DNA from: a virus
Length of the DNA: 40,135 bases
Strand: one strand, 5' to 3'
Virus record (IMG/VR): IMGVR_UViG_3300045922_000567
Coordinates: 1-40,135 of that record
Positions 1-40,135 of the stretch are shown here, one piece after another (positions within the stretch are counted from its first letter, which is position 1; every line of letters begins with the position of its first letter). The translations under genes were made by a program, and so were the position numbers. The notes under the pieces are model-generated. The model searched no databases, was not told where the DNA came from, and was given only the letters and a program-made list of their open reading frames with translations.

Positions 1-6
1 TTGCAC

Positions 7-54
7 TTGCGAAGATCGCAACTTTTCGCTTGAAAAGCGTTGCCACTTTCGCAA
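7..54. promoter_or_regulatory. Immunity operators and early rightward promoter, prophage A
   Basis: Two 15-bp operator-like sites lie upstream of the Cro-like gene. The first, TTGCGAAGATCGCAA at 7-21, is a perfect 6-bp-arm inverted repeat. The second, TTGCCACTTTCGCAA at 40-54, has TTGC/GCAA arms. Between them CTTTTC-GCTT-GAAAAG is a further perfect inverted repeat. A TTGAAA at 30-35 could be a -35 box, with a -10 near TACTCT at 56-61. That would place the transcription start at or next to the cro ATG at 66, giving a leaderless mRNA. The sequence is identical to 35499-35546. Promoter boxes are inference. Confidence 0.7.
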
Positions 55-65
55 CTACTCTGCCC

Positions 66-302
66 ATGGAACCAGCTCGCACGATCATCGAACTCCTGGG
101 CGGATACATGTCTGTCGCGTCCATCACTGGTCGGCACCCGACAAGGGTACTGCGGTGGACCTATCCCCCGGAAAGGGGCGGCACCGGGGGGCTCATCCCT
201 GCCAGATACCAGCAACTCCTTCTGGCACACGCCAGGGCGGTCGGCATCGACCTGCGCCCCGAGCACTTCTTCCCCGGCATCGAGAAAGGACGGGCGGAAT
301 GA
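66..302 (+). CDS. Cro-like HTH protein, prophage A
   Basis: A 78-aa protein starting MEPARTIIELLGGY. A putative helix-turn-helix spans roughly residues 4-28 (IIELLG..SVASITGRHPTRVLRW), followed by a basic/aromatic stretch and a conserved C-terminus ending in HFFPG. It is the first gene of the rightward early operon, immediately behind the operators at 7-54, which is the position of Cro in lambdoid phages. The likely role is DNA-binding repression of the repressor promoter during lytic growth. The ATG at 66 is preferred to an upstream in-frame TTG at 30, which lies inside the promoter. Its stop overlaps the next start (ATGA at 299-302). The near-identical copy in prophage B is at 35558-35794. 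Confidence 0.75.
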   Translation: MEPARTIIELLGGYMSVASITGRHPTRVLRWTYPPERGGTGGLIPARYQQLLLAHARAVGIDLRPEHFFPGIEKGRAE

Positions 303-385
303 TCACGTCAGCATCCCAGACCCTTCCTTCCCGCAAAGCGGCGCCCCGCGTCGGATGCCGGACGGCCGCAGGGGGCCGGACATGA
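299..385 (+). CDS. 28-aa translationally coupled early ORF
   Basis: A very small ORF, MITSASQTLPSRKAAPR..., of 28 codons. Its ATG overlaps the cro stop (ATGA, 299-302) and its own stop TGA (383-385) overlaps the methylase ATG at 382. The same ORF with the same two overlaps exists in prophage B (35791-35877) and differs by one residue (T8A). It may be a basic peptide or only a translational coupler passing ribosomes from cro to the methylase gene. No known family recognised. Confidence 0.5.
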   Translation: MITSASQTLPSRKAAPRVGCRTAAGGRT

Positions 386-1032
386 TGGAAGCTGACCCCA
401 CCCGGCGCCCGCGCGGCGGCCCGGCCGTCCTGTCCCGCCGCCGTGAGCCGGCAGGGGGACTGGACGACTTTCCCACCCCGCCGTGGGCGGTGCGGGCGCT
501 CTGCGAGTGGCTGCAACAGCAGGGACATCGGATCGACAAATGCGCAGTGCGCGAACCGGCGGCGGGGCGCGGGCACATGGCGCGCGCGCTGGGCGAATAC
601 TTCGCGGCGGTGCAGGAGAGCGATGTTCACGCCTACGGGCGCGACGATCTGCAAATCGCTGACTTCCTCGCGGCTTGGTGGCCGTTCGCGGCGTGGACCA
701 TCACCAACCCGCCATTCCGCCTCGCAGAGGATTTCTGTCGCCAGGCGCTTGCGACCTCGCTTGACGGCGTGGCGATGCTGGTGCGGACACAGTTCCTGGA
801 AGGCACCGGCAGGTTCGTCCGCCTGTTCAGCGCGAACCCGCCCAGCGCTGTGCTGCAGTTCGCCGAACGGGTGCCGATGTTGCGCGGGCGGCTCGATCCG
901 GCAGGGTCCACCGCCACGGCCTACTGCTGGCTGGTCTGGGAGCTGCAGCGCGTGCGCTTGGCGCGCGGCACGGCGCTTGTCTGGCTGCCGCCGTGCCGCC
1001 GGCGCCTTGAGCGGGAGGAGGATTACGCATGA
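382..1032 (+). CDS. Phage adenine-methyltransferase-like protein (NPPF motif)
   Basis: A 216-aa protein with two hallmarks of SAM-dependent amino-methyltransferases: a motif-I-like REPAAGRGHMA at about residues 58-68 and a catalytic NPPF tetrapeptide at 109-112 (TNPPFRLAEDF). It is short and shows no obvious target-recognition domain, so it resembles minimal phage N6-adenine methylases with unknown specificity. The probable role is modification of phage DNA. The ATG pair at 382/385 is favoured because GGGGGCCGG lies just upstream and it overlaps the preceding ORF; an ATG at 355 is also in frame. The stop overlaps the next start (ATGA at 1029). The homologue in prophage B (35874-36530) is more diverged than the neighbouring cro gene. 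Confidence 0.72.
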   Translation: MMEADPTRRPRGGPAVLSRRREPAGGLDDFPTPPWAVRALCEWLQQQGHRIDKCAVREPAAGRGHMARALGEYFAAVQESDVHAYGRDDLQIADFLAAWWPFAAWTITNPPFRLAEDFCRQALATSLDGVAMLVRTQFLEGTGRFVRLFSANPPSAVLQFAERVPMLRGRLDPAGSTATAYCWLVWELQRVRLARGTALVWLPPCRRRLEREEDYA

Positions 1033-1982
1033 GCCATGCCGCGACGAACTGGGCGATTCAGCAGCGCGGGCTGCCGCCGGCCACGAAACTGCTGCTGTGG
1101 TATCTGGCGGACCGGCACAATCCGGATTTCGGGTGCTTCCCGTCGCAGGCGCAGCTGGCGCGCGATGCCGAGATGTCACGAGGCTCGGTGAACCGGCACC
1201 TTGACGAGCTTGAAGCGCGGGGCCTGATCCGCCGCGAGCGGCGCGTGGATCCGCGGACGCGGCGGCAGCTGCCGACCCGGTATTTTCTCGCTTTCGAGCC
1301 AGGCTTCGCGTTGCCGGAGGCAGCGGACGCCGAGCCGGAGCCATATCCGGATCCCGGGTTCGGCCAAGGAACGGATGAGGAACATGAAGCCGAGCCGTGT
1401 CTCAAATATGAACACGGGCCGGGCGCGAGCCGTGTCTCAAATCCGGCGAATTCCGTGTCTCACAGCTGTGAGACACTAACCAGTAAGAGAACCGGTAATA
1501 TTGGTGGTGGTGGTGGTGCGCGCGCACGCACGCAGGCGCGAGAGGGCGATCCTCCGGTCGCGCCACGTGATCCGCATCCTCCAGCAGCACAGGATCCGCC
1601 TCCACCAGCAGCACAGGATCCGCCGTCCGCGGCACCCGATCGGACCTTGCGGGAGAAGCTCCTCGAGGCCATGGGCTGCGATCCCGTCTCCGGCCTGACC
1701 GGACCGGCGGGGCGGCGGATCGGAACACCGGCCGACATGGCGCATGTGCGCCGGTGGCTGGATCTGCCGGGCATGGACGAGGCCACCGTGCTGGCCGAGG
1801 TGGCGCGGATCATGGCCGGGAAGCCGGACGGGCCGCCGTCGAGCTTCCGGTACTTCGACCGGGCGATGGAGCGGCTTTCCGGCGCGCTGTCGGCTCCGCC
1901 GCTGTCGCCGCAGGCCCCACTCATCCGCGGCGCGCCGCAGCCGCCGCAACCCGACATCGCCGCGATTCTGGCCAGACTGTGA
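1029..1982 (+). CDS. O-like replication initiation protein with winged HTH
   Basis: A 317-aa protein. The N-terminal ~75 residues form a winged helix-turn-helix of the replication-protein type (LLLWYLADRHNPDFGCFPSQ.QLARDAEMSRGSVNRHLDELEARGLIRRERR). A low-complexity middle follows: an acidic stretch, then GGGGG, then repeats of the type PPxAAQDPP. The conserved C-terminus runs from about residue 205 (LREKLLEAMGCDP...). By analogy with lambda O, it should bind an origin inside its own gene and recruit a helicase loader; the repeat cluster at 1391-1476 supports that. Prophage B keeps only the first few codons here and then diverges completely. Confidence 0.68.
   Translation: MSHAATNWAIQQRGLPPATKLLLWYLADRHNPDFGCFPSQAQLARDAEMSRGSVNRHLDELEARGLIRRERRVDPRTRRQLPTRYFLAFEPGFALPEAADAEPEPYPDPGFGQGTDEEHEAEPCLKYEHGPGASRVSNPANSVSHSCETLTSKRTGNIGGGGGARARTQAREGDPPVAPRDPHPPAAQDPPPPAAQDPPSAAPDRTLREKLLEAMGCDPVSGLTGPAGRRIGTPADMAHVRRWLDLPGMDEATVLAEVARIMAGKPDGPPSSFRYFDRAMERLSGALSAPPLSPQAPLIRGAPQPPQPDIAAILARL
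1391..1476. repeat. Putative phage replication origin: iterons plus 22-bp palindrome
   Basis: The octamer GTGTCTCA occurs at 1397-1404, 1432-1439 and 1455-1462, and in inverted form (TGAGACAC) at 1469-1476. The first two copies sit in a 17-bp direct repeat (CGAGCCGTGTCTCAAAT) spaced 35 bp apart. The last two form a perfect 22-bp palindrome at 1455-1476 (half-site GTGTCTCACAG). A stretch relatively poor in G+C (1474-1504, including GGTAATATTGG) follows. The cluster lies inside the O-like gene, the same arrangement as the lambda and P22 origins. The sequence pattern is seen directly; the origin role is inferred. Confidence 0.66.
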
Positions 1983-1991
1983 GGGCCACCC

Positions 1992-2597
1992 ATGAGCCTC
2001 CATGACATCGACCTGAAGAACCGCCTGAGCCGGTTTCTCGGCCGCAAGGCCGTGCCGAGGCACCTTGCCACGTCCGAGGCGCAGGCGGACGAGATCGCAG
2101 CACTGCTGCGGGCGGTGCGGAAGGCGGCACCGCGCGACCCTGACGCGCTGTCCGGCTGGTGGGAGGGGTTCGAGGATGGCCTCGAGGAGCGCTGCGGTCG
2201 CAACTGGCCGACCGTGCGGGATGTGAGGGAGGCCGCCGCTCCGCTGGTATCTGCGTCCGGCAATCGGCGGGCGGAACCGTGGGACATCGACGCGGCGGTC
2301 CTTGTCGCCGCGCGCATGCGGGCCGGTGAGCCGGTCGGCGAGACGTGGCTCTACGGACTTCGCGCCTGCGAGTTGATCGCGCGCGGGCTGGTGAATTTCG
2401 GGCTGATCGAGGCCTACCGCCGCGGCGCCTTGCGCGCGAGGGCGCGGCTCTATGGCGAGGACGCGGCGCGCCGCTGGGAGGCAGAGGCGCGCGAGCAGGA
2501 CGAGCAGGGGTGGGTTCTGTGGCGGGCCCGTGAAGGCAAGCGGCGCACGTGCAACCCGGAGGAACACGTCCGTGTCGGGCGCATTTCGGCCGCATGA
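1992..2597 (+). CDS. Uncharacterised early protein (possible replication partner)
   Basis: A 201-aa soluble protein, MSLHDIDLKNRLSRFLG..., preceded by a GAGGG ribosome site nine bases after the O-like gene. It is rich in Ala, Arg and Glu, with helical segments, a central MRAGEPVGETWLYGLRACELIARGL and a charged C-terminal tail. I do not recognise the family. Its position directly after the O-like gene is where lambdoid phages carry a helicase loader, but no Walker A motif is visible, so a DnaC-type ATPase is unlikely. A replication accessory role is only a positional guess. The gene is absent from the corresponding place in prophage B. Confidence 0.7.
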   Translation: MSLHDIDLKNRLSRFLGRKAVPRHLATSEAQADEIAALLRAVRKAAPRDPDALSGWWEGFEDGLEERCGRNWPTVRDVREAAAPLVSASGNRRAEPWDIDAAVLVAARMRAGEPVGETWLYGLRACELIARGLVNFGLIEAYRRGALRARARLYGEDAARRWEAEAREQDEQGWVLWRAREGKRRTCNPEEHVRVGRISAA

Positions 2598-2619
2598 TCT
2601 GGCAAGGGAGCATAACGAC

Positions 2620-2910
2620 ATGAGCGACGGGTCGATCGAGGTCGTGCTCACGCAGGCGGAGGGGAGCGAGCTCACGCTGGCGCAGTGGCTGCGGGTGAGC
2701 GCTGCAACGGGCGCTACGACGGAACTGGCGCCGGACGACGCGCGTCGGCTGGCGCGGAGGATCGACGACGTCACGCAGCTGACCGTGGCGGTGTCAGGGT
2801 GGGCCGTGGCGCTCGGTGCGGCATGCGCGAGTATGCGCACGGAGCTGGTGGTGCTTCGGTGCTGCGGGCTTGTGCTTGCGGCGCTGAACGTGATCGCGTG
2901 GTGGCTGTAG
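2620..2910 (+). CDS. Small membrane protein, unknown function
   Basis: A 96-aa protein from an ATG at 2620 with AAGGGAG about ten bases upstream. The N-terminal half is soluble and acidic (MSDGSIEVVLTQ...). The C-terminal half has two hydrophobic segments, LTVAVSGWAVALGAA near residues 51-66 and LVVLRCCGLVLAALNVIAWWL at the very end, so it is probably an inner-membrane protein. The next gene starts three bases after its stop, so it belongs to the early operon. Family not recognised; membrane-anchored exclusion or replication-tethering roles are possible but unsupported. Confidence 0.55.
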   Translation: MSDGSIEVVLTQAEGSELTLAQWLRVSAATGATTELAPDDARRLARRIDDVTQLTVAVSGWAVALGAACASMRTELVVLRCCGLVLAALNVIAWWL

Positions 2911-2912
2911 CG

Positions 2913-3332
2913 ATGCGGCGCGGGACGAGGCGAACGCCGGAGGCGGACGTCCAGCGTGCGATCGTCTCGGCGTTGCGCTTTGCCCTTCCCGGCGCGCTCG
3001 TCCATCACAGCCCGAACGAGCACCGCGCGTCGGGTCGCGCCGCCCGTCGCGTGCAGGGCATCCGTGCGGGGATGGGCCTCTGTCCGGGCTGGCCCGATCT
3101 CGTGGTCCTTGCGCGGGGTCGGGTCGTGTTCCTCGAGGTGAAGTCGGCCGGGGGCCGCGTGACGGCGGCGCAGGCCGCGTTCGGGGAGCGGGTCGCGGCG
3201 GAGGGGCATGTCTGGGCCGTGGTCCGTTCGGTGGACGATGCGCTGGCCGCCCTTGCGCGCGCGGGGCTTGCAACGCGGGTGCGTGTGTCCCGGTCGGGAT
3301 CGGACGCCGCGTGCTCGGGTGAGGTCGTCTGA
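2913..3332 (+). CDS. VRR-NUC domain nuclease
   Basis: A 139-aa protein with the VRR-NUC variant of the PD-(D/E)XK fold: an N-terminal acidic residue (EADVQRAIVSAL, residues 10-21), GMGLCPGWPDLVVL at about 53-66 with the catalytic Asp62, and FLEVKS at 73-78 with Glu75 and Lys77. A C-terminal HVWAVVRSVDDALAAL completes the domain. Single-domain VRR-NUC proteins of phages act as DNA junction or flap nucleases, which suits DNA processing during replication or before packaging. It sits between replication and packaging genes, and its stop overlaps the next start (TGATG). Confidence 0.82.
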   Translation: MRRGTRRTPEADVQRAIVSALRFALPGALVHHSPNEHRASGRAARRVQGIRAGMGLCPGWPDLVVLARGRVVFLEVKSAGGRVTAAQAAFGERVAAEGHVWAVVRSVDDALAALARAGLATRVRVSRSGSDAACSGEVV

Positions 3333-3904
3333 TGGGAGAGGCGCGGCTGCCCACCGCGCACCAGCGCATCGCCACGCGCGCTCGGCGCGAGCGCATCTGG
3401 CGCTGGGCCACGTCCGAGGACGTGGACCTAGCCCGTCGCTATGCGCATGGCAACTGCCGCGACGGCGCGCCGGCGGTCATGTGGGGCATGCTCTGCTACG
3501 CGGTGCGGGTTTCGGAGCGGGCGGACGGCCCGCTGCCTTGGAGGGGATATCCCGCGGCATCGCCCGGCGCCTGGCTCGCGCCGGACGAGGTCACGTGGTG
3601 GCAGCGGGTGGCGGCCGCCCTTCGCGGCGAAACCGACGGGGTGGTCGAGGGCGACAACCGCCCGCCACCGCCCGAGCGCATCGAGATCCTGCTGCGCGAC
3701 GAGCTCCTGCAGATCTGGCACGGCCACGCGCTGCGCGGTCTGGGCGACTGGCGTCGGTTGCGGAAGGCGGTCTACGCGCTCGCCTGCGGCATCCCGCCCG
3801 GGAAGGTGCAGGCGGAGACGGGCCTGTCGCGCGACCGGCTGCGGCACGCGCGGGACCGTGCGGTCGAGGACATGCTGGTCGTCTGGTCGAGGCCGGGTTC
3901 ATGA
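3332..3904 (+). CDS. Conserved early protein with C-terminal HTH, copy A
   Basis: A 190-aa basic protein. The N-terminus holds a conserved RARRERIWRWATSEDVDLARRYAHGN block, the middle is tryptophan-rich (APDEVTWWQRV) and the C-terminus has a likely helix-turn-helix (PPGKVQAETGLSRDRLRHARDRAVEDML, about residues 152-180). It immediately precedes the packaging genes, the usual place for a late-gene activator or antiterminator, so a late regulator is my best guess. I do not recognise a named family. A close homologue is at 36723-37304 in prophage B, which shows the protein is retained even though the intervening replication genes are not. Confidence 0.68.
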   Translation: MGEARLPTAHQRIATRARRERIWRWATSEDVDLARRYAHGNCRDGAPAVMWGMLCYAVRVSERADGPLPWRGYPAASPGAWLAPDEVTWWQRVAAALRGETDGVVEGDNRPPPPERIEILLRDELLQIWHGHALRGLGDWRRLRKAVYALACGIPPGKVQAETGLSRDRLRHARDRAVEDMLVVWSRPGS

Positions 3905-4269
3905 AGCGGGACACGGCGCTGGTCGGACGGGACTGCTGCAGCGGCTGGCCGGGCGACGGCCCGCGCGTGCTTTCGATCCCCGGTGGGCGACCCGCGACGA
4001 TGCCCGGCGGCGCGGCCGGCGCCCCCGGGGGTCGCTCGGGTCCTTCCGGGAGGCAAAGCATGTGCGGATGGGCTGGGCGCGCAAGTCATTCAGCGGCAGG
4101 CAAAAAATCGGGGTGCGCAGGTTGGGGTGCGCACATGGGGTGCGCAGGTGCGCAGGTGCGCGACCCGCGAACATCGGGAAGCAGGAGGGACGGAATGCGG
4201 ATGCTGGCGCCGGCGGAGATCCTCGCGCGGGCGGGCGGCGTTCCGGCGGTGATCGAGGCGGCCGCGTGA
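3901..4269 (+). CDS. Doubtful ORF spanning the pre-terminase repeat region
   Basis: A 122-codon ORF starting at an ATG that overlaps the previous stop (ATGA at 3901-3904). The composition is odd (many Gly, Pro, Ser and Cys) and much of the 3' part is produced by the GGTGCGCA repeats at 4110-4162. The last 24 codons (MRMLAPAEILARAGGVPAVIEAAA) look more protein-like and could be a separate small ORF starting at 4195. It may be an incidental frame across a packaging or regulatory site; I keep it because of the coupled start. Confidence 0.3.
   Translation: MKRDTALVGRDCCSGWPGDGPRVLSIPGGRPATMPGGAAGAPGGRSGPSGRQSMCGWAGRASHSAAGKKSGCAGWGAHMGCAGAQVRDPRTSGSRRDGMRMLAPAEILARAGGVPAVIEAAA
4110..4162. repeat. 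GGTGCGCA iterons: candidate pac/cos packaging site
   Basis: GGGGTGCGCA occurs at 4110-4119, 4124-4133 and 4137-4146, followed directly by GGTGCGCA at 4147-4154 and GGTGCGCG at 4155-4162. Two further copies, GGTGCGCAAGG, lie at 4276-4286 and 4394-4404, the last inside the small terminase gene. Arrays of short repeats just upstream of or within the small-subunit gene are typical recognition sites for terminase small subunits (pac or cosB). The repeats are directly visible; the packaging role is inferred from position. Confidence 0.55.
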
Positions 4270-4340
4270 ACGCCGGGTGCGCAAGGGGGACGTCACGATG
4301 ACGCTCGCGGACCTGAACGCGCTGATCGGGGACTGAGGCC

Positions 4341-4973
4341 ATGGGGGTGTCGCGCCGCGAATACGCCCGTCTGCGGGGCGTGTCGGAGTCGGCGGTGCGC
4401 AAGGCGATCGCCGCGGGTCGCATCACGGTCGAGCCGGACGGGACCATCGACCCGGAAACGGCCGATCGGCAGTGGGACGAGCGCACGGACCCGGCGCGCC
4501 AGCGCGGCGAACACGCGCGGCGTCTGGCAGCGGTCACGGCGGCGGGCACGGCGCGCGCGAGGGCAGCCATGGGCGCACCGCCACCGGGCACGAAGGCGGT
4601 TCCGCAGGCCGCGCTGGATGCGGTGCGGGACACCCTGCACGAGGAGGGGGCCGATTCGGAACCCGGCGAAGCGCCGGGTGGCGAGGTTTCCTTCATGCGC
4701 GCGCGACTTGCGAACGAGATCCTCAAGGCGCAGCTGCAGAAGGTGAAGCTCGGCAAGGTGAAGGGCGAGCTCGTGGATCGCGCCAGGGCGGCGCAGATGG
4801 TCTTTGATCTGGCGCGCCGCGAACGCGACGCCTGGATCGGCTGGCCGGCCCGCTTTGCCGCGAACATGGCGGCGGAGCTCGGGACGGACCCGCACCGGAT
4901 GGAGGAGGTTCTGGATCGCTACCTGCGCGAGCATTTGTCTGAGCTGGCCGAGATTCGCGTGGATCTGCGATGA
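4341..4973 (+). CDS. Terminase small subunit (Nu1-like)
   Basis: A 210-aa protein opening with a winged-helix-like DNA-binding segment (MGVSRREYARLRGVSESAVRKAIAAGRITVEPDG, residues 1-34) like lambda Nu1. A variable linker follows, then a long charged helix (ANEILKAQLQKVKLGKVKGELVDR, about 125-150) and a C-terminal domain probably contacting the large subunit. It should recognise the packaging site and load the large terminase. The GGTGCGCA repeat array lies just upstream. Its stop overlaps the next start (ATGA at 4970), fixing it to the large-subunit gene. Confidence 0.8.
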   Translation: MGVSRREYARLRGVSESAVRKAIAAGRITVEPDGTIDPETADRQWDERTDPARQRGEHARRLAAVTAAGTARARAAMGAPPPGTKAVPQAALDAVRDTLHEEGADSEPGEAPGGEVSFMRARLANEILKAQLQKVKLGKVKGELVDRARAAQMVFDLARRERDAWIGWPARFAANMAAELGTDPHRMEEVLDRYLREHLSELAEIRVDLR

Positions 4974-6982
4974 CGGTGGTGGACTTCGATGGGGCGCAGG
5001 AGCTGCGGGCGGCCTGGCTGGCCGGTCTGGCACCTGACCCGAGGCAGACGGTGTCGGAATGGGCTGACCGGCACCGCATTCTGTCGTCGCGTGCGGCCTC
5101 GGAGGCCGGGCCGTATCGCACGTCGCGCACGCCCTACCTGCGTGAGATCATGGATGCCCTTTCCCCGTCGTCGCCGCTGCAACGGATTGTTTTCATGAAG
5201 GCCGCGCAGGTGGGCGCCACGGAGGCGGGCAACAACTGGATCGGCTATGTCATGCACCGCGCGCCCGGTCCGTTTTTGGCGGTGCAGCCGACGACGGAGC
5301 TTGCCAAGCGCCTGAGCCAGCAGCGGATCGAACCGCTGATCGAGGAAAGCCCGGTCCTGCGGGCGCTTGTCGCCCCGGCGCGGTCGCGGGATTCGGGGAA
5401 CACGATCCTGGCAAAACGATTTCCGGGTGGGCAATTCGTGCTCACTGGCGCCAATTCCGCGGTGGGCCTGCGCTCGATGCCCGCGCGCTGGGTCTTCCTC
5501 GACGAGATCGACGCTTACCCCGGGGACGTGGACGGCGAGGGCGATCCGGTCGCGCTGGCGGAGGCGCGGACCGTTTCCTTCGGACACCGCGCGAAGATGT
5601 TCCTCGTCTCGACCCCGACCATCAGGGGGCTGAGCCGTATCGAGCGCGAGTTCGCCCTGTCGGACCAGCGGCGCTACCACGTCCCCTGTCCGCACTGCGG
5701 CACGCTGCAATGGTTGAAGTTCGAACGCCTGCGCTGGCCGAAGGGTCTGCCTGACCGCGTCCGCTATTTCTGCGAGGCCTGCGAGGAGCCGATCGAGGAG
5801 CGGCACAAGACCGCCTTCATGGATCCCGCGAACGGCGCGCGGTGGCTACCGACGGCACCGCCGGAGCAGCAGGAGGCTGCGCGGGCGGCGGGGAGTGCGG
5901 GGTTTCACATCTCGGCGCTCTATTCGCCGCTCGGCTGGCAGACCTGGGAGGAGATCGCACGCCTATGGGAGGCGGCACAGGGCAATGATGCGGCGCTGAA
6001 GACGGTCAAGAACACGGTTCTGGGCGAGACCTGGGCCGAGCGCGGCGAGGCGCCGGACTGGGAGCGCCTCTACGAGCGCCGCGGGCCGCACCGGCTGGGC
6101 GAGGTGGCCGAGGGGGTGATGGTGCTGACCGCGGGGGCCGACGTGCAGCGGGACCGGGTCGAGATCGACGTGTGGGGCTGGGGCCGCGGCCTGCGGTCGT
6201 GGCTTGTGGACCACATTGTCATCCAAGGGGAGATCGGCACCGATGCCGTGCGGCAGGCGCTGTCGGACCTGCTGCTGCGCACGTGGCGCCATCCGTCTGG
6301 GAGCGAGCTTCCTATCTCGCGGCTGGCGATCGATACCGGCGACGGGGCCACTACCGACGCGGTCTATGCATGGGTGCGGGCGCAGTCGCGCGACCGTGTG
6401 ATGGCGATCAAGGGGATGCGGGACGGGATCGTGACGAGCCCGGTGGACGGTCCGACGTGGGTCGAGGTGACCGAGCGCGGTCGCAAGGTGCGCCGCGGTG
6501 TGCAGCTCTGGTCGGTGAAGGTGGGATACTTCAAGGCGGAGACCTACCGGTTCCTGCGGCTCGCGGCGCCCACGGACGAGGACCTCGAGGCCGGGCGCGG
6601 CTGGCCATCGGGCTTCGTGCACATCCCGCGGGGTGTCACCTCGGAATGGGTCCGCCAGCTGACGGCCGAGCAGCTTGTCACGGTGAAGACCCGGACCGGC
6701 CATGCAAAGACCGAGTGGCAGAAGCTGCGCGAGCGCAACGAGGCGCTCGACTGCCGGGTCTACGCGCGTGCCGCCGCCTGGCTTCTCGGCCTCGACCGCT
6801 GGGACGAGCCGCGCTGGGAGCAGCGGGCGCTGGCGCTGGAGCCGGTGCCCGCGCGGCCGGGCGAGGAGGCTTCGCCCGTGCCCCGGCAGCTGCCGCCGGA
6901 CCTCAGGGGGGAGGATGCCTTTGCGGCGGTCCCGAAGCGCGAGCAGACCTGGCTCGGCCCGCGGCGGCGGGGGTGGCTGTGA
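4970..6982 (+). CDS. Terminase large subunit, GpA family
   Basis: A 670-aa packaging ATPase/nuclease of the lambda gpA type. Visible features are a variant Walker A around residues 76-85 (MKAAQVGATE), Walker B with the acidic pair at 178-179 (WVFLDEIDAYP), a motif-III-like VSTPT at 213-217, and a four-cysteine zinc site (C240, C243, C268, C271). A C-terminal RNase-H-like nuclease has acidic residues in LTAGADVQRD, IDTGDG and NEALDCRVYARA. The length is close to gpA (641 aa). It cleaves concatemeric DNA and pumps it into proheads with the upstream small subunit. Confidence 0.95.
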   Translation: MTVVDFDGAQELRAAWLAGLAPDPRQTVSEWADRHRILSSRAASEAGPYRTSRTPYLREIMDALSPSSPLQRIVFMKAAQVGATEAGNNWIGYVMHRAPGPFLAVQPTTELAKRLSQQRIEPLIEESPVLRALVAPARSRDSGNTILAKRFPGGQFVLTGANSAVGLRSMPARWVFLDEIDAYPGDVDGEGDPVALAEARTVSFGHRAKMFLVSTPTIRGLSRIEREFALSDQRRYHVPCPHCGTLQWLKFERLRWPKGLPDRVRYFCEACEEPIEERHKTAFMDPANGARWLPTAPPEQQEAARAAGSAGFHISALYSPLGWQTWEEIARLWEAAQGNDAALKTVKNTVLGETWAERGEAPDWERLYERRGPHRLGEVAEGVMVLTAGADVQRDRVEIDVWGWGRGLRSWLVDHIVIQGEIGTDAVRQALSDLLLRTWRHPSGSELPISRLAIDTGDGATTDAVYAWVRAQSRDRVMAIKGMRDGIVTSPVDGPTWVEVTERGRKVRRGVQLWSVKVGYFKAETYRFLRLAAPTDEDLEAGRGWPSGFVHIPRGVTSEWVRQLTAEQLVTVKTRTGHAKTEWQKLRERNEALDCRVYARAAAWLLGLDRWDEPRWEQRALALEPVPARPGEEASPVPRQLPPDLRGEDAFAAVPKREQTWLGPRRRGWL

Positions 6983-7229
6983 TCTGGAGTGGCGATTCCT
7001 TTGTGGAGTCGCACCGCGATCATTTCTCTTAGCCCGCGCAATGGGTTAGAGGCTGTGTTTGTCCAACCGTGAGCGTGGTTTGTCCAACCCTGCGCGCGCT
7101 GAAACGCCGGGTGGGCACTACAGGTAGAAAATTGCTTGCGCAAATGCGCAAAATATGGCAGGTTTCGCGGCAGGATCGGAGAGGCGCGCGCGGGAGACCG
7201 GCGCGCCTCCTGTCGTTTCCGGGGGGCGC
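6983..7229. promoter_or_regulatory. Intergenic region with repeats inside the late operon
   Basis: These 247 bp lack a convincing gene in an otherwise tightly packed operon. They contain, in order, a hairpin (GCGATTCC 6992-6999 with GGAGTCGC 7005-7012, one G-T pair), a 12-bp direct repeat GTTTGTCCAACC at 7057-7068 and 7078-7089 (exactly 21 bp apart), a palindrome TTGCGCAAATGCGCAA at 7136-7151, and a hairpin AGGCGCGC/GCGCGCCT at 7182-7189 and 7201-7208 just before the gpW-like gene. The TTGCG/CGCAA boxes echo the immunity operators. A regulatory role (a second late promoter or a processing site) is inference. Confidence 0.5.
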
Positions 7230-7427
7230 ATGACGGACTTCACGATCGAGGAGCTTTCGGCGCTGCGCCGGGCGCTCGCCTCGGGCACGCTGGTGGTGCG
7301 AACAGGCGACCAGGAGGTGCGCTACGGCTCCTTCGAGGATCTGCGGGCGCGCCTCGCCTACATCGAGGCGCGCATGTCGATCACGAGTGCGCCGGTGGCG
7401 CGCGGCACTGCGTTCCGGCGGGTCTGA
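7230..7427 (+). CDS. gpW-like head-tail joining protein
   Basis: A 65-aa protein from an ATG at 7230 (MTDFTIEELSALRRALASG...) with a G-rich ribosome site (GGGGGG) just upstream. The pattern of an N-terminal helix, a short beta hairpin (GTLVVRTGDQEVRYGSFEDL) and a second helix (RARLAYIEARM) matches the gpW family. In lambda, gpW joins the filled head before gpFII and the tail. It lies between the terminase and portal genes as in lambda (A-W-B), and the portal gene starts three bases after its stop. Confidence 0.8.
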   Translation: MTDFTIEELSALRRALASGTLVVRTGDQEVRYGSFEDLRARLAYIEARMSITSAPVARGTAFRRV

Positions 7428-7429
7428 TC

Positions 7430-8947
7430 GTGGCACCCCGTCGCGCGGCTGGACCGGTCCCGGGTCTCTGGGACCGGCTGGTGGCGGTCTTCGCTCCTCG
7501 GCGGTCCGGGTGGCGCCTTGTCGGCGCGGCTGCCCAGCGCGGGTATGATGCGGCGTCCCGCGGTCGCGGCACGGAGGGCTGGCGCGCGATCGGCGGCGGG
7601 AGCGCGGACGCCGAGATCGCGGCCGCAGGCGCCACGCTGCGCGAGCGGATGCGCGATCTGGTGCGCAACGATCCCCTCGCCGCCAAGGCCGTCCAGGTTC
7701 TGGTCTCGAACATCGTCGGCACCGGCATCCGGCCGCGGGCGGCGGGGCCTGACCCGGCGGCGAACCGCGCGGCCGACGCGGTGTGGGCGGAATGGTCGCG
7801 CGTCGCGGATGCCGACGGGCACACGGATTTCCACGGGCTGACCCAGCTCGCGGTGCGCGAGATGATCGAGGGGGGCGAAGTCTTCGCGCGCCGCTTCCGG
7901 CGTTCGCTGACGGACCGACTGCCGGTGCCGCTGCAGATCCAGCTTCTTGAGGCCGACCACCTCGACAGTGCGCGTTTTGACCAGCGGCCGGACGGCTCGC
8001 GGATCGTGCAGGGGATCGAATACGACAGCCTCGGGCGGCGGCGGGCCTTCTGGCTCTTTCCGGATCACCCGGGCGATCCCTCGCCCATCTTCGGCCGCAG
8101 GTTCGAGTCGGTGCGGGTCGACGCCGCCAATGTAACGCATCTCTTCGAGCGGCAGCGGGTGCAGAACCGCGGCGTGCCCTGGGGCGTGCCGGCCATGCGG
8201 GCGCTGCGCGATCTCGGGGACTGGCACACCTCGGAGCTCACGCGCAAGAAGATCGAGGCGTCCATGGTGGCCTTCGTCTTCGGGGCGGACGACGAGCAGC
8301 AGTCTCTGGCGCCGGTGGTGCTGGACGCGGAAGGGAAGAGGGTCGAGCAGTTTGAGCCGGGCCTGATCGGCTATGTCCGGCACGGAAAGGACGTGAAATT
8401 CAATGCGCCTGGGTCCACCTCGGGGATCTACGAGTGGAACCGGGTGCAGCAGCACATCATCGCCGCCGGCTTCCGGGTGCCCTATGAGCTTCTGACGGGC
8501 GATCTTTCCCAGGTCAACTTCTCGTCCTCGCGGGTCGGTCTGTCGGAGTTCCGCCGGATGGTGGAGGCGGTGCAGTGGCACACGGTGATCCCGCAGTTCT
8601 GCGAGCCGATCTGGCGCTGGGTGATGGAGGTGGCGGCCACCATGGGCCGCATTCCTGACCCGGATATCCCCGCGGAGTGGGGACCGCCCAAGTTCGAGAG
8701 CGTCAATCCGCTGCAGGACGTGCAGGCCGACATCCTCGAGGTGCGCGCCGGATTCGCCACGGTGCAGCAGATGATCGCCAAGCGCGGCTACGACCCTGAC
8801 GAGATCATGCGTGAATGGTCGGCCTTCGCCGCGCTGTGGGATGCCGCGGGCCTCGTGTTCGACACCGACCCGCGGCGCGTGACCAAGGGCGGCCAGACGC
8901 AGACGCCGCAACAAGGCGCGGATGGCGCTTCTTTACAGGACGGATGA
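7430..8947 (+). CDS. Portal protein, lambda gpB family
   Basis: A 505-aa protein starting at GTG 7430, three bases after the gpW-like stop. Family landmarks include the N-terminal RGYDAASRGRGTEGWRA, LVRNDPLAAKAVQVLVSNIVGTGIRPRA near residues 75-105, the GGEVFARRFRR strand region, NVTHLFERQRVQNRGVPWGVPAMR, and the long clip/stem helix with PYELLTGDLSQVNFSSSRVGLSEFRR. It forms the dodecameric DNA channel at the head vertex. An in-frame ORF extends upstream to 7136 but overlaps the gpW-like gene and is not protein-like. The 3' end overlaps an upstream alternative start of the next gene (ATG 8922). Confidence 0.93.
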   Translation: MAPRRAAGPVPGLWDRLVAVFAPRRSGWRLVGAAAQRGYDAASRGRGTEGWRAIGGGSADAEIAAAGATLRERMRDLVRNDPLAAKAVQVLVSNIVGTGIRPRAAGPDPAANRAADAVWAEWSRVADADGHTDFHGLTQLAVREMIEGGEVFARRFRRSLTDRLPVPLQIQLLEADHLDSARFDQRPDGSRIVQGIEYDSLGRRRAFWLFPDHPGDPSPIFGRRFESVRVDAANVTHLFERQRVQNRGVPWGVPAMRALRDLGDWHTSELTRKKIEASMVAFVFGADDEQQSLAPVVLDAEGKRVEQFEPGLIGYVRHGKDVKFNAPGSTSGIYEWNRVQQHIIAAGFRVPYELLTGDLSQVNFSSSRVGLSEFRRMVEAVQWHTVIPQFCEPIWRWVMEVAATMGRIPDPDIPAEWGPPKFESVNPLQDVQADILEVRAGFATVQQMIAKRGYDPDEIMREWSAFAALWDAAGLVFDTDPRRVTKGGQTQTPQQGADGASLQDG

Positions 8948-8951
8948 ATCC

Positions 8952-10937
8952 ATGGACGAGACCACCCTTCTGATCCCGCCGCTTGTGCGGGCGGCTACCG
9001 CGTCGCTGCTTGATCGCGACGGCGAGCGCATCGTCGAGGTCGTCTGGACGACCGGCGCCACAGTTCAGAGGCGTCGGCGCGCAGGCTGGGACGAGGCCGA
9101 GGAATACGACGAGGAGCTTGTCGTCGCGCCGGGGTCCGTGCGCCTCGAGCGGATGCAGGCCGGGGTGCCGTTTCTGGACGGTCATCGCGGCTGGTCGGTG
9201 GCTTCGGTGCTGGGCTCGGTTGAGCCTGGTTCTGTGCGGATCGAGGGTGGGCGCGGGATCGCCCGTGTGCGGCTGACGGATGCGCCGGACGCGCAGCCTG
9301 CGATCCAGCGCGTGCTGGAGAAGCACGTCGCGATCTCGGTTGGCTACCGGGTGCATCGCTACGAGATCATCCGCCGCGAAGGTCAGCGCGAGCTCTGGCG
9401 CGCTGTCGACTGGGAGCCGCTGGAAATTTCGGCCGTGCCCATTCCGGCCGACGCAGGCGCGCACATCCGGGCGGACGAGATTCGAGATTGCGCGCCGAAC
9501 AACTGCACGATCATCCGGGCCGAGGCGCCCGCCACCATCCAGGAAAGGAGTTCGTCCATGTCCGACGATATTGTCGCCTCGGCTTCGAATGCCGAGACCC
9601 GCGCTGTGCCGGTCACGGCGTCGCCGCCCGCAGCGGAAATCGACGCTGCGCGTGCGGAGGCCAATCGCACCGCTGCGGAGATTCTGCGCATCTGCGAGCG
9701 CCATGGGCTGCCGCATGGCTTCGCTTCTGAGTTGATCGAGCGCGGGGCGACGCTTGATCAGGCGCGCGCAGCGGTGCTGGACCGTCTGGCGCAGGACGAC
9801 ATGATCGGGGCGCGGCGCGCGGAGCCGGCGCCGGCCGCGCCGCGCTCGACCGGAGCGTCGGATGCGGCCTATCGCGACGCCATGTCGGAGGCGCTGCTGC
9901 ACCGCCATGCGCCCTCGGAATTCGCGCTGACGGATCGGGGCCGCGAGTTCCGCGGGCTGACGCTGATCGAGCTGGCGCGGCACACGCTCGAAAGGCGCGG
10001 GATCTCGACCCGGGGCATGTCGAAGATGGAAGTGGCGACCGAGGCGCTCCTGGGTCGCGCCGGGCTGCACTCCACCAGCGACTTCCCCTTCATCCTCGCG
10101 AATGTGGCGAACAAGACGCTGCGGCAGGCCTACGAGTCCACGCCGCGGACCTTCACCGCCTGGGCGCGGCAGCGGACCATCGTCGACTTCAAGCCGGTGT
10201 CGGTCACGCAGCTCGGCGGCGCTCCCTCGCTGCTGGCGGTGCCGGAGTCGGGGGAATTCACCTACGGCACGATCGGCGAGGGTCGCGAGGTCTATGCGCT
10301 GCTCACCTACGGGCGGATCGTTGGCATCACGCGGCAGGTGCTGGTGAACGACGATCTCGACGCATTTACCCGCGTGCCGGCGGCCTACGGCGCGGCGGCT
10401 GCGGACCTCGAGTCGGATATTGTTTACTCGATCCTCACCGGAAACCCGCTCATGGCGGACGGGCAGCCGCTGTTCCACAGCTCGCACGGCAACCTCGGGA
10501 CCGCCGCGGCGATCACCGAGGCGTCGCTGGCCGAGGCCTACCGCCTCTTCGGCAACCAGCGTGGGCTTGACGGGCGGCAGATCAGCGTCCTGCCGCGCTT
10601 CATCATCACGCCGCCCGGCGCGCGGTCGGTGGAGGCGCGGAAGAATGTGACCGCGACGACGCCGGACTCCGTCGGTGGTGTGAACCCCTTCGCGAACCGC
10701 CTTGAGCCGATCGAGGAGGCGCGCCTGATCGCGGCGTCGGGTCCCGACCCGTGGTTCCTCGCGGCGGACCCGGCGCGGATCGATACGGTCGAGTATGCCT
10801 ATCTCGAAGGCCAGCAGGGCGTCTACACCGAGGTCCGGCAGGGCTTCGAGGTGGACGGGATCGAGATCAAGGCGCGGCACGACTTCGCCGCGAAGGCGAT
10901 CGACTGGCGCGGCCTCTTCCGCAACGCCGGCGTGTGA
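8952..10937 (+). CDS. Prohead protease-major capsid fusion
   Basis: A 661-aa polyprotein. Residues 1-~190 form an HK97-type prohead serine protease: VPFLDGHRGWS with His78 and HVAISVGYRVHRYE with Ser129. Residues ~203-330 form an Ala/Arg/Glu-rich helical delta/scaffold-like segment, and ~330-661 an HK97-fold major capsid protein (FPFILANVANKTLRQAYE, GRIVGITRQVLVNDDLDAF, PLFHSSHGNLG). Such fusions occur in many alphaproteobacterial phages. A strong internal ribosome site and in-frame ATG at 9558 would give free scaffold-capsid in excess. The start could be ATG 8952 (AGGACGG upstream) or ATG 8922, which overlaps the portal gene. Confidence 0.9.
   Translation: MDETTLLIPPLVRAATASLLDRDGERIVEVVWTTGATVQRRRRAGWDEAEEYDEELVVAPGSVRLERMQAGVPFLDGHRGWSVASVLGSVEPGSVRIEGGRGIARVRLTDAPDAQPAIQRVLEKHVAISVGYRVHRYEIIRREGQRELWRAVDWEPLEISAVPIPADAGAHIRADEIRDCAPNNCTIIRAEAPATIQERSSSMSDDIVASASNAETRAVPVTASPPAAEIDAARAEANRTAAEILRICERHGLPHGFASELIERGATLDQARAAVLDRLAQDDMIGARRAEPAPAAPRSTGASDAAYRDAMSEALLHRHAPSEFALTDRGREFRGLTLIELARHTLERRGISTRGMSKMEVATEALLGRAGLHSTSDFPFILANVANKTLRQAYESTPRTFTAWARQRTIVDFKPVSVTQLGGAPSLLAVPESGEFTYGTIGEGREVYALLTYGRIVGITRQVLVNDDLDAFTRVPAAYGAAAADLESDIVYSILTGNPLMADGQPLFHSSHGNLGTAAAITEASLAEAYRLFGNQRGLDGRQISVLPRFIITPPGARSVEARKNVTATTPDSVGGVNPFANRLEPIEEARLIAASGPDPWFLAADPARIDTVEYAYLEGQQGVYTEVRQGFEVDGIEIKARHDFAAKAIDWRGLFRNAGV
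9541..9560 (+). promoter_or_regulatory. Internal Shine-Dalgarno and start for capsid-only product
   Basis: AGGAAAGGAG at 9541-9550 lies seven bases before an in-frame ATG at 9558, which is codon 203 of the protease-capsid gene and exactly at the protease/scaffold boundary (MSDDIVAS...). It is one of the strongest ribosome sites in the window. Initiation here would yield a 459-aa scaffold-capsid protein without protease, as the nested lambda gene C/Nu3 pair does. Confidence 0.72.
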
Positions 10938-10984
10938 TCCTGAGCCAGCCAATGCTCGCCGCGCTGGTGTCGGCGCGGACGAGC

Positions 10985-11021
10985 GGCGGCCCGGTTGCTT
11001 TCCTCCCTCGGCCGGGCCGCC
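10985..11021 (+). terminator. Hairpin after the capsid gene (attenuator)
   Basis: A perfect 10-bp inverted repeat, GGCGGCCCGG (10985-10994) and CCGGGCCGCC (11012-11021), with a 17-base loop and TTGTCC after it, lies in the 117-bp gap behind the capsid gene. There is no long T run, so it is more likely a partial terminator or an mRNA-stabilising 3' structure than a full stop, since head-tail genes continue downstream. It would help keep capsid mRNA in excess. Confidence 0.55.
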
Positions 11022-11054
11022 TTGTCCTCCATCCCGCAATTCCGGAGAGCCATC

Positions 11055-11396
11055 ATGAAGAACTTCGTCGCGCGCGGCGAGCGCATCACCATCACCGCAA
11101 CCTCCACCATCACCTCGGGCTCGGGCGTCCTGGTCGGCAGCGTGTTCGGCGTCGCGGAAGGCGACATCGCGACTGGCGCGCAAGGTGTCATCGTCCTTGA
11201 AGGCATCTTCGATCTGCCGAAGGCGCCTTCGCAGGCCTGGACGGTCGGCCAGCTGATCTACTGGGACGCCGGCAACAGCCGCGCCACCAACGTGGCCGGG
11301 TCTAACAAGCTGATCGGCGTGGCGGCTGCCCCTGTCGGCGGCGGCGCGGGCGAGACCATCGGCCGGGTCCGGCTGAACGGGGCGGGCGTCAACTGA
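11055..11396 (+). CDS. Capsid cement-like protein (DUF2190 type)
   Basis: A 113-aa protein, MKNFVARGERITITATSTITSGSGVLVGSVFGVAEG..., rich in Gly, Val, Ala and Thr with a predicted all-beta pattern. It ends GETIGRVRLNGAGVN. This pattern (a short segment, then VLVG..FGVA..DIATGAQGVIVLEGIFDLPKA) is that of DUF2190 proteins, which sit directly after the major capsid gene and are thought to decorate or cement capsids. Its stop overlaps the next ATG at 11396. Confidence 0.8.
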   Translation: MKNFVARGERITITATSTITSGSGVLVGSVFGVAEGDIATGAQGVIVLEGIFDLPKAPSQAWTVGQLIYWDAGNSRATNVAGSNKLIGVAAAPVGGGAGETIGRVRLNGAGVN

Positions 11397-11707
11397 TGAC
11401 CGCCTTCGCCGGGGCGATTGCTGCGATCTTCTCGGATCGCAACATTGCGCGGGATGCGGTCTATATCGCCGACGGCGGCACGCCGGTGCCGGTGCGCGTG
11501 GTCGCCCGGCGTGCCGATGCCATCACCGACTTCGGCGAGGCCCGGCTCTGGTCCGACACGACCCGGATCGACTTGCGCGTCGCCGAGGTGCCTTCTCCGC
11601 GTCCCGGCGACCGGATTGAAATCGGGGGAGACGCCTTCCTGATCCAGGGCGAGCCGGTCCGTGACGTCCAGCGGCTTGTGTGGACCGTGGACCTGCGCCC
11701 GGCGTGA
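11396..11707 (+). CDS. Head-tail joining protein (gpFII-like)
   Basis: A 103-aa protein with the start overlapping the cement gene stop. An N-terminal helix (FAGAIAAIFSDRNIARDAVYIADGG) is followed by beta strands (VPVRVVARRAD, RIDLRVAEVPSPRPGDRIEIGGDAFLIQGEPVRD). This pattern matches the gpFII/Gifsy-2 head-tail attachment families seen in Rhodobacter phages in the same position. It should connect the head completion complex to the tail. Confidence 0.65.
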   Translation: MTAFAGAIAAIFSDRNIARDAVYIADGGTPVPVRVVARRADAITDFGEARLWSDTTRIDLRVAEVPSPRPGDRIEIGGDAFLIQGEPVRDVQRLVWTVDLRPA

Positions 11708-11712
11708 TCAGG

Positions 11713-12333
11713 ATGAAGCTCAAGCTCGACATTCAGCCCGACATCGTCGCGATGATGGCGGCCGAAGTCGCGGCGGGCGAACGTGCGGTGACAACTGCCA
11801 TGCGCGAGGCGGGCGCAGGCCTCAAATCCGCCTGGCGCGGTCAGATCACCGGCGCGGGTCTGGGTCAGCGGTTGGCCAACACGATCCGCAGCCAGACTTT
11901 CCCGAGGTCGGGCGAGAGCCTCAACGCCGCGGCGCTGGTCTGGTCGAACGCCCCGGTCATTGTGGGCGCTCACGATGCCGGGCCGCTGATCCGGTCGCAG
12001 AACGGGTTCTGGCTGGCGATCCCGCTGCCAGCGGCGGGCAAATCGACCCGCGGCGGACGCATCACCCCCGGCGAATGGGAACGCCGCAGCGGCCTGCGGC
12101 TGCGGTTCATCTATCGCCGCTTGGGGCCGAGCCTTCTGGTGGCGGAAGGACGGCTGAGCAGCCGAGGCTTGGCTGTGGCGTCGCGGTCGAAGACCGGGCG
12201 CGGGCTGACCACCGTGCCGGTCTTCCTGCTCGTGCCGCAGGTCAGGCTGCGCAAGCGGCTGGACCTCGCGCGGGATGCGGACCGGGCGCTCGACAGCGTG
12301 CCGGGGCTGATCGTTGCGAACTGGAAGGACTGA
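11713..12333 (+). CDS. Head-tail region protein (DUF6441-like)
   Basis: A 206-aa basic protein starting MKLKLDIQPDIVAMMAAEV; a GTG at 11704 overlapping the previous stop is an alternative. Notable stretches are AMREAGAGLKSAWRGQITGAGLG, FPRSGESLNAAALVWSNAPVIVGAHDAG and FIYRRLGPSLLVAEGRLSSRG, ending VPGLIVANWKD. I associate it with DUF6441 proteins of rhodobacterial phages, found between capsid and tail genes. The position suggests a neck or tail-completion role like lambda gpZ, but this is not established. Confidence 0.65.
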   Translation: MKLKLDIQPDIVAMMAAEVAAGERAVTTAMREAGAGLKSAWRGQITGAGLGQRLANTIRSQTFPRSGESLNAAALVWSNAPVIVGAHDAGPLIRSQNGFWLAIPLPAAGKSTRGGRITPGEWERRSGLRLRFIYRRLGPSLLVAEGRLSSRGLAVASRSKTGRGLTTVPVFLLVPQVRLRKRLDLARDADRALDSVPGLIVANWKD

Positions 12334-12337
12334 CGCC

Positions 12338-12673
12338 GTGCCCCGCGAGCGACTGCCGGACCGCCGTCCCTCGGTCACCATCACCCTCGACTGGAACGGG
12401 CACAGCTTTGCGATCACTGCAGGCTACGCGCCGAACGGCCGGGTCCGCGAGGTGTTCGCGTCCGGACTTCGGGGTGGCTCGGACATGCAGCGACTGGTCG
12501 ATGATGCCTGCGTCGTGATCTCGGTCGCGCTGCAGTTCGGCGCGCGTCCGGGCGATCTGCGGCGCTCGCTGGGCAGTGTTCCCGACCCGGCGGACGAGAC
12601 TGTATCGAGGCCGGCCAGCGTCCTCGGGGTGATCCTTGCCGCCATCGAGCGGCTCGACGCGGACCCCTGGTGA
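12338..12673 (+). CDS. TSCPD-like small protein in the tail module
   Basis: A 111-aa protein from GTG 12338, with GGAAGGA at 12323-12329. It reads HSFAITAGYAPNGRVREVFASGLRGGSDMQRLVDDACVVISVALQFG and ends with a PASVLGVILAAIERL segment. This resembles the C-terminal TSCPD domain of vitamin-B12-dependent ribonucleotide reductases (GRVxEVFxxGxKxGSDxxxxxxDxAVxISxALQ). Free-standing copies recur between head-tail genes of Rhodobacterales phages and are often misnamed ribonucleotide reductase. No reductase catalytic domain is present, so a structural or chaperone role is as likely as nucleotide metabolism. Confidence 0.6.
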   Translation: MPRERLPDRRPSVTITLDWNGHSFAITAGYAPNGRVREVFASGLRGGSDMQRLVDDACVVISVALQFGARPGDLRRSLGSVPDPADETVSRPASVLGVILAAIERLDADPW

Positions 12674-12692
12674 TCGAGACGGGATCGCTGCC

Positions 12693-13112
12693 ATGCCCAC
12701 CCCCCGCGAAACCGTCCTCGCCGCCCTGCACGCGCTGCTCGAAACGCTGCCGGCTACCGCCCTGCGCGGCGAGGTGCTGCCCGAGCGCGTGCCGACCGCG
12801 GGCCTCCTGATCCTGCGCGACGGCGAGCCGGGCGAGCCTGAGGTCACGCTGTCGCCCCTGCGCTACCACTACCGGCACCGGGCCGAGATCGAGGCGGTGG
12901 TGCAGGGCACGGGGCGCGACGCGGCCTTCGACACCCTTTGCGCCAGCATCGGCGCGGTGCTTGCTGCCGACCGCACGCTGGGCGGTCTTTGCGACTGGAT
13001 CGAGGCAGAAGCGCCGCGCCCGGTCGATCTGCCGGTTGAGGGTGCCCCCAGCCTGAAGGCGGCGGTGATCCCGGTTGTCCTGCACTACACGACAGCCGAC
13101 CCGCTCGGCTGA
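12693..13112 (+). CDS. Tail terminator-like protein
   Basis: A 139-aa protein, MPTPRETVLAALHALLETLPATALRGEVLPERVP..., with an N-terminal helix followed by strands (GLLILRDGEPGEPEVTLSPLRYHYRHRAEIEAVVQG), then AADRTLGGLCDWIEAEAP and a terminal strand ending in LHYTTADPLG. This helix/strand order and the place just before the tail tube gene match tail terminators of the gpU type. Homologues have been mislabelled acyl-CoA transferase. It should cap the tail tube and connect it to the head. Confidence 0.65.
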   Translation: MPTPRETVLAALHALLETLPATALRGEVLPERVPTAGLLILRDGEPGEPEVTLSPLRYHYRHRAEIEAVVQGTGRDAAFDTLCASIGAVLAADRTLGGLCDWIEAEAPRPVDLPVEGAPSLKAAVIPVVLHYTTADPLG

Positions 13113-13136
13113 GGCATCTCACCAAAGGAGAACATG

Positions 13137-14075
13137 ATGGCACGAGCTCATGGGGCGCGGGCGCAGATGGCGCTTGCGTTCGAGACGACCTACGGCACCG
13201 CGCCCGTTTCGGGCTATCGGCTGGTGCCCTTCGCCAGCACCACGCTCGGCGCTGAACAGCCGCTCATCAACAGCGAGCTTCTGGGCTACGGGCGCGATCC
13301 GCTGGCCCCGATCAAGGATGCGATCACCTCGGACGGCGATGTCGTGGTGCCGATTGACGTCGAGAACTTCGGCCTCTGGCTGAAGGCGGCCTTTGGCAAT
13401 CCCATCACAACGGGTTCCGGGCCCTACACGCACGACTTCCGCTCGGGCGGCTGGTCGCTGCCCAGCATGGCCATCGAGACGGCGATGCCGGAGGTGCCGC
13501 GCTATGCGATGTATACCGGCTGCGTCTGCGACCAGCTGTCCTGGCAGATGCAGCGGTCGGGGCTCCTGACCGCCACCGCGCGGCTGGTCGCGCAGGGCGA
13601 GACCGTCGCGGGCACCTCGGCGGCGGGCACGCCGACCGCGCTCGCGCTGCAGCGGTTCGGGCACTTCAACGGGGCGATCACGCGCAACGGCACGGCGCTG
13701 GGCAACGTCGTGTCGGCCGAGGTGACCTGGTCGAACGGCATCGACCGGATCGAGACCATCCGCAACGACGGCAAGATCGACGGTGCGGACCCCGGCATGG
13801 CGTCGCTGACCGGCCGCATCGAGGTGCGCTTTGCGGACACGACGCTGGTGACGCAGGCGATCAACGGCGATTCCTGCGAGCTTGAGTTCTCGTGGAGCCT
13901 CGGGACGGATGCGAGCCTCACCTTCACCGCCCATGCGGTCTATTTGCCGCGGCCGCGGATCGAGATTCCGGGCCCGCAGGGCATCCAGGCCACCTTCGAC
14001 TGGCAGGCGGCCAAGGCCGTGAGCCCCGCCCGGATGTGCACCGCCGTCCTCGTCAACACCGTCGCCAGCTACTGA
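13137..14075 (+). CDS. Major tail tube protein
   Basis: A 312-aa protein preceded by AAAGGAG (13124-13130). ATG 13134 and 13137 are both possible; the second has the better spacing. The sequence MARAHGARAQMALAFETTYGTAP..YRLVPF, then SELLGYGRDPLAPIKDAITSDGDVVVPIDVENFGLWLKAAFG, is typical of the Phage_tube_2-type tail tube proteins, which have an Ig-like C-terminal region. It polymerises into the tail tube around the tape measure. The strong ribosome site fits a high-copy structural protein. Confidence 0.85.
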   Translation: MARAHGARAQMALAFETTYGTAPVSGYRLVPFASTTLGAEQPLINSELLGYGRDPLAPIKDAITSDGDVVVPIDVENFGLWLKAAFGNPITTGSGPYTHDFRSGGWSLPSMAIETAMPEVPRYAMYTGCVCDQLSWQMQRSGLLTATARLVAQGETVAGTSAAGTPTALALQRFGHFNGAITRNGTALGNVVSAEVTWSNGIDRIETIRNDGKIDGADPGMASLTGRIEVRFADTTLVTQAINGDSCELEFSWSLGTDASLTFTAHAVYLPRPRIEIPGPQGIQATFDWQAAKAVSPARMCTAVLVNTVASY

Positions 14076-14082
14076 GGACGGC

Positions 14083-14520
14083 ATGCTGACCCTCGACCTC
14101 ACCAACGCGCCGCAGTGGTGCGAGCTCATCCCCGGCGTGCGCGTGAAGCTGCGCCCGCTGACCACCGCGCTGATGGTGGCGGCGCTCAACGATCCGGCGG
14201 TGGCCGACCTGCCCGAGGGGACCGCAAAGGAGCGAGCGGCGCTGGCGATGGCCAAGGTGCTGGCGCGGCGTGCGATCCTTGCATGGGAGGGGATCGGCGA
14301 CGCGGACGGCAACCCCATCGATCCAAGCCCCAAGGCCATCGACGCGCTGCTCGACCTCTGGCCTGCCTTCGAGGCGTTCCAGACCCGCTACGTCGCCAAG
14401 GCCCTTGTGCTGGACGCGGAAAAAAACGCCTCTGCGCCCTTGCCGAGTGGCACTTCGGTGGGGGCGACGGCTACTGCGCAGCCTGCGGGACACCCTGTCC
14501 CGACTGCCCCGCACGGGTGA
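14083..14520 (+). CDS. Tail assembly chaperone (gpG-like)
   Basis: A 145-aa protein, MLTLDLTNAPQWCELIPGVRVKLRPLTTALMVAALND..., with helices typical of gpG-type chaperones and a low-complexity tail (SGTSVGATATAQPAG) after the frameshift site. In lambda, gpG and its frameshifted form gpGT coat the tape measure and recruit tube subunits. It lies between the tail tube and tape measure genes as expected. A canonical -1 slippery heptamer at 14421-14427 lies in the right frame. Confidence 0.83.
   Translation: MLTLDLTNAPQWCELIPGVRVKLRPLTTALMVAALNDPAVADLPEGTAKERAALAMAKVLARRAILAWEGIGDADGNPIDPSPKAIDALLDLWPAFEAFQTRYVAKALVLDAEKNASAPLPSGTSVGATATAQPAGHPVPTAPHG
14421..14466 (+). promoter_or_regulatory. Programmed -1 frameshift site in tail chaperone gene
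   Basis: The heptamer A AAA AAC at 14421-14427 is read gaA AAA AAC in the gpG frame, a classic X XXY YYZ slippery sequence inside a run of seven A. Eight bases later, CGCCC (14435-14439) can pair with GGGCG (14462-14466), enclosing a second stem CCGAG/TTCGG (14443-14447 with 14454-14458, one G-T pair). This is the layout of -1 frameshift signals in long-tailed phages. Confidence 0.82.
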
Positions 14521-14747
14521 ACCAGCCGCAGACGTGGGAGGGCGCGCAGGTCTGGGATCTGGCCCAGCGCCTCGGCGGCCAGCTGCGTGTCATCCCCGGC
14601 GCGGTGATCGGCTGGGACATGGGCGCGGCGCTGGCCCTGGGCGCGGCGCTCGGCATCTCCCCGCCCGCCATGGCCGAACTGCTGCCCGCCCTCGAGGCGG
14701 TGATGGTGCGCAAGATCAACGAACAGATCGCGGCCAGCCGCGACTGA
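14427..14747 (+). CDS. Frameshift extension of tail chaperone (gpT-like)
   Basis: After the -1 slip, translation continues for 106 codons, giving a fusion of about 221 aa. The extension has four cysteines in two CxxC pairs (CAAC and CPDC, about 14484-14510), then VNQPQTWEGAQVWDLAQRLGGQLRVIPGAVIGWDMGAALALGAALG, and ends near a conserved INEQIAASRD helix. No good independent start is present except GTG 14517, which overlaps the gpG stop. The cysteine pairs could bind zinc, a feature not found in lambda gpT. The frame is clearly coding; production by frameshift is inferred. Confidence 0.75.
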   Translation, partial: RLCALAEWHFGGGDGYCAACGTPCPDCPARVNQPQTWEGAQVWDLAQRLGGQLRVIPGAVIGWDMGAALALGAALGISPPAMAELLPALEAVMVRKINEQIAASRD

Positions 14748-14769
14748 CCCTCTCCGGAGCCCCGATCCC

Positions 14770-17211
14770 ATGGCCGAGAAACGCGTCTCCGTCCGGCTTG
14801 TCGCGGTGGGCGGTCGTCAGGTCCGCGCCGAGCTGGAAGGCATCGGCGATGCCGGCACGCGCGGAATGCGGCGGCTGTCGACCGAGATGGAGATGGCCAA
14901 CGCCCGGCTTGCGGCCTTCGCGCAGCGCGCTCGGATCGCTGCGGCGGCCGCGGCCGGGGCGCTGGCCGCAGCGGCCACGGCGGCGATCCGCTCGGCGCTT
15001 TCGACCGTCGATGCGCAGGCCAAGCTTGCGGCGTCGCTCGGTACGACGGTCGAGAGCATCCAGGTGCTCGAACGCGCGGGCGATCTGGCCGGCGTCTCGA
15101 TGGGCGAGATCGAACAGGCGACGAAGAAGCTCACCACGCGGCTGTCGGAGGCGGCTGGCGGCTCCGGCGCGGCGGCGAAGGCGCTCGAACGCCTCAACCT
15201 GAAAGCGGCCGACCTGCAGGCGCTGCCGCTCGACCAGCGCATCGCAGCCATTCAGGACGCGCTGAATCGCTTCGTGCCGGAGGCCGAACGCGCAGCGGTC
15301 GCATCGGACCTCTTCGGCGACCGCACGGCGCTGGCGTTGCTGCGGATCGACACGGAGACGCTGCGGCAGGCCGCCAGGGACGTGCGCGATTTCGGGGTCG
15401 TCGTCTCGGAGCAGGATGCGCGCCGGATCGAGCGGACGAACGACGCGATTTCGCGGCTGGGTCTGATCTGGCGCGGGCTCTCGAACCAGCTCGCGGTCGC
15501 TGCCGCGCCTGCGCTCGAGGCGGTGGCGAACGCCATGGCGGCCGTGGCGCGCACGACCGGGCCGCTCGGCATCGCGATCCGGACGCTGTTCGACAATCTG
15601 GGGCGGCTGGCCAGCTATGCCGCGACCTTCGCCGCCTTCATGGCCGGGCGCTGGGTTGCCGGGCTGGCGGCGGCGGCCCTGTCGGTGCGCGGGATGGCCA
15701 CGGCGCTGGTGGTCCTGCGCGGCGCGCTGATCCGCACCGGCATCGGGGCGCTGATCGTCGGCGCAGGCGAGCTGGTCTATCAGTTCTCGCAGCTCGTGAC
15801 CCGGGTCGGAAGCGTGGGCGAGGCGTTCCGGCTGCTGGGCGATCTGGCCAGCGAGGTCTGGTCGCGGATGGGGCTGGCGCTGGACGCGGCGCTTGCCCGC
15901 ATGGCGGCCGGATGGGAGGGGTTGAAGGCCGCGGGCCTTGAGGCGCTTGAAGGGATCGTCGAGGGCGTGGTCAGCTTCGGCGACCGGACGGTGGCGGTCT
16001 TTCAGGGTGCCTATGACGCGGCCGTGGCGATCTTTGCCAGCCTCCCGGGCGCCATCGGCGATTTCGCGTTTCAGGCGGCGAACGGGCTGATCTCGGGCGT
16101 CGAGGCGATGCTGAATGGCGTCGTGGCGCGGATCAACCGGTTCATCAATGCGCTGAACAAGGCGCTGGCCCTCCTGCCCGAATGGGCCACCGGCGAAGGC
16201 GGAGTGCGGATTGGCACGCTCGACCCGGTGGAACTGGGGCGCATCGGCAATCCCTTCGAAGGCGCCGCGACCGCAGCCGGTGCCGCCGCCGCGGATGCCT
16301 TCTCGGCCGCACTGTCGCGCACTTTCCTGGAGGCGCCCGACCTTGGCCTCGGCGCGCTGTCCGACGATGCCCGCGCGCAAGCCGAGGCCTTGCGCGAGAC
16401 GGCGGGCGTGCTGGCCGACGCCGCCGGTCAGCCGTTGGCCAGCTGGCAGGCGCTGAAGGACGCGGTGGCAGGCGCGGGAGCCGAGGGCGAGGAAGCCCTG
16501 CGCGGGGCATCGGCTGCGGCGGGGGCATTGGCTGAAGAACTTGACGAGACCGGCCGGGCGGCGGGCCGCGCCGGCGGGGCGGGGCGACAGGCGGGAGAGG
16601 ACAGCGCGGCTGGAGCCGGGCAGGCTCTCACGGGCTGGCAGGCGGTCACCGCGGCGCTGGCCGACTACGCGGCCAGGGCGCGCGACATCGGCCAGGACAT
16701 CGGCAACGCGCTGGTGGGCGCGTTCCAGCGCGCGGAGGACGCCATTGTCGAGTTCGTGCGCAAGGGCAAGCTCGACTTCCGCGACCTGGTGACCTCGATG
16801 ATCGCCGATCTGGCGAGGCTGGCCGCAAGGAAGTTCATCCTCGGCCCGCTGGCGGGGCTCCTGTCGGGCGTCCTCGGCGGCGCAGGCGGCCTGTTCGCCT
16901 CGGTGCTGCACGCGGGTGGGGTGGTCGGCGCGCCTGGTCCCGGCCGGATGGTCCCGGCGCTGGCCTTCGCCAATGCTCCGCGCATGCACGCGGGCGGTTG
17001 GGCCGGGCTGCGCCCCGACGAGGTGCCTGCCATCCTGCAACGCGGGGAGCTGGTGCTGTCGCGCAAGGAGGCGGCGCGCTACGGCCAGTCGGACGCGCAG
17101 CCCGTCAACATCACGATCATGGCGCGCGACGTCGAGAGCTTCCGCCAGTCGCGGACGCAGATTGCCGCTGACATCGCCCGTGCCGTGGCGCTGGGCAGGC
17201 GAGGCATGTGA
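14770..17211 (+). CDS. Tail tape measure protein
   Basis: An 813-aa protein. The N-terminus is helical and Ala-rich (MAEKRVSVRLVAVGGRQVRAELEGIGDAGTRG...), followed by LGTTVESIQVLERAGDLAGVS. Hydrophobic segments span about residues 277-340 (AATFAAFMAGRWVAGLAAA...). The C-terminal part matches lambda-gpH-like tail measure proteins (RKGKLDFRDLVTSMIADLARLAARKFI, about 663-690, then LHAGGVVGAPGPGR and VPAILQRGELVLS). It sets tail length and helps DNA pass the inner membrane. At 813 aa it predicts a tail of very roughly 120 nm by the usual 0.15 nm per residue rule. Confidence 0.93.
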   Translation: MAEKRVSVRLVAVGGRQVRAELEGIGDAGTRGMRRLSTEMEMANARLAAFAQRARIAAAAAAGALAAAATAAIRSALSTVDAQAKLAASLGTTVESIQVLERAGDLAGVSMGEIEQATKKLTTRLSEAAGGSGAAAKALERLNLKAADLQALPLDQRIAAIQDALNRFVPEAERAAVASDLFGDRTALALLRIDTETLRQAARDVRDFGVVVSEQDARRIERTNDAISRLGLIWRGLSNQLAVAAAPALEAVANAMAAVARTTGPLGIAIRTLFDNLGRLASYAATFAAFMAGRWVAGLAAAALSVRGMATALVVLRGALIRTGIGALIVGAGELVYQFSQLVTRVGSVGEAFRLLGDLASEVWSRMGLALDAALARMAAGWEGLKAAGLEALEGIVEGVVSFGDRTVAVFQGAYDAAVAIFASLPGAIGDFAFQAANGLISGVEAMLNGVVARINRFINALNKALALLPEWATGEGGVRIGTLDPVELGRIGNPFEGAATAAGAAAADAFSAALSRTFLEAPDLGLGALSDDARAQAEALRETAGVLADAAGQPLASWQALKDAVAGAGAEGEEALRGASAAAGALAEELDETGRAAGRAGGAGRQAGEDSAAGAGQALTGWQAVTAALADYAARARDIGQDIGNALVGAFQRAEDAIVEFVRKGKLDFRDLVTSMIADLARLAARKFILGPLAGLLSGVLGGAGGLFASVLHAGGVVGAPGPGRMVPALAFANAPRMHAGGWAGLRPDEVPAILQRGELVLSRKEAARYGQSDAQPVNITIMARDVESFRQSRTQIAADIARAVALGRRGM

Positions 17212-17837
17212 TGGCGTTCCACGAAGTGCGGTTCCCGGATGACATCAGCCGTGGCGCACGGGGCGGGCCGGAGCGGCGCACGCAGATCGTCGAACTGGCC
17301 TCGGGCGCTGAGGAGCGCAACGCCAGCTGGGCCAATTCGCGCCGCCGCTATGACGTGGCCTATGGCATCCGCCGCGCCGATGATCTGGCGGCGGTCGTGG
17401 CCTTCTTCGAGGCCCGCAATGGCCGTCTCCACGGCTTCCGCTTCAAGGACTGGGCCGACTTCAAGTCCTGCCTGCCATCGCAGACGCCCGCGCCGACCGA
17501 TCAGCCCATCGGCACCGGCAACGGGTCGGCGACGCAGTTCCAGCTGGTCAAGCGCTACACCTCGGGCAACCAGACATGGGTGCGGGCCATCACCAAGCCC
17601 GTTGCCGGGACGGTGACCATCGCCCTGAACGGCACGCCGCAAGGCTCGGGCTGGTCGGTCTCGACGGCCACTGGCCTCGTCACCTTCACCACGGCGCCCG
17701 GCAATGGCGTTGCCATCACCGCAGGCTTCGAATTCGACGTCCCCGTGCGCTTCGACACCGACGCGATGGACGTTACCCTTGACATCGAGCGGCTCGGATC
17801 GATCACCTCCATACCTCTTGTGGAGATCCGCACGTGA
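17211..17837 (+). CDS. DUF2460 distal tail protein (GTA gp12-like)
   Basis: A 208-aa protein whose ATG overlaps the tape measure stop (ATGTGATG). It reads MAFHEVRFPDDISRGARGGPERRTQIVELASGAEERNASWANSRRRYDVAYGIRRADDLAAVVAFFEARNGRLHGFRFKDW... and ends with MDVTLDIERLGSITSIPLVEIR. This is the DUF2460/TIGR02217 family, homologous to gene g12 of the Rhodobacter gene transfer agent, where it forms the distal tail ring. Unlike the GTA, a lysis cassette follows before the DUF2163 gene. The stop overlaps the next GTG start. Confidence 0.9.
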   Translation: MAFHEVRFPDDISRGARGGPERRTQIVELASGAEERNASWANSRRRYDVAYGIRRADDLAAVVAFFEARNGRLHGFRFKDWADFKSCLPSQTPAPTDQPIGTGNGSATQFQLVKRYTSGNQTWVRAITKPVAGTVTIALNGTPQGSGWSVSTATGLVTFTTAPGNGVAITAGFEFDVPVRFDTDAMDVTLDIERLGSITSIPLVEIRT

Positions 17838-18184
17838 GCAGCGACAAGGGCATCTGGCATCTTGTGCTGGTTGAACTGGCGGCGACGCAGGCGCTGATCC
17901 TTGCCGCCTGGGGCGCGCTCGGCGGTGCGACCAATGCCCTGACCACGCGGATGCGACTGCGCGACGCGCTGCGCCACGTCCTGCTTGGCGCTTTGATTGC
18001 GGTGGGCATGGGCAGCCTTTCGATGGCGCTCGTCACCGCCTGGCTTGGCCTGCCGCCGCAGGCGATTCCCGCGGGCGGGGCGGCGGGCTCGGCCGCCTAT
18101 CTCGTCGGTGTCTTCGGACCGGCCTTCATCGAGCTTGTCCTTGCCCGGCTGCGCGGTGCGAAGGGAGGGGCAGACAATGAATGA
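17834..18184 (+). CDS. Holin-like membrane protein
   Basis: A 116-aa protein from GTG 17834, overlapping the DUF2460 stop (GTGA). It has an N-terminal hydrophobic segment (HLVLVELAATQALILAAWGALGGA), a central one (HVLLGALIAVGMGSLSMALVTAWLGL) and a third (AGGAAGSAAYLVGVFGPAFIELVLARL), then a charged tail. Three predicted membrane segments and the position upstream of the endolysin suggest a class I holin that permeabilises the inner membrane. The family is not certain. Confidence 0.65.
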   Translation: MSSDKGIWHLVLVELAATQALILAAWGALGGATNALTTRMRLRDALRHVLLGALIAVGMGSLSMALVTAWLGLPPQAIPAGGAAGSAAYLVGVFGPAFIELVLARLRGAKGGADNE

Positions 18185-18311
18185 CCTTCTCCGCCTCGCG
18201 CGCGCTGTTCGCTGCGATGCAAGCGATCCGGGTCAGGTGTTCAGCCACCGCCTTCGCGTCGGTCTGGCCATCGCCGCGCTGATCCTCCTCCTGTCGCTGC
18301 TCCTGAGATAA
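18177..18311 (+). CDS. 44-aa single-span membrane protein in lysis cassette
   Basis: MNDLLRLARAVRCDASDPGQ... has one strongly hydrophobic C-terminal segment (VGLAIAALILLLSLLLR). The ATG at 18177 overlaps the end of the holin-like gene, with GGGAGGGG just upstream, and the endolysin starts four bases after its stop. It is too short for standard gene callers. A second holin, antiholin or pinholin-type function is plausible from position and topology only. Confidence 0.55.
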   Translation: MNDLLRLARAVRCDASDPGQVFSHRLRVGLAIAALILLLSLLLR

Positions 18312-18315
18312 TCCC

Positions 18316-18975
18316 ATGCAGACCACCGACCGGGGCCTTCTGGCCCTCGTCCGGCACGAAGGCATCGTGCCCGGACCCTATCTCGACGTGAAGGACGTCT
18401 GGACCTTCGGCATCGGCCACACCGCCGCGGCCGGGCCGCCGGACCCCGCGACGATGCCGCGCGGCATGCCTGCCGACCTCGATGCCGGGATCCGCGAGGC
18501 CTTCCGGGTCTTCCGCACCGACCTCGCTGTCTACGAGGCCGAGGTGCGCCGCGCGGTCAAGGTGGCGCTCGCCCCGCACGAGTTCGATGCGCTGGTGTCC
18601 TTCCATTACAACACCGGCGCCATCGCCCGGGCGACGCTGACGAAACTGCTGAATTCCGGCAATCGCGCAGCAGCCGCCGACGCGTTCCTGAACTGGCGGC
18701 GGCCTTCCGCGATCATCCCGCGCCGCGAGGCCGAGCGCGACCTGTTCCGGCATGGCCGCTATCCCGGCGGCACGATCCCGGTCTGGGCCGTGGACCGCGG
18801 CGGCCGTGTCGATTTTTCGCGGCCGATCCGGCTTCTGACCGAGGGCGAGGCGCTCGCGCTTCTGCGCCCGCTCCCCGCGCTCCCCGCGCCGGCCGCCCCG
18901 CAACAGCCCGTGCCCGCGCCCGGCTGGCTTGCGCGGCTGGCAGCCTTCTTCTCCACCCTGATCCGGAGGGCCTGA
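18316..18975 (+). CDS. Endolysin, T4-type lysozyme (GH24)
   Basis: A 219-aa muramidase. The catalytic triad is plain: Glu15 in RHEG, Asp24 in YLDVKD and Thr30 in WTFGIGH, the same spacing as Glu11/Asp20/Thr26 of T4 lysozyme. ALVSFHYNTGAIARATLTKLLN follows, a conserved lysozyme segment. The C-terminal extension has a Pro/Ala linker (LPALPAPAAPQQPVPAPG) and an amphipathic WLARLAAFFSTLIRRA tail that may contact membrane. There is no signal peptide, so export through a holin is expected. It is flanked on both sides by small membrane proteins. Confidence 0.92.
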   Translation: MQTTDRGLLALVRHEGIVPGPYLDVKDVWTFGIGHTAAAGPPDPATMPRGMPADLDAGIREAFRVFRTDLAVYEAEVRRAVKVALAPHEFDALVSFHYNTGAIARATLTKLLNSGNRAAAADAFLNWRRPSAIIPRREAERDLFRHGRYPGGTIPVWAVDRGGRVDFSRPIRLLTEGEALALLRPLPALPAPAAPQQPVPAPGWLARLAAFFSTLIRRA

Positions 18976-18979
18976 TCCC

Positions 18980-19210
18980 ATGCGCTACATTCGCCCCAAC
19001 TCGCTCACCTGGTGGGCAGGGCTGCTCGCAATATTCACCGGCGTCGCCTCTCTGGCGGTGCCTGCCGATGGGGCACTGGGGGAGTTGTCTCGCCTGATTG
19101 CGCAATTGACTGGTTCAGGCGACACGTCACCGGCCGGACTGATCGCCCTGGGCCTTGGCCTGATCGGACTGCGTGACCGGATCGAGCGCGGGTTCCACGG
19201 CGATGATTGA
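18980..19210 (+). CDS. 76-aa membrane protein after endolysin
   Basis: MRYIRPNSLTWWAGLLAIFTGVASLAVPADGALGELSRLI... has one clear N-terminal membrane segment, and a second weaker one (AGLIALGLGLIGLRDRIERG) near the C-terminus. Homologous small proteins follow endolysins in many rhodobacterial and rhizobial phages; the function is not established. It starts five bases after the endolysin stop and overlaps the following 31-aa ORF. A holin or spanin-like role is possible, but no lipobox is seen. Confidence 0.6.
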   Translation: MRYIRPNSLTWWAGLLAIFTGVASLAVPADGALGELSRLIAQLTGSGDTSPAGLIALGLGLIGLRDRIERGFHGDD

Positions 19211-19298
19211 GTTCCTTGCGAGGCTAGTCGTGGGCGGTGCTGTCGGCGTGTTCGCGATGGCGCTATTCATGGCAGCCGCGGACGACGATCGGCCATGA
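19203..19298 (+). CDS. 31-aa membrane peptide
   Basis: MIEFLARLVVGGAVGVFAMALFMAAADDDRP is almost entirely one hydrophobic helix. It starts eight bases before the end of the preceding gene and its stop overlaps the next ATG at 19295 (ATGA), so it is held in place by overlaps on both sides. It is likely a real micro-gene of the lysis cassette; the function is unknown. Confidence 0.5.
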   Translation: MIEFLARLVVGGAVGVFAMALFMAAADDDRP

Positions 19299-20179
19299 AA
19301 GCCCTCTCGCCCGCGCTGCAAGCGCATCTCGACGAGGGGACAACGACGCTTGCCTGGTGCTGGCGGATCACCCGTGCCGATGGCGTCACCTTTGGCTTCA
19401 CCGACCACGACCAAACCCTCACCTTCGACGGGACCGAGTTCGAGCCGGAAAGCGGGCTGACGGCGTCCGAAGTCCGATCCGGCTCCGATCTGTCCGTGGA
19501 CGCGCAGGACGCGCAAGGCGTGCTGACCTCCGACCGGATCACCGAGACCGACATTCTCGACGGCCGATGGGACAATGCGGCGGTGGAGGTCTGGCGGGTG
19601 AACTGGTTGGACACGAGCCAGCGCGTGCTACTCCGCCGCGGGGCCATCGGCCAGATCCGGCGCGGGCGCGCGGCCTTCGTGGCCGAGGTGCGCAGCCTCG
19701 CCCATGTGCTCGGCCAGACCGTCGGGCGGACGTTCCAGGCCACCTGCGACGCCACGCTTGGCGATGCGCGCTGCGGGGTGAACATCGAAGCCCCGGCGTT
19801 CAAGGGGACCGGGGTGGTGATCGACGTGCTGCGCGACCGGGTCTTCACAGCCTCCGGTCTCGGGGGGTTCGATGCGGGCTGGTTCGCGTTCGGGTTCGTA
19901 GCGTGGACGAGCGGCGCGAACTCCGGGCGGCGGGTCGAGGTTCTCTCGCACGACCTTGTCGACGGTGTCGCCATCTTGACCCTGCTGGAAGCACCGGTGC
20001 GACCGATTGCGGCGACGGATGTGTTCGTGGTCCGGGCGGGCTGCGACAAGCGGATCGCGACCTGCGGCGCCAAGTTCAACAACGTCGCGAACTGCCGCGG
20101 CTTTCCGCACATCCCCGGTCAGGATGCAGTCCTGCGCTACGCCACCCGGGACGGCGGCCATGAGGGGGCGGTGCTGTGA
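19295..20179 (+). CDS. DUF2163 tail hub protein (GTA gp13-like)
   Basis: A 294-aa protein, MKALSPALQAHLDEGTTTLAWCWRITRADGVTFGFTDHDQTL, with the conserved C-terminal cysteine-rich segment GCDKRIATCGAKFNNVANCRGFPHIPG. This is the DUF2163/BR0599 family, homologous to Rhodobacter GTA g13, a tail-tip hub component. In GTAs and relatives the cysteine region helps bind metal in the hub. Its stop overlaps the GTG of the peptidase gene (20176-20179). Confidence 0.9.
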   Translation: MKALSPALQAHLDEGTTTLAWCWRITRADGVTFGFTDHDQTLTFDGTEFEPESGLTASEVRSGSDLSVDAQDAQGVLTSDRITETDILDGRWDNAAVEVWRVNWLDTSQRVLLRRGAIGQIRRGRAAFVAEVRSLAHVLGQTVGRTFQATCDATLGDARCGVNIEAPAFKGTGVVIDVLRDRVFTASGLGGFDAGWFAFGFVAWTSGANSGRRVEVLSHDLVDGVAILTLLEAPVRPIAATDVFVVRAGCDKRIATCGAKFNNVANCRGFPHIPGQDAVLRYATRDGGHEGAVL

Positions 20180-20622
20180 CACAGTCCGTCACGACCGCCG
20201 ATTCTGCATTGGTCATCGCCGTCGCGCGGTCCTGGCTCGGCACGCCCTATCACGACCAGGCGAGCCTCAAGGGCGTCGGCTGCGACTGCCTCGGGCTTGC
20301 GCGCGGCGTCTGGCGCGAGGTGGTCGGCCCCGAGCCGTTCGCGGTTCCACCCTACAGCCGCGACTGGGGCGAGAGCGGGCCGCACGAGGTGCTGGCCGAG
20401 GGCGCGCGGCGTGTGATGGTCGAGATCGCGCCAGCTGACGCCGGGCTCGGCGCGCTGGTGTTGTTTCGGATGATGCCCCGCGCCATCGCCAAGCATGTCG
20501 GCATCCTCAGCAGTCCCGACACCTTCCTCCATGCCTACGAGCGCGTCGGCGTGATCGAGGAACCGCTGACGTCCGCCTGGCGCCGCCGCATCGCCTTCGC
20601 CTTCCTGTTCCCTCCACGCTGA
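20176..20622 (+). CDS. NlpC/P60 tail peptidase (GTA gp14-like)
   Basis: A 148-aa cysteine peptidase starting at GTG 20176. It contains SWLGTPYHDQASLKGVGCDCLGLARGVW with the catalytic Cys38 in the D-C-x-G-L signature, and AKHVGIL with His107. In the Rhodobacter GTA the homologous g14 protein locally cuts peptidoglycan cross-links during DNA entry. It belongs to the GTA-like block with the DUF2163 and megatron genes and is distinct from the endolysin. Confidence 0.9.
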   Translation: MTQSVTTADSALVIAVARSWLGTPYHDQASLKGVGCDCLGLARGVWREVVGPEPFAVPPYSRDWGESGPHEVLAEGARRVMVEIAPADAGLGALVLFRMMPRAIAKHVGILSSPDTFLHAYERVGVIEEPLTSAWRRRIAFAFLFPPR

Positions 20623-20631
20623 GATTTTTCT

Positions 20632-23600
20632 ATGGCCACGCTTGTCCTCGGCACGCTCGGCTCCGCCATCGGCGGCGCCATCGGCGGCTCGATTCTGGGC
20701 GTCACTGCTGCGACCATCGGCGGCTTCATCGGCTCCACCATCGGCTCGGTGGTGGACAGCTGGATCGTGTCCTCGCTCGCCCCCGCGCAGAAGATCGAGG
20801 GCCCGCGGCTGGAGTCCCTGCGCATCATGTCCGCGACCGAGGGGGCGGTGATCCCGCGCCTCTACGGGCGGATGCGCATCGGCGGCAACGTCATCTGGGC
20901 GACCGATTTCCGGGAAGAGGTCAGGACCACCAGGCAGGGCGGCGGCAAGGGCGGCGGCCCCAAGGTCAAGACGACGGAATACCTCTACTTTGCCAGCTTC
21001 GCAGTAGCCTTGTGCGAAGGCCCCATCACCGGCATCGGCCGCATCTGGGCCGACGGCAAGCCGCTCGACATGACCGGCATCACCTGGCGCTGGTATCCCG
21101 GCAGCGAGACCCAGACGCCAGACCCGTTCATCGCCGCCAGGATGGGCGCCGCCAACACCCCCGCCTATCGCGGGACGGCCTATGTCGTCTTCGAGGAACT
21201 GGCGCTTTCGACCTACGGCAACCGCCTGCCGCAGCTGTCCTTCGAGGTCTTCCGGCCGCTGGCCGACCCCGACACCGCCGAGGGGCTGGTCAAGGCGGTG
21301 ACGATGATCCCCGCCTCGGGCGAGTTCGTCTATGCCACGGAGACGATCCGCAAGGGCACGGGCGGGACGACTGCGGCCGAGAACCAGAACGCAGTGCCGG
21401 ACAAAGCCGACATGGTCGTGGCGCTGGACCGGCTGCAGGCCATGGCCCCGGCCGTCGAAAGCGTCAGCCTGGTCGTGGCCTGGTTCGGCGACGACCTGCG
21501 CGCGGGCAATTGCCAGATCAGGCCGGGCGTGGAGGCGGCGGCCAAGACCACCAGCCCGAAGGTCTGGTCCGTGAATGGCGTGACGCGGGCGCAAGCCGTT
21601 CTGCTCGGCAGCGACGAAGACGGGCGTCCCGTCTACGGCGGCACGCCGGCGGATTTCGCGGTGGTGCAGGCGATCCAGGAGATGAAGGCGCGCGGGCTGC
21701 GGGTGACGTTCTATCCCTTCGTCATGATGAACGTGCCGCCCGGCAACACGCTGCCCAACCCCTACAGCGACAATGCCGCGACGCCGGGCCAGCCGGTCTT
21801 TCCCTGGCGGGGGCGGATCACCTGCTCGCCGGCGGCGGGCTTTGCCGGGAGCGTGGACAAGACGGCGGCTGCGGCGGCGCAGGTCTCGGCCTTTTTCGGC
21901 ACCGCCACCCCGGCGCAGTTCGCGGTGTCGGACGACAGCGTCAGCTGGACCGGCCCTGCGGACGAATGGGGCCTGCGCCGGATGATCCTGCACTACGCCC
22001 ATCTCTGCACGGTGGCCGGCGGGGTCGATGCCTTCCTGATCGGCACCGAGATGCGCGGGCTGACGACGATCCGCTCGAGCGCCAGCGCCTATCCTGCCGT
22101 GACCGCCTTCAAGACACTGGCGGCGGATGTGAAGTCGATCCTCGGGCCGGGCACCAAGGTCGGCTATGCGGCGGACTGGTCGGAATACTTCGGCCATCAT
22201 CCGCAGGACGGCAGCGGCGACGTGTTCTTCCACCTCGACCCGCTGTGGTCGGATGCCAACATCGACTTCGTGGGCATCGACAACTACATGCCGCTGTCGG
22301 ACTGGCGCGACGGGTTCGACCACCTCGACGCGCAGGCAGGCTGGCCCGCGATCCACGACCGCGCCTATCTGCAGGCCAACATCGCCGGTGGCGAGGGCTT
22401 CGACTGGTTCTATGCATCGGCCGCGAATCGGGCGGCGCAGGTCCGCACTCCGATCACCGATGGCGTCTACGGTAAACCGTGGGTTTTTCGCTACAAGGAC
22501 CTCCGATCGTGGTGGTCGAACCCGCATTACAACCGGCCAGGCGGCGTCGAGAGCAGCACGCCCACCGAATGGGTGCCGCAGTCTAAGCCCATCTGGTTCA
22601 CCGAGCTCGGCTGCCCGGCCATCGACCGAGGCACCAACCAGCCGAACGTCTTCTTCGACCCGAAGTCGTCGGAGAGCTTCATTCCGTATTTCTCCCGCGG
22701 CTGGCGCGACGATGCCATCCAGCGCGCCTATCTGGAGGCCCACTACCTCTGGTGGGGCGAGGCGGCGAACAACCCCATATCGACGGTCTACGGCGACCGG
22801 ATGCTCCATGTCCCCGAATGCGCCGCCTGGACCTGGGACGCGCGGCCCTATCCCTTCTTCCCGGAGCGGACGGACATCTGGGGCGATGGGCCGAACTGGA
22901 GGCTGGGCCACTGGCTGACGGGACGGCTCGGCGCGGTGTCGCTGGCGGCCCTCGTGCGGCACCTCTGCCTGCGCGCGGGCCTGCCCGAGTCCCGCATCGA
23001 TGTCTCCGGCCTCTGGGGCGCGATCGAAGGCTATGCCATCACGGCGCTCGAAAGCCCGCGTGCATCGATCACCACACTGTCGCGGCACTTCGGCTTCGAT
23101 GCCATCGAGACCGAGGGCGTGATCCGCTTCCGTCTGCGCGGCCGCGCCCCGGCAGCCACGCTGGGCACCGACGATCTGGTCGCCAGCCGCGAAGGCGAGG
23201 ACTTCGAGCTGACCCGCGGCCAGGAAACGGAACTGCCGCAGGCGCTGAAGTGGCAGGTCGCCCGTGCCGACGAGGACTATGACGCAGCCCTCGTCGAGGC
23301 GCGGCGCATCACCGTCGACACGACCCGGATCGCCTCCGAGGCCTTCCCCATGGCAATTGCCCCGGAGGAGGCTGAGCGTCGCTGCCGCCGCGCGCTGATG
23401 GAAGCCTGGATCGGCCGCGAGACCGCGACCTTCCGCCTGCCGCCCTCGCGCCTCGCGCTGGACCCCGCCGACGTGATCGGGCTCGCGCATGACGGCCGGG
23501 AGGTCGAGTTTCGCCTCGTGTCGGTCGCCGACGCCGAGGCACGCGGGATCGAGGCGCTGCGCCAGGACCGCGCCGCCTATGACCTGCCGCCCGGCGAGCC

Positions 23601-24594
23601 GCGCCCGGCGTCGCTCGCAAGCCCGGTCATTTTCGGCACACCGCAAGTCGTGATGCTCGACCTGCCGCAGCTCAGCGAGGACCAGCCCGCCCATCGCCCG
23701 CTGATCGCCGCCCATGCCAGCCCTTGGCCCGGCGAGATCGCGGTCTTCCGCAGCGCGTCCACGGACGGGTTCGCGTTGCTGACCACCTTCGGCAGCCGGG
23801 CGCGGATCGGCACGCTGGCCTTCGACCTCTTTCCCGGCCCCACCTCGCGCTTCGATCTCGGCAACGTGCTGGTGGTCGATCTTCTGTCCGGAACGCTGGA
23901 AAGCGTGACCGACGTTGCCCTGTTCGGCGGCGCCAATGCGCTGGCGGTCGAGACCGCCGCTGGCCAATGGGAGATCGTCCAGGCAGGCGCGGCCCAGCTG
24001 ATCGCTCCCCGTCGCTACCGCCTGACCCGCCTGTTGCGAGGCCAGCGCGGAACGGAGCATGCCATGGGCAACCCCGCCCCGGCCGGGGCGCGGGTGGTCG
24101 TGCTGGGCGACAGCCTTGCCGCGCTGCCCATCGCCGAGGCCGACCTCGGCCTGCCGTGGAACTGGCGCGTGGGCCCGGCCGCGCGGGCGGTCAGCGACGC
24201 GAGCTACACCGCGCTGGGCTTCACCCCGGCCGGGCGCGGCCTTGTCCCCTTCGCCCCGGTTCATGTCGAACAGCCATGGCGGACCGCGCGCGCCCCGGGC
24301 GATCTGACCATCCGCTGGACAAGGCGGTCGCGCGCGCTGGCCGCGGATGCCTGGGAGCAGGTCGAGGTGCCGCTGGCCGAAGACATCGAGGCGTACGACG
24401 TCCAGATCCTCGATGGCCAGGCCGTCAAGCGCACGCTGACCAGCAGCACGACCTCCGTGCTCTACTCGGCCGCGCAGCAGACGGCCGATTGGGGCGCGCT
24501 GCTGGGGCCCGGCCAGACGCTGGCAATCCGCATCTATCAGCTCTCGAACCGCCTCGGTCGCGGCACGCCCGCCGCGGTCACGCTGCAATTCTGA
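20632..24594 (+). CDS. Tail tip 'megatron' protein, TIM-barrel (GTA gp15-like)
   Basis: A 1320-aa protein, about the length of Rhodobacter GTA gp15. The N-terminus is a glycine-zipper-like hydrophobic stretch (GSAIGGAIGGSILGV...GSTIGSVVDSWIV, residues 8-48). A glycoside-hydrolase-like TIM barrel occupies roughly residues 440-700, with Glu in FLIGTEMRG (~472) and in WFTELGCPA (~657) placed like a catalytic pair. The C-terminal part has phage tail/fibronectin-like repeats. It forms the tail tip that contacts the envelope and receptor. No convincing Shine-Dalgarno precedes the ATG (GAGATTTTTCT), unusual for this operon. Confidence 0.92.
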   Translation: MATLVLGTLGSAIGGAIGGSILGVTAATIGGFIGSTIGSVVDSWIVSSLAPAQKIEGPRLESLRIMSATEGAVIPRLYGRMRIGGNVIWATDFREEVRTTRQGGGKGGGPKVKTTEYLYFASFAVALCEGPITGIGRIWADGKPLDMTGITWRWYPGSETQTPDPFIAARMGAANTPAYRGTAYVVFEELALSTYGNRLPQLSFEVFRPLADPDTAEGLVKAVTMIPASGEFVYATETIRKGTGGTTAAENQNAVPDKADMVVALDRLQAMAPAVESVSLVVAWFGDDLRAGNCQIRPGVEAAAKTTSPKVWSVNGVTRAQAVLLGSDEDGRPVYGGTPADFAVVQAIQEMKARGLRVTFYPFVMMNVPPGNTLPNPYSDNAATPGQPVFPWRGRITCSPAAGFAGSVDKTAAAAAQVSAFFGTATPAQFAVSDDSVSWTGPADEWGLRRMILHYAHLCTVAGGVDAFLIGTEMRGLTTIRSSASAYPAVTAFKTLAADVKSILGPGTKVGYAADWSEYFGHHPQDGSGDVFFHLDPLWSDANIDFVGIDNYMPLSDWRDGFDHLDAQAGWPAIHDRAYLQANIAGGEGFDWFYASAANRAAQVRTPITDGVYGKPWVFRYKDLRSWWSNPHYNRPGGVESSTPTEWVPQSKPIWFTELGCPAIDRGTNQPNVFFDPKSSESFIPYFSRGWRDDAIQRAYLEAHYLWWGEAANNPISTVYGDRMLHVPECAAWTWDARPYPFFPERTDIWGDGPNWRLGHWLTGRLGAVSLAALVRHLCLRAGLPESRIDVSGLWGAIEGYAITALESPRASITTLSRHFGFDAIETEGVIRFRLRGRAPAATLGTDDLVASREGEDFELTRGQETELPQALKWQVARADEDYDAALVEARRITVDTTRIASEAFPMAIAPEEAERRCRRALMEAWIGRETATFRLPPSRLALDPADVIGLAHDGREVEFRLVSVADAEARGIEALRQDRAAYDLPPGEPRPASLASPVIFGTPQVVMLDLPQLSEDQPAHRPLIAAHASPWPGEIAVFRSASTDGFALLTTFGSRARIGTLAFDLFPGPTSRFDLGNVLVVDLLSGTLESVTDVALFGGANALAVETAAGQWEIVQAGAAQLIAPRRYRLTRLLRGQRGTEHAMGNPAPAGARVVVLGDSLAALPIAEADLGLPWNWRVGPAARAVSDASYTALGFTPAGRGLVPFAPVHVEQPWRTARAPGDLTIRWTRRSRALAADAWEQVEVPLAEDIEAYDVQILDGQAVKRTLTSSTTSVLYSAAQQTADWGALLGPGQTLAIRIYQLSNRLGRGTPAAVTLQF

Positions 24595-24615
24595 TCCCAA
24601 CCCGCGGGAACCGCC

Positions 24616-26139
24616 ATGTCCGACACCACGACCCATCTGGGCCTGCCCTATCTCCTAGCAGCGCAGGCGCAGAAGCATGTCACCCACAACGAGGCGCTGC
24701 GCCTGCTCGATGCCATGGTGCAGCTCTCGGTCCTCGACCGCACCCGCACCTCGCCCCCGGCCAGCCCGGCCGACGGCGACCGGCACATCGTGGCCTCGGG
24801 CGCGACGGGGCTCTGGGCAGGGTGGGACCTGAACATCGCCTACCGGGTCGACGGCGCGTGGATCCGGCTGGTGCCGCGCGTGGGCTGGCAGGTCTGGGTT
24901 GGCGATGAGGGGGTGCCGCTGGTCTGGACCGGCAGCGCGTGGCAGGACGTGGCAGATCGCCCGTTGCAGGTGCCGAGGATCGGCGTGAACACCACGTCAG
25001 ATAACACCAACCGCCTCTCGGTCGCCTCTCCTGCAACGCTGCTGAACCACGCGGGCGCGGGCCACCAGCTCAAGATCAACAAGGCCGCCGCGACCGACAC
25101 CGCAAGCCTGCTGTTCCAGACCGGCTTCTCGGGCCGGGCCGAGATGGGCACCGCCGGCACGGACGGCTTTTCGGTGACGGTCAGCGCCGACGGCAGCACC
25201 TGGCACGAGGCGCTGGTGGCCGACCCCGCAACCGGCAGCCTGAGCGCGCCGCAGGGGCTGCGCCTGTCCGACGGCACCGCCGCCGCCCCGGCGCTGTCGT
25301 TCTCCGCCGACCCCGACACCGGGCTCTACCGAGCCGGTGCCGATCAGATCGGAGCGGCCACCGGCGGTGTGCAGCGGTTCCTTCTGTCCACTACCGCGCT
25401 GTCGCTGACCTTGCCCCTGCTGGCTGCGGACGGGACTGCCGCAGCGCCGTCGCTGTCGTTCTCCGCCGATCCCGACACCGGGATATACAGGGCCGGTGGC
25501 GACACGCTCGGGTTCGCGACTGCGGGTGCAATCGTCGGCAGGTTCGACTCGGCCGGCCGGTTCATCGTCGGACCCGGAGCCTCGCAGAACGTCGGCGGCC
25601 AGGGCAGCGCACAAGTCATTGGCGCGGGCGCGCGGTTTGGCCTGCACCGCTTCAATGCAGGGGCAGGGTTCGGCCCTGTCATCGTCCTCTCGCACTCCCG
25701 GTCAAATACCGTCGGGGAAGTCGTCAGCCTGAACTCGGGCGATGCCATCGGGCAGATTCAGTTCTACGGCGCGAGCACCGGCGGGGCCTACGCCATGGGC
25801 GCGGACATCACGGCCTCGGTGGCGGCCACCCCGTCGGGCGGTGACATGCCCGCCCACATCCGCCTGCGCACGACGCCCGTGGGCGGGACGACGCCGACCG
25901 AGCGGGTGCGGATCACATCCGCGGGCGAGGTCGGCATCGGCACCGCATCGCCCACGGCGCCCCTGCACGTCAACGGTGCGGTGCGGGTGGGCAGCTTCAC
26001 CGTCGCCACCGTCCCCTCGGCCAGCGGCATGGGCGCGGGGGCGGTCATCTACGTCTCGAACGAGACGGGCGGCGCGGTGCCGGCCTTCTCGGACGGCACC
26101 AACTGGCGGCGCGTCACCGACCGCGCGATCATTTCCTGA
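24616..26139 (+). CDS. DUF2793 tail fibre protein
   Basis: A 507-aa protein. Residues 1-~110 are a DUF2793 attachment domain (HLGLPYLLAAQAQKHVTHNEALRLLDAMVQLSVLDR..., then WVGDEGVPLVWTGSAWQ). The remainder is a beta-rich fibre: two copies of DGTAAAPxLSFSADPDTGxYRAG about 53 residues apart, then a GIGTASPTAPLHVNGAVRVG segment typical of fibre tips, and FSDGTNWRRVTD at the end. It should be the receptor-binding fibre attached to the megatron. Its stop overlaps an upstream start of the next ORF. Confidence 0.85.
   Translation: MSDTTTHLGLPYLLAAQAQKHVTHNEALRLLDAMVQLSVLDRTRTSPPASPADGDRHIVASGATGLWAGWDLNIAYRVDGAWIRLVPRVGWQVWVGDEGVPLVWTGSAWQDVADRPLQVPRIGVNTTSDNTNRLSVASPATLLNHAGAGHQLKINKAAATDTASLLFQTGFSGRAEMGTAGTDGFSVTVSADGSTWHEALVADPATGSLSAPQGLRLSDGTAAAPALSFSADPDTGLYRAGADQIGAATGGVQRFLLSTTALSLTLPLLAADGTAAAPSLSFSADPDTGIYRAGGDTLGFATAGAIVGRFDSAGRFIVGPGASQNVGGQGSAQVIGAGARFGLHRFNAGAGFGPVIVLSHSRSNTVGEVVSLNSGDAIGQIQFYGASTGGAYAMGADITASVAATPSGGDMPAHIRLRTTPVGGTTPTERVRITSAGEVGIGTASPTAPLHVNGAVRVGSFTVATVPSASGMGAGAVIYVSNETGGAVPAFSDGTNWRRVTDRAIIS
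25270..25504 (+). repeat. Imperfect fibre repeat pair, 159-bp period
   Basis: CGCTGTCGTTCTCCGCCGA begins at 25292 and recurs (last base differing) at 25451; flanking bases also match imperfectly. The two units encode DGTAAAPALSFSADPDTGLYRAG and the near copy with S and I substitutions. The spacing of 159 bp (53 codons) keeps frame, so unit number could change by recombination. Confidence 0.8.
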
Positions 26140-26150
26140 TGGAGGCAGCC

Positions 26151-26378
26151 ATGGCACTGGAAGAACGCACCCGGCTCTACGAGTTCCTCGCCCGGCTCGA
26201 CCGCACGCCCGAGGGCGACAGGATCGTGGGGATGCAGGTGCAGACCATCACCGAGATTCTGCGCGACGGCGAGGTGATCGCGGCGACGATCAACCCGGCC
26301 ACCCCGCTCGACTGGGCAGGGCTGGCGGCGCTGATGCACCACGACGACCGCGCGGCGCTGCTGGCCGAGCTGGGCTGA
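26151..26378 (+). CDS. Small protein after tail fibre
   Basis: A 75-aa protein from ATG 26151 with GGAGG at 26141-26145; ATG 26139 overlapping the fibre stop is in frame and would add four residues. It reads MALEERTRLYEFLARLDRTPEGDRIVGMQVQTITEILRDGEVIAATINPATPLDWAGLAALMHHDDRAALLAELG. Family not recognised. As the last gene of prophage A after the fibre, it may be a fibre-assembly chaperone, but nothing in the sequence proves that. Confidence 0.65.
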   Translation: MALEERTRLYEFLARLDRTPEGDRIVGMQVQTITEILRDGEVIAATINPATPLDWAGLAALMHHDDRAALLAELG

Positions 26379-26569
26379 GGTTTTGAGCTGGCCTGTCTGA
26401 CGCTGCCGTGGACGCGCTGTTCGGATGGGCCTGACCGCGCTTTGAATCGAGTTCCGCAGCGACTGCTGGACGTCGAAATACTGCGGAAGGTCGGTTTTCC
26501 TCTTTCGCAACAGGTTCTTGATGTGTTCCGGCGGTGTTTTCCAGTGAAAACATTGATTCAAGTGGATAT
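26379..26569. other. Non-coding right arm of prophage A
   Basis: No gene seen in these ~190 bp. They include GTTTTC-CAGT-GAAAAC (26536-26551), a perfect 6-bp-arm inverted repeat just before the attachment site, and stretches richer in A+T than the surroundings. The hairpin could end late transcription or be part of the integrase-binding arm. No T tract is present, so I do not call a terminator. Confidence 0.5.
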
Positions 26570-26621
26570 TCAGCGGATTGCAAATCCGTGTAGATCGGTT
26601 CGATTCCGATACCCGCCTCCA
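26570..26621 (+). other. Attachment site: 3' part of tRNA-Cys(GCA)
   Basis: The sequence from 26573 to 26621 forms the 3' half of a cysteine tRNA: anticodon stem-loop GCGGA-TTGCAAA-TCCGT with anticodon GCA (26580-26582), variable loop, T-arm ATCGG-TTCGATT-CCGAT, acceptor strand ACCCGCC, discriminator T and encoded CCA at 26619-26621. No matching 5' half (expected to begin GGCGGGT) lies upstream; phage non-coding DNA does. Phage integrases commonly use tRNA 3' ends, leaving such fragments as att sites. I read it as the junction shared by prophage A (right end) and prophage B (left end). Confidence 0.85.
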
Positions 26622-26662
26622 TTTCTTTTCAAAGGGGTGGCAGACATTCGGACCGAGTGCCG

Positions 26663-26717
26663 CGGAACGGTTTTCCCATCGGTTTTCCCCTTTCCCGTTC
26701 CGTGCCGGGAACGTTCC
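26663..26717. promoter_or_regulatory. Palindromic operator candidate upstream of m5C methylase
   Basis: GGAACGTTCC at 26708-26717 is a perfect palindrome. The same half-site occurs as CGGAACG at 26663-26669 and CGTTCCG at 26696-26702, forming a wider inverted repeat around two copies of CGGTTTTCCC. The next gene is a methyltransferase with an N-terminal HTH, and methylases of the SsoII/Ecl18kI type use that domain to control their own operon, so this is a plausible autoregulatory site. Confidence 0.5.
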
Positions 26718-26806
26718 GCAGGGCTCGTGCGCCCCGGCCGTCGACCCGCCATGATCCTCCGTGAAACGGCAGTCAACCCTTGTTCCGGCATTGTTCGTGT
26801 GCGAGT

Positions 26807-28084
26807 GTGGGAAAAACAGTCCCGGGGGGTTGCCGTCATGACCGAGTTCTCCGAGCTGCGCTGCGCCGCGCCGCCGCCCTCGCGCTCAACGACGTGGCGG
26901 CTCTGCTCGGGGTCTCGAAGAGCACCGTCTACCGCTGGGAACATGGCGAGGTCGCAGCCGACGCGGAGGCGCTGACGCGGCTGCGCCGGCTGGGCGAGCC
27001 GCGCCTGCCGCTGGGCGATTTCCGCTTCATCGACCTGTTCGCGGGAATCGGCGGCCTGAGGCGCGGGTTCGATGCCATCGGCGGGCGCTGCGTCTTCACC
27101 TCGGAATGGGATCGCTTCGCGGAGCGGACCTACCGCGCCAACTTCCGTGACGGGCCGGAGCACCGGTTCGAGGGCGACATCACGAGGGTCGATCCGGCTT
27201 CGATTCCGGATCACGACGTGCTTCTGGCGGGCTTTCCGTGCCAGCCCTTCTCGATCGCCGGGGTGTCGAAGAAGAACGCGCTCGGTCGGGCGCACGGCTT
27301 CGCCTGCGACACCCAGGGCACCCTGTTCTTCGACGTCGCCCGGATCATCGAGGCCAAGCGGCCGAAGGTCGTTCTGCTCGAGAACGTCCGGAACCTGCTG
27401 TCGCACGACCGGGGGAACACCTTCCGGGTCATCCGCTCGGTGCTGACCGAGGAGCTTGGCTACCGCATCGATCATCGCGTCATCGATGCGCGCTGCTTCG
27501 TTCCGCAACACCGCGAGCGGATCTTCATCGCGGCCGTGCGCGGCGATCTCGGGCTCGACGTGGACCTGCAGACCATGCAGCTGCCACCGGTCGAAGAGGG
27601 GCCGCGCCTGGGTTCCATCCTGCACCGGGAGGACGGCTCGGAGCATGATCCGCAGTTCCTCGACGAGCACGGCCGCGTGCAGGCGCGCTACACCCTGTCG
27701 GACCACCTCTGGGGCTACCTGCAGGCCTATGCCGAGAAGCATCGCGCCAGGGGCAACGGGTTCGGCTTCGGGCTGACGGGGCCGGACGATGTCGCCCGCA
27801 CGCTCTCGGCCCGCTACCACAAGGACGGCTCCGAGATCCTCGTCGATCAGGGGCCGGGCCGGAACCCCCGTCGCCTGACGCCGCGGGAATGCGCGCATCT
27901 GATGGGCTTCGACCGGCCCGACGGCGCGGACTTCGTGATCCCCGTGTCGGACACCCAGGCCTATCGCCAGTTCGGCAATTCGGTGGTGGTCCCGGTCGTC
28001 ACGGCCGTCGCGCGCCATCTGCGGCCCGTCATCCTGCGCGCGGTCTCGATCGGGCGGGTGCTGGACACGGTCGCCGCGGAGTGA
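26807..28084 (+). CDS. m5C DNA methyltransferase of EcoRII-like R-M system, start disrupted
   Basis: A cytosine-5 methyltransferase with all key motifs: I (FIDLFAGIGGLRRGF), IV with catalytic Cys (GFPCQPFSIAG), VI (LLENVRNLL), VIII (QHRERIFIAAVR), IX (RLTPRECAHLMGFD) and X (YRQFGNSVVVPVV). An N-terminal HTH precedes (LNDVAALLGVSKSTVYRWEHGE). The best start, ATG 26838 (MTEFSELR...), is in the wrong frame because CTGCG is tandemly duplicated at 26856-26865; removing one unit gives MTEFSELRRAAALALNDVAALL. In the sequence as given, only weak starts remain in frame (GTG 26807, TTG 26780). Paired with an EcoRII-like nuclease and Vsr, it probably methylates CCWGG-type sites. Confidence 0.9.
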   Translation: MGKTVPGGCRHDRVLRAALRRAAALALNDVAALLGVSKSTVYRWEHGEVAADAEALTRLRRLGEPRLPLGDFRFIDLFAGIGGLRRGFDAIGGRCVFTSEWDRFAERTYRANFRDGPEHRFEGDITRVDPASIPDHDVLLAGFPCQPFSIAGVSKKNALGRAHGFACDTQGTLFFDVARIIEAKRPKVVLLENVRNLLSHDRGNTFRVIRSVLTEELGYRIDHRVIDARCFVPQHRERIFIAAVRGDLGLDVDLQTMQLPPVEEGPRLGSILHREDGSEHDPQFLDEHGRVQARYTLSDHLWGYLQAYAEKHRARGNGFGFGLTGPDDVARTLSARYHKDGSEILVDQGPGRNPRRLTPRECAHLMGFDRPDGADFVIPVSDTQAYRQFGNSVVVPVVTAVARHLRPVILRAVSIGRVLDTVAAE

Positions 28085-28088
28085 CCGC

Positions 28089-29327
28089 GTGCGCTACGGC
28101 TTCCTCTCCGACCATTTCGTCCGCATCGCCGCAAAGCGGCTGGCCGCTGTGGAGGCCGATACCCGCCGGTCGAACCAGCACGAGTTCAACGGGGTCGAGG
28201 CGCTGCGCAATGTCCTCGGTCCCGAGGAGTTCCGCAACCGCCCTGCCCGGTTCATCCGGCTCAGCGGCGAGAACGAAGCGGTGACGGACACCGCGCCGGT
28301 GTCGTGGTACGACTCCCGCCGCAACCAGCCCCATCGCTCGGCAGAGTGGCGGCTGTACTTCAAGGCGAACGCGGTCATGGAACTGGCCTCGGAGCGCGAC
28401 CTGCTGGTCATCGGCCTGCGGGCGGACGGCGAGATCCTGTTCATCGTCGCTCCCGAGGGTTCGACCCTCGAAAATCAGATCGCCTGGCTCTTCGGCCTTG
28501 ACGGCGAACTGGGCGGCGGGTTCCGCTTTGCCGACTACGAGGGCGGCAACGACCGCGGGCTCGACTTCGTCGCGAATTACATCCTCGAGGAGCTCGGGAT
28601 CGAACCGGCCGAGCCCGAGGCCGATCGCCTCGATCGCATCGTCGCGGACTGGGACGTCGATTTTCCGCCCTCTCGTGAGCTCTCCGCCGCGGCCCGGAAA
28701 CACGCGGGTGCGCCGGACCCGCGCGAGGATCCCGACGGCGCCCTGATGGGGTGGATCGAATTCGAGGAGGCACTGTTCCGCAGGCTCGAGCGGCTGGTGG
28801 TGGCCGAGCGCCTCAGGGCCGGTTTCGTCGCCGCCGGCGAGGCCGATGTCGACGGCTTCCTGTCGTTCTCCCTGTCGGTTCAGAACCGCCGCAAGTCGCG
28901 GATGGGCCTGTCGGTCGAGAACCATGTCGAGGCCATCCTGACCACCTGCGGGATCCGGCACGAGCGCGGCGCGCGGACCGAGGGCAGGAGTCGCCCGGAC
29001 TTCCTGTTTCCCTCATCCGCCGCCTACCATGACCCGGACTTCGACCCGCTGCTTCTGTCGATGCTCGGAGTGAAGTCGACCCTCAAGGACCGGTGGCGTC
29101 AGGTGCTGGCCGAGGCGGCGCGTATCGACCGCAAGCACCTGCTGACCCTCGAGCCGGGGATCTCGGTCGCGCAGACCGACGAGATGGCACGCAACGGCCT
29201 GCAGCTGGTCGTGCCCGCCGGCCTGCATCGGACCTTCACCGGGCCGCAGGCGGCATGGCTCATGGATTTCAAAGAGTTTCTGGAACTGGTCGCCGCCCGG
29301 CAGACGGGGGCAGGCGCTTGCGGATGA
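28089..29327 (+). CDS. EcoRII-family restriction endonuclease
   Basis: A 412-aa protein, near the 404 aa of EcoRII. Residues ~1-180 fit the EcoRII N-terminal effector-binding domain (HEFNGVEALRNVLG, RLYFKANAVMELASERDLLVIGLR). Residues ~272-400 are the catalytic domain: GLSVENHVEAILTTCGIRHERGARTEG, RPDFLFPSSAAYHDP, LGVKSTLKDRWRQVLAEAARIDRKHLLTLEPGIS. Asp304, Tyr313, Lys329, Arg335 and Glu342 match, from memory, EcoRII active-site residues at a constant offset of about five. As a type IIE enzyme it should need two or more sites to cut. GTG start with GGAG upstream. The exact target cannot be read from sequence; CCWGG or CCNGG-like is expected. Confidence 0.9.
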   Translation: MRYGFLSDHFVRIAAKRLAAVEADTRRSNQHEFNGVEALRNVLGPEEFRNRPARFIRLSGENEAVTDTAPVSWYDSRRNQPHRSAEWRLYFKANAVMELASERDLLVIGLRADGEILFIVAPEGSTLENQIAWLFGLDGELGGGFRFADYEGGNDRGLDFVANYILEELGIEPAEPEADRLDRIVADWDVDFPPSRELSAAARKHAGAPDPREDPDGALMGWIEFEEALFRRLERLVVAERLRAGFVAAGEADVDGFLSFSLSVQNRRKSRMGLSVENHVEAILTTCGIRHERGARTEGRSRPDFLFPSSAAYHDPDFDPLLLSMLGVKSTLKDRWRQVLAEAARIDRKHLLTLEPGISVAQTDEMARNGLQLVVPAGLHRTFTGPQAAWLMDFKEFLELVAARQTGAGACG

Positions 29328-29712
29328 CGGCCGCGAGGCTGTCGGGATTCCCGGCCTCGCATTCCCAGATCACGACGACCTGCCAGCCCGCGGCCTCGAG
29401 CGCCGCGGCCTTCCGGGCGTCGCGCTCGACATTGGCGGCGAATTTCGCCTGCCAGAAGTCGCTTCGCGTGCCGGGTGTGGTCGCGTTGCGGCAACCCTCG
29501 TGCCGGTGCCAGTAGCACCCGTGCACGAAGATCGCGATGCGCTGGCGGACCAGCACGATGTCCGGCGTCCCCGGCAGATCGCGGCGATGCAGGCGGAACC
29601 GGAAGCCCGCCGCATGGAGCGCCCTCCGGACCGCGAGCTCGGGACCGGTGTCGCGGCCGCGGATGCGGGCCATGTTGGCGCTGCGCGCCTGAGGGGTGAG
29701 TCTGTCAGCCAT
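29269..29712 (-). CDS. vsr: Vsr mismatch endonuclease
   Basis: A 147-aa very-short-patch repair endonuclease: MADRLTPQARSANMARIRGRDTGPELAVRRALHAAGFRFRLHRRDLPGTPDIVL carries the catalytic Asp, then IFVHGCYWHRHEGCR, the conserved Cys/His/Trp signature, and FWQAKFAANVERDARK. It nicks 5' of T in T:G mismatches made by deamination of 5-methylcytosine and so protects the methylated genome. GGAGGC precedes the ATG. It converges on the nuclease gene and overlaps its 3' end by 59 bp. With the methylase and nuclease it completes an R-M-V trio. Confidence 0.95.
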   Translation of the reverse strand: MADRLTPQARSANMARIRGRDTGPELAVRRALHAAGFRFRLHRRDLPGTPDIVLVRQRIAIFVHGCYWHRHEGCRNATTPGTRSDFWQAKFAANVERDARKAAALEAAGWQVVVIWECEAGNPDSLAAVIRKRLPPSAGRRPVPETL

Positions 29713-29998
29713 GCCGCTTCGCCTCCGTGCGGAGCAGTCCGGGGCAACGGCTGCACTCCGCGAGCCCTTTGCGACCTGCTCGGGATGGATGGCAGCACCG
29801 CTTGCCGGCCGCGGTCAACCTGCGCCCCGCATCATGGACAGCGCCGTGCGGAGGCGGTCCGTATGCCGAGAAAGCCCCCGGCGCGAGCGCCGGGGGAGTG
29901 CCGACAGGGAGGAGCCGGGATTGCCCGCCCGGCGCGGGATCTGCGTGGCGAAGCGGAGCGGCGAAATCTCGTCAGGGCAGACGCGGACGGGGGCTCGG
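29713..29998. other. Intergenic region between vsr and leftward early operon
   Basis: No convincing gene in these 286 bp. They should hold the vsr promoter and the end of the leftward operon. The strong hairpin at 29875-29896 is annotated separately. Nothing else structured was noticed. Confidence 0.6.
29875..29896 (-). terminator. Strong hairpin terminator of leftward operon
   Basis: CCCCCGGCGC (29875-29884) and GCGCCGGGGG (29887-29896) form a perfect 10-bp stem with a minimal loop. Read on the minus strand, the stem is followed by CTTTCTC. It lies about 100 bp after the last gene of the integrase operon and upstream of vsr, so it would separate these transcription units. Confidence 0.72.
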
Positions 29999-30397
29999 TC
30001 ACTCATGGTTGCAAAGGGTCGACCGGCGATCCAGCAGATCGTCGAGCCACGGAGCGCCACCCGGAGGTCGTCCGACCACCGCTTCGGCGCGCCGCAGAAG
30101 ATCGAGAAGTGGCGCGACCACCTCGCAGGTCGCCGGGTCGACAGTTTCAAGACGCGGAACAAGCTTGTCGCCATGCCGCTCAAGTTTCGCCTCCACAAGG
30201 ATCATCGCCTGTGCCTCGGCGCGCAGTTCCTCGAGCGCCTCGCGCAGCAGCAGCAACACCCGGTCATGAACATCCGCGCGGACGTAGGCGGTGTCGCGCG
30301 CGTCCACGGCGCAGTCGCACCATGTGACCTCGTGGCAGGCGCGCGCTGCGTCATAGTCGCCGGCATCCTGCAACCGGATGCGCTCAGGTGCCGGCAT
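29999..30397 (-). CDS. Uncharacterised early-left protein
   Basis: A 132-aa soluble protein, MPAPERIRLQDAGDYDAARACHEVTWCDCAVDARD..., with long helices (DRVLLLLREALEELRAEAQAMILVEAKL). ATG 30397 is chosen because GGAG lies eight bases upstream; a GTG at 30406 is too close to it. It is the last gene of the integrase operon, overlapping the previous gene by about 14 bp. Family not recognised. The C-terminus ends WLDDLLDRRSTLCNHE. Accessory or regulatory roles are open. Confidence 0.65.
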   Translation of the reverse strand: MPAPERIRLQDAGDYDAARACHEVTWCDCAVDARDTAYVRADVHDRVLLLLREALEELRAEAQAMILVEAKLERHGDKLVPRLETVDPATCEVVAPLLDLLRRAEAVVGRPPGGAPWLDDLLDRRSTLCNHE

Positions 30398-30575
30398 CTT
30401 CGGCACTCCGCTTCAGCCGCAGGATCGCCAGCGCAGCCTCGAGCGCGCCGATCTTCATGTCGTCAGTTTCCAGCATCCCTCCCTCTCTGACGATCCGTCG
30501 ACATTCGGCCGCCGCCATGGCCATCCCGGCGTGCCAGCCCGCGCGCCAGTCTTCGCTGCGATCATTCGCGCCCAT
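30384..30575 (-). CDS. 63-aa early-left protein
   Basis: MGANDRSEDWRAGWHAGMAMAAAECRRIVREGGMLETDDMKIGALEAALAILRLKRSAEDAGT is a helical, charged small protein. ATG 30575 is chosen because GGAGGAGG at 30585-30592 is at proper spacing; the in-frame ATG 30584 touches that site. It overlaps both neighbours, supporting a coupled operon. Family not recognised. Confidence 0.6.
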   Translation of the reverse strand: MGANDRSEDWRAGWHAGMAMAAAECRRIVREGGMLETDDMKIGALEAALAILRLKRSAEDAGT

Positions 30576-30909
30576 CGCACGCATCCTCCTCCGTTGAGCT
30601 TGTGGTCAAGATCCGGGCCGGCAACTCGGTAATTGCCGCGGCACGATCAGACAGCAGATCCCGACGGCAGGTTCCTTCCGGCTCGCCGTCGTCGCCGTGG
30701 CAGGGTTCGCACCTGCTGTCCTGATCGGGCGCAACGATGGGCACAGACAGCGTCATGGAGGCGTATTCGCTGTCCACGCTGATCGAGATCTCCACTGACG
30801 GTGGCCGGTCGAGCGCCCTGACGTCGACAAGCCCGAGGAGCGTCGACAGCGCCTCAAGGACCGGGCGGTCGACGTCGTTCCAGAATTCGGGCGGTGGAAG
30901 CGCGCTCAT
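30562..30909 (-). CDS. 115-aa early-left protein
   Basis: MSALPPPEFWNDVDRPVLEALSTLLGLVDVRALDRPPSVEISISVDSEYASMTLSVPIVAPDQDSRCEPCHGDDGEPEGTCRRDLLSDRAAAITELPARILTT... The centre holds strands followed by a CEPCHGDDGEPEGTC segment that could bind a metal. AGGA precedes the ATG at 30909, which overlaps the preceding stop (ATGA). Family not recognised. It is part of the compact leftward operon between integrase and the R-M trio. Confidence 0.65.
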   Translation of the reverse strand: MSALPPPEFWNDVDRPVLEALSTLLGLVDVRALDRPPSVEISISVDSEYASMTLSVPIVAPDQDSRCEPCHGDDGEPEGTCRRDLLSDRAAAITELPARILTTSSTEEDACDGRE

Positions 30910-31601
30910 GTCGCGTCCTGCGTTTGTCGCGCATTTGGCAGGACCGCGACACTGGCGGGGGCCCACCGGTCTGCGCGGCGCTTCATCCTGCGGAAGAGCG
31001 CAAGAGCGGCGGGGCCTTCTTCGGCAGCCATCGCCTCGAGGCGCGCGGCGCGGTCCTCGTAGACGAGGCGCGCTTCGGCGCTTCCGTCGACGCGTTGCCC
31101 ACGCTGCCACCAGCTGACGACCTCCGGATCGCCCAGCGCGAACAGGCCATCGCGACCGCAGTAGTAGTCTTTGGTCGTCCAGACTGCGCAGAGGCCCGGG
31201 TTGTCGGGGACCATCAGGCCCGGCGTCGATCCCTGCCCCGTGAAGTGCGGCCGCCGCGCCAGCGGCCGCGAGAGGAACGGACAGACCCGTGCACTCCACT
31301 CGGCGATCTCCGGGATCACCGGCGGATCGGAGGACACCCGGTTGATCGTGCACATCGGGCCGAGCACGAAGGCGACGTAGCGCCCGAGCGGTTCGCCAGA
31401 GACCCAGCAGACCCGGCGGCGGATCGCCTCATCCCGGCGGCGCTTGTCGACCACCGTAAAATCCCACAGGCCGTCCGCGGTCTTCTCCGTTACGAACCAC
31501 GGCACCGGATAGCCGCGATGGTCGATGGGACGGCCGCGCATGCGGGCCGGGATCGGGTGCAGCTCCGGCCGGCGAAGAAGCGGATCATGATCAGACAGCA
31601 T
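30906..31601 (-). CDS. 231-aa early-left protein, unknown function
   Basis: The protein starts MLSDHDPLLRRPELHPIPARMRGRPIDHRGYPVPWFVTEKTADGLWDFTVVDKRRRDEAIRRRVCWVSGEPLGRYVAFVLGPMC... and later has NPGLCAVWTTKDYYCGRDGLFALGDPEVVSWWQRG. It is tryptophan- and cysteine-containing, with an arginine-rich N-terminus. GGAG lies upstream of the ATG. Similar proteins occur in rhodobacterial phages, but I cannot name a family. It has the feel of a nucleic-acid or small-molecule binding protein; this is not supported further. Confidence 0.68.
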   Translation of the reverse strand: MLSDHDPLLRRPELHPIPARMRGRPIDHRGYPVPWFVTEKTADGLWDFTVVDKRRRDEAIRRRVCWVSGEPLGRYVAFVLGPMCTINRVSSDPPVIPEIAEWSARVCPFLSRPLARRPHFTGQGSTPGLMVPDNPGLCAVWTTKDYYCGRDGLFALGDPEVVSWWQRGQRVDGSAEARLVYEDRAARLEAMAAEEGPAALALFRRMKRRADRWAPASVAVLPNARQTQDAT

Positions 31602-32127
31602 CGCGCGCTCCGATACTCTGGACGAGGGCGAGACCGGCGCTGCTGAGCCACCACCAGGACGAGTCGGGCGTGTTGCCGGTGCCCCAAACATCGCGGCTGC
31701 CGGCGCCGTTCACGAGGCCCAGCCGATGGAGCGCCTGCATCGCCTCCGCGCTGGCCTTCAGGCGCCGCCGGTTCACGCACATCCGCAGGATGGTGCCGTC
31801 CGGCAGCCGCCGCGCATCGAGGCCGGCCAGCAGGCGCAGGATGCGGCGCCGGTTGGTGTCGAGATCGCCGAGGCGGACTGCGGCATCCCCCGGCCTGAGA
31901 CCGGCATCGCGACGGTGGTTGCAGGGGGCGGTTCCCGCCCATTCATCCGCACCGGCGGTGGACGGAATGTTCATGGACGGGACCTCCAGAATCAGACGGT
32001 GGCGGTGGATGCCGGGCTCGGGCAGCGGCCCGGACCGTGGGGCCGTGCGGAAGAATTCCGCGATCTCTCGGGATCCCCAGCGGTGAAGAAGCGTTGCGGC
32101 CGGGACCGGGGGCCGGTGGATGGTCAT
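31591..32127 (-). CDS. 178-aa early-left protein, possible winged helix
   Basis: MTIHRPPVPAATLLHRWGSREIAEFFRTAPRSG... The C-terminal half has a winged-helix-like pattern: LDTNRRRILRLLAGLDARRLPDGTILRMCVNRRRLKASAEAMQALHRLGLVNGAG. ATG 32127 has a strong site (GGAGGGA) upstream; an internal ATG at 31974 (MNIPSTAG...) would leave only the C-terminal half. It overlaps the next gene by 11 bp and starts 35 bp after integrase. It may be an excisionase or regulator, but the family is not recognised. Confidence 0.6.
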   Translation of the reverse strand: MTIHRPPVPAATLLHRWGSREIAEFFRTAPRSGPLPEPGIHRHRLILEVPSMNIPSTAGADEWAGTAPCNHRRDAGLRPGDAAVRLGDLDTNRRRILRLLAGLDARRLPDGTILRMCVNRRRLKASAEAMQALHRLGLVNGAGSRDVWGTGNTPDSSWWWLSSAGLALVQSIGARDAV

Positions 32128-32161
32128 GACGCGTCCCTCCGCGCCGGGCAGCATCGTGCGT

Positions 32162-33190
32162 TCACTTTCCGGTTCCTCCTTCCGTGGCGGTCTGGCGGCG
32201 GCGCTGGGCTGTCCGCGCGCGCTGCTCCTGCCGGGTGGCGCCGGCGTATTTCACGACCATGGCGCGCGCCTTGTGGCCGGTGATGGCCTGAATCTCCTCG
32301 TCGGTGCATCCGGCGGCGGCGAGTTCCGCGGCGGCGGTGTAGCGCCAGCCGTGAATCGTGAACGCCTCCGCCTGCACCGCCTTCCGGACGCGCATGATCT
32401 CGGCCGCCGCGGCGTGGTAGGTCAGCGGCCGGCCGTCGCGTCCGGTCGCGATGGTCAGCCCGCGGCGCGGAAGGGCCGCCAGATAGGCGGCCAGCCGCGG
32501 CGTGAACGGGATCCAGAGCCGCGCCCGCGTCTTCGACTGGCGCAGCTCGATCCCGCCGTCCCGGATGTGATCCCAGCGCATGGCCAGCACATCGCCGATG
32601 CGCTGACCGGTGCCGATGCAGAGCTCCATCACCGTGCGGGCAACGCTCCCCGGCGCGGCGGCCGCCGTGTAGGCCTCGAGCAGTGCGGGCGGCCACGGGC
32701 GGTGGGGCCCGTCGCCTTCGGACCGCAGCAGCGGGATCCCGCGGGCGGGGTTGTGCGTCATCCAGCCCATGTCGATGGCCTGCTCGAAGAGCACGCTCAG
32801 GACCTGGACGATGTAGTTGGCGAAGCGCAGCCGGTCGCGGTTCTCGTCCCGGGCGCGGATCACGTGCCGGCGCTCCATCCGGGACGGGTCGAGGTCGCCG
32901 AAGGTGCCGGCGGCCCAGCTCAGCACCCTGTCGTAGTCGCGCTTCGTGCGCAAAGCGAGCTTCGACCAGCGCGCCGAGGCGCGGTAGGCCCTGATGAGCC
33001 GCCGGAAGGTCCGGCCGGCGGGCTCGGGCACCGGGTGCACGCCCCGTCGGGCGGCGAGGTATTTTTCGAGGAAGTCCGGCGCCGCCTCCGGCGCGGGCAG
33101 CGGGATGCGTTCGCGCCCGCGCTGGAAGTACCAGTAATCGCGGCCTTTGGCGCGTTTGCGGCGCAGGTAGGGCAAATCGGGCCTCTTCAC
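32162..33190 (-). CDS. int: Tyrosine recombinase integrase
   Basis: A 342-aa phage integrase. A SAM-like core-binding domain at about residues 55-150 (TFRRLIRAYRASARWSKLALRTKRDYDRVLSWAA...) is followed by the catalytic domain with Arg197 (GTGQRIGDVL), Lys220, His280 and Arg283 (HGWRYTAA), His306 (GHKAR) and nucleophile Tyr315 (KYAG). GTG 33190 overlaps the stop of the upstream 61-aa gene. It should catalyse integration at the tRNA-Cys site at 26570-26621, about 5.5 kb away, an unusually long distance that holds accessory genes. The matching integrase of prophage A would be left of the window. Confidence 0.95.
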   Translation of the reverse strand: MKRPDLPYLRRKRAKGRDYWYFQRGRERIPLPAPEAAPDFLEKYLAARRGVHPVPEPAGRTFRRLIRAYRASARWSKLALRTKRDYDRVLSWAAGTFGDLDPSRMERRHVIRARDENRDRLRFANYIVQVLSVLFEQAIDMGWMTHNPARGIPLLRSEGDGPHRPWPPALLEAYTAAAAPGSVARTVMELCIGTGQRIGDVLAMRWDHIRDGGIELRQSKTRARLWIPFTPRLAAYLAALPRRGLTIATGRDGRPLTYHAAAAEIMRVRKAVQAEAFTIHGWRYTAAAELAAAGCTDEEIQAITGHKARAMVVKYAGATRQEQRARTAQRRRQTATEGGTGK

Positions 33191-33372
33191 CGGTCGGCCC
33201 GGAAATCGATGGTGTCGAAGGTCCGCGGCCGGGGCGGCTCGGCCTCGGCCAGCGCCTCGATCTCGACACGGCCGTTGCGGTAATCGACGATGACGCGCAC
33301 CTGCCGGGCACCGCCGCGCAGGGTGGCGCGGACGGCGCTCTCGATCTGGGTGCTGCGGATGGTGCTGGTCAT
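33187..33372 (-). CDS. 61-aa protein preceding integrase
   Basis: MTSTIRSTQIESAVRATLRGGARQVRVIVDYRNGRVEIEALAEAEPPRPRTFDTIDFRADR has a strong ribosome site (AAGGAGGCC) and overlaps the integrase start by four bases. The N-terminal helix followed by a strand pair (VRVIVDYRNGRVEIEAL) could fit a small DNA-binding or excisionase-like protein, but no Xis family is recognised. It is the first gene of the leftward integrase operon, right behind the TTGCG operator cluster. Confidence 0.65.
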   Translation of the reverse strand: MTSTIRSTQIESAVRATLRGGARQVRVIVDYRNGRVEIEALAEAEPPRPRTFDTIDFRADR

Positions 33373-33394
33373 GGCAAGGCCTCCTTGCCGAAGA

Positions 33395-33451
33395 TTGCGA
33401 AAAGCGCAACCTCCAGTCAAGACCAAAGTTGCGCTCGCAAGTTGGCTTGCG
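33395..33451. promoter_or_regulatory. TTGCG/CGCAA operator cluster at integrase promoter
   Basis: TTGCGAAAAGCGCAA (33395-33409) is a 15-bp inverted repeat of the same type as the immunity operators at 35499-35513. TTGCGCTCGCAA (33429-33440) and a further TTGCG (33447-33451) follow. They lie just upstream of the 61-aa gene that heads the integrase operon, within a 182-bp gene-free stretch (33373-33554). The phage repressor or Cro probably controls integrase here. No clear -35/-10 pair could be assigned. Confidence 0.65.
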
Positions 33452-33554
33452 ATGAAAGCTGTGGAATCACTGGCTCGGAACTTTGTCGGCGCTGCTGTTG
33501 TTGTGCGGCGTTCTGCGCTGCGCCTGCCCGGTCCGGAAGCCGCCGCGCCCCGTG

Positions 33555-34331
33555 TCAGCCGGTCGCGGCCTGCGCGAGGCTGAAGACGCGAGTCGTCCAG
33601 TCGTCGCCCTGATCATCGACGACGGCCATGGCGAGGCCATGATTGGTCGCACGGTTGAAGCGGCGCTCGGTCACCCGGCCTTTCCGGCGGTCAACCACGG
33701 CGATGACGGGCGAATCGCCCGGCTGCCTGGCCTGATGCTCGACCAGCGCGTCCATGAGACGCAGGTCGCTGCCGGCGGCATAGACCCGGGCGGCCTTCCG
33801 GCCGGTGTCGCGGCGCCGCAGCAGGATGTCCGGGGACCCCGGTTCGTTGGCCGGGGCGGCCTCGACCAGAAGGGCTTCGGGAAGAGAGGCTTCGATGGCG
33901 CGCATCACGTCATCGGCGAAGGAGGCTGCGACGTTTTCGCGGCTGAGGACGAAAAGGTCGCGGGTCCGGACAAGCGCGCTGATGAACCGCAGCGCTGCCG
34001 GTCCGAGCTCGCGCTCGGGTACCGGATCGGTCCGCACGACCAGGTCTGTGTCGTAATGCGCTCCCTCCTGCGCGAGCATGTGCCGGAGCATCCCCTCACG
34101 CGCGGCGGACTTCAGGTCGAAGCCGCGGGCGAGTGCGTTCGGGATGGTGGTGCCGTCATCCTCGAACCTGAACAGCCCCCCCTCGGCCTCGACCAGATAG
34201 AAGTCGAGCGGGTCGCCGTCCGGCAGCCTGAAACCGGTTTCGATGTGATATCCGAGCGGCACCGCGGACACGGTCAGCGGTGCGCAGAGCTCGCTGCGCA
34301 GTCTGCCGATCAGGGTTTCGGGTCCGATCAA
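33555..34331 (-). CDS. DUF1828-like protein of lysogenic cassette
   Basis: A 258-aa protein starting at TTG 34331, supported by GGAGGAG eight bases upstream and by a TTGA overlap with the preceding stop. The N-terminal half (LCAPLTVSAVPLGYHIETGFRLPDGDPLDFYLVEAEGGLFRFEDDGTTIPNALARGFDL) matches DUF1828 proteins. The C-terminal half (TRDLFVLSRENVAASFADDVMRAIEAS..., SPVIAVVDRRKGRVTERRFNRATNHGLAMAVVDD) resembles DUF1829-type extensions and could be nuclease-like, though no catalytic motif is certain. It is the last gene of the repressor operon, so expected to be made in the lysogen. Function unknown. Confidence 0.72.
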   Translation of the reverse strand: MIGPETLIGRLRSELCAPLTVSAVPLGYHIETGFRLPDGDPLDFYLVEAEGGLFRFEDDGTTIPNALARGFDLKSAAREGMLRHMLAQEGAHYDTDLVVRTDPVPERELGPAALRFISALVRTRDLFVLSRENVAASFADDVMRAIEASLPEALLVEAAPANEPGSPDILLRRRDTGRKAARVYAAGSDLRLMDALVEHQARQPGDSPVIAVVDRRKGRVTERRFNRATNHGLAMAVVDDQGDDWTTRVFSLAQAATG

Positions 34332-34846
34332 ACGTCCATCTCCTCCTGTATCGCCAGGCCGTCGACTCTGAAGAAACGGGCCGCGGAATGGCAGAACCGC
34401 GCCCGCGTCCATACGGTGCGGCGCCGGCGTCGCATGCCGTGGTCCGGCAGAGTATAGGCCATGTCGAGGCTTTCGGCACCGGTCAAGTCGGGATTTCTGT
34501 CGCAGTTGGCGTGAATGTGCAGCCCTCCACCGCGGCCGCCAGGCTGATCCTCGAACCGGATCAGGGCCCGGCACCGCCCGGCGTCGGTAACTTCCACCAG
34601 TACCGCCTTCCATTTGCCGCGGCTGGGGTCCACTTCGAAGAACCGCCGGTACTTGCGCGACGTCGGCGTGGACAGGGCGAGGCTGCGCCATTGCCAGCCG
34701 GCAGGACAAGGCCGTGTCTCGGGGTACGGGCCGAAGCGCGGGGTGATCTGGTCGGATCGCCATCCGCTGTCGGAGGTCATGGTCTTGCGGCTCAGCAGGT
34801 GATGCCGGACGGCTGACAGCCTGACGGGGCGCGGAGCCGGGGCCAT
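34328..34846 (-). CDS. 172-aa partner gene in lysogenic cassette
   Basis: MAPAPRPVRLSAVRHHLLSRKTMTSDSGWRSDQITPRFGPYPETRPCPAGWQWRSLALSTPTSRKYRRFFEVDPSRGKWKAVLVEVTDAGRCRALIRFEDQPGG... It is a basic, beta-rich protein with a GLHIHANCDRNPDLTGAESLDMAYTLPDHG segment. Its ATG overlaps the repressor stop by one base, and its stop overlaps the TTG of the DUF1828-like gene. Tight coupling of all three suggests co-expression from the repressor promoter. I do not recognise the family with confidence; gene pairs of this build are found in phages and resemble toxin-antitoxin or exclusion pairs. Confidence 0.68.
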   Translation of the reverse strand: MAPAPRPVRLSAVRHHLLSRKTMTSDSGWRSDQITPRFGPYPETRPCPAGWQWRSLALSTPTSRKYRRFFEVDPSRGKWKAVLVEVTDAGRCRALIRFEDQPGGRGGGLHIHANCDRNPDLTGAESLDMAYTLPDHGMRRRRRTVWTRARFCHSAARFFRVDGLAIQEEMDV

Positions 34847-35463
34847 CAGACCTTTCTCCCGTACCAGAGCACTCTGCCGATCACCTCGATCTCGGACCGG
34901 TCCATCTCGACCGGCGGGTAGATGCGGTTGTCGCTGATCACCTGAACCGTGAGCCTGGATCGGCCCCGTCCGACCCGCTTGCAGTGCAGGGCCTCGCCGA
35001 AGCGGAGCACGAACAGACCGTCATCGTCGAGGCTGGTCCTGGTGCGGTCGATCAGCACGATGTCGTTGTCGCGCAGCGTCGGTTCCATGCTGTCGCCGCG
35101 GATGCGGATCGCCGCGAGGTCGCGCCCGCGGGCGGTTGTCATCTCGGACAGGTAGCGCGGCGAGAAGGCGAGGTTGGCGATGTGTTCCTCGAAATCCACG
35201 ATCCGGCCCGGCCCGGCGCCCGCCTCGACATTGTAGACCGGCACGAGGGTCAGGTCAGACGCACCTTCAGAATGCTGCATCTGCTGCTGGCGCTGAAAGA
35301 AGGCAATCACGCGCGGCACCTCGCTGGCCTGCACGCGACGTGTGCCGGAGAGGATCTTGGTCAGCTTGTCCGGTGTGATCCCGATGACCTCGGCAAGTTC
35401 GGCCTGCTCTCCGTGCCGGCCGGTCAGGCGCGCCTTGATCCAGTCTGCATCCACATGGTCCAT
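34846..35463 (-). CDS. Phage repressor, HTH plus S24 (LexA/CI-type) peptidase
   Basis: A 205-aa repressor. The N-terminal HTH is at about residues 20-41 (QAELAEVIGITPDKLTKILSGTRRV), the cleavage-site Ala81-Gly82 in VEAGAG, and the S24 domain has Ser125 (GDSMEP) and Lys162 (LHCKRV), the self-cleavage dyad. RecA-stimulated autoproteolysis should induce the prophage after DNA damage. The start at 35463 (MDHVDADWIK) is chosen because upstream in-frame codons run through the operators. No Shine-Dalgarno precedes it, so the message may be leaderless like lambda cI. It heads a three-gene lysogenic operon. Confidence 0.92.
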   Translation of the reverse strand: MDHVDADWIKARLTGRHGEQAELAEVIGITPDKLTKILSGTRRVQASEVPRVIAFFQRQQQMQHSEGASDLTLVPVYNVEAGAGPGRIVDFEEHIANLAFSPRYLSEMTTARGRDLAAIRIRGDSMEPTLRDNDIVLIDRTRTSLDDDGLFVLRFGEALHCKRVGRGRSRLTVQVISDNRIYPPVEMDRSEIEVIGRVLWYGRKV

Positions 35464-35498
35464 GCTTGCAGTGGTGCGGAAAACGCAGCAGTTTGCAC

Positions 35499-35546
35499 TT
35501 GCGAAGATCGCAACTTTTCGCTTGAAAAGCGTTGCCACTTTCGCAA
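35499..35546. promoter_or_regulatory. Immunity operators between repressor and cro, prophage B
   Basis: TTGCGAAGATCGCAA at 35499-35513 is a perfect 15-bp operator-like palindrome and TTGCCACTTTCGCAA at 35532-35546 is a related one. CTTTTC-GCTT-GAAAAG lies between them. A TTGAAA at 35522-35527 is a candidate -35 for rightward transcription, with a -10 near 35548-35553, next to the cro ATG at 35558. The divergent repressor gene starts 36 bp to the left. Together they form a genetic switch. The sites recur at the integrase promoter. Confidence 0.75.
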
Positions 35547-35557
35547 CTACTCTGCCC

Positions 35558-35794
35558 ATGGAACCAGCTCGCACGATCATCGAACTCCTGGGCGGATACA
35601 TGTCTGTCGCGTCCATCACCGGTCGGCACCCGACAAGGGTACTGCGGTGGACCTATCCCCCGGAAAGGGGCGGCACCGGGGGGCTCATCCCTGCCAGATA
35701 CCAGCAACTCCTTCTGGCACACGCCAGGGCGGCCGGCATCGACCTGCGCCCCGAGCACTTCTTCCCCGGCATCGAGGAAGGACCGGCGGAATGA
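35558..35794 (+). CDS. Cro-like HTH protein, prophage B
   Basis: A 78-aa copy of the protein at 66-302, differing at three residues (V57A in HARAVGIDL and two near the C-terminus, IEKGRAE to IEEGPAE). It follows the operators and diverges from the repressor gene, the classical cro position. The stop overlaps the next small ORF (ATGA at 35791). Conservation of the HTH between the two prophages, with identical operators, indicates the same immunity type. Confidence 0.76.
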   Translation: MEPARTIIELLGGYMSVASITGRHPTRVLRWTYPPERGGTGGLIPARYQQLLLAHARAAGIDLRPEHFFPGIEEGPAE

Positions 35795-35877
35795 TCACGT
35801 CAGCATCCCAGGCCCTTCCTTCCCGCAAGGCGGCGCCCCGCGTCGGATGCCGGACGGCCGCAGGGGGCCGGACATGA
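35791..35877 (+). CDS. 28-aa coupled early ORF, prophage B copy
   Basis: Same length and same overlaps as 299-385: ATGA with cro at 35791-35794, and TGA 35875-35877 overlapping the methylase ATG at 35874. One residue differs (T8A). Conservation of frame and overlaps supports translation, although a pure coupling role cannot be excluded. Confidence 0.5.
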   Translation: MITSASQALPSRKAAPRVGCRTAAGGRT

Positions 35878-36530
35878 TGGAAGCTGACCCCACCCGGCGC
35901 CCGCGCGGCGGCCCGGCCGTCATGTCCCGCCGCCGCGAACCGGCAGGGGGACTGGACGACTTTCCGACCCCGCCATGGGCGGTGCGAGCGCTCTGCGAAT
36001 GGCTTCGCCGGCAGGGCCATCGGACTAGGGAATGCGCGGTGCGCGAACCGGCGGCGGGGCGCGGCCACATGGCGCGCGCGCTCGGCGAATACTTCGCGGC
36101 GGTGCAGGAGAGCGACGTTCACGACTACGGGCGGGACGACCTGCGCATCGCGGATTTCCTTGCGGACGAGTGGCCGGTCGCGGCGTGGACCATCACCAAC
36201 CCGCCGTTCCGCCTCGCAGAGGATTTCTGTCGCCAGGCGCTCGCGACATCGCTTGACGGCGTGGCGATGTTGGTGCGGACGCAGTTCCTGGAAGGCACCG
36301 GCAGGTTCGTCCGCCTGTTCAGTGTGAAACGGCCCAGCGCGGTGCTGCAGTTCGTTGAGCGGGTGCCGATGGTCCGCGGGCGTCTCGATCCGACAGCGTC
36401 TACTGCCACGTCCTACTGCTGGCTGGTCTGGGAGTTGGAGTTGCGGCGCGTGGACCCGACGCCCGGTACGGCGTTTGTCTGGCTGCCGCCGTGCCGCCGG
36501 CGGCTCGAGCGGGAGGGAGATTACGCATGA
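35874..36530 (+). CDS. Adenine-methyltransferase-like protein, prophage B
   Basis: A 218-aa homologue of 382-1032 with the same REPAAGRGHMA and TNPPF motifs. Differences cluster in the segment before motif I (RRQGHRTRECAVREP against QQQGHRIDKCAVREP), in the linker to NPPF (DYGRDDLRIADFLADEWPV) and near the C-terminus, where it has two extra residues (LELRRVDPTPGTAF). If these regions contact DNA, the two prophages might differ in methylation specificity. The stop overlaps the next ATG (36527-36530), which now opens only a remnant. Confidence 0.72.
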   Translation: MMEADPTRRPRGGPAVMSRRREPAGGLDDFPTPPWAVRALCEWLRRQGHRTRECAVREPAAGRGHMARALGEYFAAVQESDVHDYGRDDLRIADFLADEWPVAAWTITNPPFRLAEDFCRQALATSLDGVAMLVRTQFLEGTGRFVRLFSVKRPSAVLQFVERVPMVRGRLDPTASTATSYCWLVWELELRRVDPTPGTAFVWLPPCRRRLEREGDYA

Positions 36531-36589
36531 GCCATGCGGCGACGAACCGGGATGTCCGACCGCGCCTCATGCCCGCCATCGAAGTTTTC

Positions 36590-36703
36590 GCCGCCGTCGC
36601 CACCGCCTTCGCCAGCGCCCCCGCCCACGCCCCCGCCTTCGTCACCGCCCGCGCCAACGCCAACGCCCCCGCCCTCGCCTTCGCCAACGCCATCGCCGTC
36701 GTT
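36590..36703. repeat. 6-bp-period low-complexity tract (GCCNNC)n
   Basis: From about 36590 the sequence is an almost unbroken series of GCC-NNC hexamers (gccacc, gccttc, gccagc, gccccc, gcccac, ...), roughly sixteen to nineteen units, with GCC fixed and the other codon position variable. It lies where prophage A has its 2.3-kb replication block. In one plus frame it reads Ala-x-Ala-x, in another a Pro/Ser-rich N-terminal extension in frame with the gene at 36723, and on the minus strand Gly-rich. It looks like an expanded minisatellite or a scar of gene loss. Confidence 0.8.
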
Positions 36704-36722
36704 CCCTTCCGCTTCGATCGCC

Positions 36723-37304
36723 ATGATCAGCCTGCCGAAACCCCACCCGCCTGCGGACGTCGCCATCGCCACGCGTGCGCGCCGCGAGCGCATCTGGCGC
36801 TGGGCCACATCCGAGGACGTGGCTCTGGCCTCCCGCTACGCGCATGGAAACAGGCGCGTGGACAACAATGCCGCGGTGATGTGGGGCATGCTCTGCCACG
36901 CCGTCCGGGTGTCCGCGGCAGCCGATCCGGCGCCGCCCCGTGCGGGCTATCCGTCGGCATCGCCGGGCGCATGGCTCGCGCCGGACGAGGTCACGTGGTG
37001 GCAGCGGATGGCCGCCGCACTGCGCGGCGAAACGGATGGAGTTGTCGAGACCGACAACCGCCCGCCACCGCCCGAGCGCATCGAGATCATGCTTCGCGAT
37101 GAGGTCCTGCAGATCTGGCACGGCCACGCGCTGCGCGGTCTGGGCGACTGGCGCCGCCTGCGCAAAGCCGTCTACGCGCTCGCCTGCGGCGTCCCGCCCG
37201 GGCGGGTGCAGGCGGAGACCGGCCTCAGTCGCGACCGCCTGCGCCACGCGCGCGACCGCGCTGTGGCCGACATGCTGGCGGCCTGGTCGGGAAGGGAGGC
37301 GTGA
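36723..37304 (+). CDS. Conserved early protein with C-terminal HTH, copy B
   Basis: A 193-aa homologue of 3332-3904: RARRERIWRWATSEDVALASRYAHGN, AVMWGMLCHAVRVS, GAWLAPDEVTWWQRM, PPPERIEIMLRDEVLQIWHGHALRGLGDWRRLRKAVYALACG, then the HTH PPGRVQAETGLSRDRLRHARDRA. ATG 36723 is assumed because homology to copy A begins shortly after it. The frame is open upstream through the Pro-rich repeat to ATG 36552, so a ~250-aa form is possible. Here the gene is not followed by terminase but by a recombination/replication module, which argues against a strictly packaging-linked role. Confidence 0.68.
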   Translation: MISLPKPHPPADVAIATRARRERIWRWATSEDVALASRYAHGNRRVDNNAAVMWGMLCHAVRVSAAADPAPPRAGYPSASPGAWLAPDEVTWWQRMAAALRGETDGVVETDNRPPPPERIEIMLRDEVLQIWHGHALRGLGDWRRLRKAVYALACGVPPGRVQAETGLSRDRLRHARDRAVADMLAAWSGREA

Positions 37305-37386
37305 CGACCCGTGCCGCTCACCCTGCTCATCGAAGACGCCGAGGCCGCCTGATGGCCGCACCATTCCCTCCATCGGAGTTCCCGCC

Positions 37387-37869
37387 ATGCCGCATCCCGA
37401 CAACGCCCCCCGGTTCGACGATCTCGAAGGCCTCGCACTGGGCGACATCGCGGCATTGCCGCCCGAAATCCTGCTGGATCTGCAGACGACGGCCATTGCC
37501 GAAACCGCCCGCGTGAAGCGGCTGCGGGACCGGCTCGAGGCCGGCATCGCGAAACGCTACGAGGCCGCCGCCGCCGCGGAACGCGCCGCCCAGGGCAAGA
37601 CCTCCGGCACCGTCCGGATCGAGGACGCAGGCGTGGTGGTGATCGCCGAACTGCCGAAGCGCGTCGAATGGGACCAGGAGAAACTCGCCGCCATGGCCGA
37701 GCGCATCCGCGCCGCCGGCGACGACCCGACCGAGTATCTCGAGATCACCTATCGTGTGTCCGAGCGGCGCTATGGCGCCTGGCCGGCGGCGATGCGCGAA
37801 GCATTTGCGGAAGCGCGCAGCGAAACCACCGGCAGACCCGTCTTCCGGCTCGAGGCGCGGGACCGGTGA
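37387..37869 (+). CDS. Uncharacterised coiled protein of recombination module
   Basis: A 160-aa protein, MPHPDNAPRFDDLEGLALGDIAALPPEILLDLQTTAIAETARVKRLRDRLEAGIAKRYEAAAAAERAAQGK, with a long charged helix. A compact region follows (GTVRIEDAGVVVIAELPKRVEWDQEKLAAMAERIRAAGDDPTEYLEITYRVSERRYGAWPAAMREAFAEAR). GGAG lies upstream. Similar proteins precede the AAA ATPase/SSB-like pair in alphaproteobacterial phages. The first half could be a coiled coil. Function unknown; a recombination accessory is the positional guess. Confidence 0.68.
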   Translation: MPHPDNAPRFDDLEGLALGDIAALPPEILLDLQTTAIAETARVKRLRDRLEAGIAKRYEAAAAAERAAQGKTSGTVRIEDAGVVVIAELPKRVEWDQEKLAAMAERIRAAGDDPTEYLEITYRVSERRYGAWPAAMREAFAEARSETTGRPVFRLEARDR

Positions 37870-37942
37870 CGCGCGGCGCAGGTTCCCCTTCGGCACCCGG
37901 TCACCCCCGCCGCCGCGCCCTTTCAGTCCTTCGGAGAACTCC

Positions 37943-38800
37943 ATGCCCTTCCGCATCATCACCGCCGACGAACGCCTCTCGGCCGCCGAGAACAAGACGT
38001 CCCTCGCCATCTTCGGCCCGCCTGGCGTGGGCAAGACGACGCTCCTGAAGACGCTGCCCGCCGAGGAAACGGTCTGCCTCGACCTCGAGGCCGGGATGAA
38101 GTCGGTGCAGGACTGGCGCGGGGACTCGATCCCGGTGCGCAGCTTCACCGATTTCCGCGACCTGGTCGTGCTGATCGGCGGGCCCGACCCGGCCCAGCAT
38201 CCGCAGTCCTGGTACGGCGCCGAGTATCACGACTGGCTGCAGCAGCAGTATCGCGGCACCGGCATCCAGGACTACTTCGCGCGGAAGCGGATCGTCTTCG
38301 TCGACTCGATCACCGATCTGACGCGGCAGGCCATGACCTGGGCCCGCCAGCAGCCCGAGGCCTTCTCCGAGCGGACCGGCAAGCCGGATGTCCGCGGCGC
38401 CTACGGGCTGCTGGGACGCGAAGTGATCCAGGCGCTGAAGCATCTCCAGCATGCGCGCGGCAAGACCGTGATCTTCGTCGGCGTGCTCGAGAAGGTGACC
38501 GACGAGTTCGGCGCGACGACCTGGCAGCCGCAGATGGAGGGCACGAAGGCCGGGCGCGAATTGCCCGCGATCGTCGATCAGGTCGTTTCGATGCACCTCT
38601 TCGCCCGCGACGCCAGGGGCGACTGGATCCTCGACGAGACATCCGCCGAGCGTCGCCTCGTCTGCCGCGCCGGCAATCCCTGGGGCCTTCCCGCCAAGGA
38701 CCGCTCCGGCCGCCTCGATGTCACCGAGCCGCCTGATCTCGGCGCGCTGCTTGCGAAGATCAACGGCCGCGCCCCCGCCCGCACCGCCGCCCGTTCCTGA
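37943..38800 (+). CDS. Phage AAA ATPase (RecA-like nucleotide-binding protein)
   Basis: A 285-aa P-loop ATPase with Walker A GPPGVGKT at residues 25-32 and Walker B RIVFVDSITDL near 115-122. GREVIQALKHLQHARGKTVIFVGVLEKV follows, a sensor-like strand, and DQVVSMHLFARD near the end. This is the AAA_24/phage nucleotide-binding protein type found in phage replication-recombination modules, comparable to Sak4-like single-strand annealing or RecA-like ATPases. GGAGA precedes the ATG. The SSB-like gene downstream supports a DNA recombination or replication role. Confidence 0.85.
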   Translation: MPFRIITADERLSAAENKTSLAIFGPPGVGKTTLLKTLPAEETVCLDLEAGMKSVQDWRGDSIPVRSFTDFRDLVVLIGGPDPAQHPQSWYGAEYHDWLQQQYRGTGIQDYFARKRIVFVDSITDLTRQAMTWARQQPEAFSERTGKPDVRGAYGLLGREVIQALKHLQHARGKTVIFVGVLEKVTDEFGATTWQPQMEGTKAGRELPAIVDQVVSMHLFARDARGDWILDETSAERRLVCRAGNPWGLPAKDRSGRLDVTEPPDLGALLAKINGRAPARTAARS

Positions 38801-38819
38801 TCCTGAAAGGAAACATGCC

Positions 38820-39605
38820 ATGAGCTACGATCTCAACGACGCCCAGCCGCAGATGGCCCCCATCGGCGAACTGATCCCCGACGGCACCTTCGCCAAAGTG
38901 CGGCTGACCATCCGCCCCGGCGGGGTGAACGGCGCCACCCCGGTGGACGCGGGGCTCCTGAAGGCCTCGCAGTCCAGCGACGCGAAGATGCTCGACTGCG
39001 AATTCACCGTGGTCGACGGCCCCTACGCCCGGCGGAAGTTCTGGCAGAGCTTCACCGTCGCGGGCGGCAAGCTCGACGAGAAGGGCCAGTCCATCGGCTG
39101 GAAGATCGCGAAATCCACCTTCCGGGCGATGATCGACAGCGCGCTGGGCCTCAATCCCCAGGACATGAGCGAGGCGACCAGGGCCAGGCGGGTGCTGCCC
39201 GGGCTCAAACATCTCGACGGCATCGTCTTCGCCGCGCGGATCATGGTCGAACCCGCCTCGAACCCGCAGTACCGCGACCAGAACCGCATCGCCAACGTCG
39301 TTCTCCCCGACGAGCCGCAGTATGCCGCCATCATGCGCGGCGAGACCGTGCCCCCGGAGCCCGTCAACGCCGCGCCGCGCAAGGCCCCGAGCGCCGCGGC
39401 GCCGGGCTGGCAGGCCCCGGCACCGGTCTGGGGGGCACTGCAACCCTCGCCGGCAGCGCCGAACCGGGGCGCGCCACCGCAGCCCTCGCCGGCACCGGTG
39501 CCTGCCTGGAAGATGCCGAACGCCCCGGCCGCCGGGCCCGCGCCGCAGGCCCCCGCACCCGCTGCGCCGCGCGCCCCCGCCATGCCCGCCTGGCTGAATG
39601 GCTGA
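38820..39605 (+). CDS. SSB-like protein (DUF669 type)
   Basis: A 261-aa protein. Residues 1-~185 form a beta-rich domain (MAPIGELIPDGTFAKVRLTIRPGG..., ASQSSDAKMLDCEFTVVDGPYARRKFWQSFTVAGG, STFRAMIDSALGLNPQDMS, GIVFAARIMVEPA). The remaining ~80 residues are a Pro/Ala-rich disordered tail ending in AMPAWLNG. The layout resembles DUF669/OB-fold single-strand binding proteins paired with phage AAA ATPases. It likely binds ssDNA and loads the upstream ATPase. GAAAGGA lies upstream; a competing ATG at 38815 reads only two codons. Confidence 0.72.
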   Translation: MSYDLNDAQPQMAPIGELIPDGTFAKVRLTIRPGGVNGATPVDAGLLKASQSSDAKMLDCEFTVVDGPYARRKFWQSFTVAGGKLDEKGQSIGWKIAKSTFRAMIDSALGLNPQDMSEATRARRVLPGLKHLDGIVFAARIMVEPASNPQYRDQNRIANVVLPDEPQYAAIMRGETVPPEPVNAAPRKAPSAAAPGWQAPAPVWGALQPSPAAPNRGAPPQPSPAPVPAWKMPNAPAAGPAPQAPAPAAPRAPAMPAWLNG

Positions 39606-39918
39606 GGCGCGGCGGAAGCGTCGGTCCGACGGGGCGGCGCGGACCATCACCGCCGGACCCGACGGGTCCGGGCCGGGCATCCGGCCCATGACCCCCGACG
39701 AATGGCAGGCGCATGCGACGCGCGCCGCCGCGCTGGAGATCGGACGATGGCTCGAGACCCGCGGAAGACTGCACGCCCCCATCGCGAGCCTGACCCTCGC
39801 GGACCTCGAGGCGATGGCCGGCAACGCGATCTCGCGCTGGATCGTGCTGCAGTCGGAACGGCTGCACCGGCAGGACTGGCCAAGGGACGACCGGATCGCG
39901 ACGCTCCTGCTCGGATAG
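39598..39918 (+). CDS. 106-aa protein of recombination module
   Basis: MAEARRKRRSDGAARTITAGPDGSGPGIRPMTPDEWQAHATRAAALEIGRWLETRGRLHAPIASLTLADLEAMAGNAISRWIVLQSERLHRQDWPRDDRIATLLLG overlaps the SSB-like gene by eight bases. The N-terminus is basic; the rest is helical. Family not recognised. Its stop overlaps the frame of the next, cysteine-containing ORF. Confidence 0.65.
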   Translation: MAEARRKRRSDGAARTITAGPDGSGPGIRPMTPDEWQAHATRAAALEIGRWLETRGRLHAPIASLTLADLEAMAGNAISRWIVLQSERLHRQDWPRDDRIATLLLG

Positions 39919-40135
39919 CGCTCTGCGCCGTCTGCGCCCGCGAGGCGCGCGGCTTCGGCTACTGGCACGGCCTCCGCCGGGACCATCCGTCGCAGCGATC
40001 GCCCCGCCGCACCGATCCTCACCCCTACCACCGCTTCTGCTCGCGCCGCTGTCAGGACGCGGGCAGCGCCATCGCCCGGAGGAACAACGGCATGATCGAC
40101 AAGACCGCCCGCGAGGCACAGGCCATCCGCGATGC
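39918..40135 (+). CDS. Zinc-ribbon DUF6511-like protein, partial
   Basis: An open frame running off the window. From 39918 it reads ALCAVCAREARGFGYWHGLRR..., later YHRFCSRRCQDAGSAIARRNNGMIDKTAREAQAIRD. Two cysteine pairs (CAVC and CSRRC) make a zinc-binding module, and the pattern matches DUF6511-type proteins of alphaproteobacterial phages that follow the SSB-like gene. No ATG, GTG or TTG lies close upstream in frame, so the true start is unclear; it overlaps the previous gene if further upstream. Function unknown. Confidence 0.62.

Follow-up and report, generated by a model that had tools for sequence, protein, structure and literature searches.

A lambda-type G/GT tail assembly chaperone is quite likely encoded by the siphovirus whose 40,135-base record was analyzed here (the window; G+C 70%). 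A −1 slip would join its G and T parts, and the T domain, presumably docking on the tail tube, would carry a probably zinc-binding tetracysteine module near the junction. The overlapping G and T ORFs sit between the tube gene and the tape measure gene, as in a G/GT-type locus:

13134 to 14075 (+): tail tube protein, Phage_tube_2 (Pfam PF18906, E 8.9e-59), the likely, presumed partner of the T domain
14083 to 14520 (+): gpG-like tail assembly chaperone, 145 aa, 0 frame (phrog_313, tail assembly chaperone, E 2.7e-20)
14421 to 14427 (+): −1 slippery heptamer A AAA AAC (167 of 173 distinct loci carry a canonical heptamer here)
14435 to 14466 (+): stem-loop with arms 14435–14447 and 14454–14466, probable frameshift stimulator (pairing and codon bias)
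14427 to 14747 (+): T part, −1 frame, 106 residues past the slip plus stop (model pLDDT 93.4)
14475 to 14507 (+): tetracysteine module C-x2-C-x3-C-x2-C, T residues 17, 20, 24, and 27 (Cys conservation)
14589 to 14741 (+): DUF7697 core of the T domain (PF24752, 93 bits vs a cut-off of 27)
14770 to 17211 (+): tape measure protein (PF09718, E 3.2e-23; phrog_8462, E 3.6e-205)

The order tube, G/T, tape measure, a −1 shift near the end of G, and an expected low level of the fusion are all shared with lambda gpG/gpGT. The final 30 residues of G, which follow AAC, form a tail rich in P, A, T, S, and G that overlaps the T frame. The model of G residues 1–115 had a pLDDT of 90.6, and its best Foldseek match in the PDB was the HK97 tail assembly chaperone 2ob9, a weak match (prob 0.63, E 0.18). 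Comparison of G with the HK97 chaperone by VIA was also weak (Z 4.6, rmsd 5.2, 93 residues aligned), with a protein of unknown function tying at Z 4.7. When searched by sequence against the PDB, G and T had no match with E below 0.7. A duplication of G as the origin of T was considered and rejected, as HHalign of T against G gave no match.

Frameshift site and translation of the T frame

The heptamer at 14421–14427 is in phase with the G ORF (codons GAA AAA AAC), as originally predicted, and the −1 frame is open through 14747. A −1 slip would therefore read 221 residues (115 up to 14427 plus 106), in line with the fusion of ~221 aa in the original prediction. This is the sole in-phase heptamer, among the ten listed kinds, in the 13 plus-strand ORFs of the window (6083 codons). 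By itself, the presence of the heptamer is only mildly unlikely and thus weak evidence, because synonymous shuffles of the G ORF also gave an in-phase slippery heptamer in 778 of 20000 cases. It is conservation that is decisive.

Relatives were drawn from IMG/VR, genomes, and phage records, and 230 of 232 loci (173 distinct) matched the G profile as well as the T profile. The two loci set aside were L007, in which no G was found, and L226, whose match was below the cut-off and was taken as false. Since L126–L205 are partly duplicate contigs of L009–L088, counts are given on distinct sequences (144 or 173). In 167 of the 173 distinct loci, diverged relatives included, T is offset by −1 from G and the junction bears a canonical heptamer (A AAA AAC in 151, G GGA AAC in 11, A AAA AAA in 4, and A AAA AAG in 1). 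The exceptions are L035, L123, L124, L139, L182, and L223. A run of 8 A in L035 places G and T in one frame as a single fused ORF, and L139 and L182 have 6 A where the window has 7; these run lengths are either natural variants or homopolymer sequencing errors. L223 is a broken, degraded gene. L123 and L124, together with L248, carry the non-canonical G GGG GAA at the heptamer position and retain the Cys module; in L123 and L124, T was checked and is still at −1 of G. The original prediction named heptamer loss among close relatives as evidence against it; such loss was looked for and not seen.

These counts support a programmed −1 frameshift that joins gpG-like and gpT-like parts, as had been proposed, with the slippage presumably taking place in the cell. 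The same G/T pair, in the same place and with four Cys, occurs in Rhodobacter phages RcKemmy, RcKvothe, and RcDormio (e.g., MW677517), where it is entered in GenBank as a joined CDS annotated tail assembly chaperone. The −1 frameshift itself is thus of a known kind and partly annotated already. The heptamers of the known systems differ from the A AAA AAC of the window, being G GGA AAG in lambda and G GGA AAC in the Rhodobacter phages. In E. coli, −1 slippage is much weaker at A AAA AAC than at A AAA AAG, according to an excerpt of PMC5009743. The paper on the Rhodobacter phage collection, in the excerpt consulted, mentions the tail-chaperone frameshift in general, without mention of a Cys module (PMC8601537).

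A stem downstream of the heptamer, also part of the original prediction, was found as 13 pairs that begin 7 nt past the heptamer (z −1.7; z −2.2 for a longer stretch). Downstream stimulatory RNA structures are common, not universal, at −1 sites. A search of Rfam gave no match at E ≤ 1 within 13900–14900. In an alignment of 39 of the 40 selected relatives (L125 was omitted owing to an insertion), 90.7% of the stem cells were paired, compared to 41.6–53.8% for slid partners, and the covariation score exceeded 499 of 500 shuffles. Covariation support for the stem is thin: two-sided changes occur in 5 of 507 cells and 2 of 13 pairs, where slid partners reach 1–8 cells and 1–4 pairs, and two of the five stem measures fail to exceed the shuffles (206 and 175 of 500). 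Because two-sided changes are few, the pairing may in part just follow the conserved protein. Codon choice was also compared in the 11 distinct loci whose 0 frame ends one codon past AAC, so that overlap coding cannot account for it. Where the 0 frame is closed, the Gly12 codon is GGG in 8 of 8 Gly codons (background 29/166) and Leu5 is CTC or CTT in 9 of 9 (the commonest background Leu codon is CTG, 95/211), although these loci are related and the numbers are not independent.

Between the heptamer and the first Cys of the module, the T frame has no ATG, GTG, or TTG in 144 of 144 distinct loci (L123 and L124 fall outside this count); the module is therefore probably made by frameshifting only. 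The T frame is also open 5′ of the heptamer in the window and in many relatives, so the sequence there is compatible with an upstream start in such loci. An upstream start cannot produce the module in L003, L004, and L207, where a stop closes the T frame one codon 5′ of the heptamer. Conservation of the −1 frame starts with the first codons past the heptamer (R1, W8, G11, and G13, as well as the four Cys) and extends to loci whose 0 frame ends one codon past AAC, such as L090, L092, L093, L111, and L112, which indicates that −1 translation is under selection in such loci. A separate T protein with its own start 3′ of the module, which would leave the Cys stretch untranslated in the −1 frame, is very unlikely in view of this conservation and that of the heptamer in 167 of 173 distinct loci. 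Such a start agrees with the GenBank records of Nostoc phage Nsp-JY21 (L003) and Synechococcus phage Sc-Yong805-1 (L004), in which the second gene, that of T, begins past the module, and with Pfam DUF7697 and phrog_11212, which both begin past it as well. The frame could also be changed by RNA polymerase slipping on the A run and not by the ribosome, as might be read from the 7 A of the window and the variants with 8 A (L035) and 6 A (L139 and L182). Replacement of A AAA AAC by G GGA AAC, which has only 3 A, in 11 distinct loci, including the divergent L092, L093, L225, and L227, argues against such transcriptional slippage; the X XXY YYZ pattern is maintained, and we consider a polymerase origin highly improbable.

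The tetracysteine module

The four Cys codons (14475–14477, 14484–14486, 14496–14498, and 14505–14507) place the module entirely within the G/T overlap. The extension does not open with it, as the original prediction had it, since its first Cys comes only at codon 17 past the slip. Across the 13 plus-strand ORFs of the window, Cys accounts for 37 of 6070 residues (0.61%). The four Cys are invariant in all 43 aligned T parts (33–79% identity to the window), and of 173 distinct T parts, 171 contain all four (170 by pattern and L225 by eye); the module is thus real and conserved. The pattern missed three T parts, namely L225 (four Cys with other spacing), L213 (without the first Cys), and the broken gene of L223. 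Close relatives mostly keep the x2-x3-x2 spacing (186 of 195), and divergent members have insertions between Cys 2 and 3 and between Cys 3 and 4.

Some of the loci were collected with patterns that bear on these counts: L126–L205 were found by two patterns, one of them with YCxxC and hence biased for Cys, and another set of viral loci by six patterns, one of them with two Cys. A search with the DUF7697 core, which contains neither the Cys nor the heptamer, served as a bias-free test of the conservation of both. It gave 27 loci, of which 25 have a canonical heptamer (22 A AAA AAC and 3 G GGA AAC), and all four Cys were present in 24 of the 25. The exceptions were L213, without the first Cys, the degraded L223, and L226, below the cut-off and taken as false.

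Four conserved Cys with linkers that vary in divergent members are as expected for a metal site of the structural tetrathiolate kind. The module is thus most likely a structural metal site, in which one Zn(II) would probably be bound by four thiolates. The earlier label zinc-knuckle-like is wrong: a CCHC zinc knuckle has the ligand pattern C-x2-C-x4-H-x4-C, whereas the module is CCCC, with no His at conserved positions.

CxxC pairs also serve redox proteins and clusters, and the four Cys might form disulfides, a redox switch, or an Fe-S cluster instead of a structural zinc site. We regard this as unlikely, though not far-fetched, because the linker insertions between Cys 2 and 3 and Cys 3 and 4 are typical of a structural metal site and because stable disulfides are unlikely in the cytoplasm. 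A rather improbable variant is a metal- or redox-sensitive switch, formed by the tetracysteine and present in the frameshift product only, that would gate the start of tail polymerization. Tail assembly would then depend on metal supply, and the switch would have been overlooked because T starts past the module in family models and in some annotations. The module could also act on RNA, for example on its own frameshift stem, and tune the G:GT ratio without acting on tail proteins. Small Cys-rich fingers can bind RNA and the module is encoded beside the stem; however, the four Cys are retained where the stem sequence differs, and an action on RNA is exceedingly improbable.

The T parts of lambda, HK97, and Enterobacter phage F20 each have 0 Cys downstream of the junction, which bears out the claim that the module is absent from lambda gpT. 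Among the matches listed in the open-licence literature searched (titles and abstract starts), a Cys module in a tail chaperone was not described, and no paper on DUF7697 and a single one on DUF1799 were found in that open-licence literature. Within the literature searched, the tetracysteine T-domain variant is apparently undescribed.

The T core and its relatives

AlphaFold2, run on 43 sequences, modeled the T part with a pLDDT of 93.4 and a pTM of 0.84. The least certain part of the model is the Cys region (pLDDT 74 for residues 11–20 and 84 for residues 21–30). The best viral fold match was the tape measure chaperone of Enterobacter phage F20 (prob 0.99, E 0.041), with several further tape measure chaperones below it; Foldseek E-values were weak for the viral matches. 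Comparison of the T model with the PDB by fold gave nothing at E ≤ 0.001. AhpD rows topped the VIA list for T, with Z at most 3.6, and were taken to reflect a common helical arrangement. By BLASTP, the T part had no similarity to the Cys-free T of lambda or to that of F20.

With 93 bits against the curated PF24752 cut-off of 27, the T part belongs to DUF7697. The DUF7697 (PF24752) and phrog_11212 models, of 52 and 55 positions, match the C-terminal part of T and omit the Cys module. No match to DUF1799 (PF08809) was listed for the T part of the window; the relative L097 scored 16.8 bits against DUF1799 (cut-off 26) and matched phrog_680 with E 1.8e-5. In HHalign, the core of five module-free T parts aligned with T residues 36–101 (prob 81, E 1.2e-5). 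The Cys module lies outside this match and thus looks to be an alternative N-terminal piece added to a T core that both groups share. Judged by profile comparison and structure search, the DUF7697 core is distantly related to the DUF1799-type (phrog_680) T domain of other siphophages, such as F20. Alphaproteobacterial loci with Phage_tube_2 show the same frameshift architecture for DUF1799/phrog_680 T domains, which have other linkers between the slip site and the core; the linker of F20 is without Cys. A relation of T to the Phage_TAC_18-like T group (A7) was weak (prob 8), and this link was dropped. A mixed alignment of G, T, and fusion sequences (A5) was rejected, as the G rows fell on T columns.

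Tropicimonas isoalkanivorans (G001, the genome of L104) belongs to the class Alphaproteobacteria, and DUF7697 was over the cut-off in 11 of 385 genomes of this class. It was also over the cut-off in 1 of 14 control genomes, that of Caulobacter vibrioides, and, among 149 genomes of the phylum of a Phycisphaerae MAG (G004), in the seed only. Two cyanophage records and two phage scaffolds from human feces also contain relatives. The T. isoalkanivorans genome holds six DUF7697 loci, which suggests several related prophages.

Tube association and proposed role in tail assembly

A Phage_tube_2 gene was found upstream of the module in 10 of 10 diverse Cys-module loci tested; for this test, 10 of 20 upstream ORFs were submitted, 17 of the 20 ORFs being at least 280 aa long. 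At the tube position, L004 has a gene annotated as tyrosine recombinase XerD, and the corresponding ORF of L003 is Phage_tube_2. In the converse search, the Cys module was present in 11 of 30 Phage_tube_2 loci, which were fetched from among 35 places and represent 28 genes (L251/L264 and L253/L265 are each pieces of one gene). All 11 module loci are among the 16 with a tube score of at least 131 bits, and no module was detected among the 14 with lower scores.

Of the 19 module-free Phage_tube_2 loci, 17 were scanned. Twelve have a credible T part at −1, with the same heptamer kinds; that of L252 is doubtful, and none was found in L239, L246, L251, and L264. Compared with Pfam, four of the module-free T parts gave two matches to DUF1799 over the cut-off, one below it, and one to Phage_TAC_18. 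In two of the module-free T parts, those of L256 and L259, the linker between the slip site and the core contains tandem repeats with Cys (QNTC and QENC). Cys-rich linkers may therefore have originated more than once.

According to an excerpt of PMC5009743, the binding partner of lambda G is the tape measure and that of lambda T is the tube protein. A link of the present T domain to the tube is favored by this role of lambda T together with the upstream Phage_tube_2 gene in 10 of 10 loci, which is an association only. Linked inheritance explains the association of module and tube as well as contact does. We infer that G and T have the same roles here as in lambda, toward the tape measure and the tube, respectively, with a Cys knob near their junction.

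Most ribosomes would produce gpG (145 aa), and a minority would slip by −1 on A AAA AAC, aided by the stem 7 nt downstream, and produce gpGT (221 aa). The G part would coat the tape measure protein, as in lambda, and the few T domains would recruit tube subunits and thereby start the tail. The T domain would consist of two parts, the DUF7697 core and the four-Cys module between the slip site and the core. The module would bind one Zn(II) by four thiolates and form a small rigid knob, which may either orient the T core relative to G or join the tube-docking face.

Tail assembly chaperones have short T domains that change fast, and in these families the T domain is labelled function-unknown. DUF7697 now gains a likely function as a T domain made by frameshifting. 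The metal-like site near the G-T junction offers a handle, since its four residues could be changed in a phage that forms plaques, such as RcKemmy, and the T domain, predicted with high confidence, would be a good target for a solved structure. Sequence that is made by frameshifting only drops from view: the module precedes the first T-frame start codon and was for this reason omitted by two cyanophage annotations and by both matching family models. Unlike the cyanophage annotations, the joined CDS of the Rhodobacter phages does hold the module.

Elsewhere in the window, a C5 cytosine methylase (26780–28084, +) is followed by an EcoRII-C restriction endonuclease (28089–29327, +), which together form a type II restriction-modification pair. 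An ORF with DUF1828 at 33555–34763, on the minus strand as the putative coding strand, matches the candidate defence model PDC-M24B. A prohead protease is fused to the major capsid protein at 8922–10937 (+; NF045541, E 4.6e-231). The tail tip genes at 17208–24594 (+) contain DUF2460, Gp84_N/BR0599, NlpC, and GTA_TIM/Rcc01698_C, a set that, taken as a whole, presumably resembles that of the gene transfer agent RcGTA.

Follow-up and report, generated by a model that had tools for sequence, protein, structure and literature searches.

A repressor-coupled DUF1828 gene pair of a temperate phage as a candidate toxin–antitoxin-type defence module

A stretch of viral DNA of 40,135 nucleotides (the window), whose carrier is best explained as a temperate Rhodobacterales-type phage, contains two genes directly behind its repressor gene, encoding a basic 172-aa protein (P0002) and an acidic 258-aa DUF1828 protein (P0001). 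With moderate confidence, this pair is proposed to be a two-gene, lysogen-expressed defence system of the toxin–antitoxin type, in which the 172-aa effector would be restrained by the DUF1828 protein and freed by infection. The occurrence of the pair in the same slot of prophages of very different bacteria, and beside restriction enzymes, suggests that it probably protects the host; it is thus probably a little-known means by which a dormant virus shields its host from other viruses. DUF1828 has been without a function so far, although well-known phages, such as Lactobacillus phage Lj965 and Staphylococcus phage 37, carry it between repressor and integrase. Its constant pairing with a small protein containing K, R and HxH residues, together with a chaperone-plus-endonuclease-like architecture, provides a testable toxin–antitoxin or defence hypothesis for these anonymous lysogeny genes and hints at what many prophages may offer their hosts.

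Gene layout and coupling to the repressor

The minus strand of the window encodes, in this order, an S24 repressor, the 172-aa protein, the DUF1828 protein, a 61-aa protein (p61) and a tyrosine integrase. The CI-like repressor (34846–35463, 205 aa), the first gene of the operon, most likely starts at the ATG at 35463, and its matches to Peptidase_S24 (E=5e-18) and phrog_4 (E=1e-37) confirm the identity originally predicted. Coordinates, lengths and strand had also been given correctly for the 172-aa gene (34328–34846) and the DUF1828 gene (33555–34331), the latter with a TTG start. Stop-to-start overlaps had been predicted at both junctions. At the second, the 172-aa stop and the DUF1828 start indeed share the four nucleotides TTGA (34328–34331), preceded by AGGAGGAG and thus with AGGAGG upstream of the overlap, but the first is a TGATG (34844–34848) in which the TGA stop and the ATG start have a single A in common, at 34846, and not the predicted 4-nt ATGA. 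These overlapping codons would couple the pair to the readout of the repressor.

The same gene order, with 74–85% identity to the window, is present in Tabrizicola L002, where both gene overlaps are retained. Between the two sequences, dN/dS is 0.21 for the 172-aa gene and 0.13 for the DUF1828 gene, and the differences in both fall mostly on codon position 3, indicating that both are real genes under purifying selection. The N-terminal DNA-binding part of the repressor (35463–35250) is unrelated to its counterpart in L002 (2913–3290), and residues 72–205 are 87% identical, a pattern indicating that DNA-binding specificity was exchanged next to a pair that stayed conserved. The lysogeny module is further marked by the neighbouring integrase (32162–33187; PF00589, E=1e-17). 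Directly before it, in the window as in L002, sits the conserved p61 (MTSTIRSTQIESAVRATLRGG...; 33187–33372), which lies outside the pair, belongs to no family, has a dN/dS of about 0.22 and is possibly an excisionase or an integrase accessory protein.

A palindrome search of the window revealed an operator-like palindrome upstream of the repressor (TTGCGAAGATCGCAA, 35499–35513), a second one with one mismatch (TTGCCACTTTCGCAA, 35532–35546), and the same palindrome again beyond the pair, shortly before the p61 and integrase genes (TTGCGAAAAGCGCAA, 33395–33409). The palindrome TTGCGNNNNNCGCAA is present at exactly three positions of the window (7, 35499 and 33395). The copy at 35499 precedes the repressor and that at 33395 separates the pair from the integrase; these positions place the pair within the transcription unit of the repressor and give the integrase its own repressor-type site. 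Another short motif is common to the same two regions, before the repressor and before p61/integrase, in L002. From this layout we infer that the pair is expressed in the lysogen: a resident prophage would make both proteins with its lytic and integration genes switched off.

The operator palindrome is also carried by a duplicated early region: window positions 1–1053 and 35493–36551 (92% identical), as well as 3367–3889 and 36764–37289 (84%), are divergent copies of an early-control/early-gene region, after which the left copy enters terminase genes and the right copy an ATPase gene. The duplication may reflect related prophages in tandem or an assembly of mixed strains.

Pairing, co-divergence and genomic neighbourhoods

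Co-occurrence of the two families, named beforehand as the point on which the original prediction could fall, was observed, and a small gene precedes every DUF1828 gene checked that had upstream DNA, those of the window and L002 included. A search for DUF1828 among 398 Pseudomonadota and 395 Rhodobacteraceae genomes found it in 11 genomes per sample, and 20 regions were read. A gene for 130–175 aa lies immediately upstream of DUF1828 in all 18 chromosomal or prophage loci with enough upstream sequence, overlapping it in most of them, and likewise upstream in five of five further virus contigs (L049, L050, L051, L053, L055). The small gene also directly precedes DUF1828 in ten of ten deposited phage or satellite records; in satellite Javan357 the partner gene is present but unannotated. 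The upstream partner looks frameshifted in L029, and L037 has a truncated DUF1828 gene; both would be decaying copies or the result of sequencing errors.

Relatives were obtained only from a genome scan with P0002 and from alignments; single-sequence searches with P0001 or P0002 in viral contigs, phages and plasmids gave no matches, and no counterpart of the L030 pair was found in E. coli. When 296 Rhodobacteraceae were searched with a first-gene profile, five strong matches, all adjacent to DUF1828, and a single weak one containing an internal stop were obtained, so that this sample shows no clear orphan member of the family. As four of the five strong matches had fed the profile, this result speaks for the absence of orphans and not for independent co-occurrence. 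The weak partner-like matches L006, L007 and L090 contain internal stops and were treated as chance.

The distance matrix of the first gene correlates with that of the DUF1828 gene at r=0.89 (31 pairs) and r=0.92 (8 alphaproteobacterial phage loci), values that partly reflect shared ancestry, as compared with 0.55–0.57 for either gene against the repressor. A basic partner (pI 8.7–11.3; 10.7 for P0002) is combined with an acidic DUF1828 protein (pI 4.6–5.5; 5.2 for P0001) in 14 of 14 alphaproteobacterial pairs, a pattern that fails in several Firmicutes, Acinetobacter and archaeal-virus pairs. On these sequence comparisons, the 172-aa and DUF1828 genes are a real unit.

This evidence can also be read as a two-component defence, in which both proteins are required, neither is toxic alone, and the DUF1828 protein serves as sensor and the 172-aa protein as effector. 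The defence-related context fits this reading as well as it fits a toxin–antitoxin system. DS-5, a validated system composed of a PIN nuclease and a DUF5830 protein, loses defence upon deletion of the partner without showing unrestrained toxicity (PMC13092281), and the small gene is first in all loci, whereas the toxin is second in most TumE systems (PMC10584680). The strong 4-nt coupling and the basic/acidic alphaproteobacterial pairs are, however, usual marks of toxin–antitoxin systems, which makes this reading rather unlikely.

The original prediction that the pair rides with the repressor holds for 15 of 18 phage or prophage loci, in which the repressor is upstream on the same strand. These loci come from Gram-negative and Gram-positive hosts and comprise the window, L002, L049, L050, L051, L053, L055, L038, Rhizobium RHph_N28_2, Acinetobacter Acba_11, Lactobacillus Lj965, Staphylococcus 37, Staphylococcus phiSP119-3, Streptococcus Javan197 and Streptococcus MissF. 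Among the other three, Halorubrum Humcor1 does not have this arrangement, and Javan357 and Latilactobacillus P3 were not counted as having it. Elsewhere, the pair is found inside type I restriction–modification (R-M) operons (L030, L040), or it adjoins type I R-M genes (L034), MmeI-type enzymes (L032, L033, L042), Mrr (L039) or DUF6079 and a DNA methylase (L029); the chromosomal copies L035, L036, L041 and L046 are far from defence genes. The pair would not be the sole defence in the window, which also contains a type II R-M pair at 26894–29327, 4 kb away, in which a C5 methyltransferase, bearing an HTH-like stretch at its N-terminus, accompanies a restriction enzyme whose catalytic domain is EcoRII-C. 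In addition, a late, probably tail, gene carries a direct repeat of about 86 bases (25258–25343 and 25417–25502, 83% identical).

The frequent location within or next to R-M genes of the type I and MmeI kinds (six loci: L030, L032, L033, L034, L040, L042) and the nearby type II pair of the window would also suit an accessory or safety module for R-M, controlling or policing restriction systems as antirestriction for the phage or as backup killing when restriction is blocked, with no stand-alone defence. This is distinctly unlikely, as most phage loci have no adjacent R-M gene and the varied R-M types speak against a specific interaction. Still less probable is a role in lysogeny regulation, with the pair supplying the repressor or the integrase with an additional regulator or a maturation factor. 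Such a role would agree with the fact that phages from several bacterial groups constantly place the pair between their repressor and integrase genes, but the same pair also occurs inside restriction operons away from prophages, the distances of either gene mirror those of the other far better than those of the repressor, and domain and profile model searches found no DNA-binding domain in either protein. Superinfection exclusion of the membrane type, as in Sie and Rex, was a further reading that was considered.

Predicted folds and proposed mode of action

The assignment of P0001 to DUF1828, part of the original prediction, is borne out by a PF08861 match above the cut-off (E=1.8e-10; 41.4 bits against a gathering cut-off of 22), and the protein also matches PADLOC PDC-M24B (PDLC04539; E=6.9e-14). 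A Pfam search detected no DUF1829 (PF08862) in its C-terminal half, where the homologous DUF1828 protein L041 does carry this domain. The AlphaFold model of P0001 (mean pLDDT 84.5, pTM 0.52) contains two domains. Residues 1–130 adopt a predicted secretion-chaperone/YbjN-like fold, with VIA matches at Z 7.5–9.5 to PA14_16140, Spa15 (9.4), InvB (8.3) and YbjN (7.5). For residues 130–258 a restriction-endonuclease-like fold, comparable to the PD-(D/E)xK core, is tentatively predicted, with VIA matches at Z 7.6–9.5 to BsaWI (Z 9.5, rmsd 3.1 over 126), Can2 (8.8), MunI and BstEII; the best of these is only modestly above the Z of about 7 reached by small GTPases, which were set aside as background for alpha/beta domains, and Foldseek alone gave no significant match. 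D168 is kept in 32 of 35 DUF1828 sequences, which contain no conserved ExK or other acidic–lysine pair after it, so that the domain appears to be inactive as an endonuclease. A DUF1828 effector nuclease regulated by the 172-aa protein is therefore barely credible despite the BsaWI-, Can2-, MunI- and BstEII-like fold and the conserved D168, as no catalytic partner of D168 is conserved and the conserved K/R/E/H set belongs to the 172-aa protein instead.

No Pfam, PHROGs or NCBIfam family includes P0002, which matches neither PDC-M24A in PADLOC at E values up to 10 nor the DUF6978 and TumE (PF20126) models; a PADLOC methylase match (E=0.04) is at chance level. Its relatives in L049, L055, L035, L046, L051 and L076 match no PDC-M24A or DUF6978 model either, and sequence searches found no PDB relatives of P0002 or P0001. 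Conserved in P0002 are K21, W29, W53, R97-x-E99, G108 and H110-x-H112. In a joint, and forced, alignment with the DUF6978 group, 29 of 30 sequences from both groups retain K21, R97, H110 and H112; the corresponding profile comparison (E=0.01, reversed controls 0.2) is not significant. The occupation of the PDC-M24A slot with K...R...HxH residues but without a model match identifies P0002 as a probable divergent variant.

The AlphaFold2 model of P0002 shows a helix (residues 10–18), six antiparallel strands and a C-terminal helix (148–158), with a core pLDDT of about 90 and low values in loops. R97/E99 and H110/H112 are located on neighbouring strands, and K21 at the first strand. The fold has no match in the PDB (best Foldseek E=0.18; best VIA Z 5.1). 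Among viral models, the best match is A0A8S5NGZ0, an uncharacterised 154-aa siphovirus protein (E=0.011, probability 1.00, TM 0.5), which is possibly a DUF6978 protein. Structure prediction had been suggested to look for nuclease or antitoxin folds in the pair; the models give the DUF1828 protein a chaperone-like N-domain and an endonuclease-like C-domain lacking ExK, and no nuclease fold was found for the 172-aa protein.

For the proposed toxin–antitoxin-type defence, these models suggest the following sequence of events. The 172-aa effector, a small beta-sheet protein with K21, R97, E99, H110 and H112 on its sheet strands, would most likely act as an RNase-like, translation-blocking toxin distantly similar to TumE/DUF6978. 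The acidic DUF1828 protein may bind and restrain it via the chaperone-like N-domain, and the C-domain, seemingly devoid of activity, may respond to DNA or to a signal of infection. When a second phage infects, or when a restriction system nearby fails, the effector would then be freed and the infection halted.

Comparison with known systems

Like type II toxin–antitoxin systems, the pair is bicistronic, with overlapping and mutually obligate genes. RptR was compared on the basis of its paper and judged unrelated. HipAD/DS-6, a validated antiphage system, combines a HipA kinase with a DUF3037–DUF1829 protein (PMC13092281). It shares the two-gene toxin–antitoxin-like design, and its partner carries DUF1829, the domain that makes up the C-terminal half in L041 and similar DUF1828 proteins, but the HipA kinase toxin is unrelated to the 172-aa protein and P0001 has no DUF1829 HMM match. 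The TY-chaperones, peptide-binding chaperones of the type III secretion/YbjN kind, are components of conflict systems (Iyer et al. 2022, PMC9503650), in a paper that does not mention DUF1828. The DUF1828 N-domain aligns with the same Spa15, InvB and YbjN structures, but the protein lies outside the TY-Chap1–3 families and is fused to an endonuclease-like domain.

TumE (DUF6516/PF20126) has been proven to be a toxin that blocks translation, and it occurs with diverse partners (Durairaj et al. 2023, PMC10584680). The window pair shares with TumE–TumA the bicistronic organization, an R-(Y/F)-(D/E)...G.HxH motif, a predicted alpha plus antiparallel-beta topology with a helix at each end and, as reported for TumE (PMC10584680), the absence of a PDB match. 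TumE has two helices on a seven-stranded antiparallel sheet, compared with two helices and six strands in the P0002 model. In contrast to TumE, the effector candidate has 172 instead of about 95 aa and no TumE model match, the gene order is opposite to that of most TumE clusters, where the toxin gene is second (PMC10584680), and the partner is DUF1828 rather than a small DNA-binding antitoxin. The DUF6978 protein L080 also matches TumE, below the cut-off (E=0.0028). Direct TumE homology of the 172-aa family was not significant (hhalign probability 4% with the phage set; TumE profiles reach P0002 at E about 0.2), and a superfamily of TumE, DUF6978 and P0002 is plausible. More tentatively, the 172-aa family might be a new alphaproteobacterial branch of a TumE/DUF6978 toxin superfamily, combined with an antitoxin, built from a chaperone and a dead endonuclease, that detects incoming phage DNA or the breakdown of restriction; this phage-borne abortive defence would have been disseminated among Proteobacteria and Firmicutes in one common lysogeny slot, and an archaeal virus would carry pairs related to it.

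The closest known system is a database candidate. The original prediction proposed an undescribed defence or toxin–antitoxin system, and context and fold fit such a module; 'undescribed' is too strong, because PADLOC-DB already lists DUF6978 plus DUF1828 as candidate PDC-M24 (PDC-M24A, DUF6978/PF22398; PDC-M24B, DUF1828/PF08861). PDCs as a class are mostly unvalidated (PMC12988326), and a literature search found no paper naming PDC-M24 and no data on its toxicity, neutralisation, binding or phage resistance. Nor did the literature searched describe the 172-aa first-gene family, the conserved lysogeny slot or the DUF1828 architecture as read here. The first gene of L030 encodes a DUF6978 (E=2e-44) and PDC-M24A (E=2e-56) protein, as do those of the Firmicutes and archaeal-virus pairs. 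In agreement with PDC-M24, the second gene of the window pair matches PDC-M24B, the genes are adjacent on one strand with the small one first, order, sizes and overlap are the same, lysogeny and R-M contexts recur, and the K, R and HxH residues of the first gene align. Unlike PDC-M24, the first gene of the window has no PDC-M24A, DUF6978 or PHROG match, and its alphaproteobacterial family has its own W29, W53 and R-x-E residues. By its sequence, the window pair is therefore classed as a relative or variant of PDC-M24 and not as a member, adding to this candidate a divergent first-gene family of a kind that current defence finders overlook.
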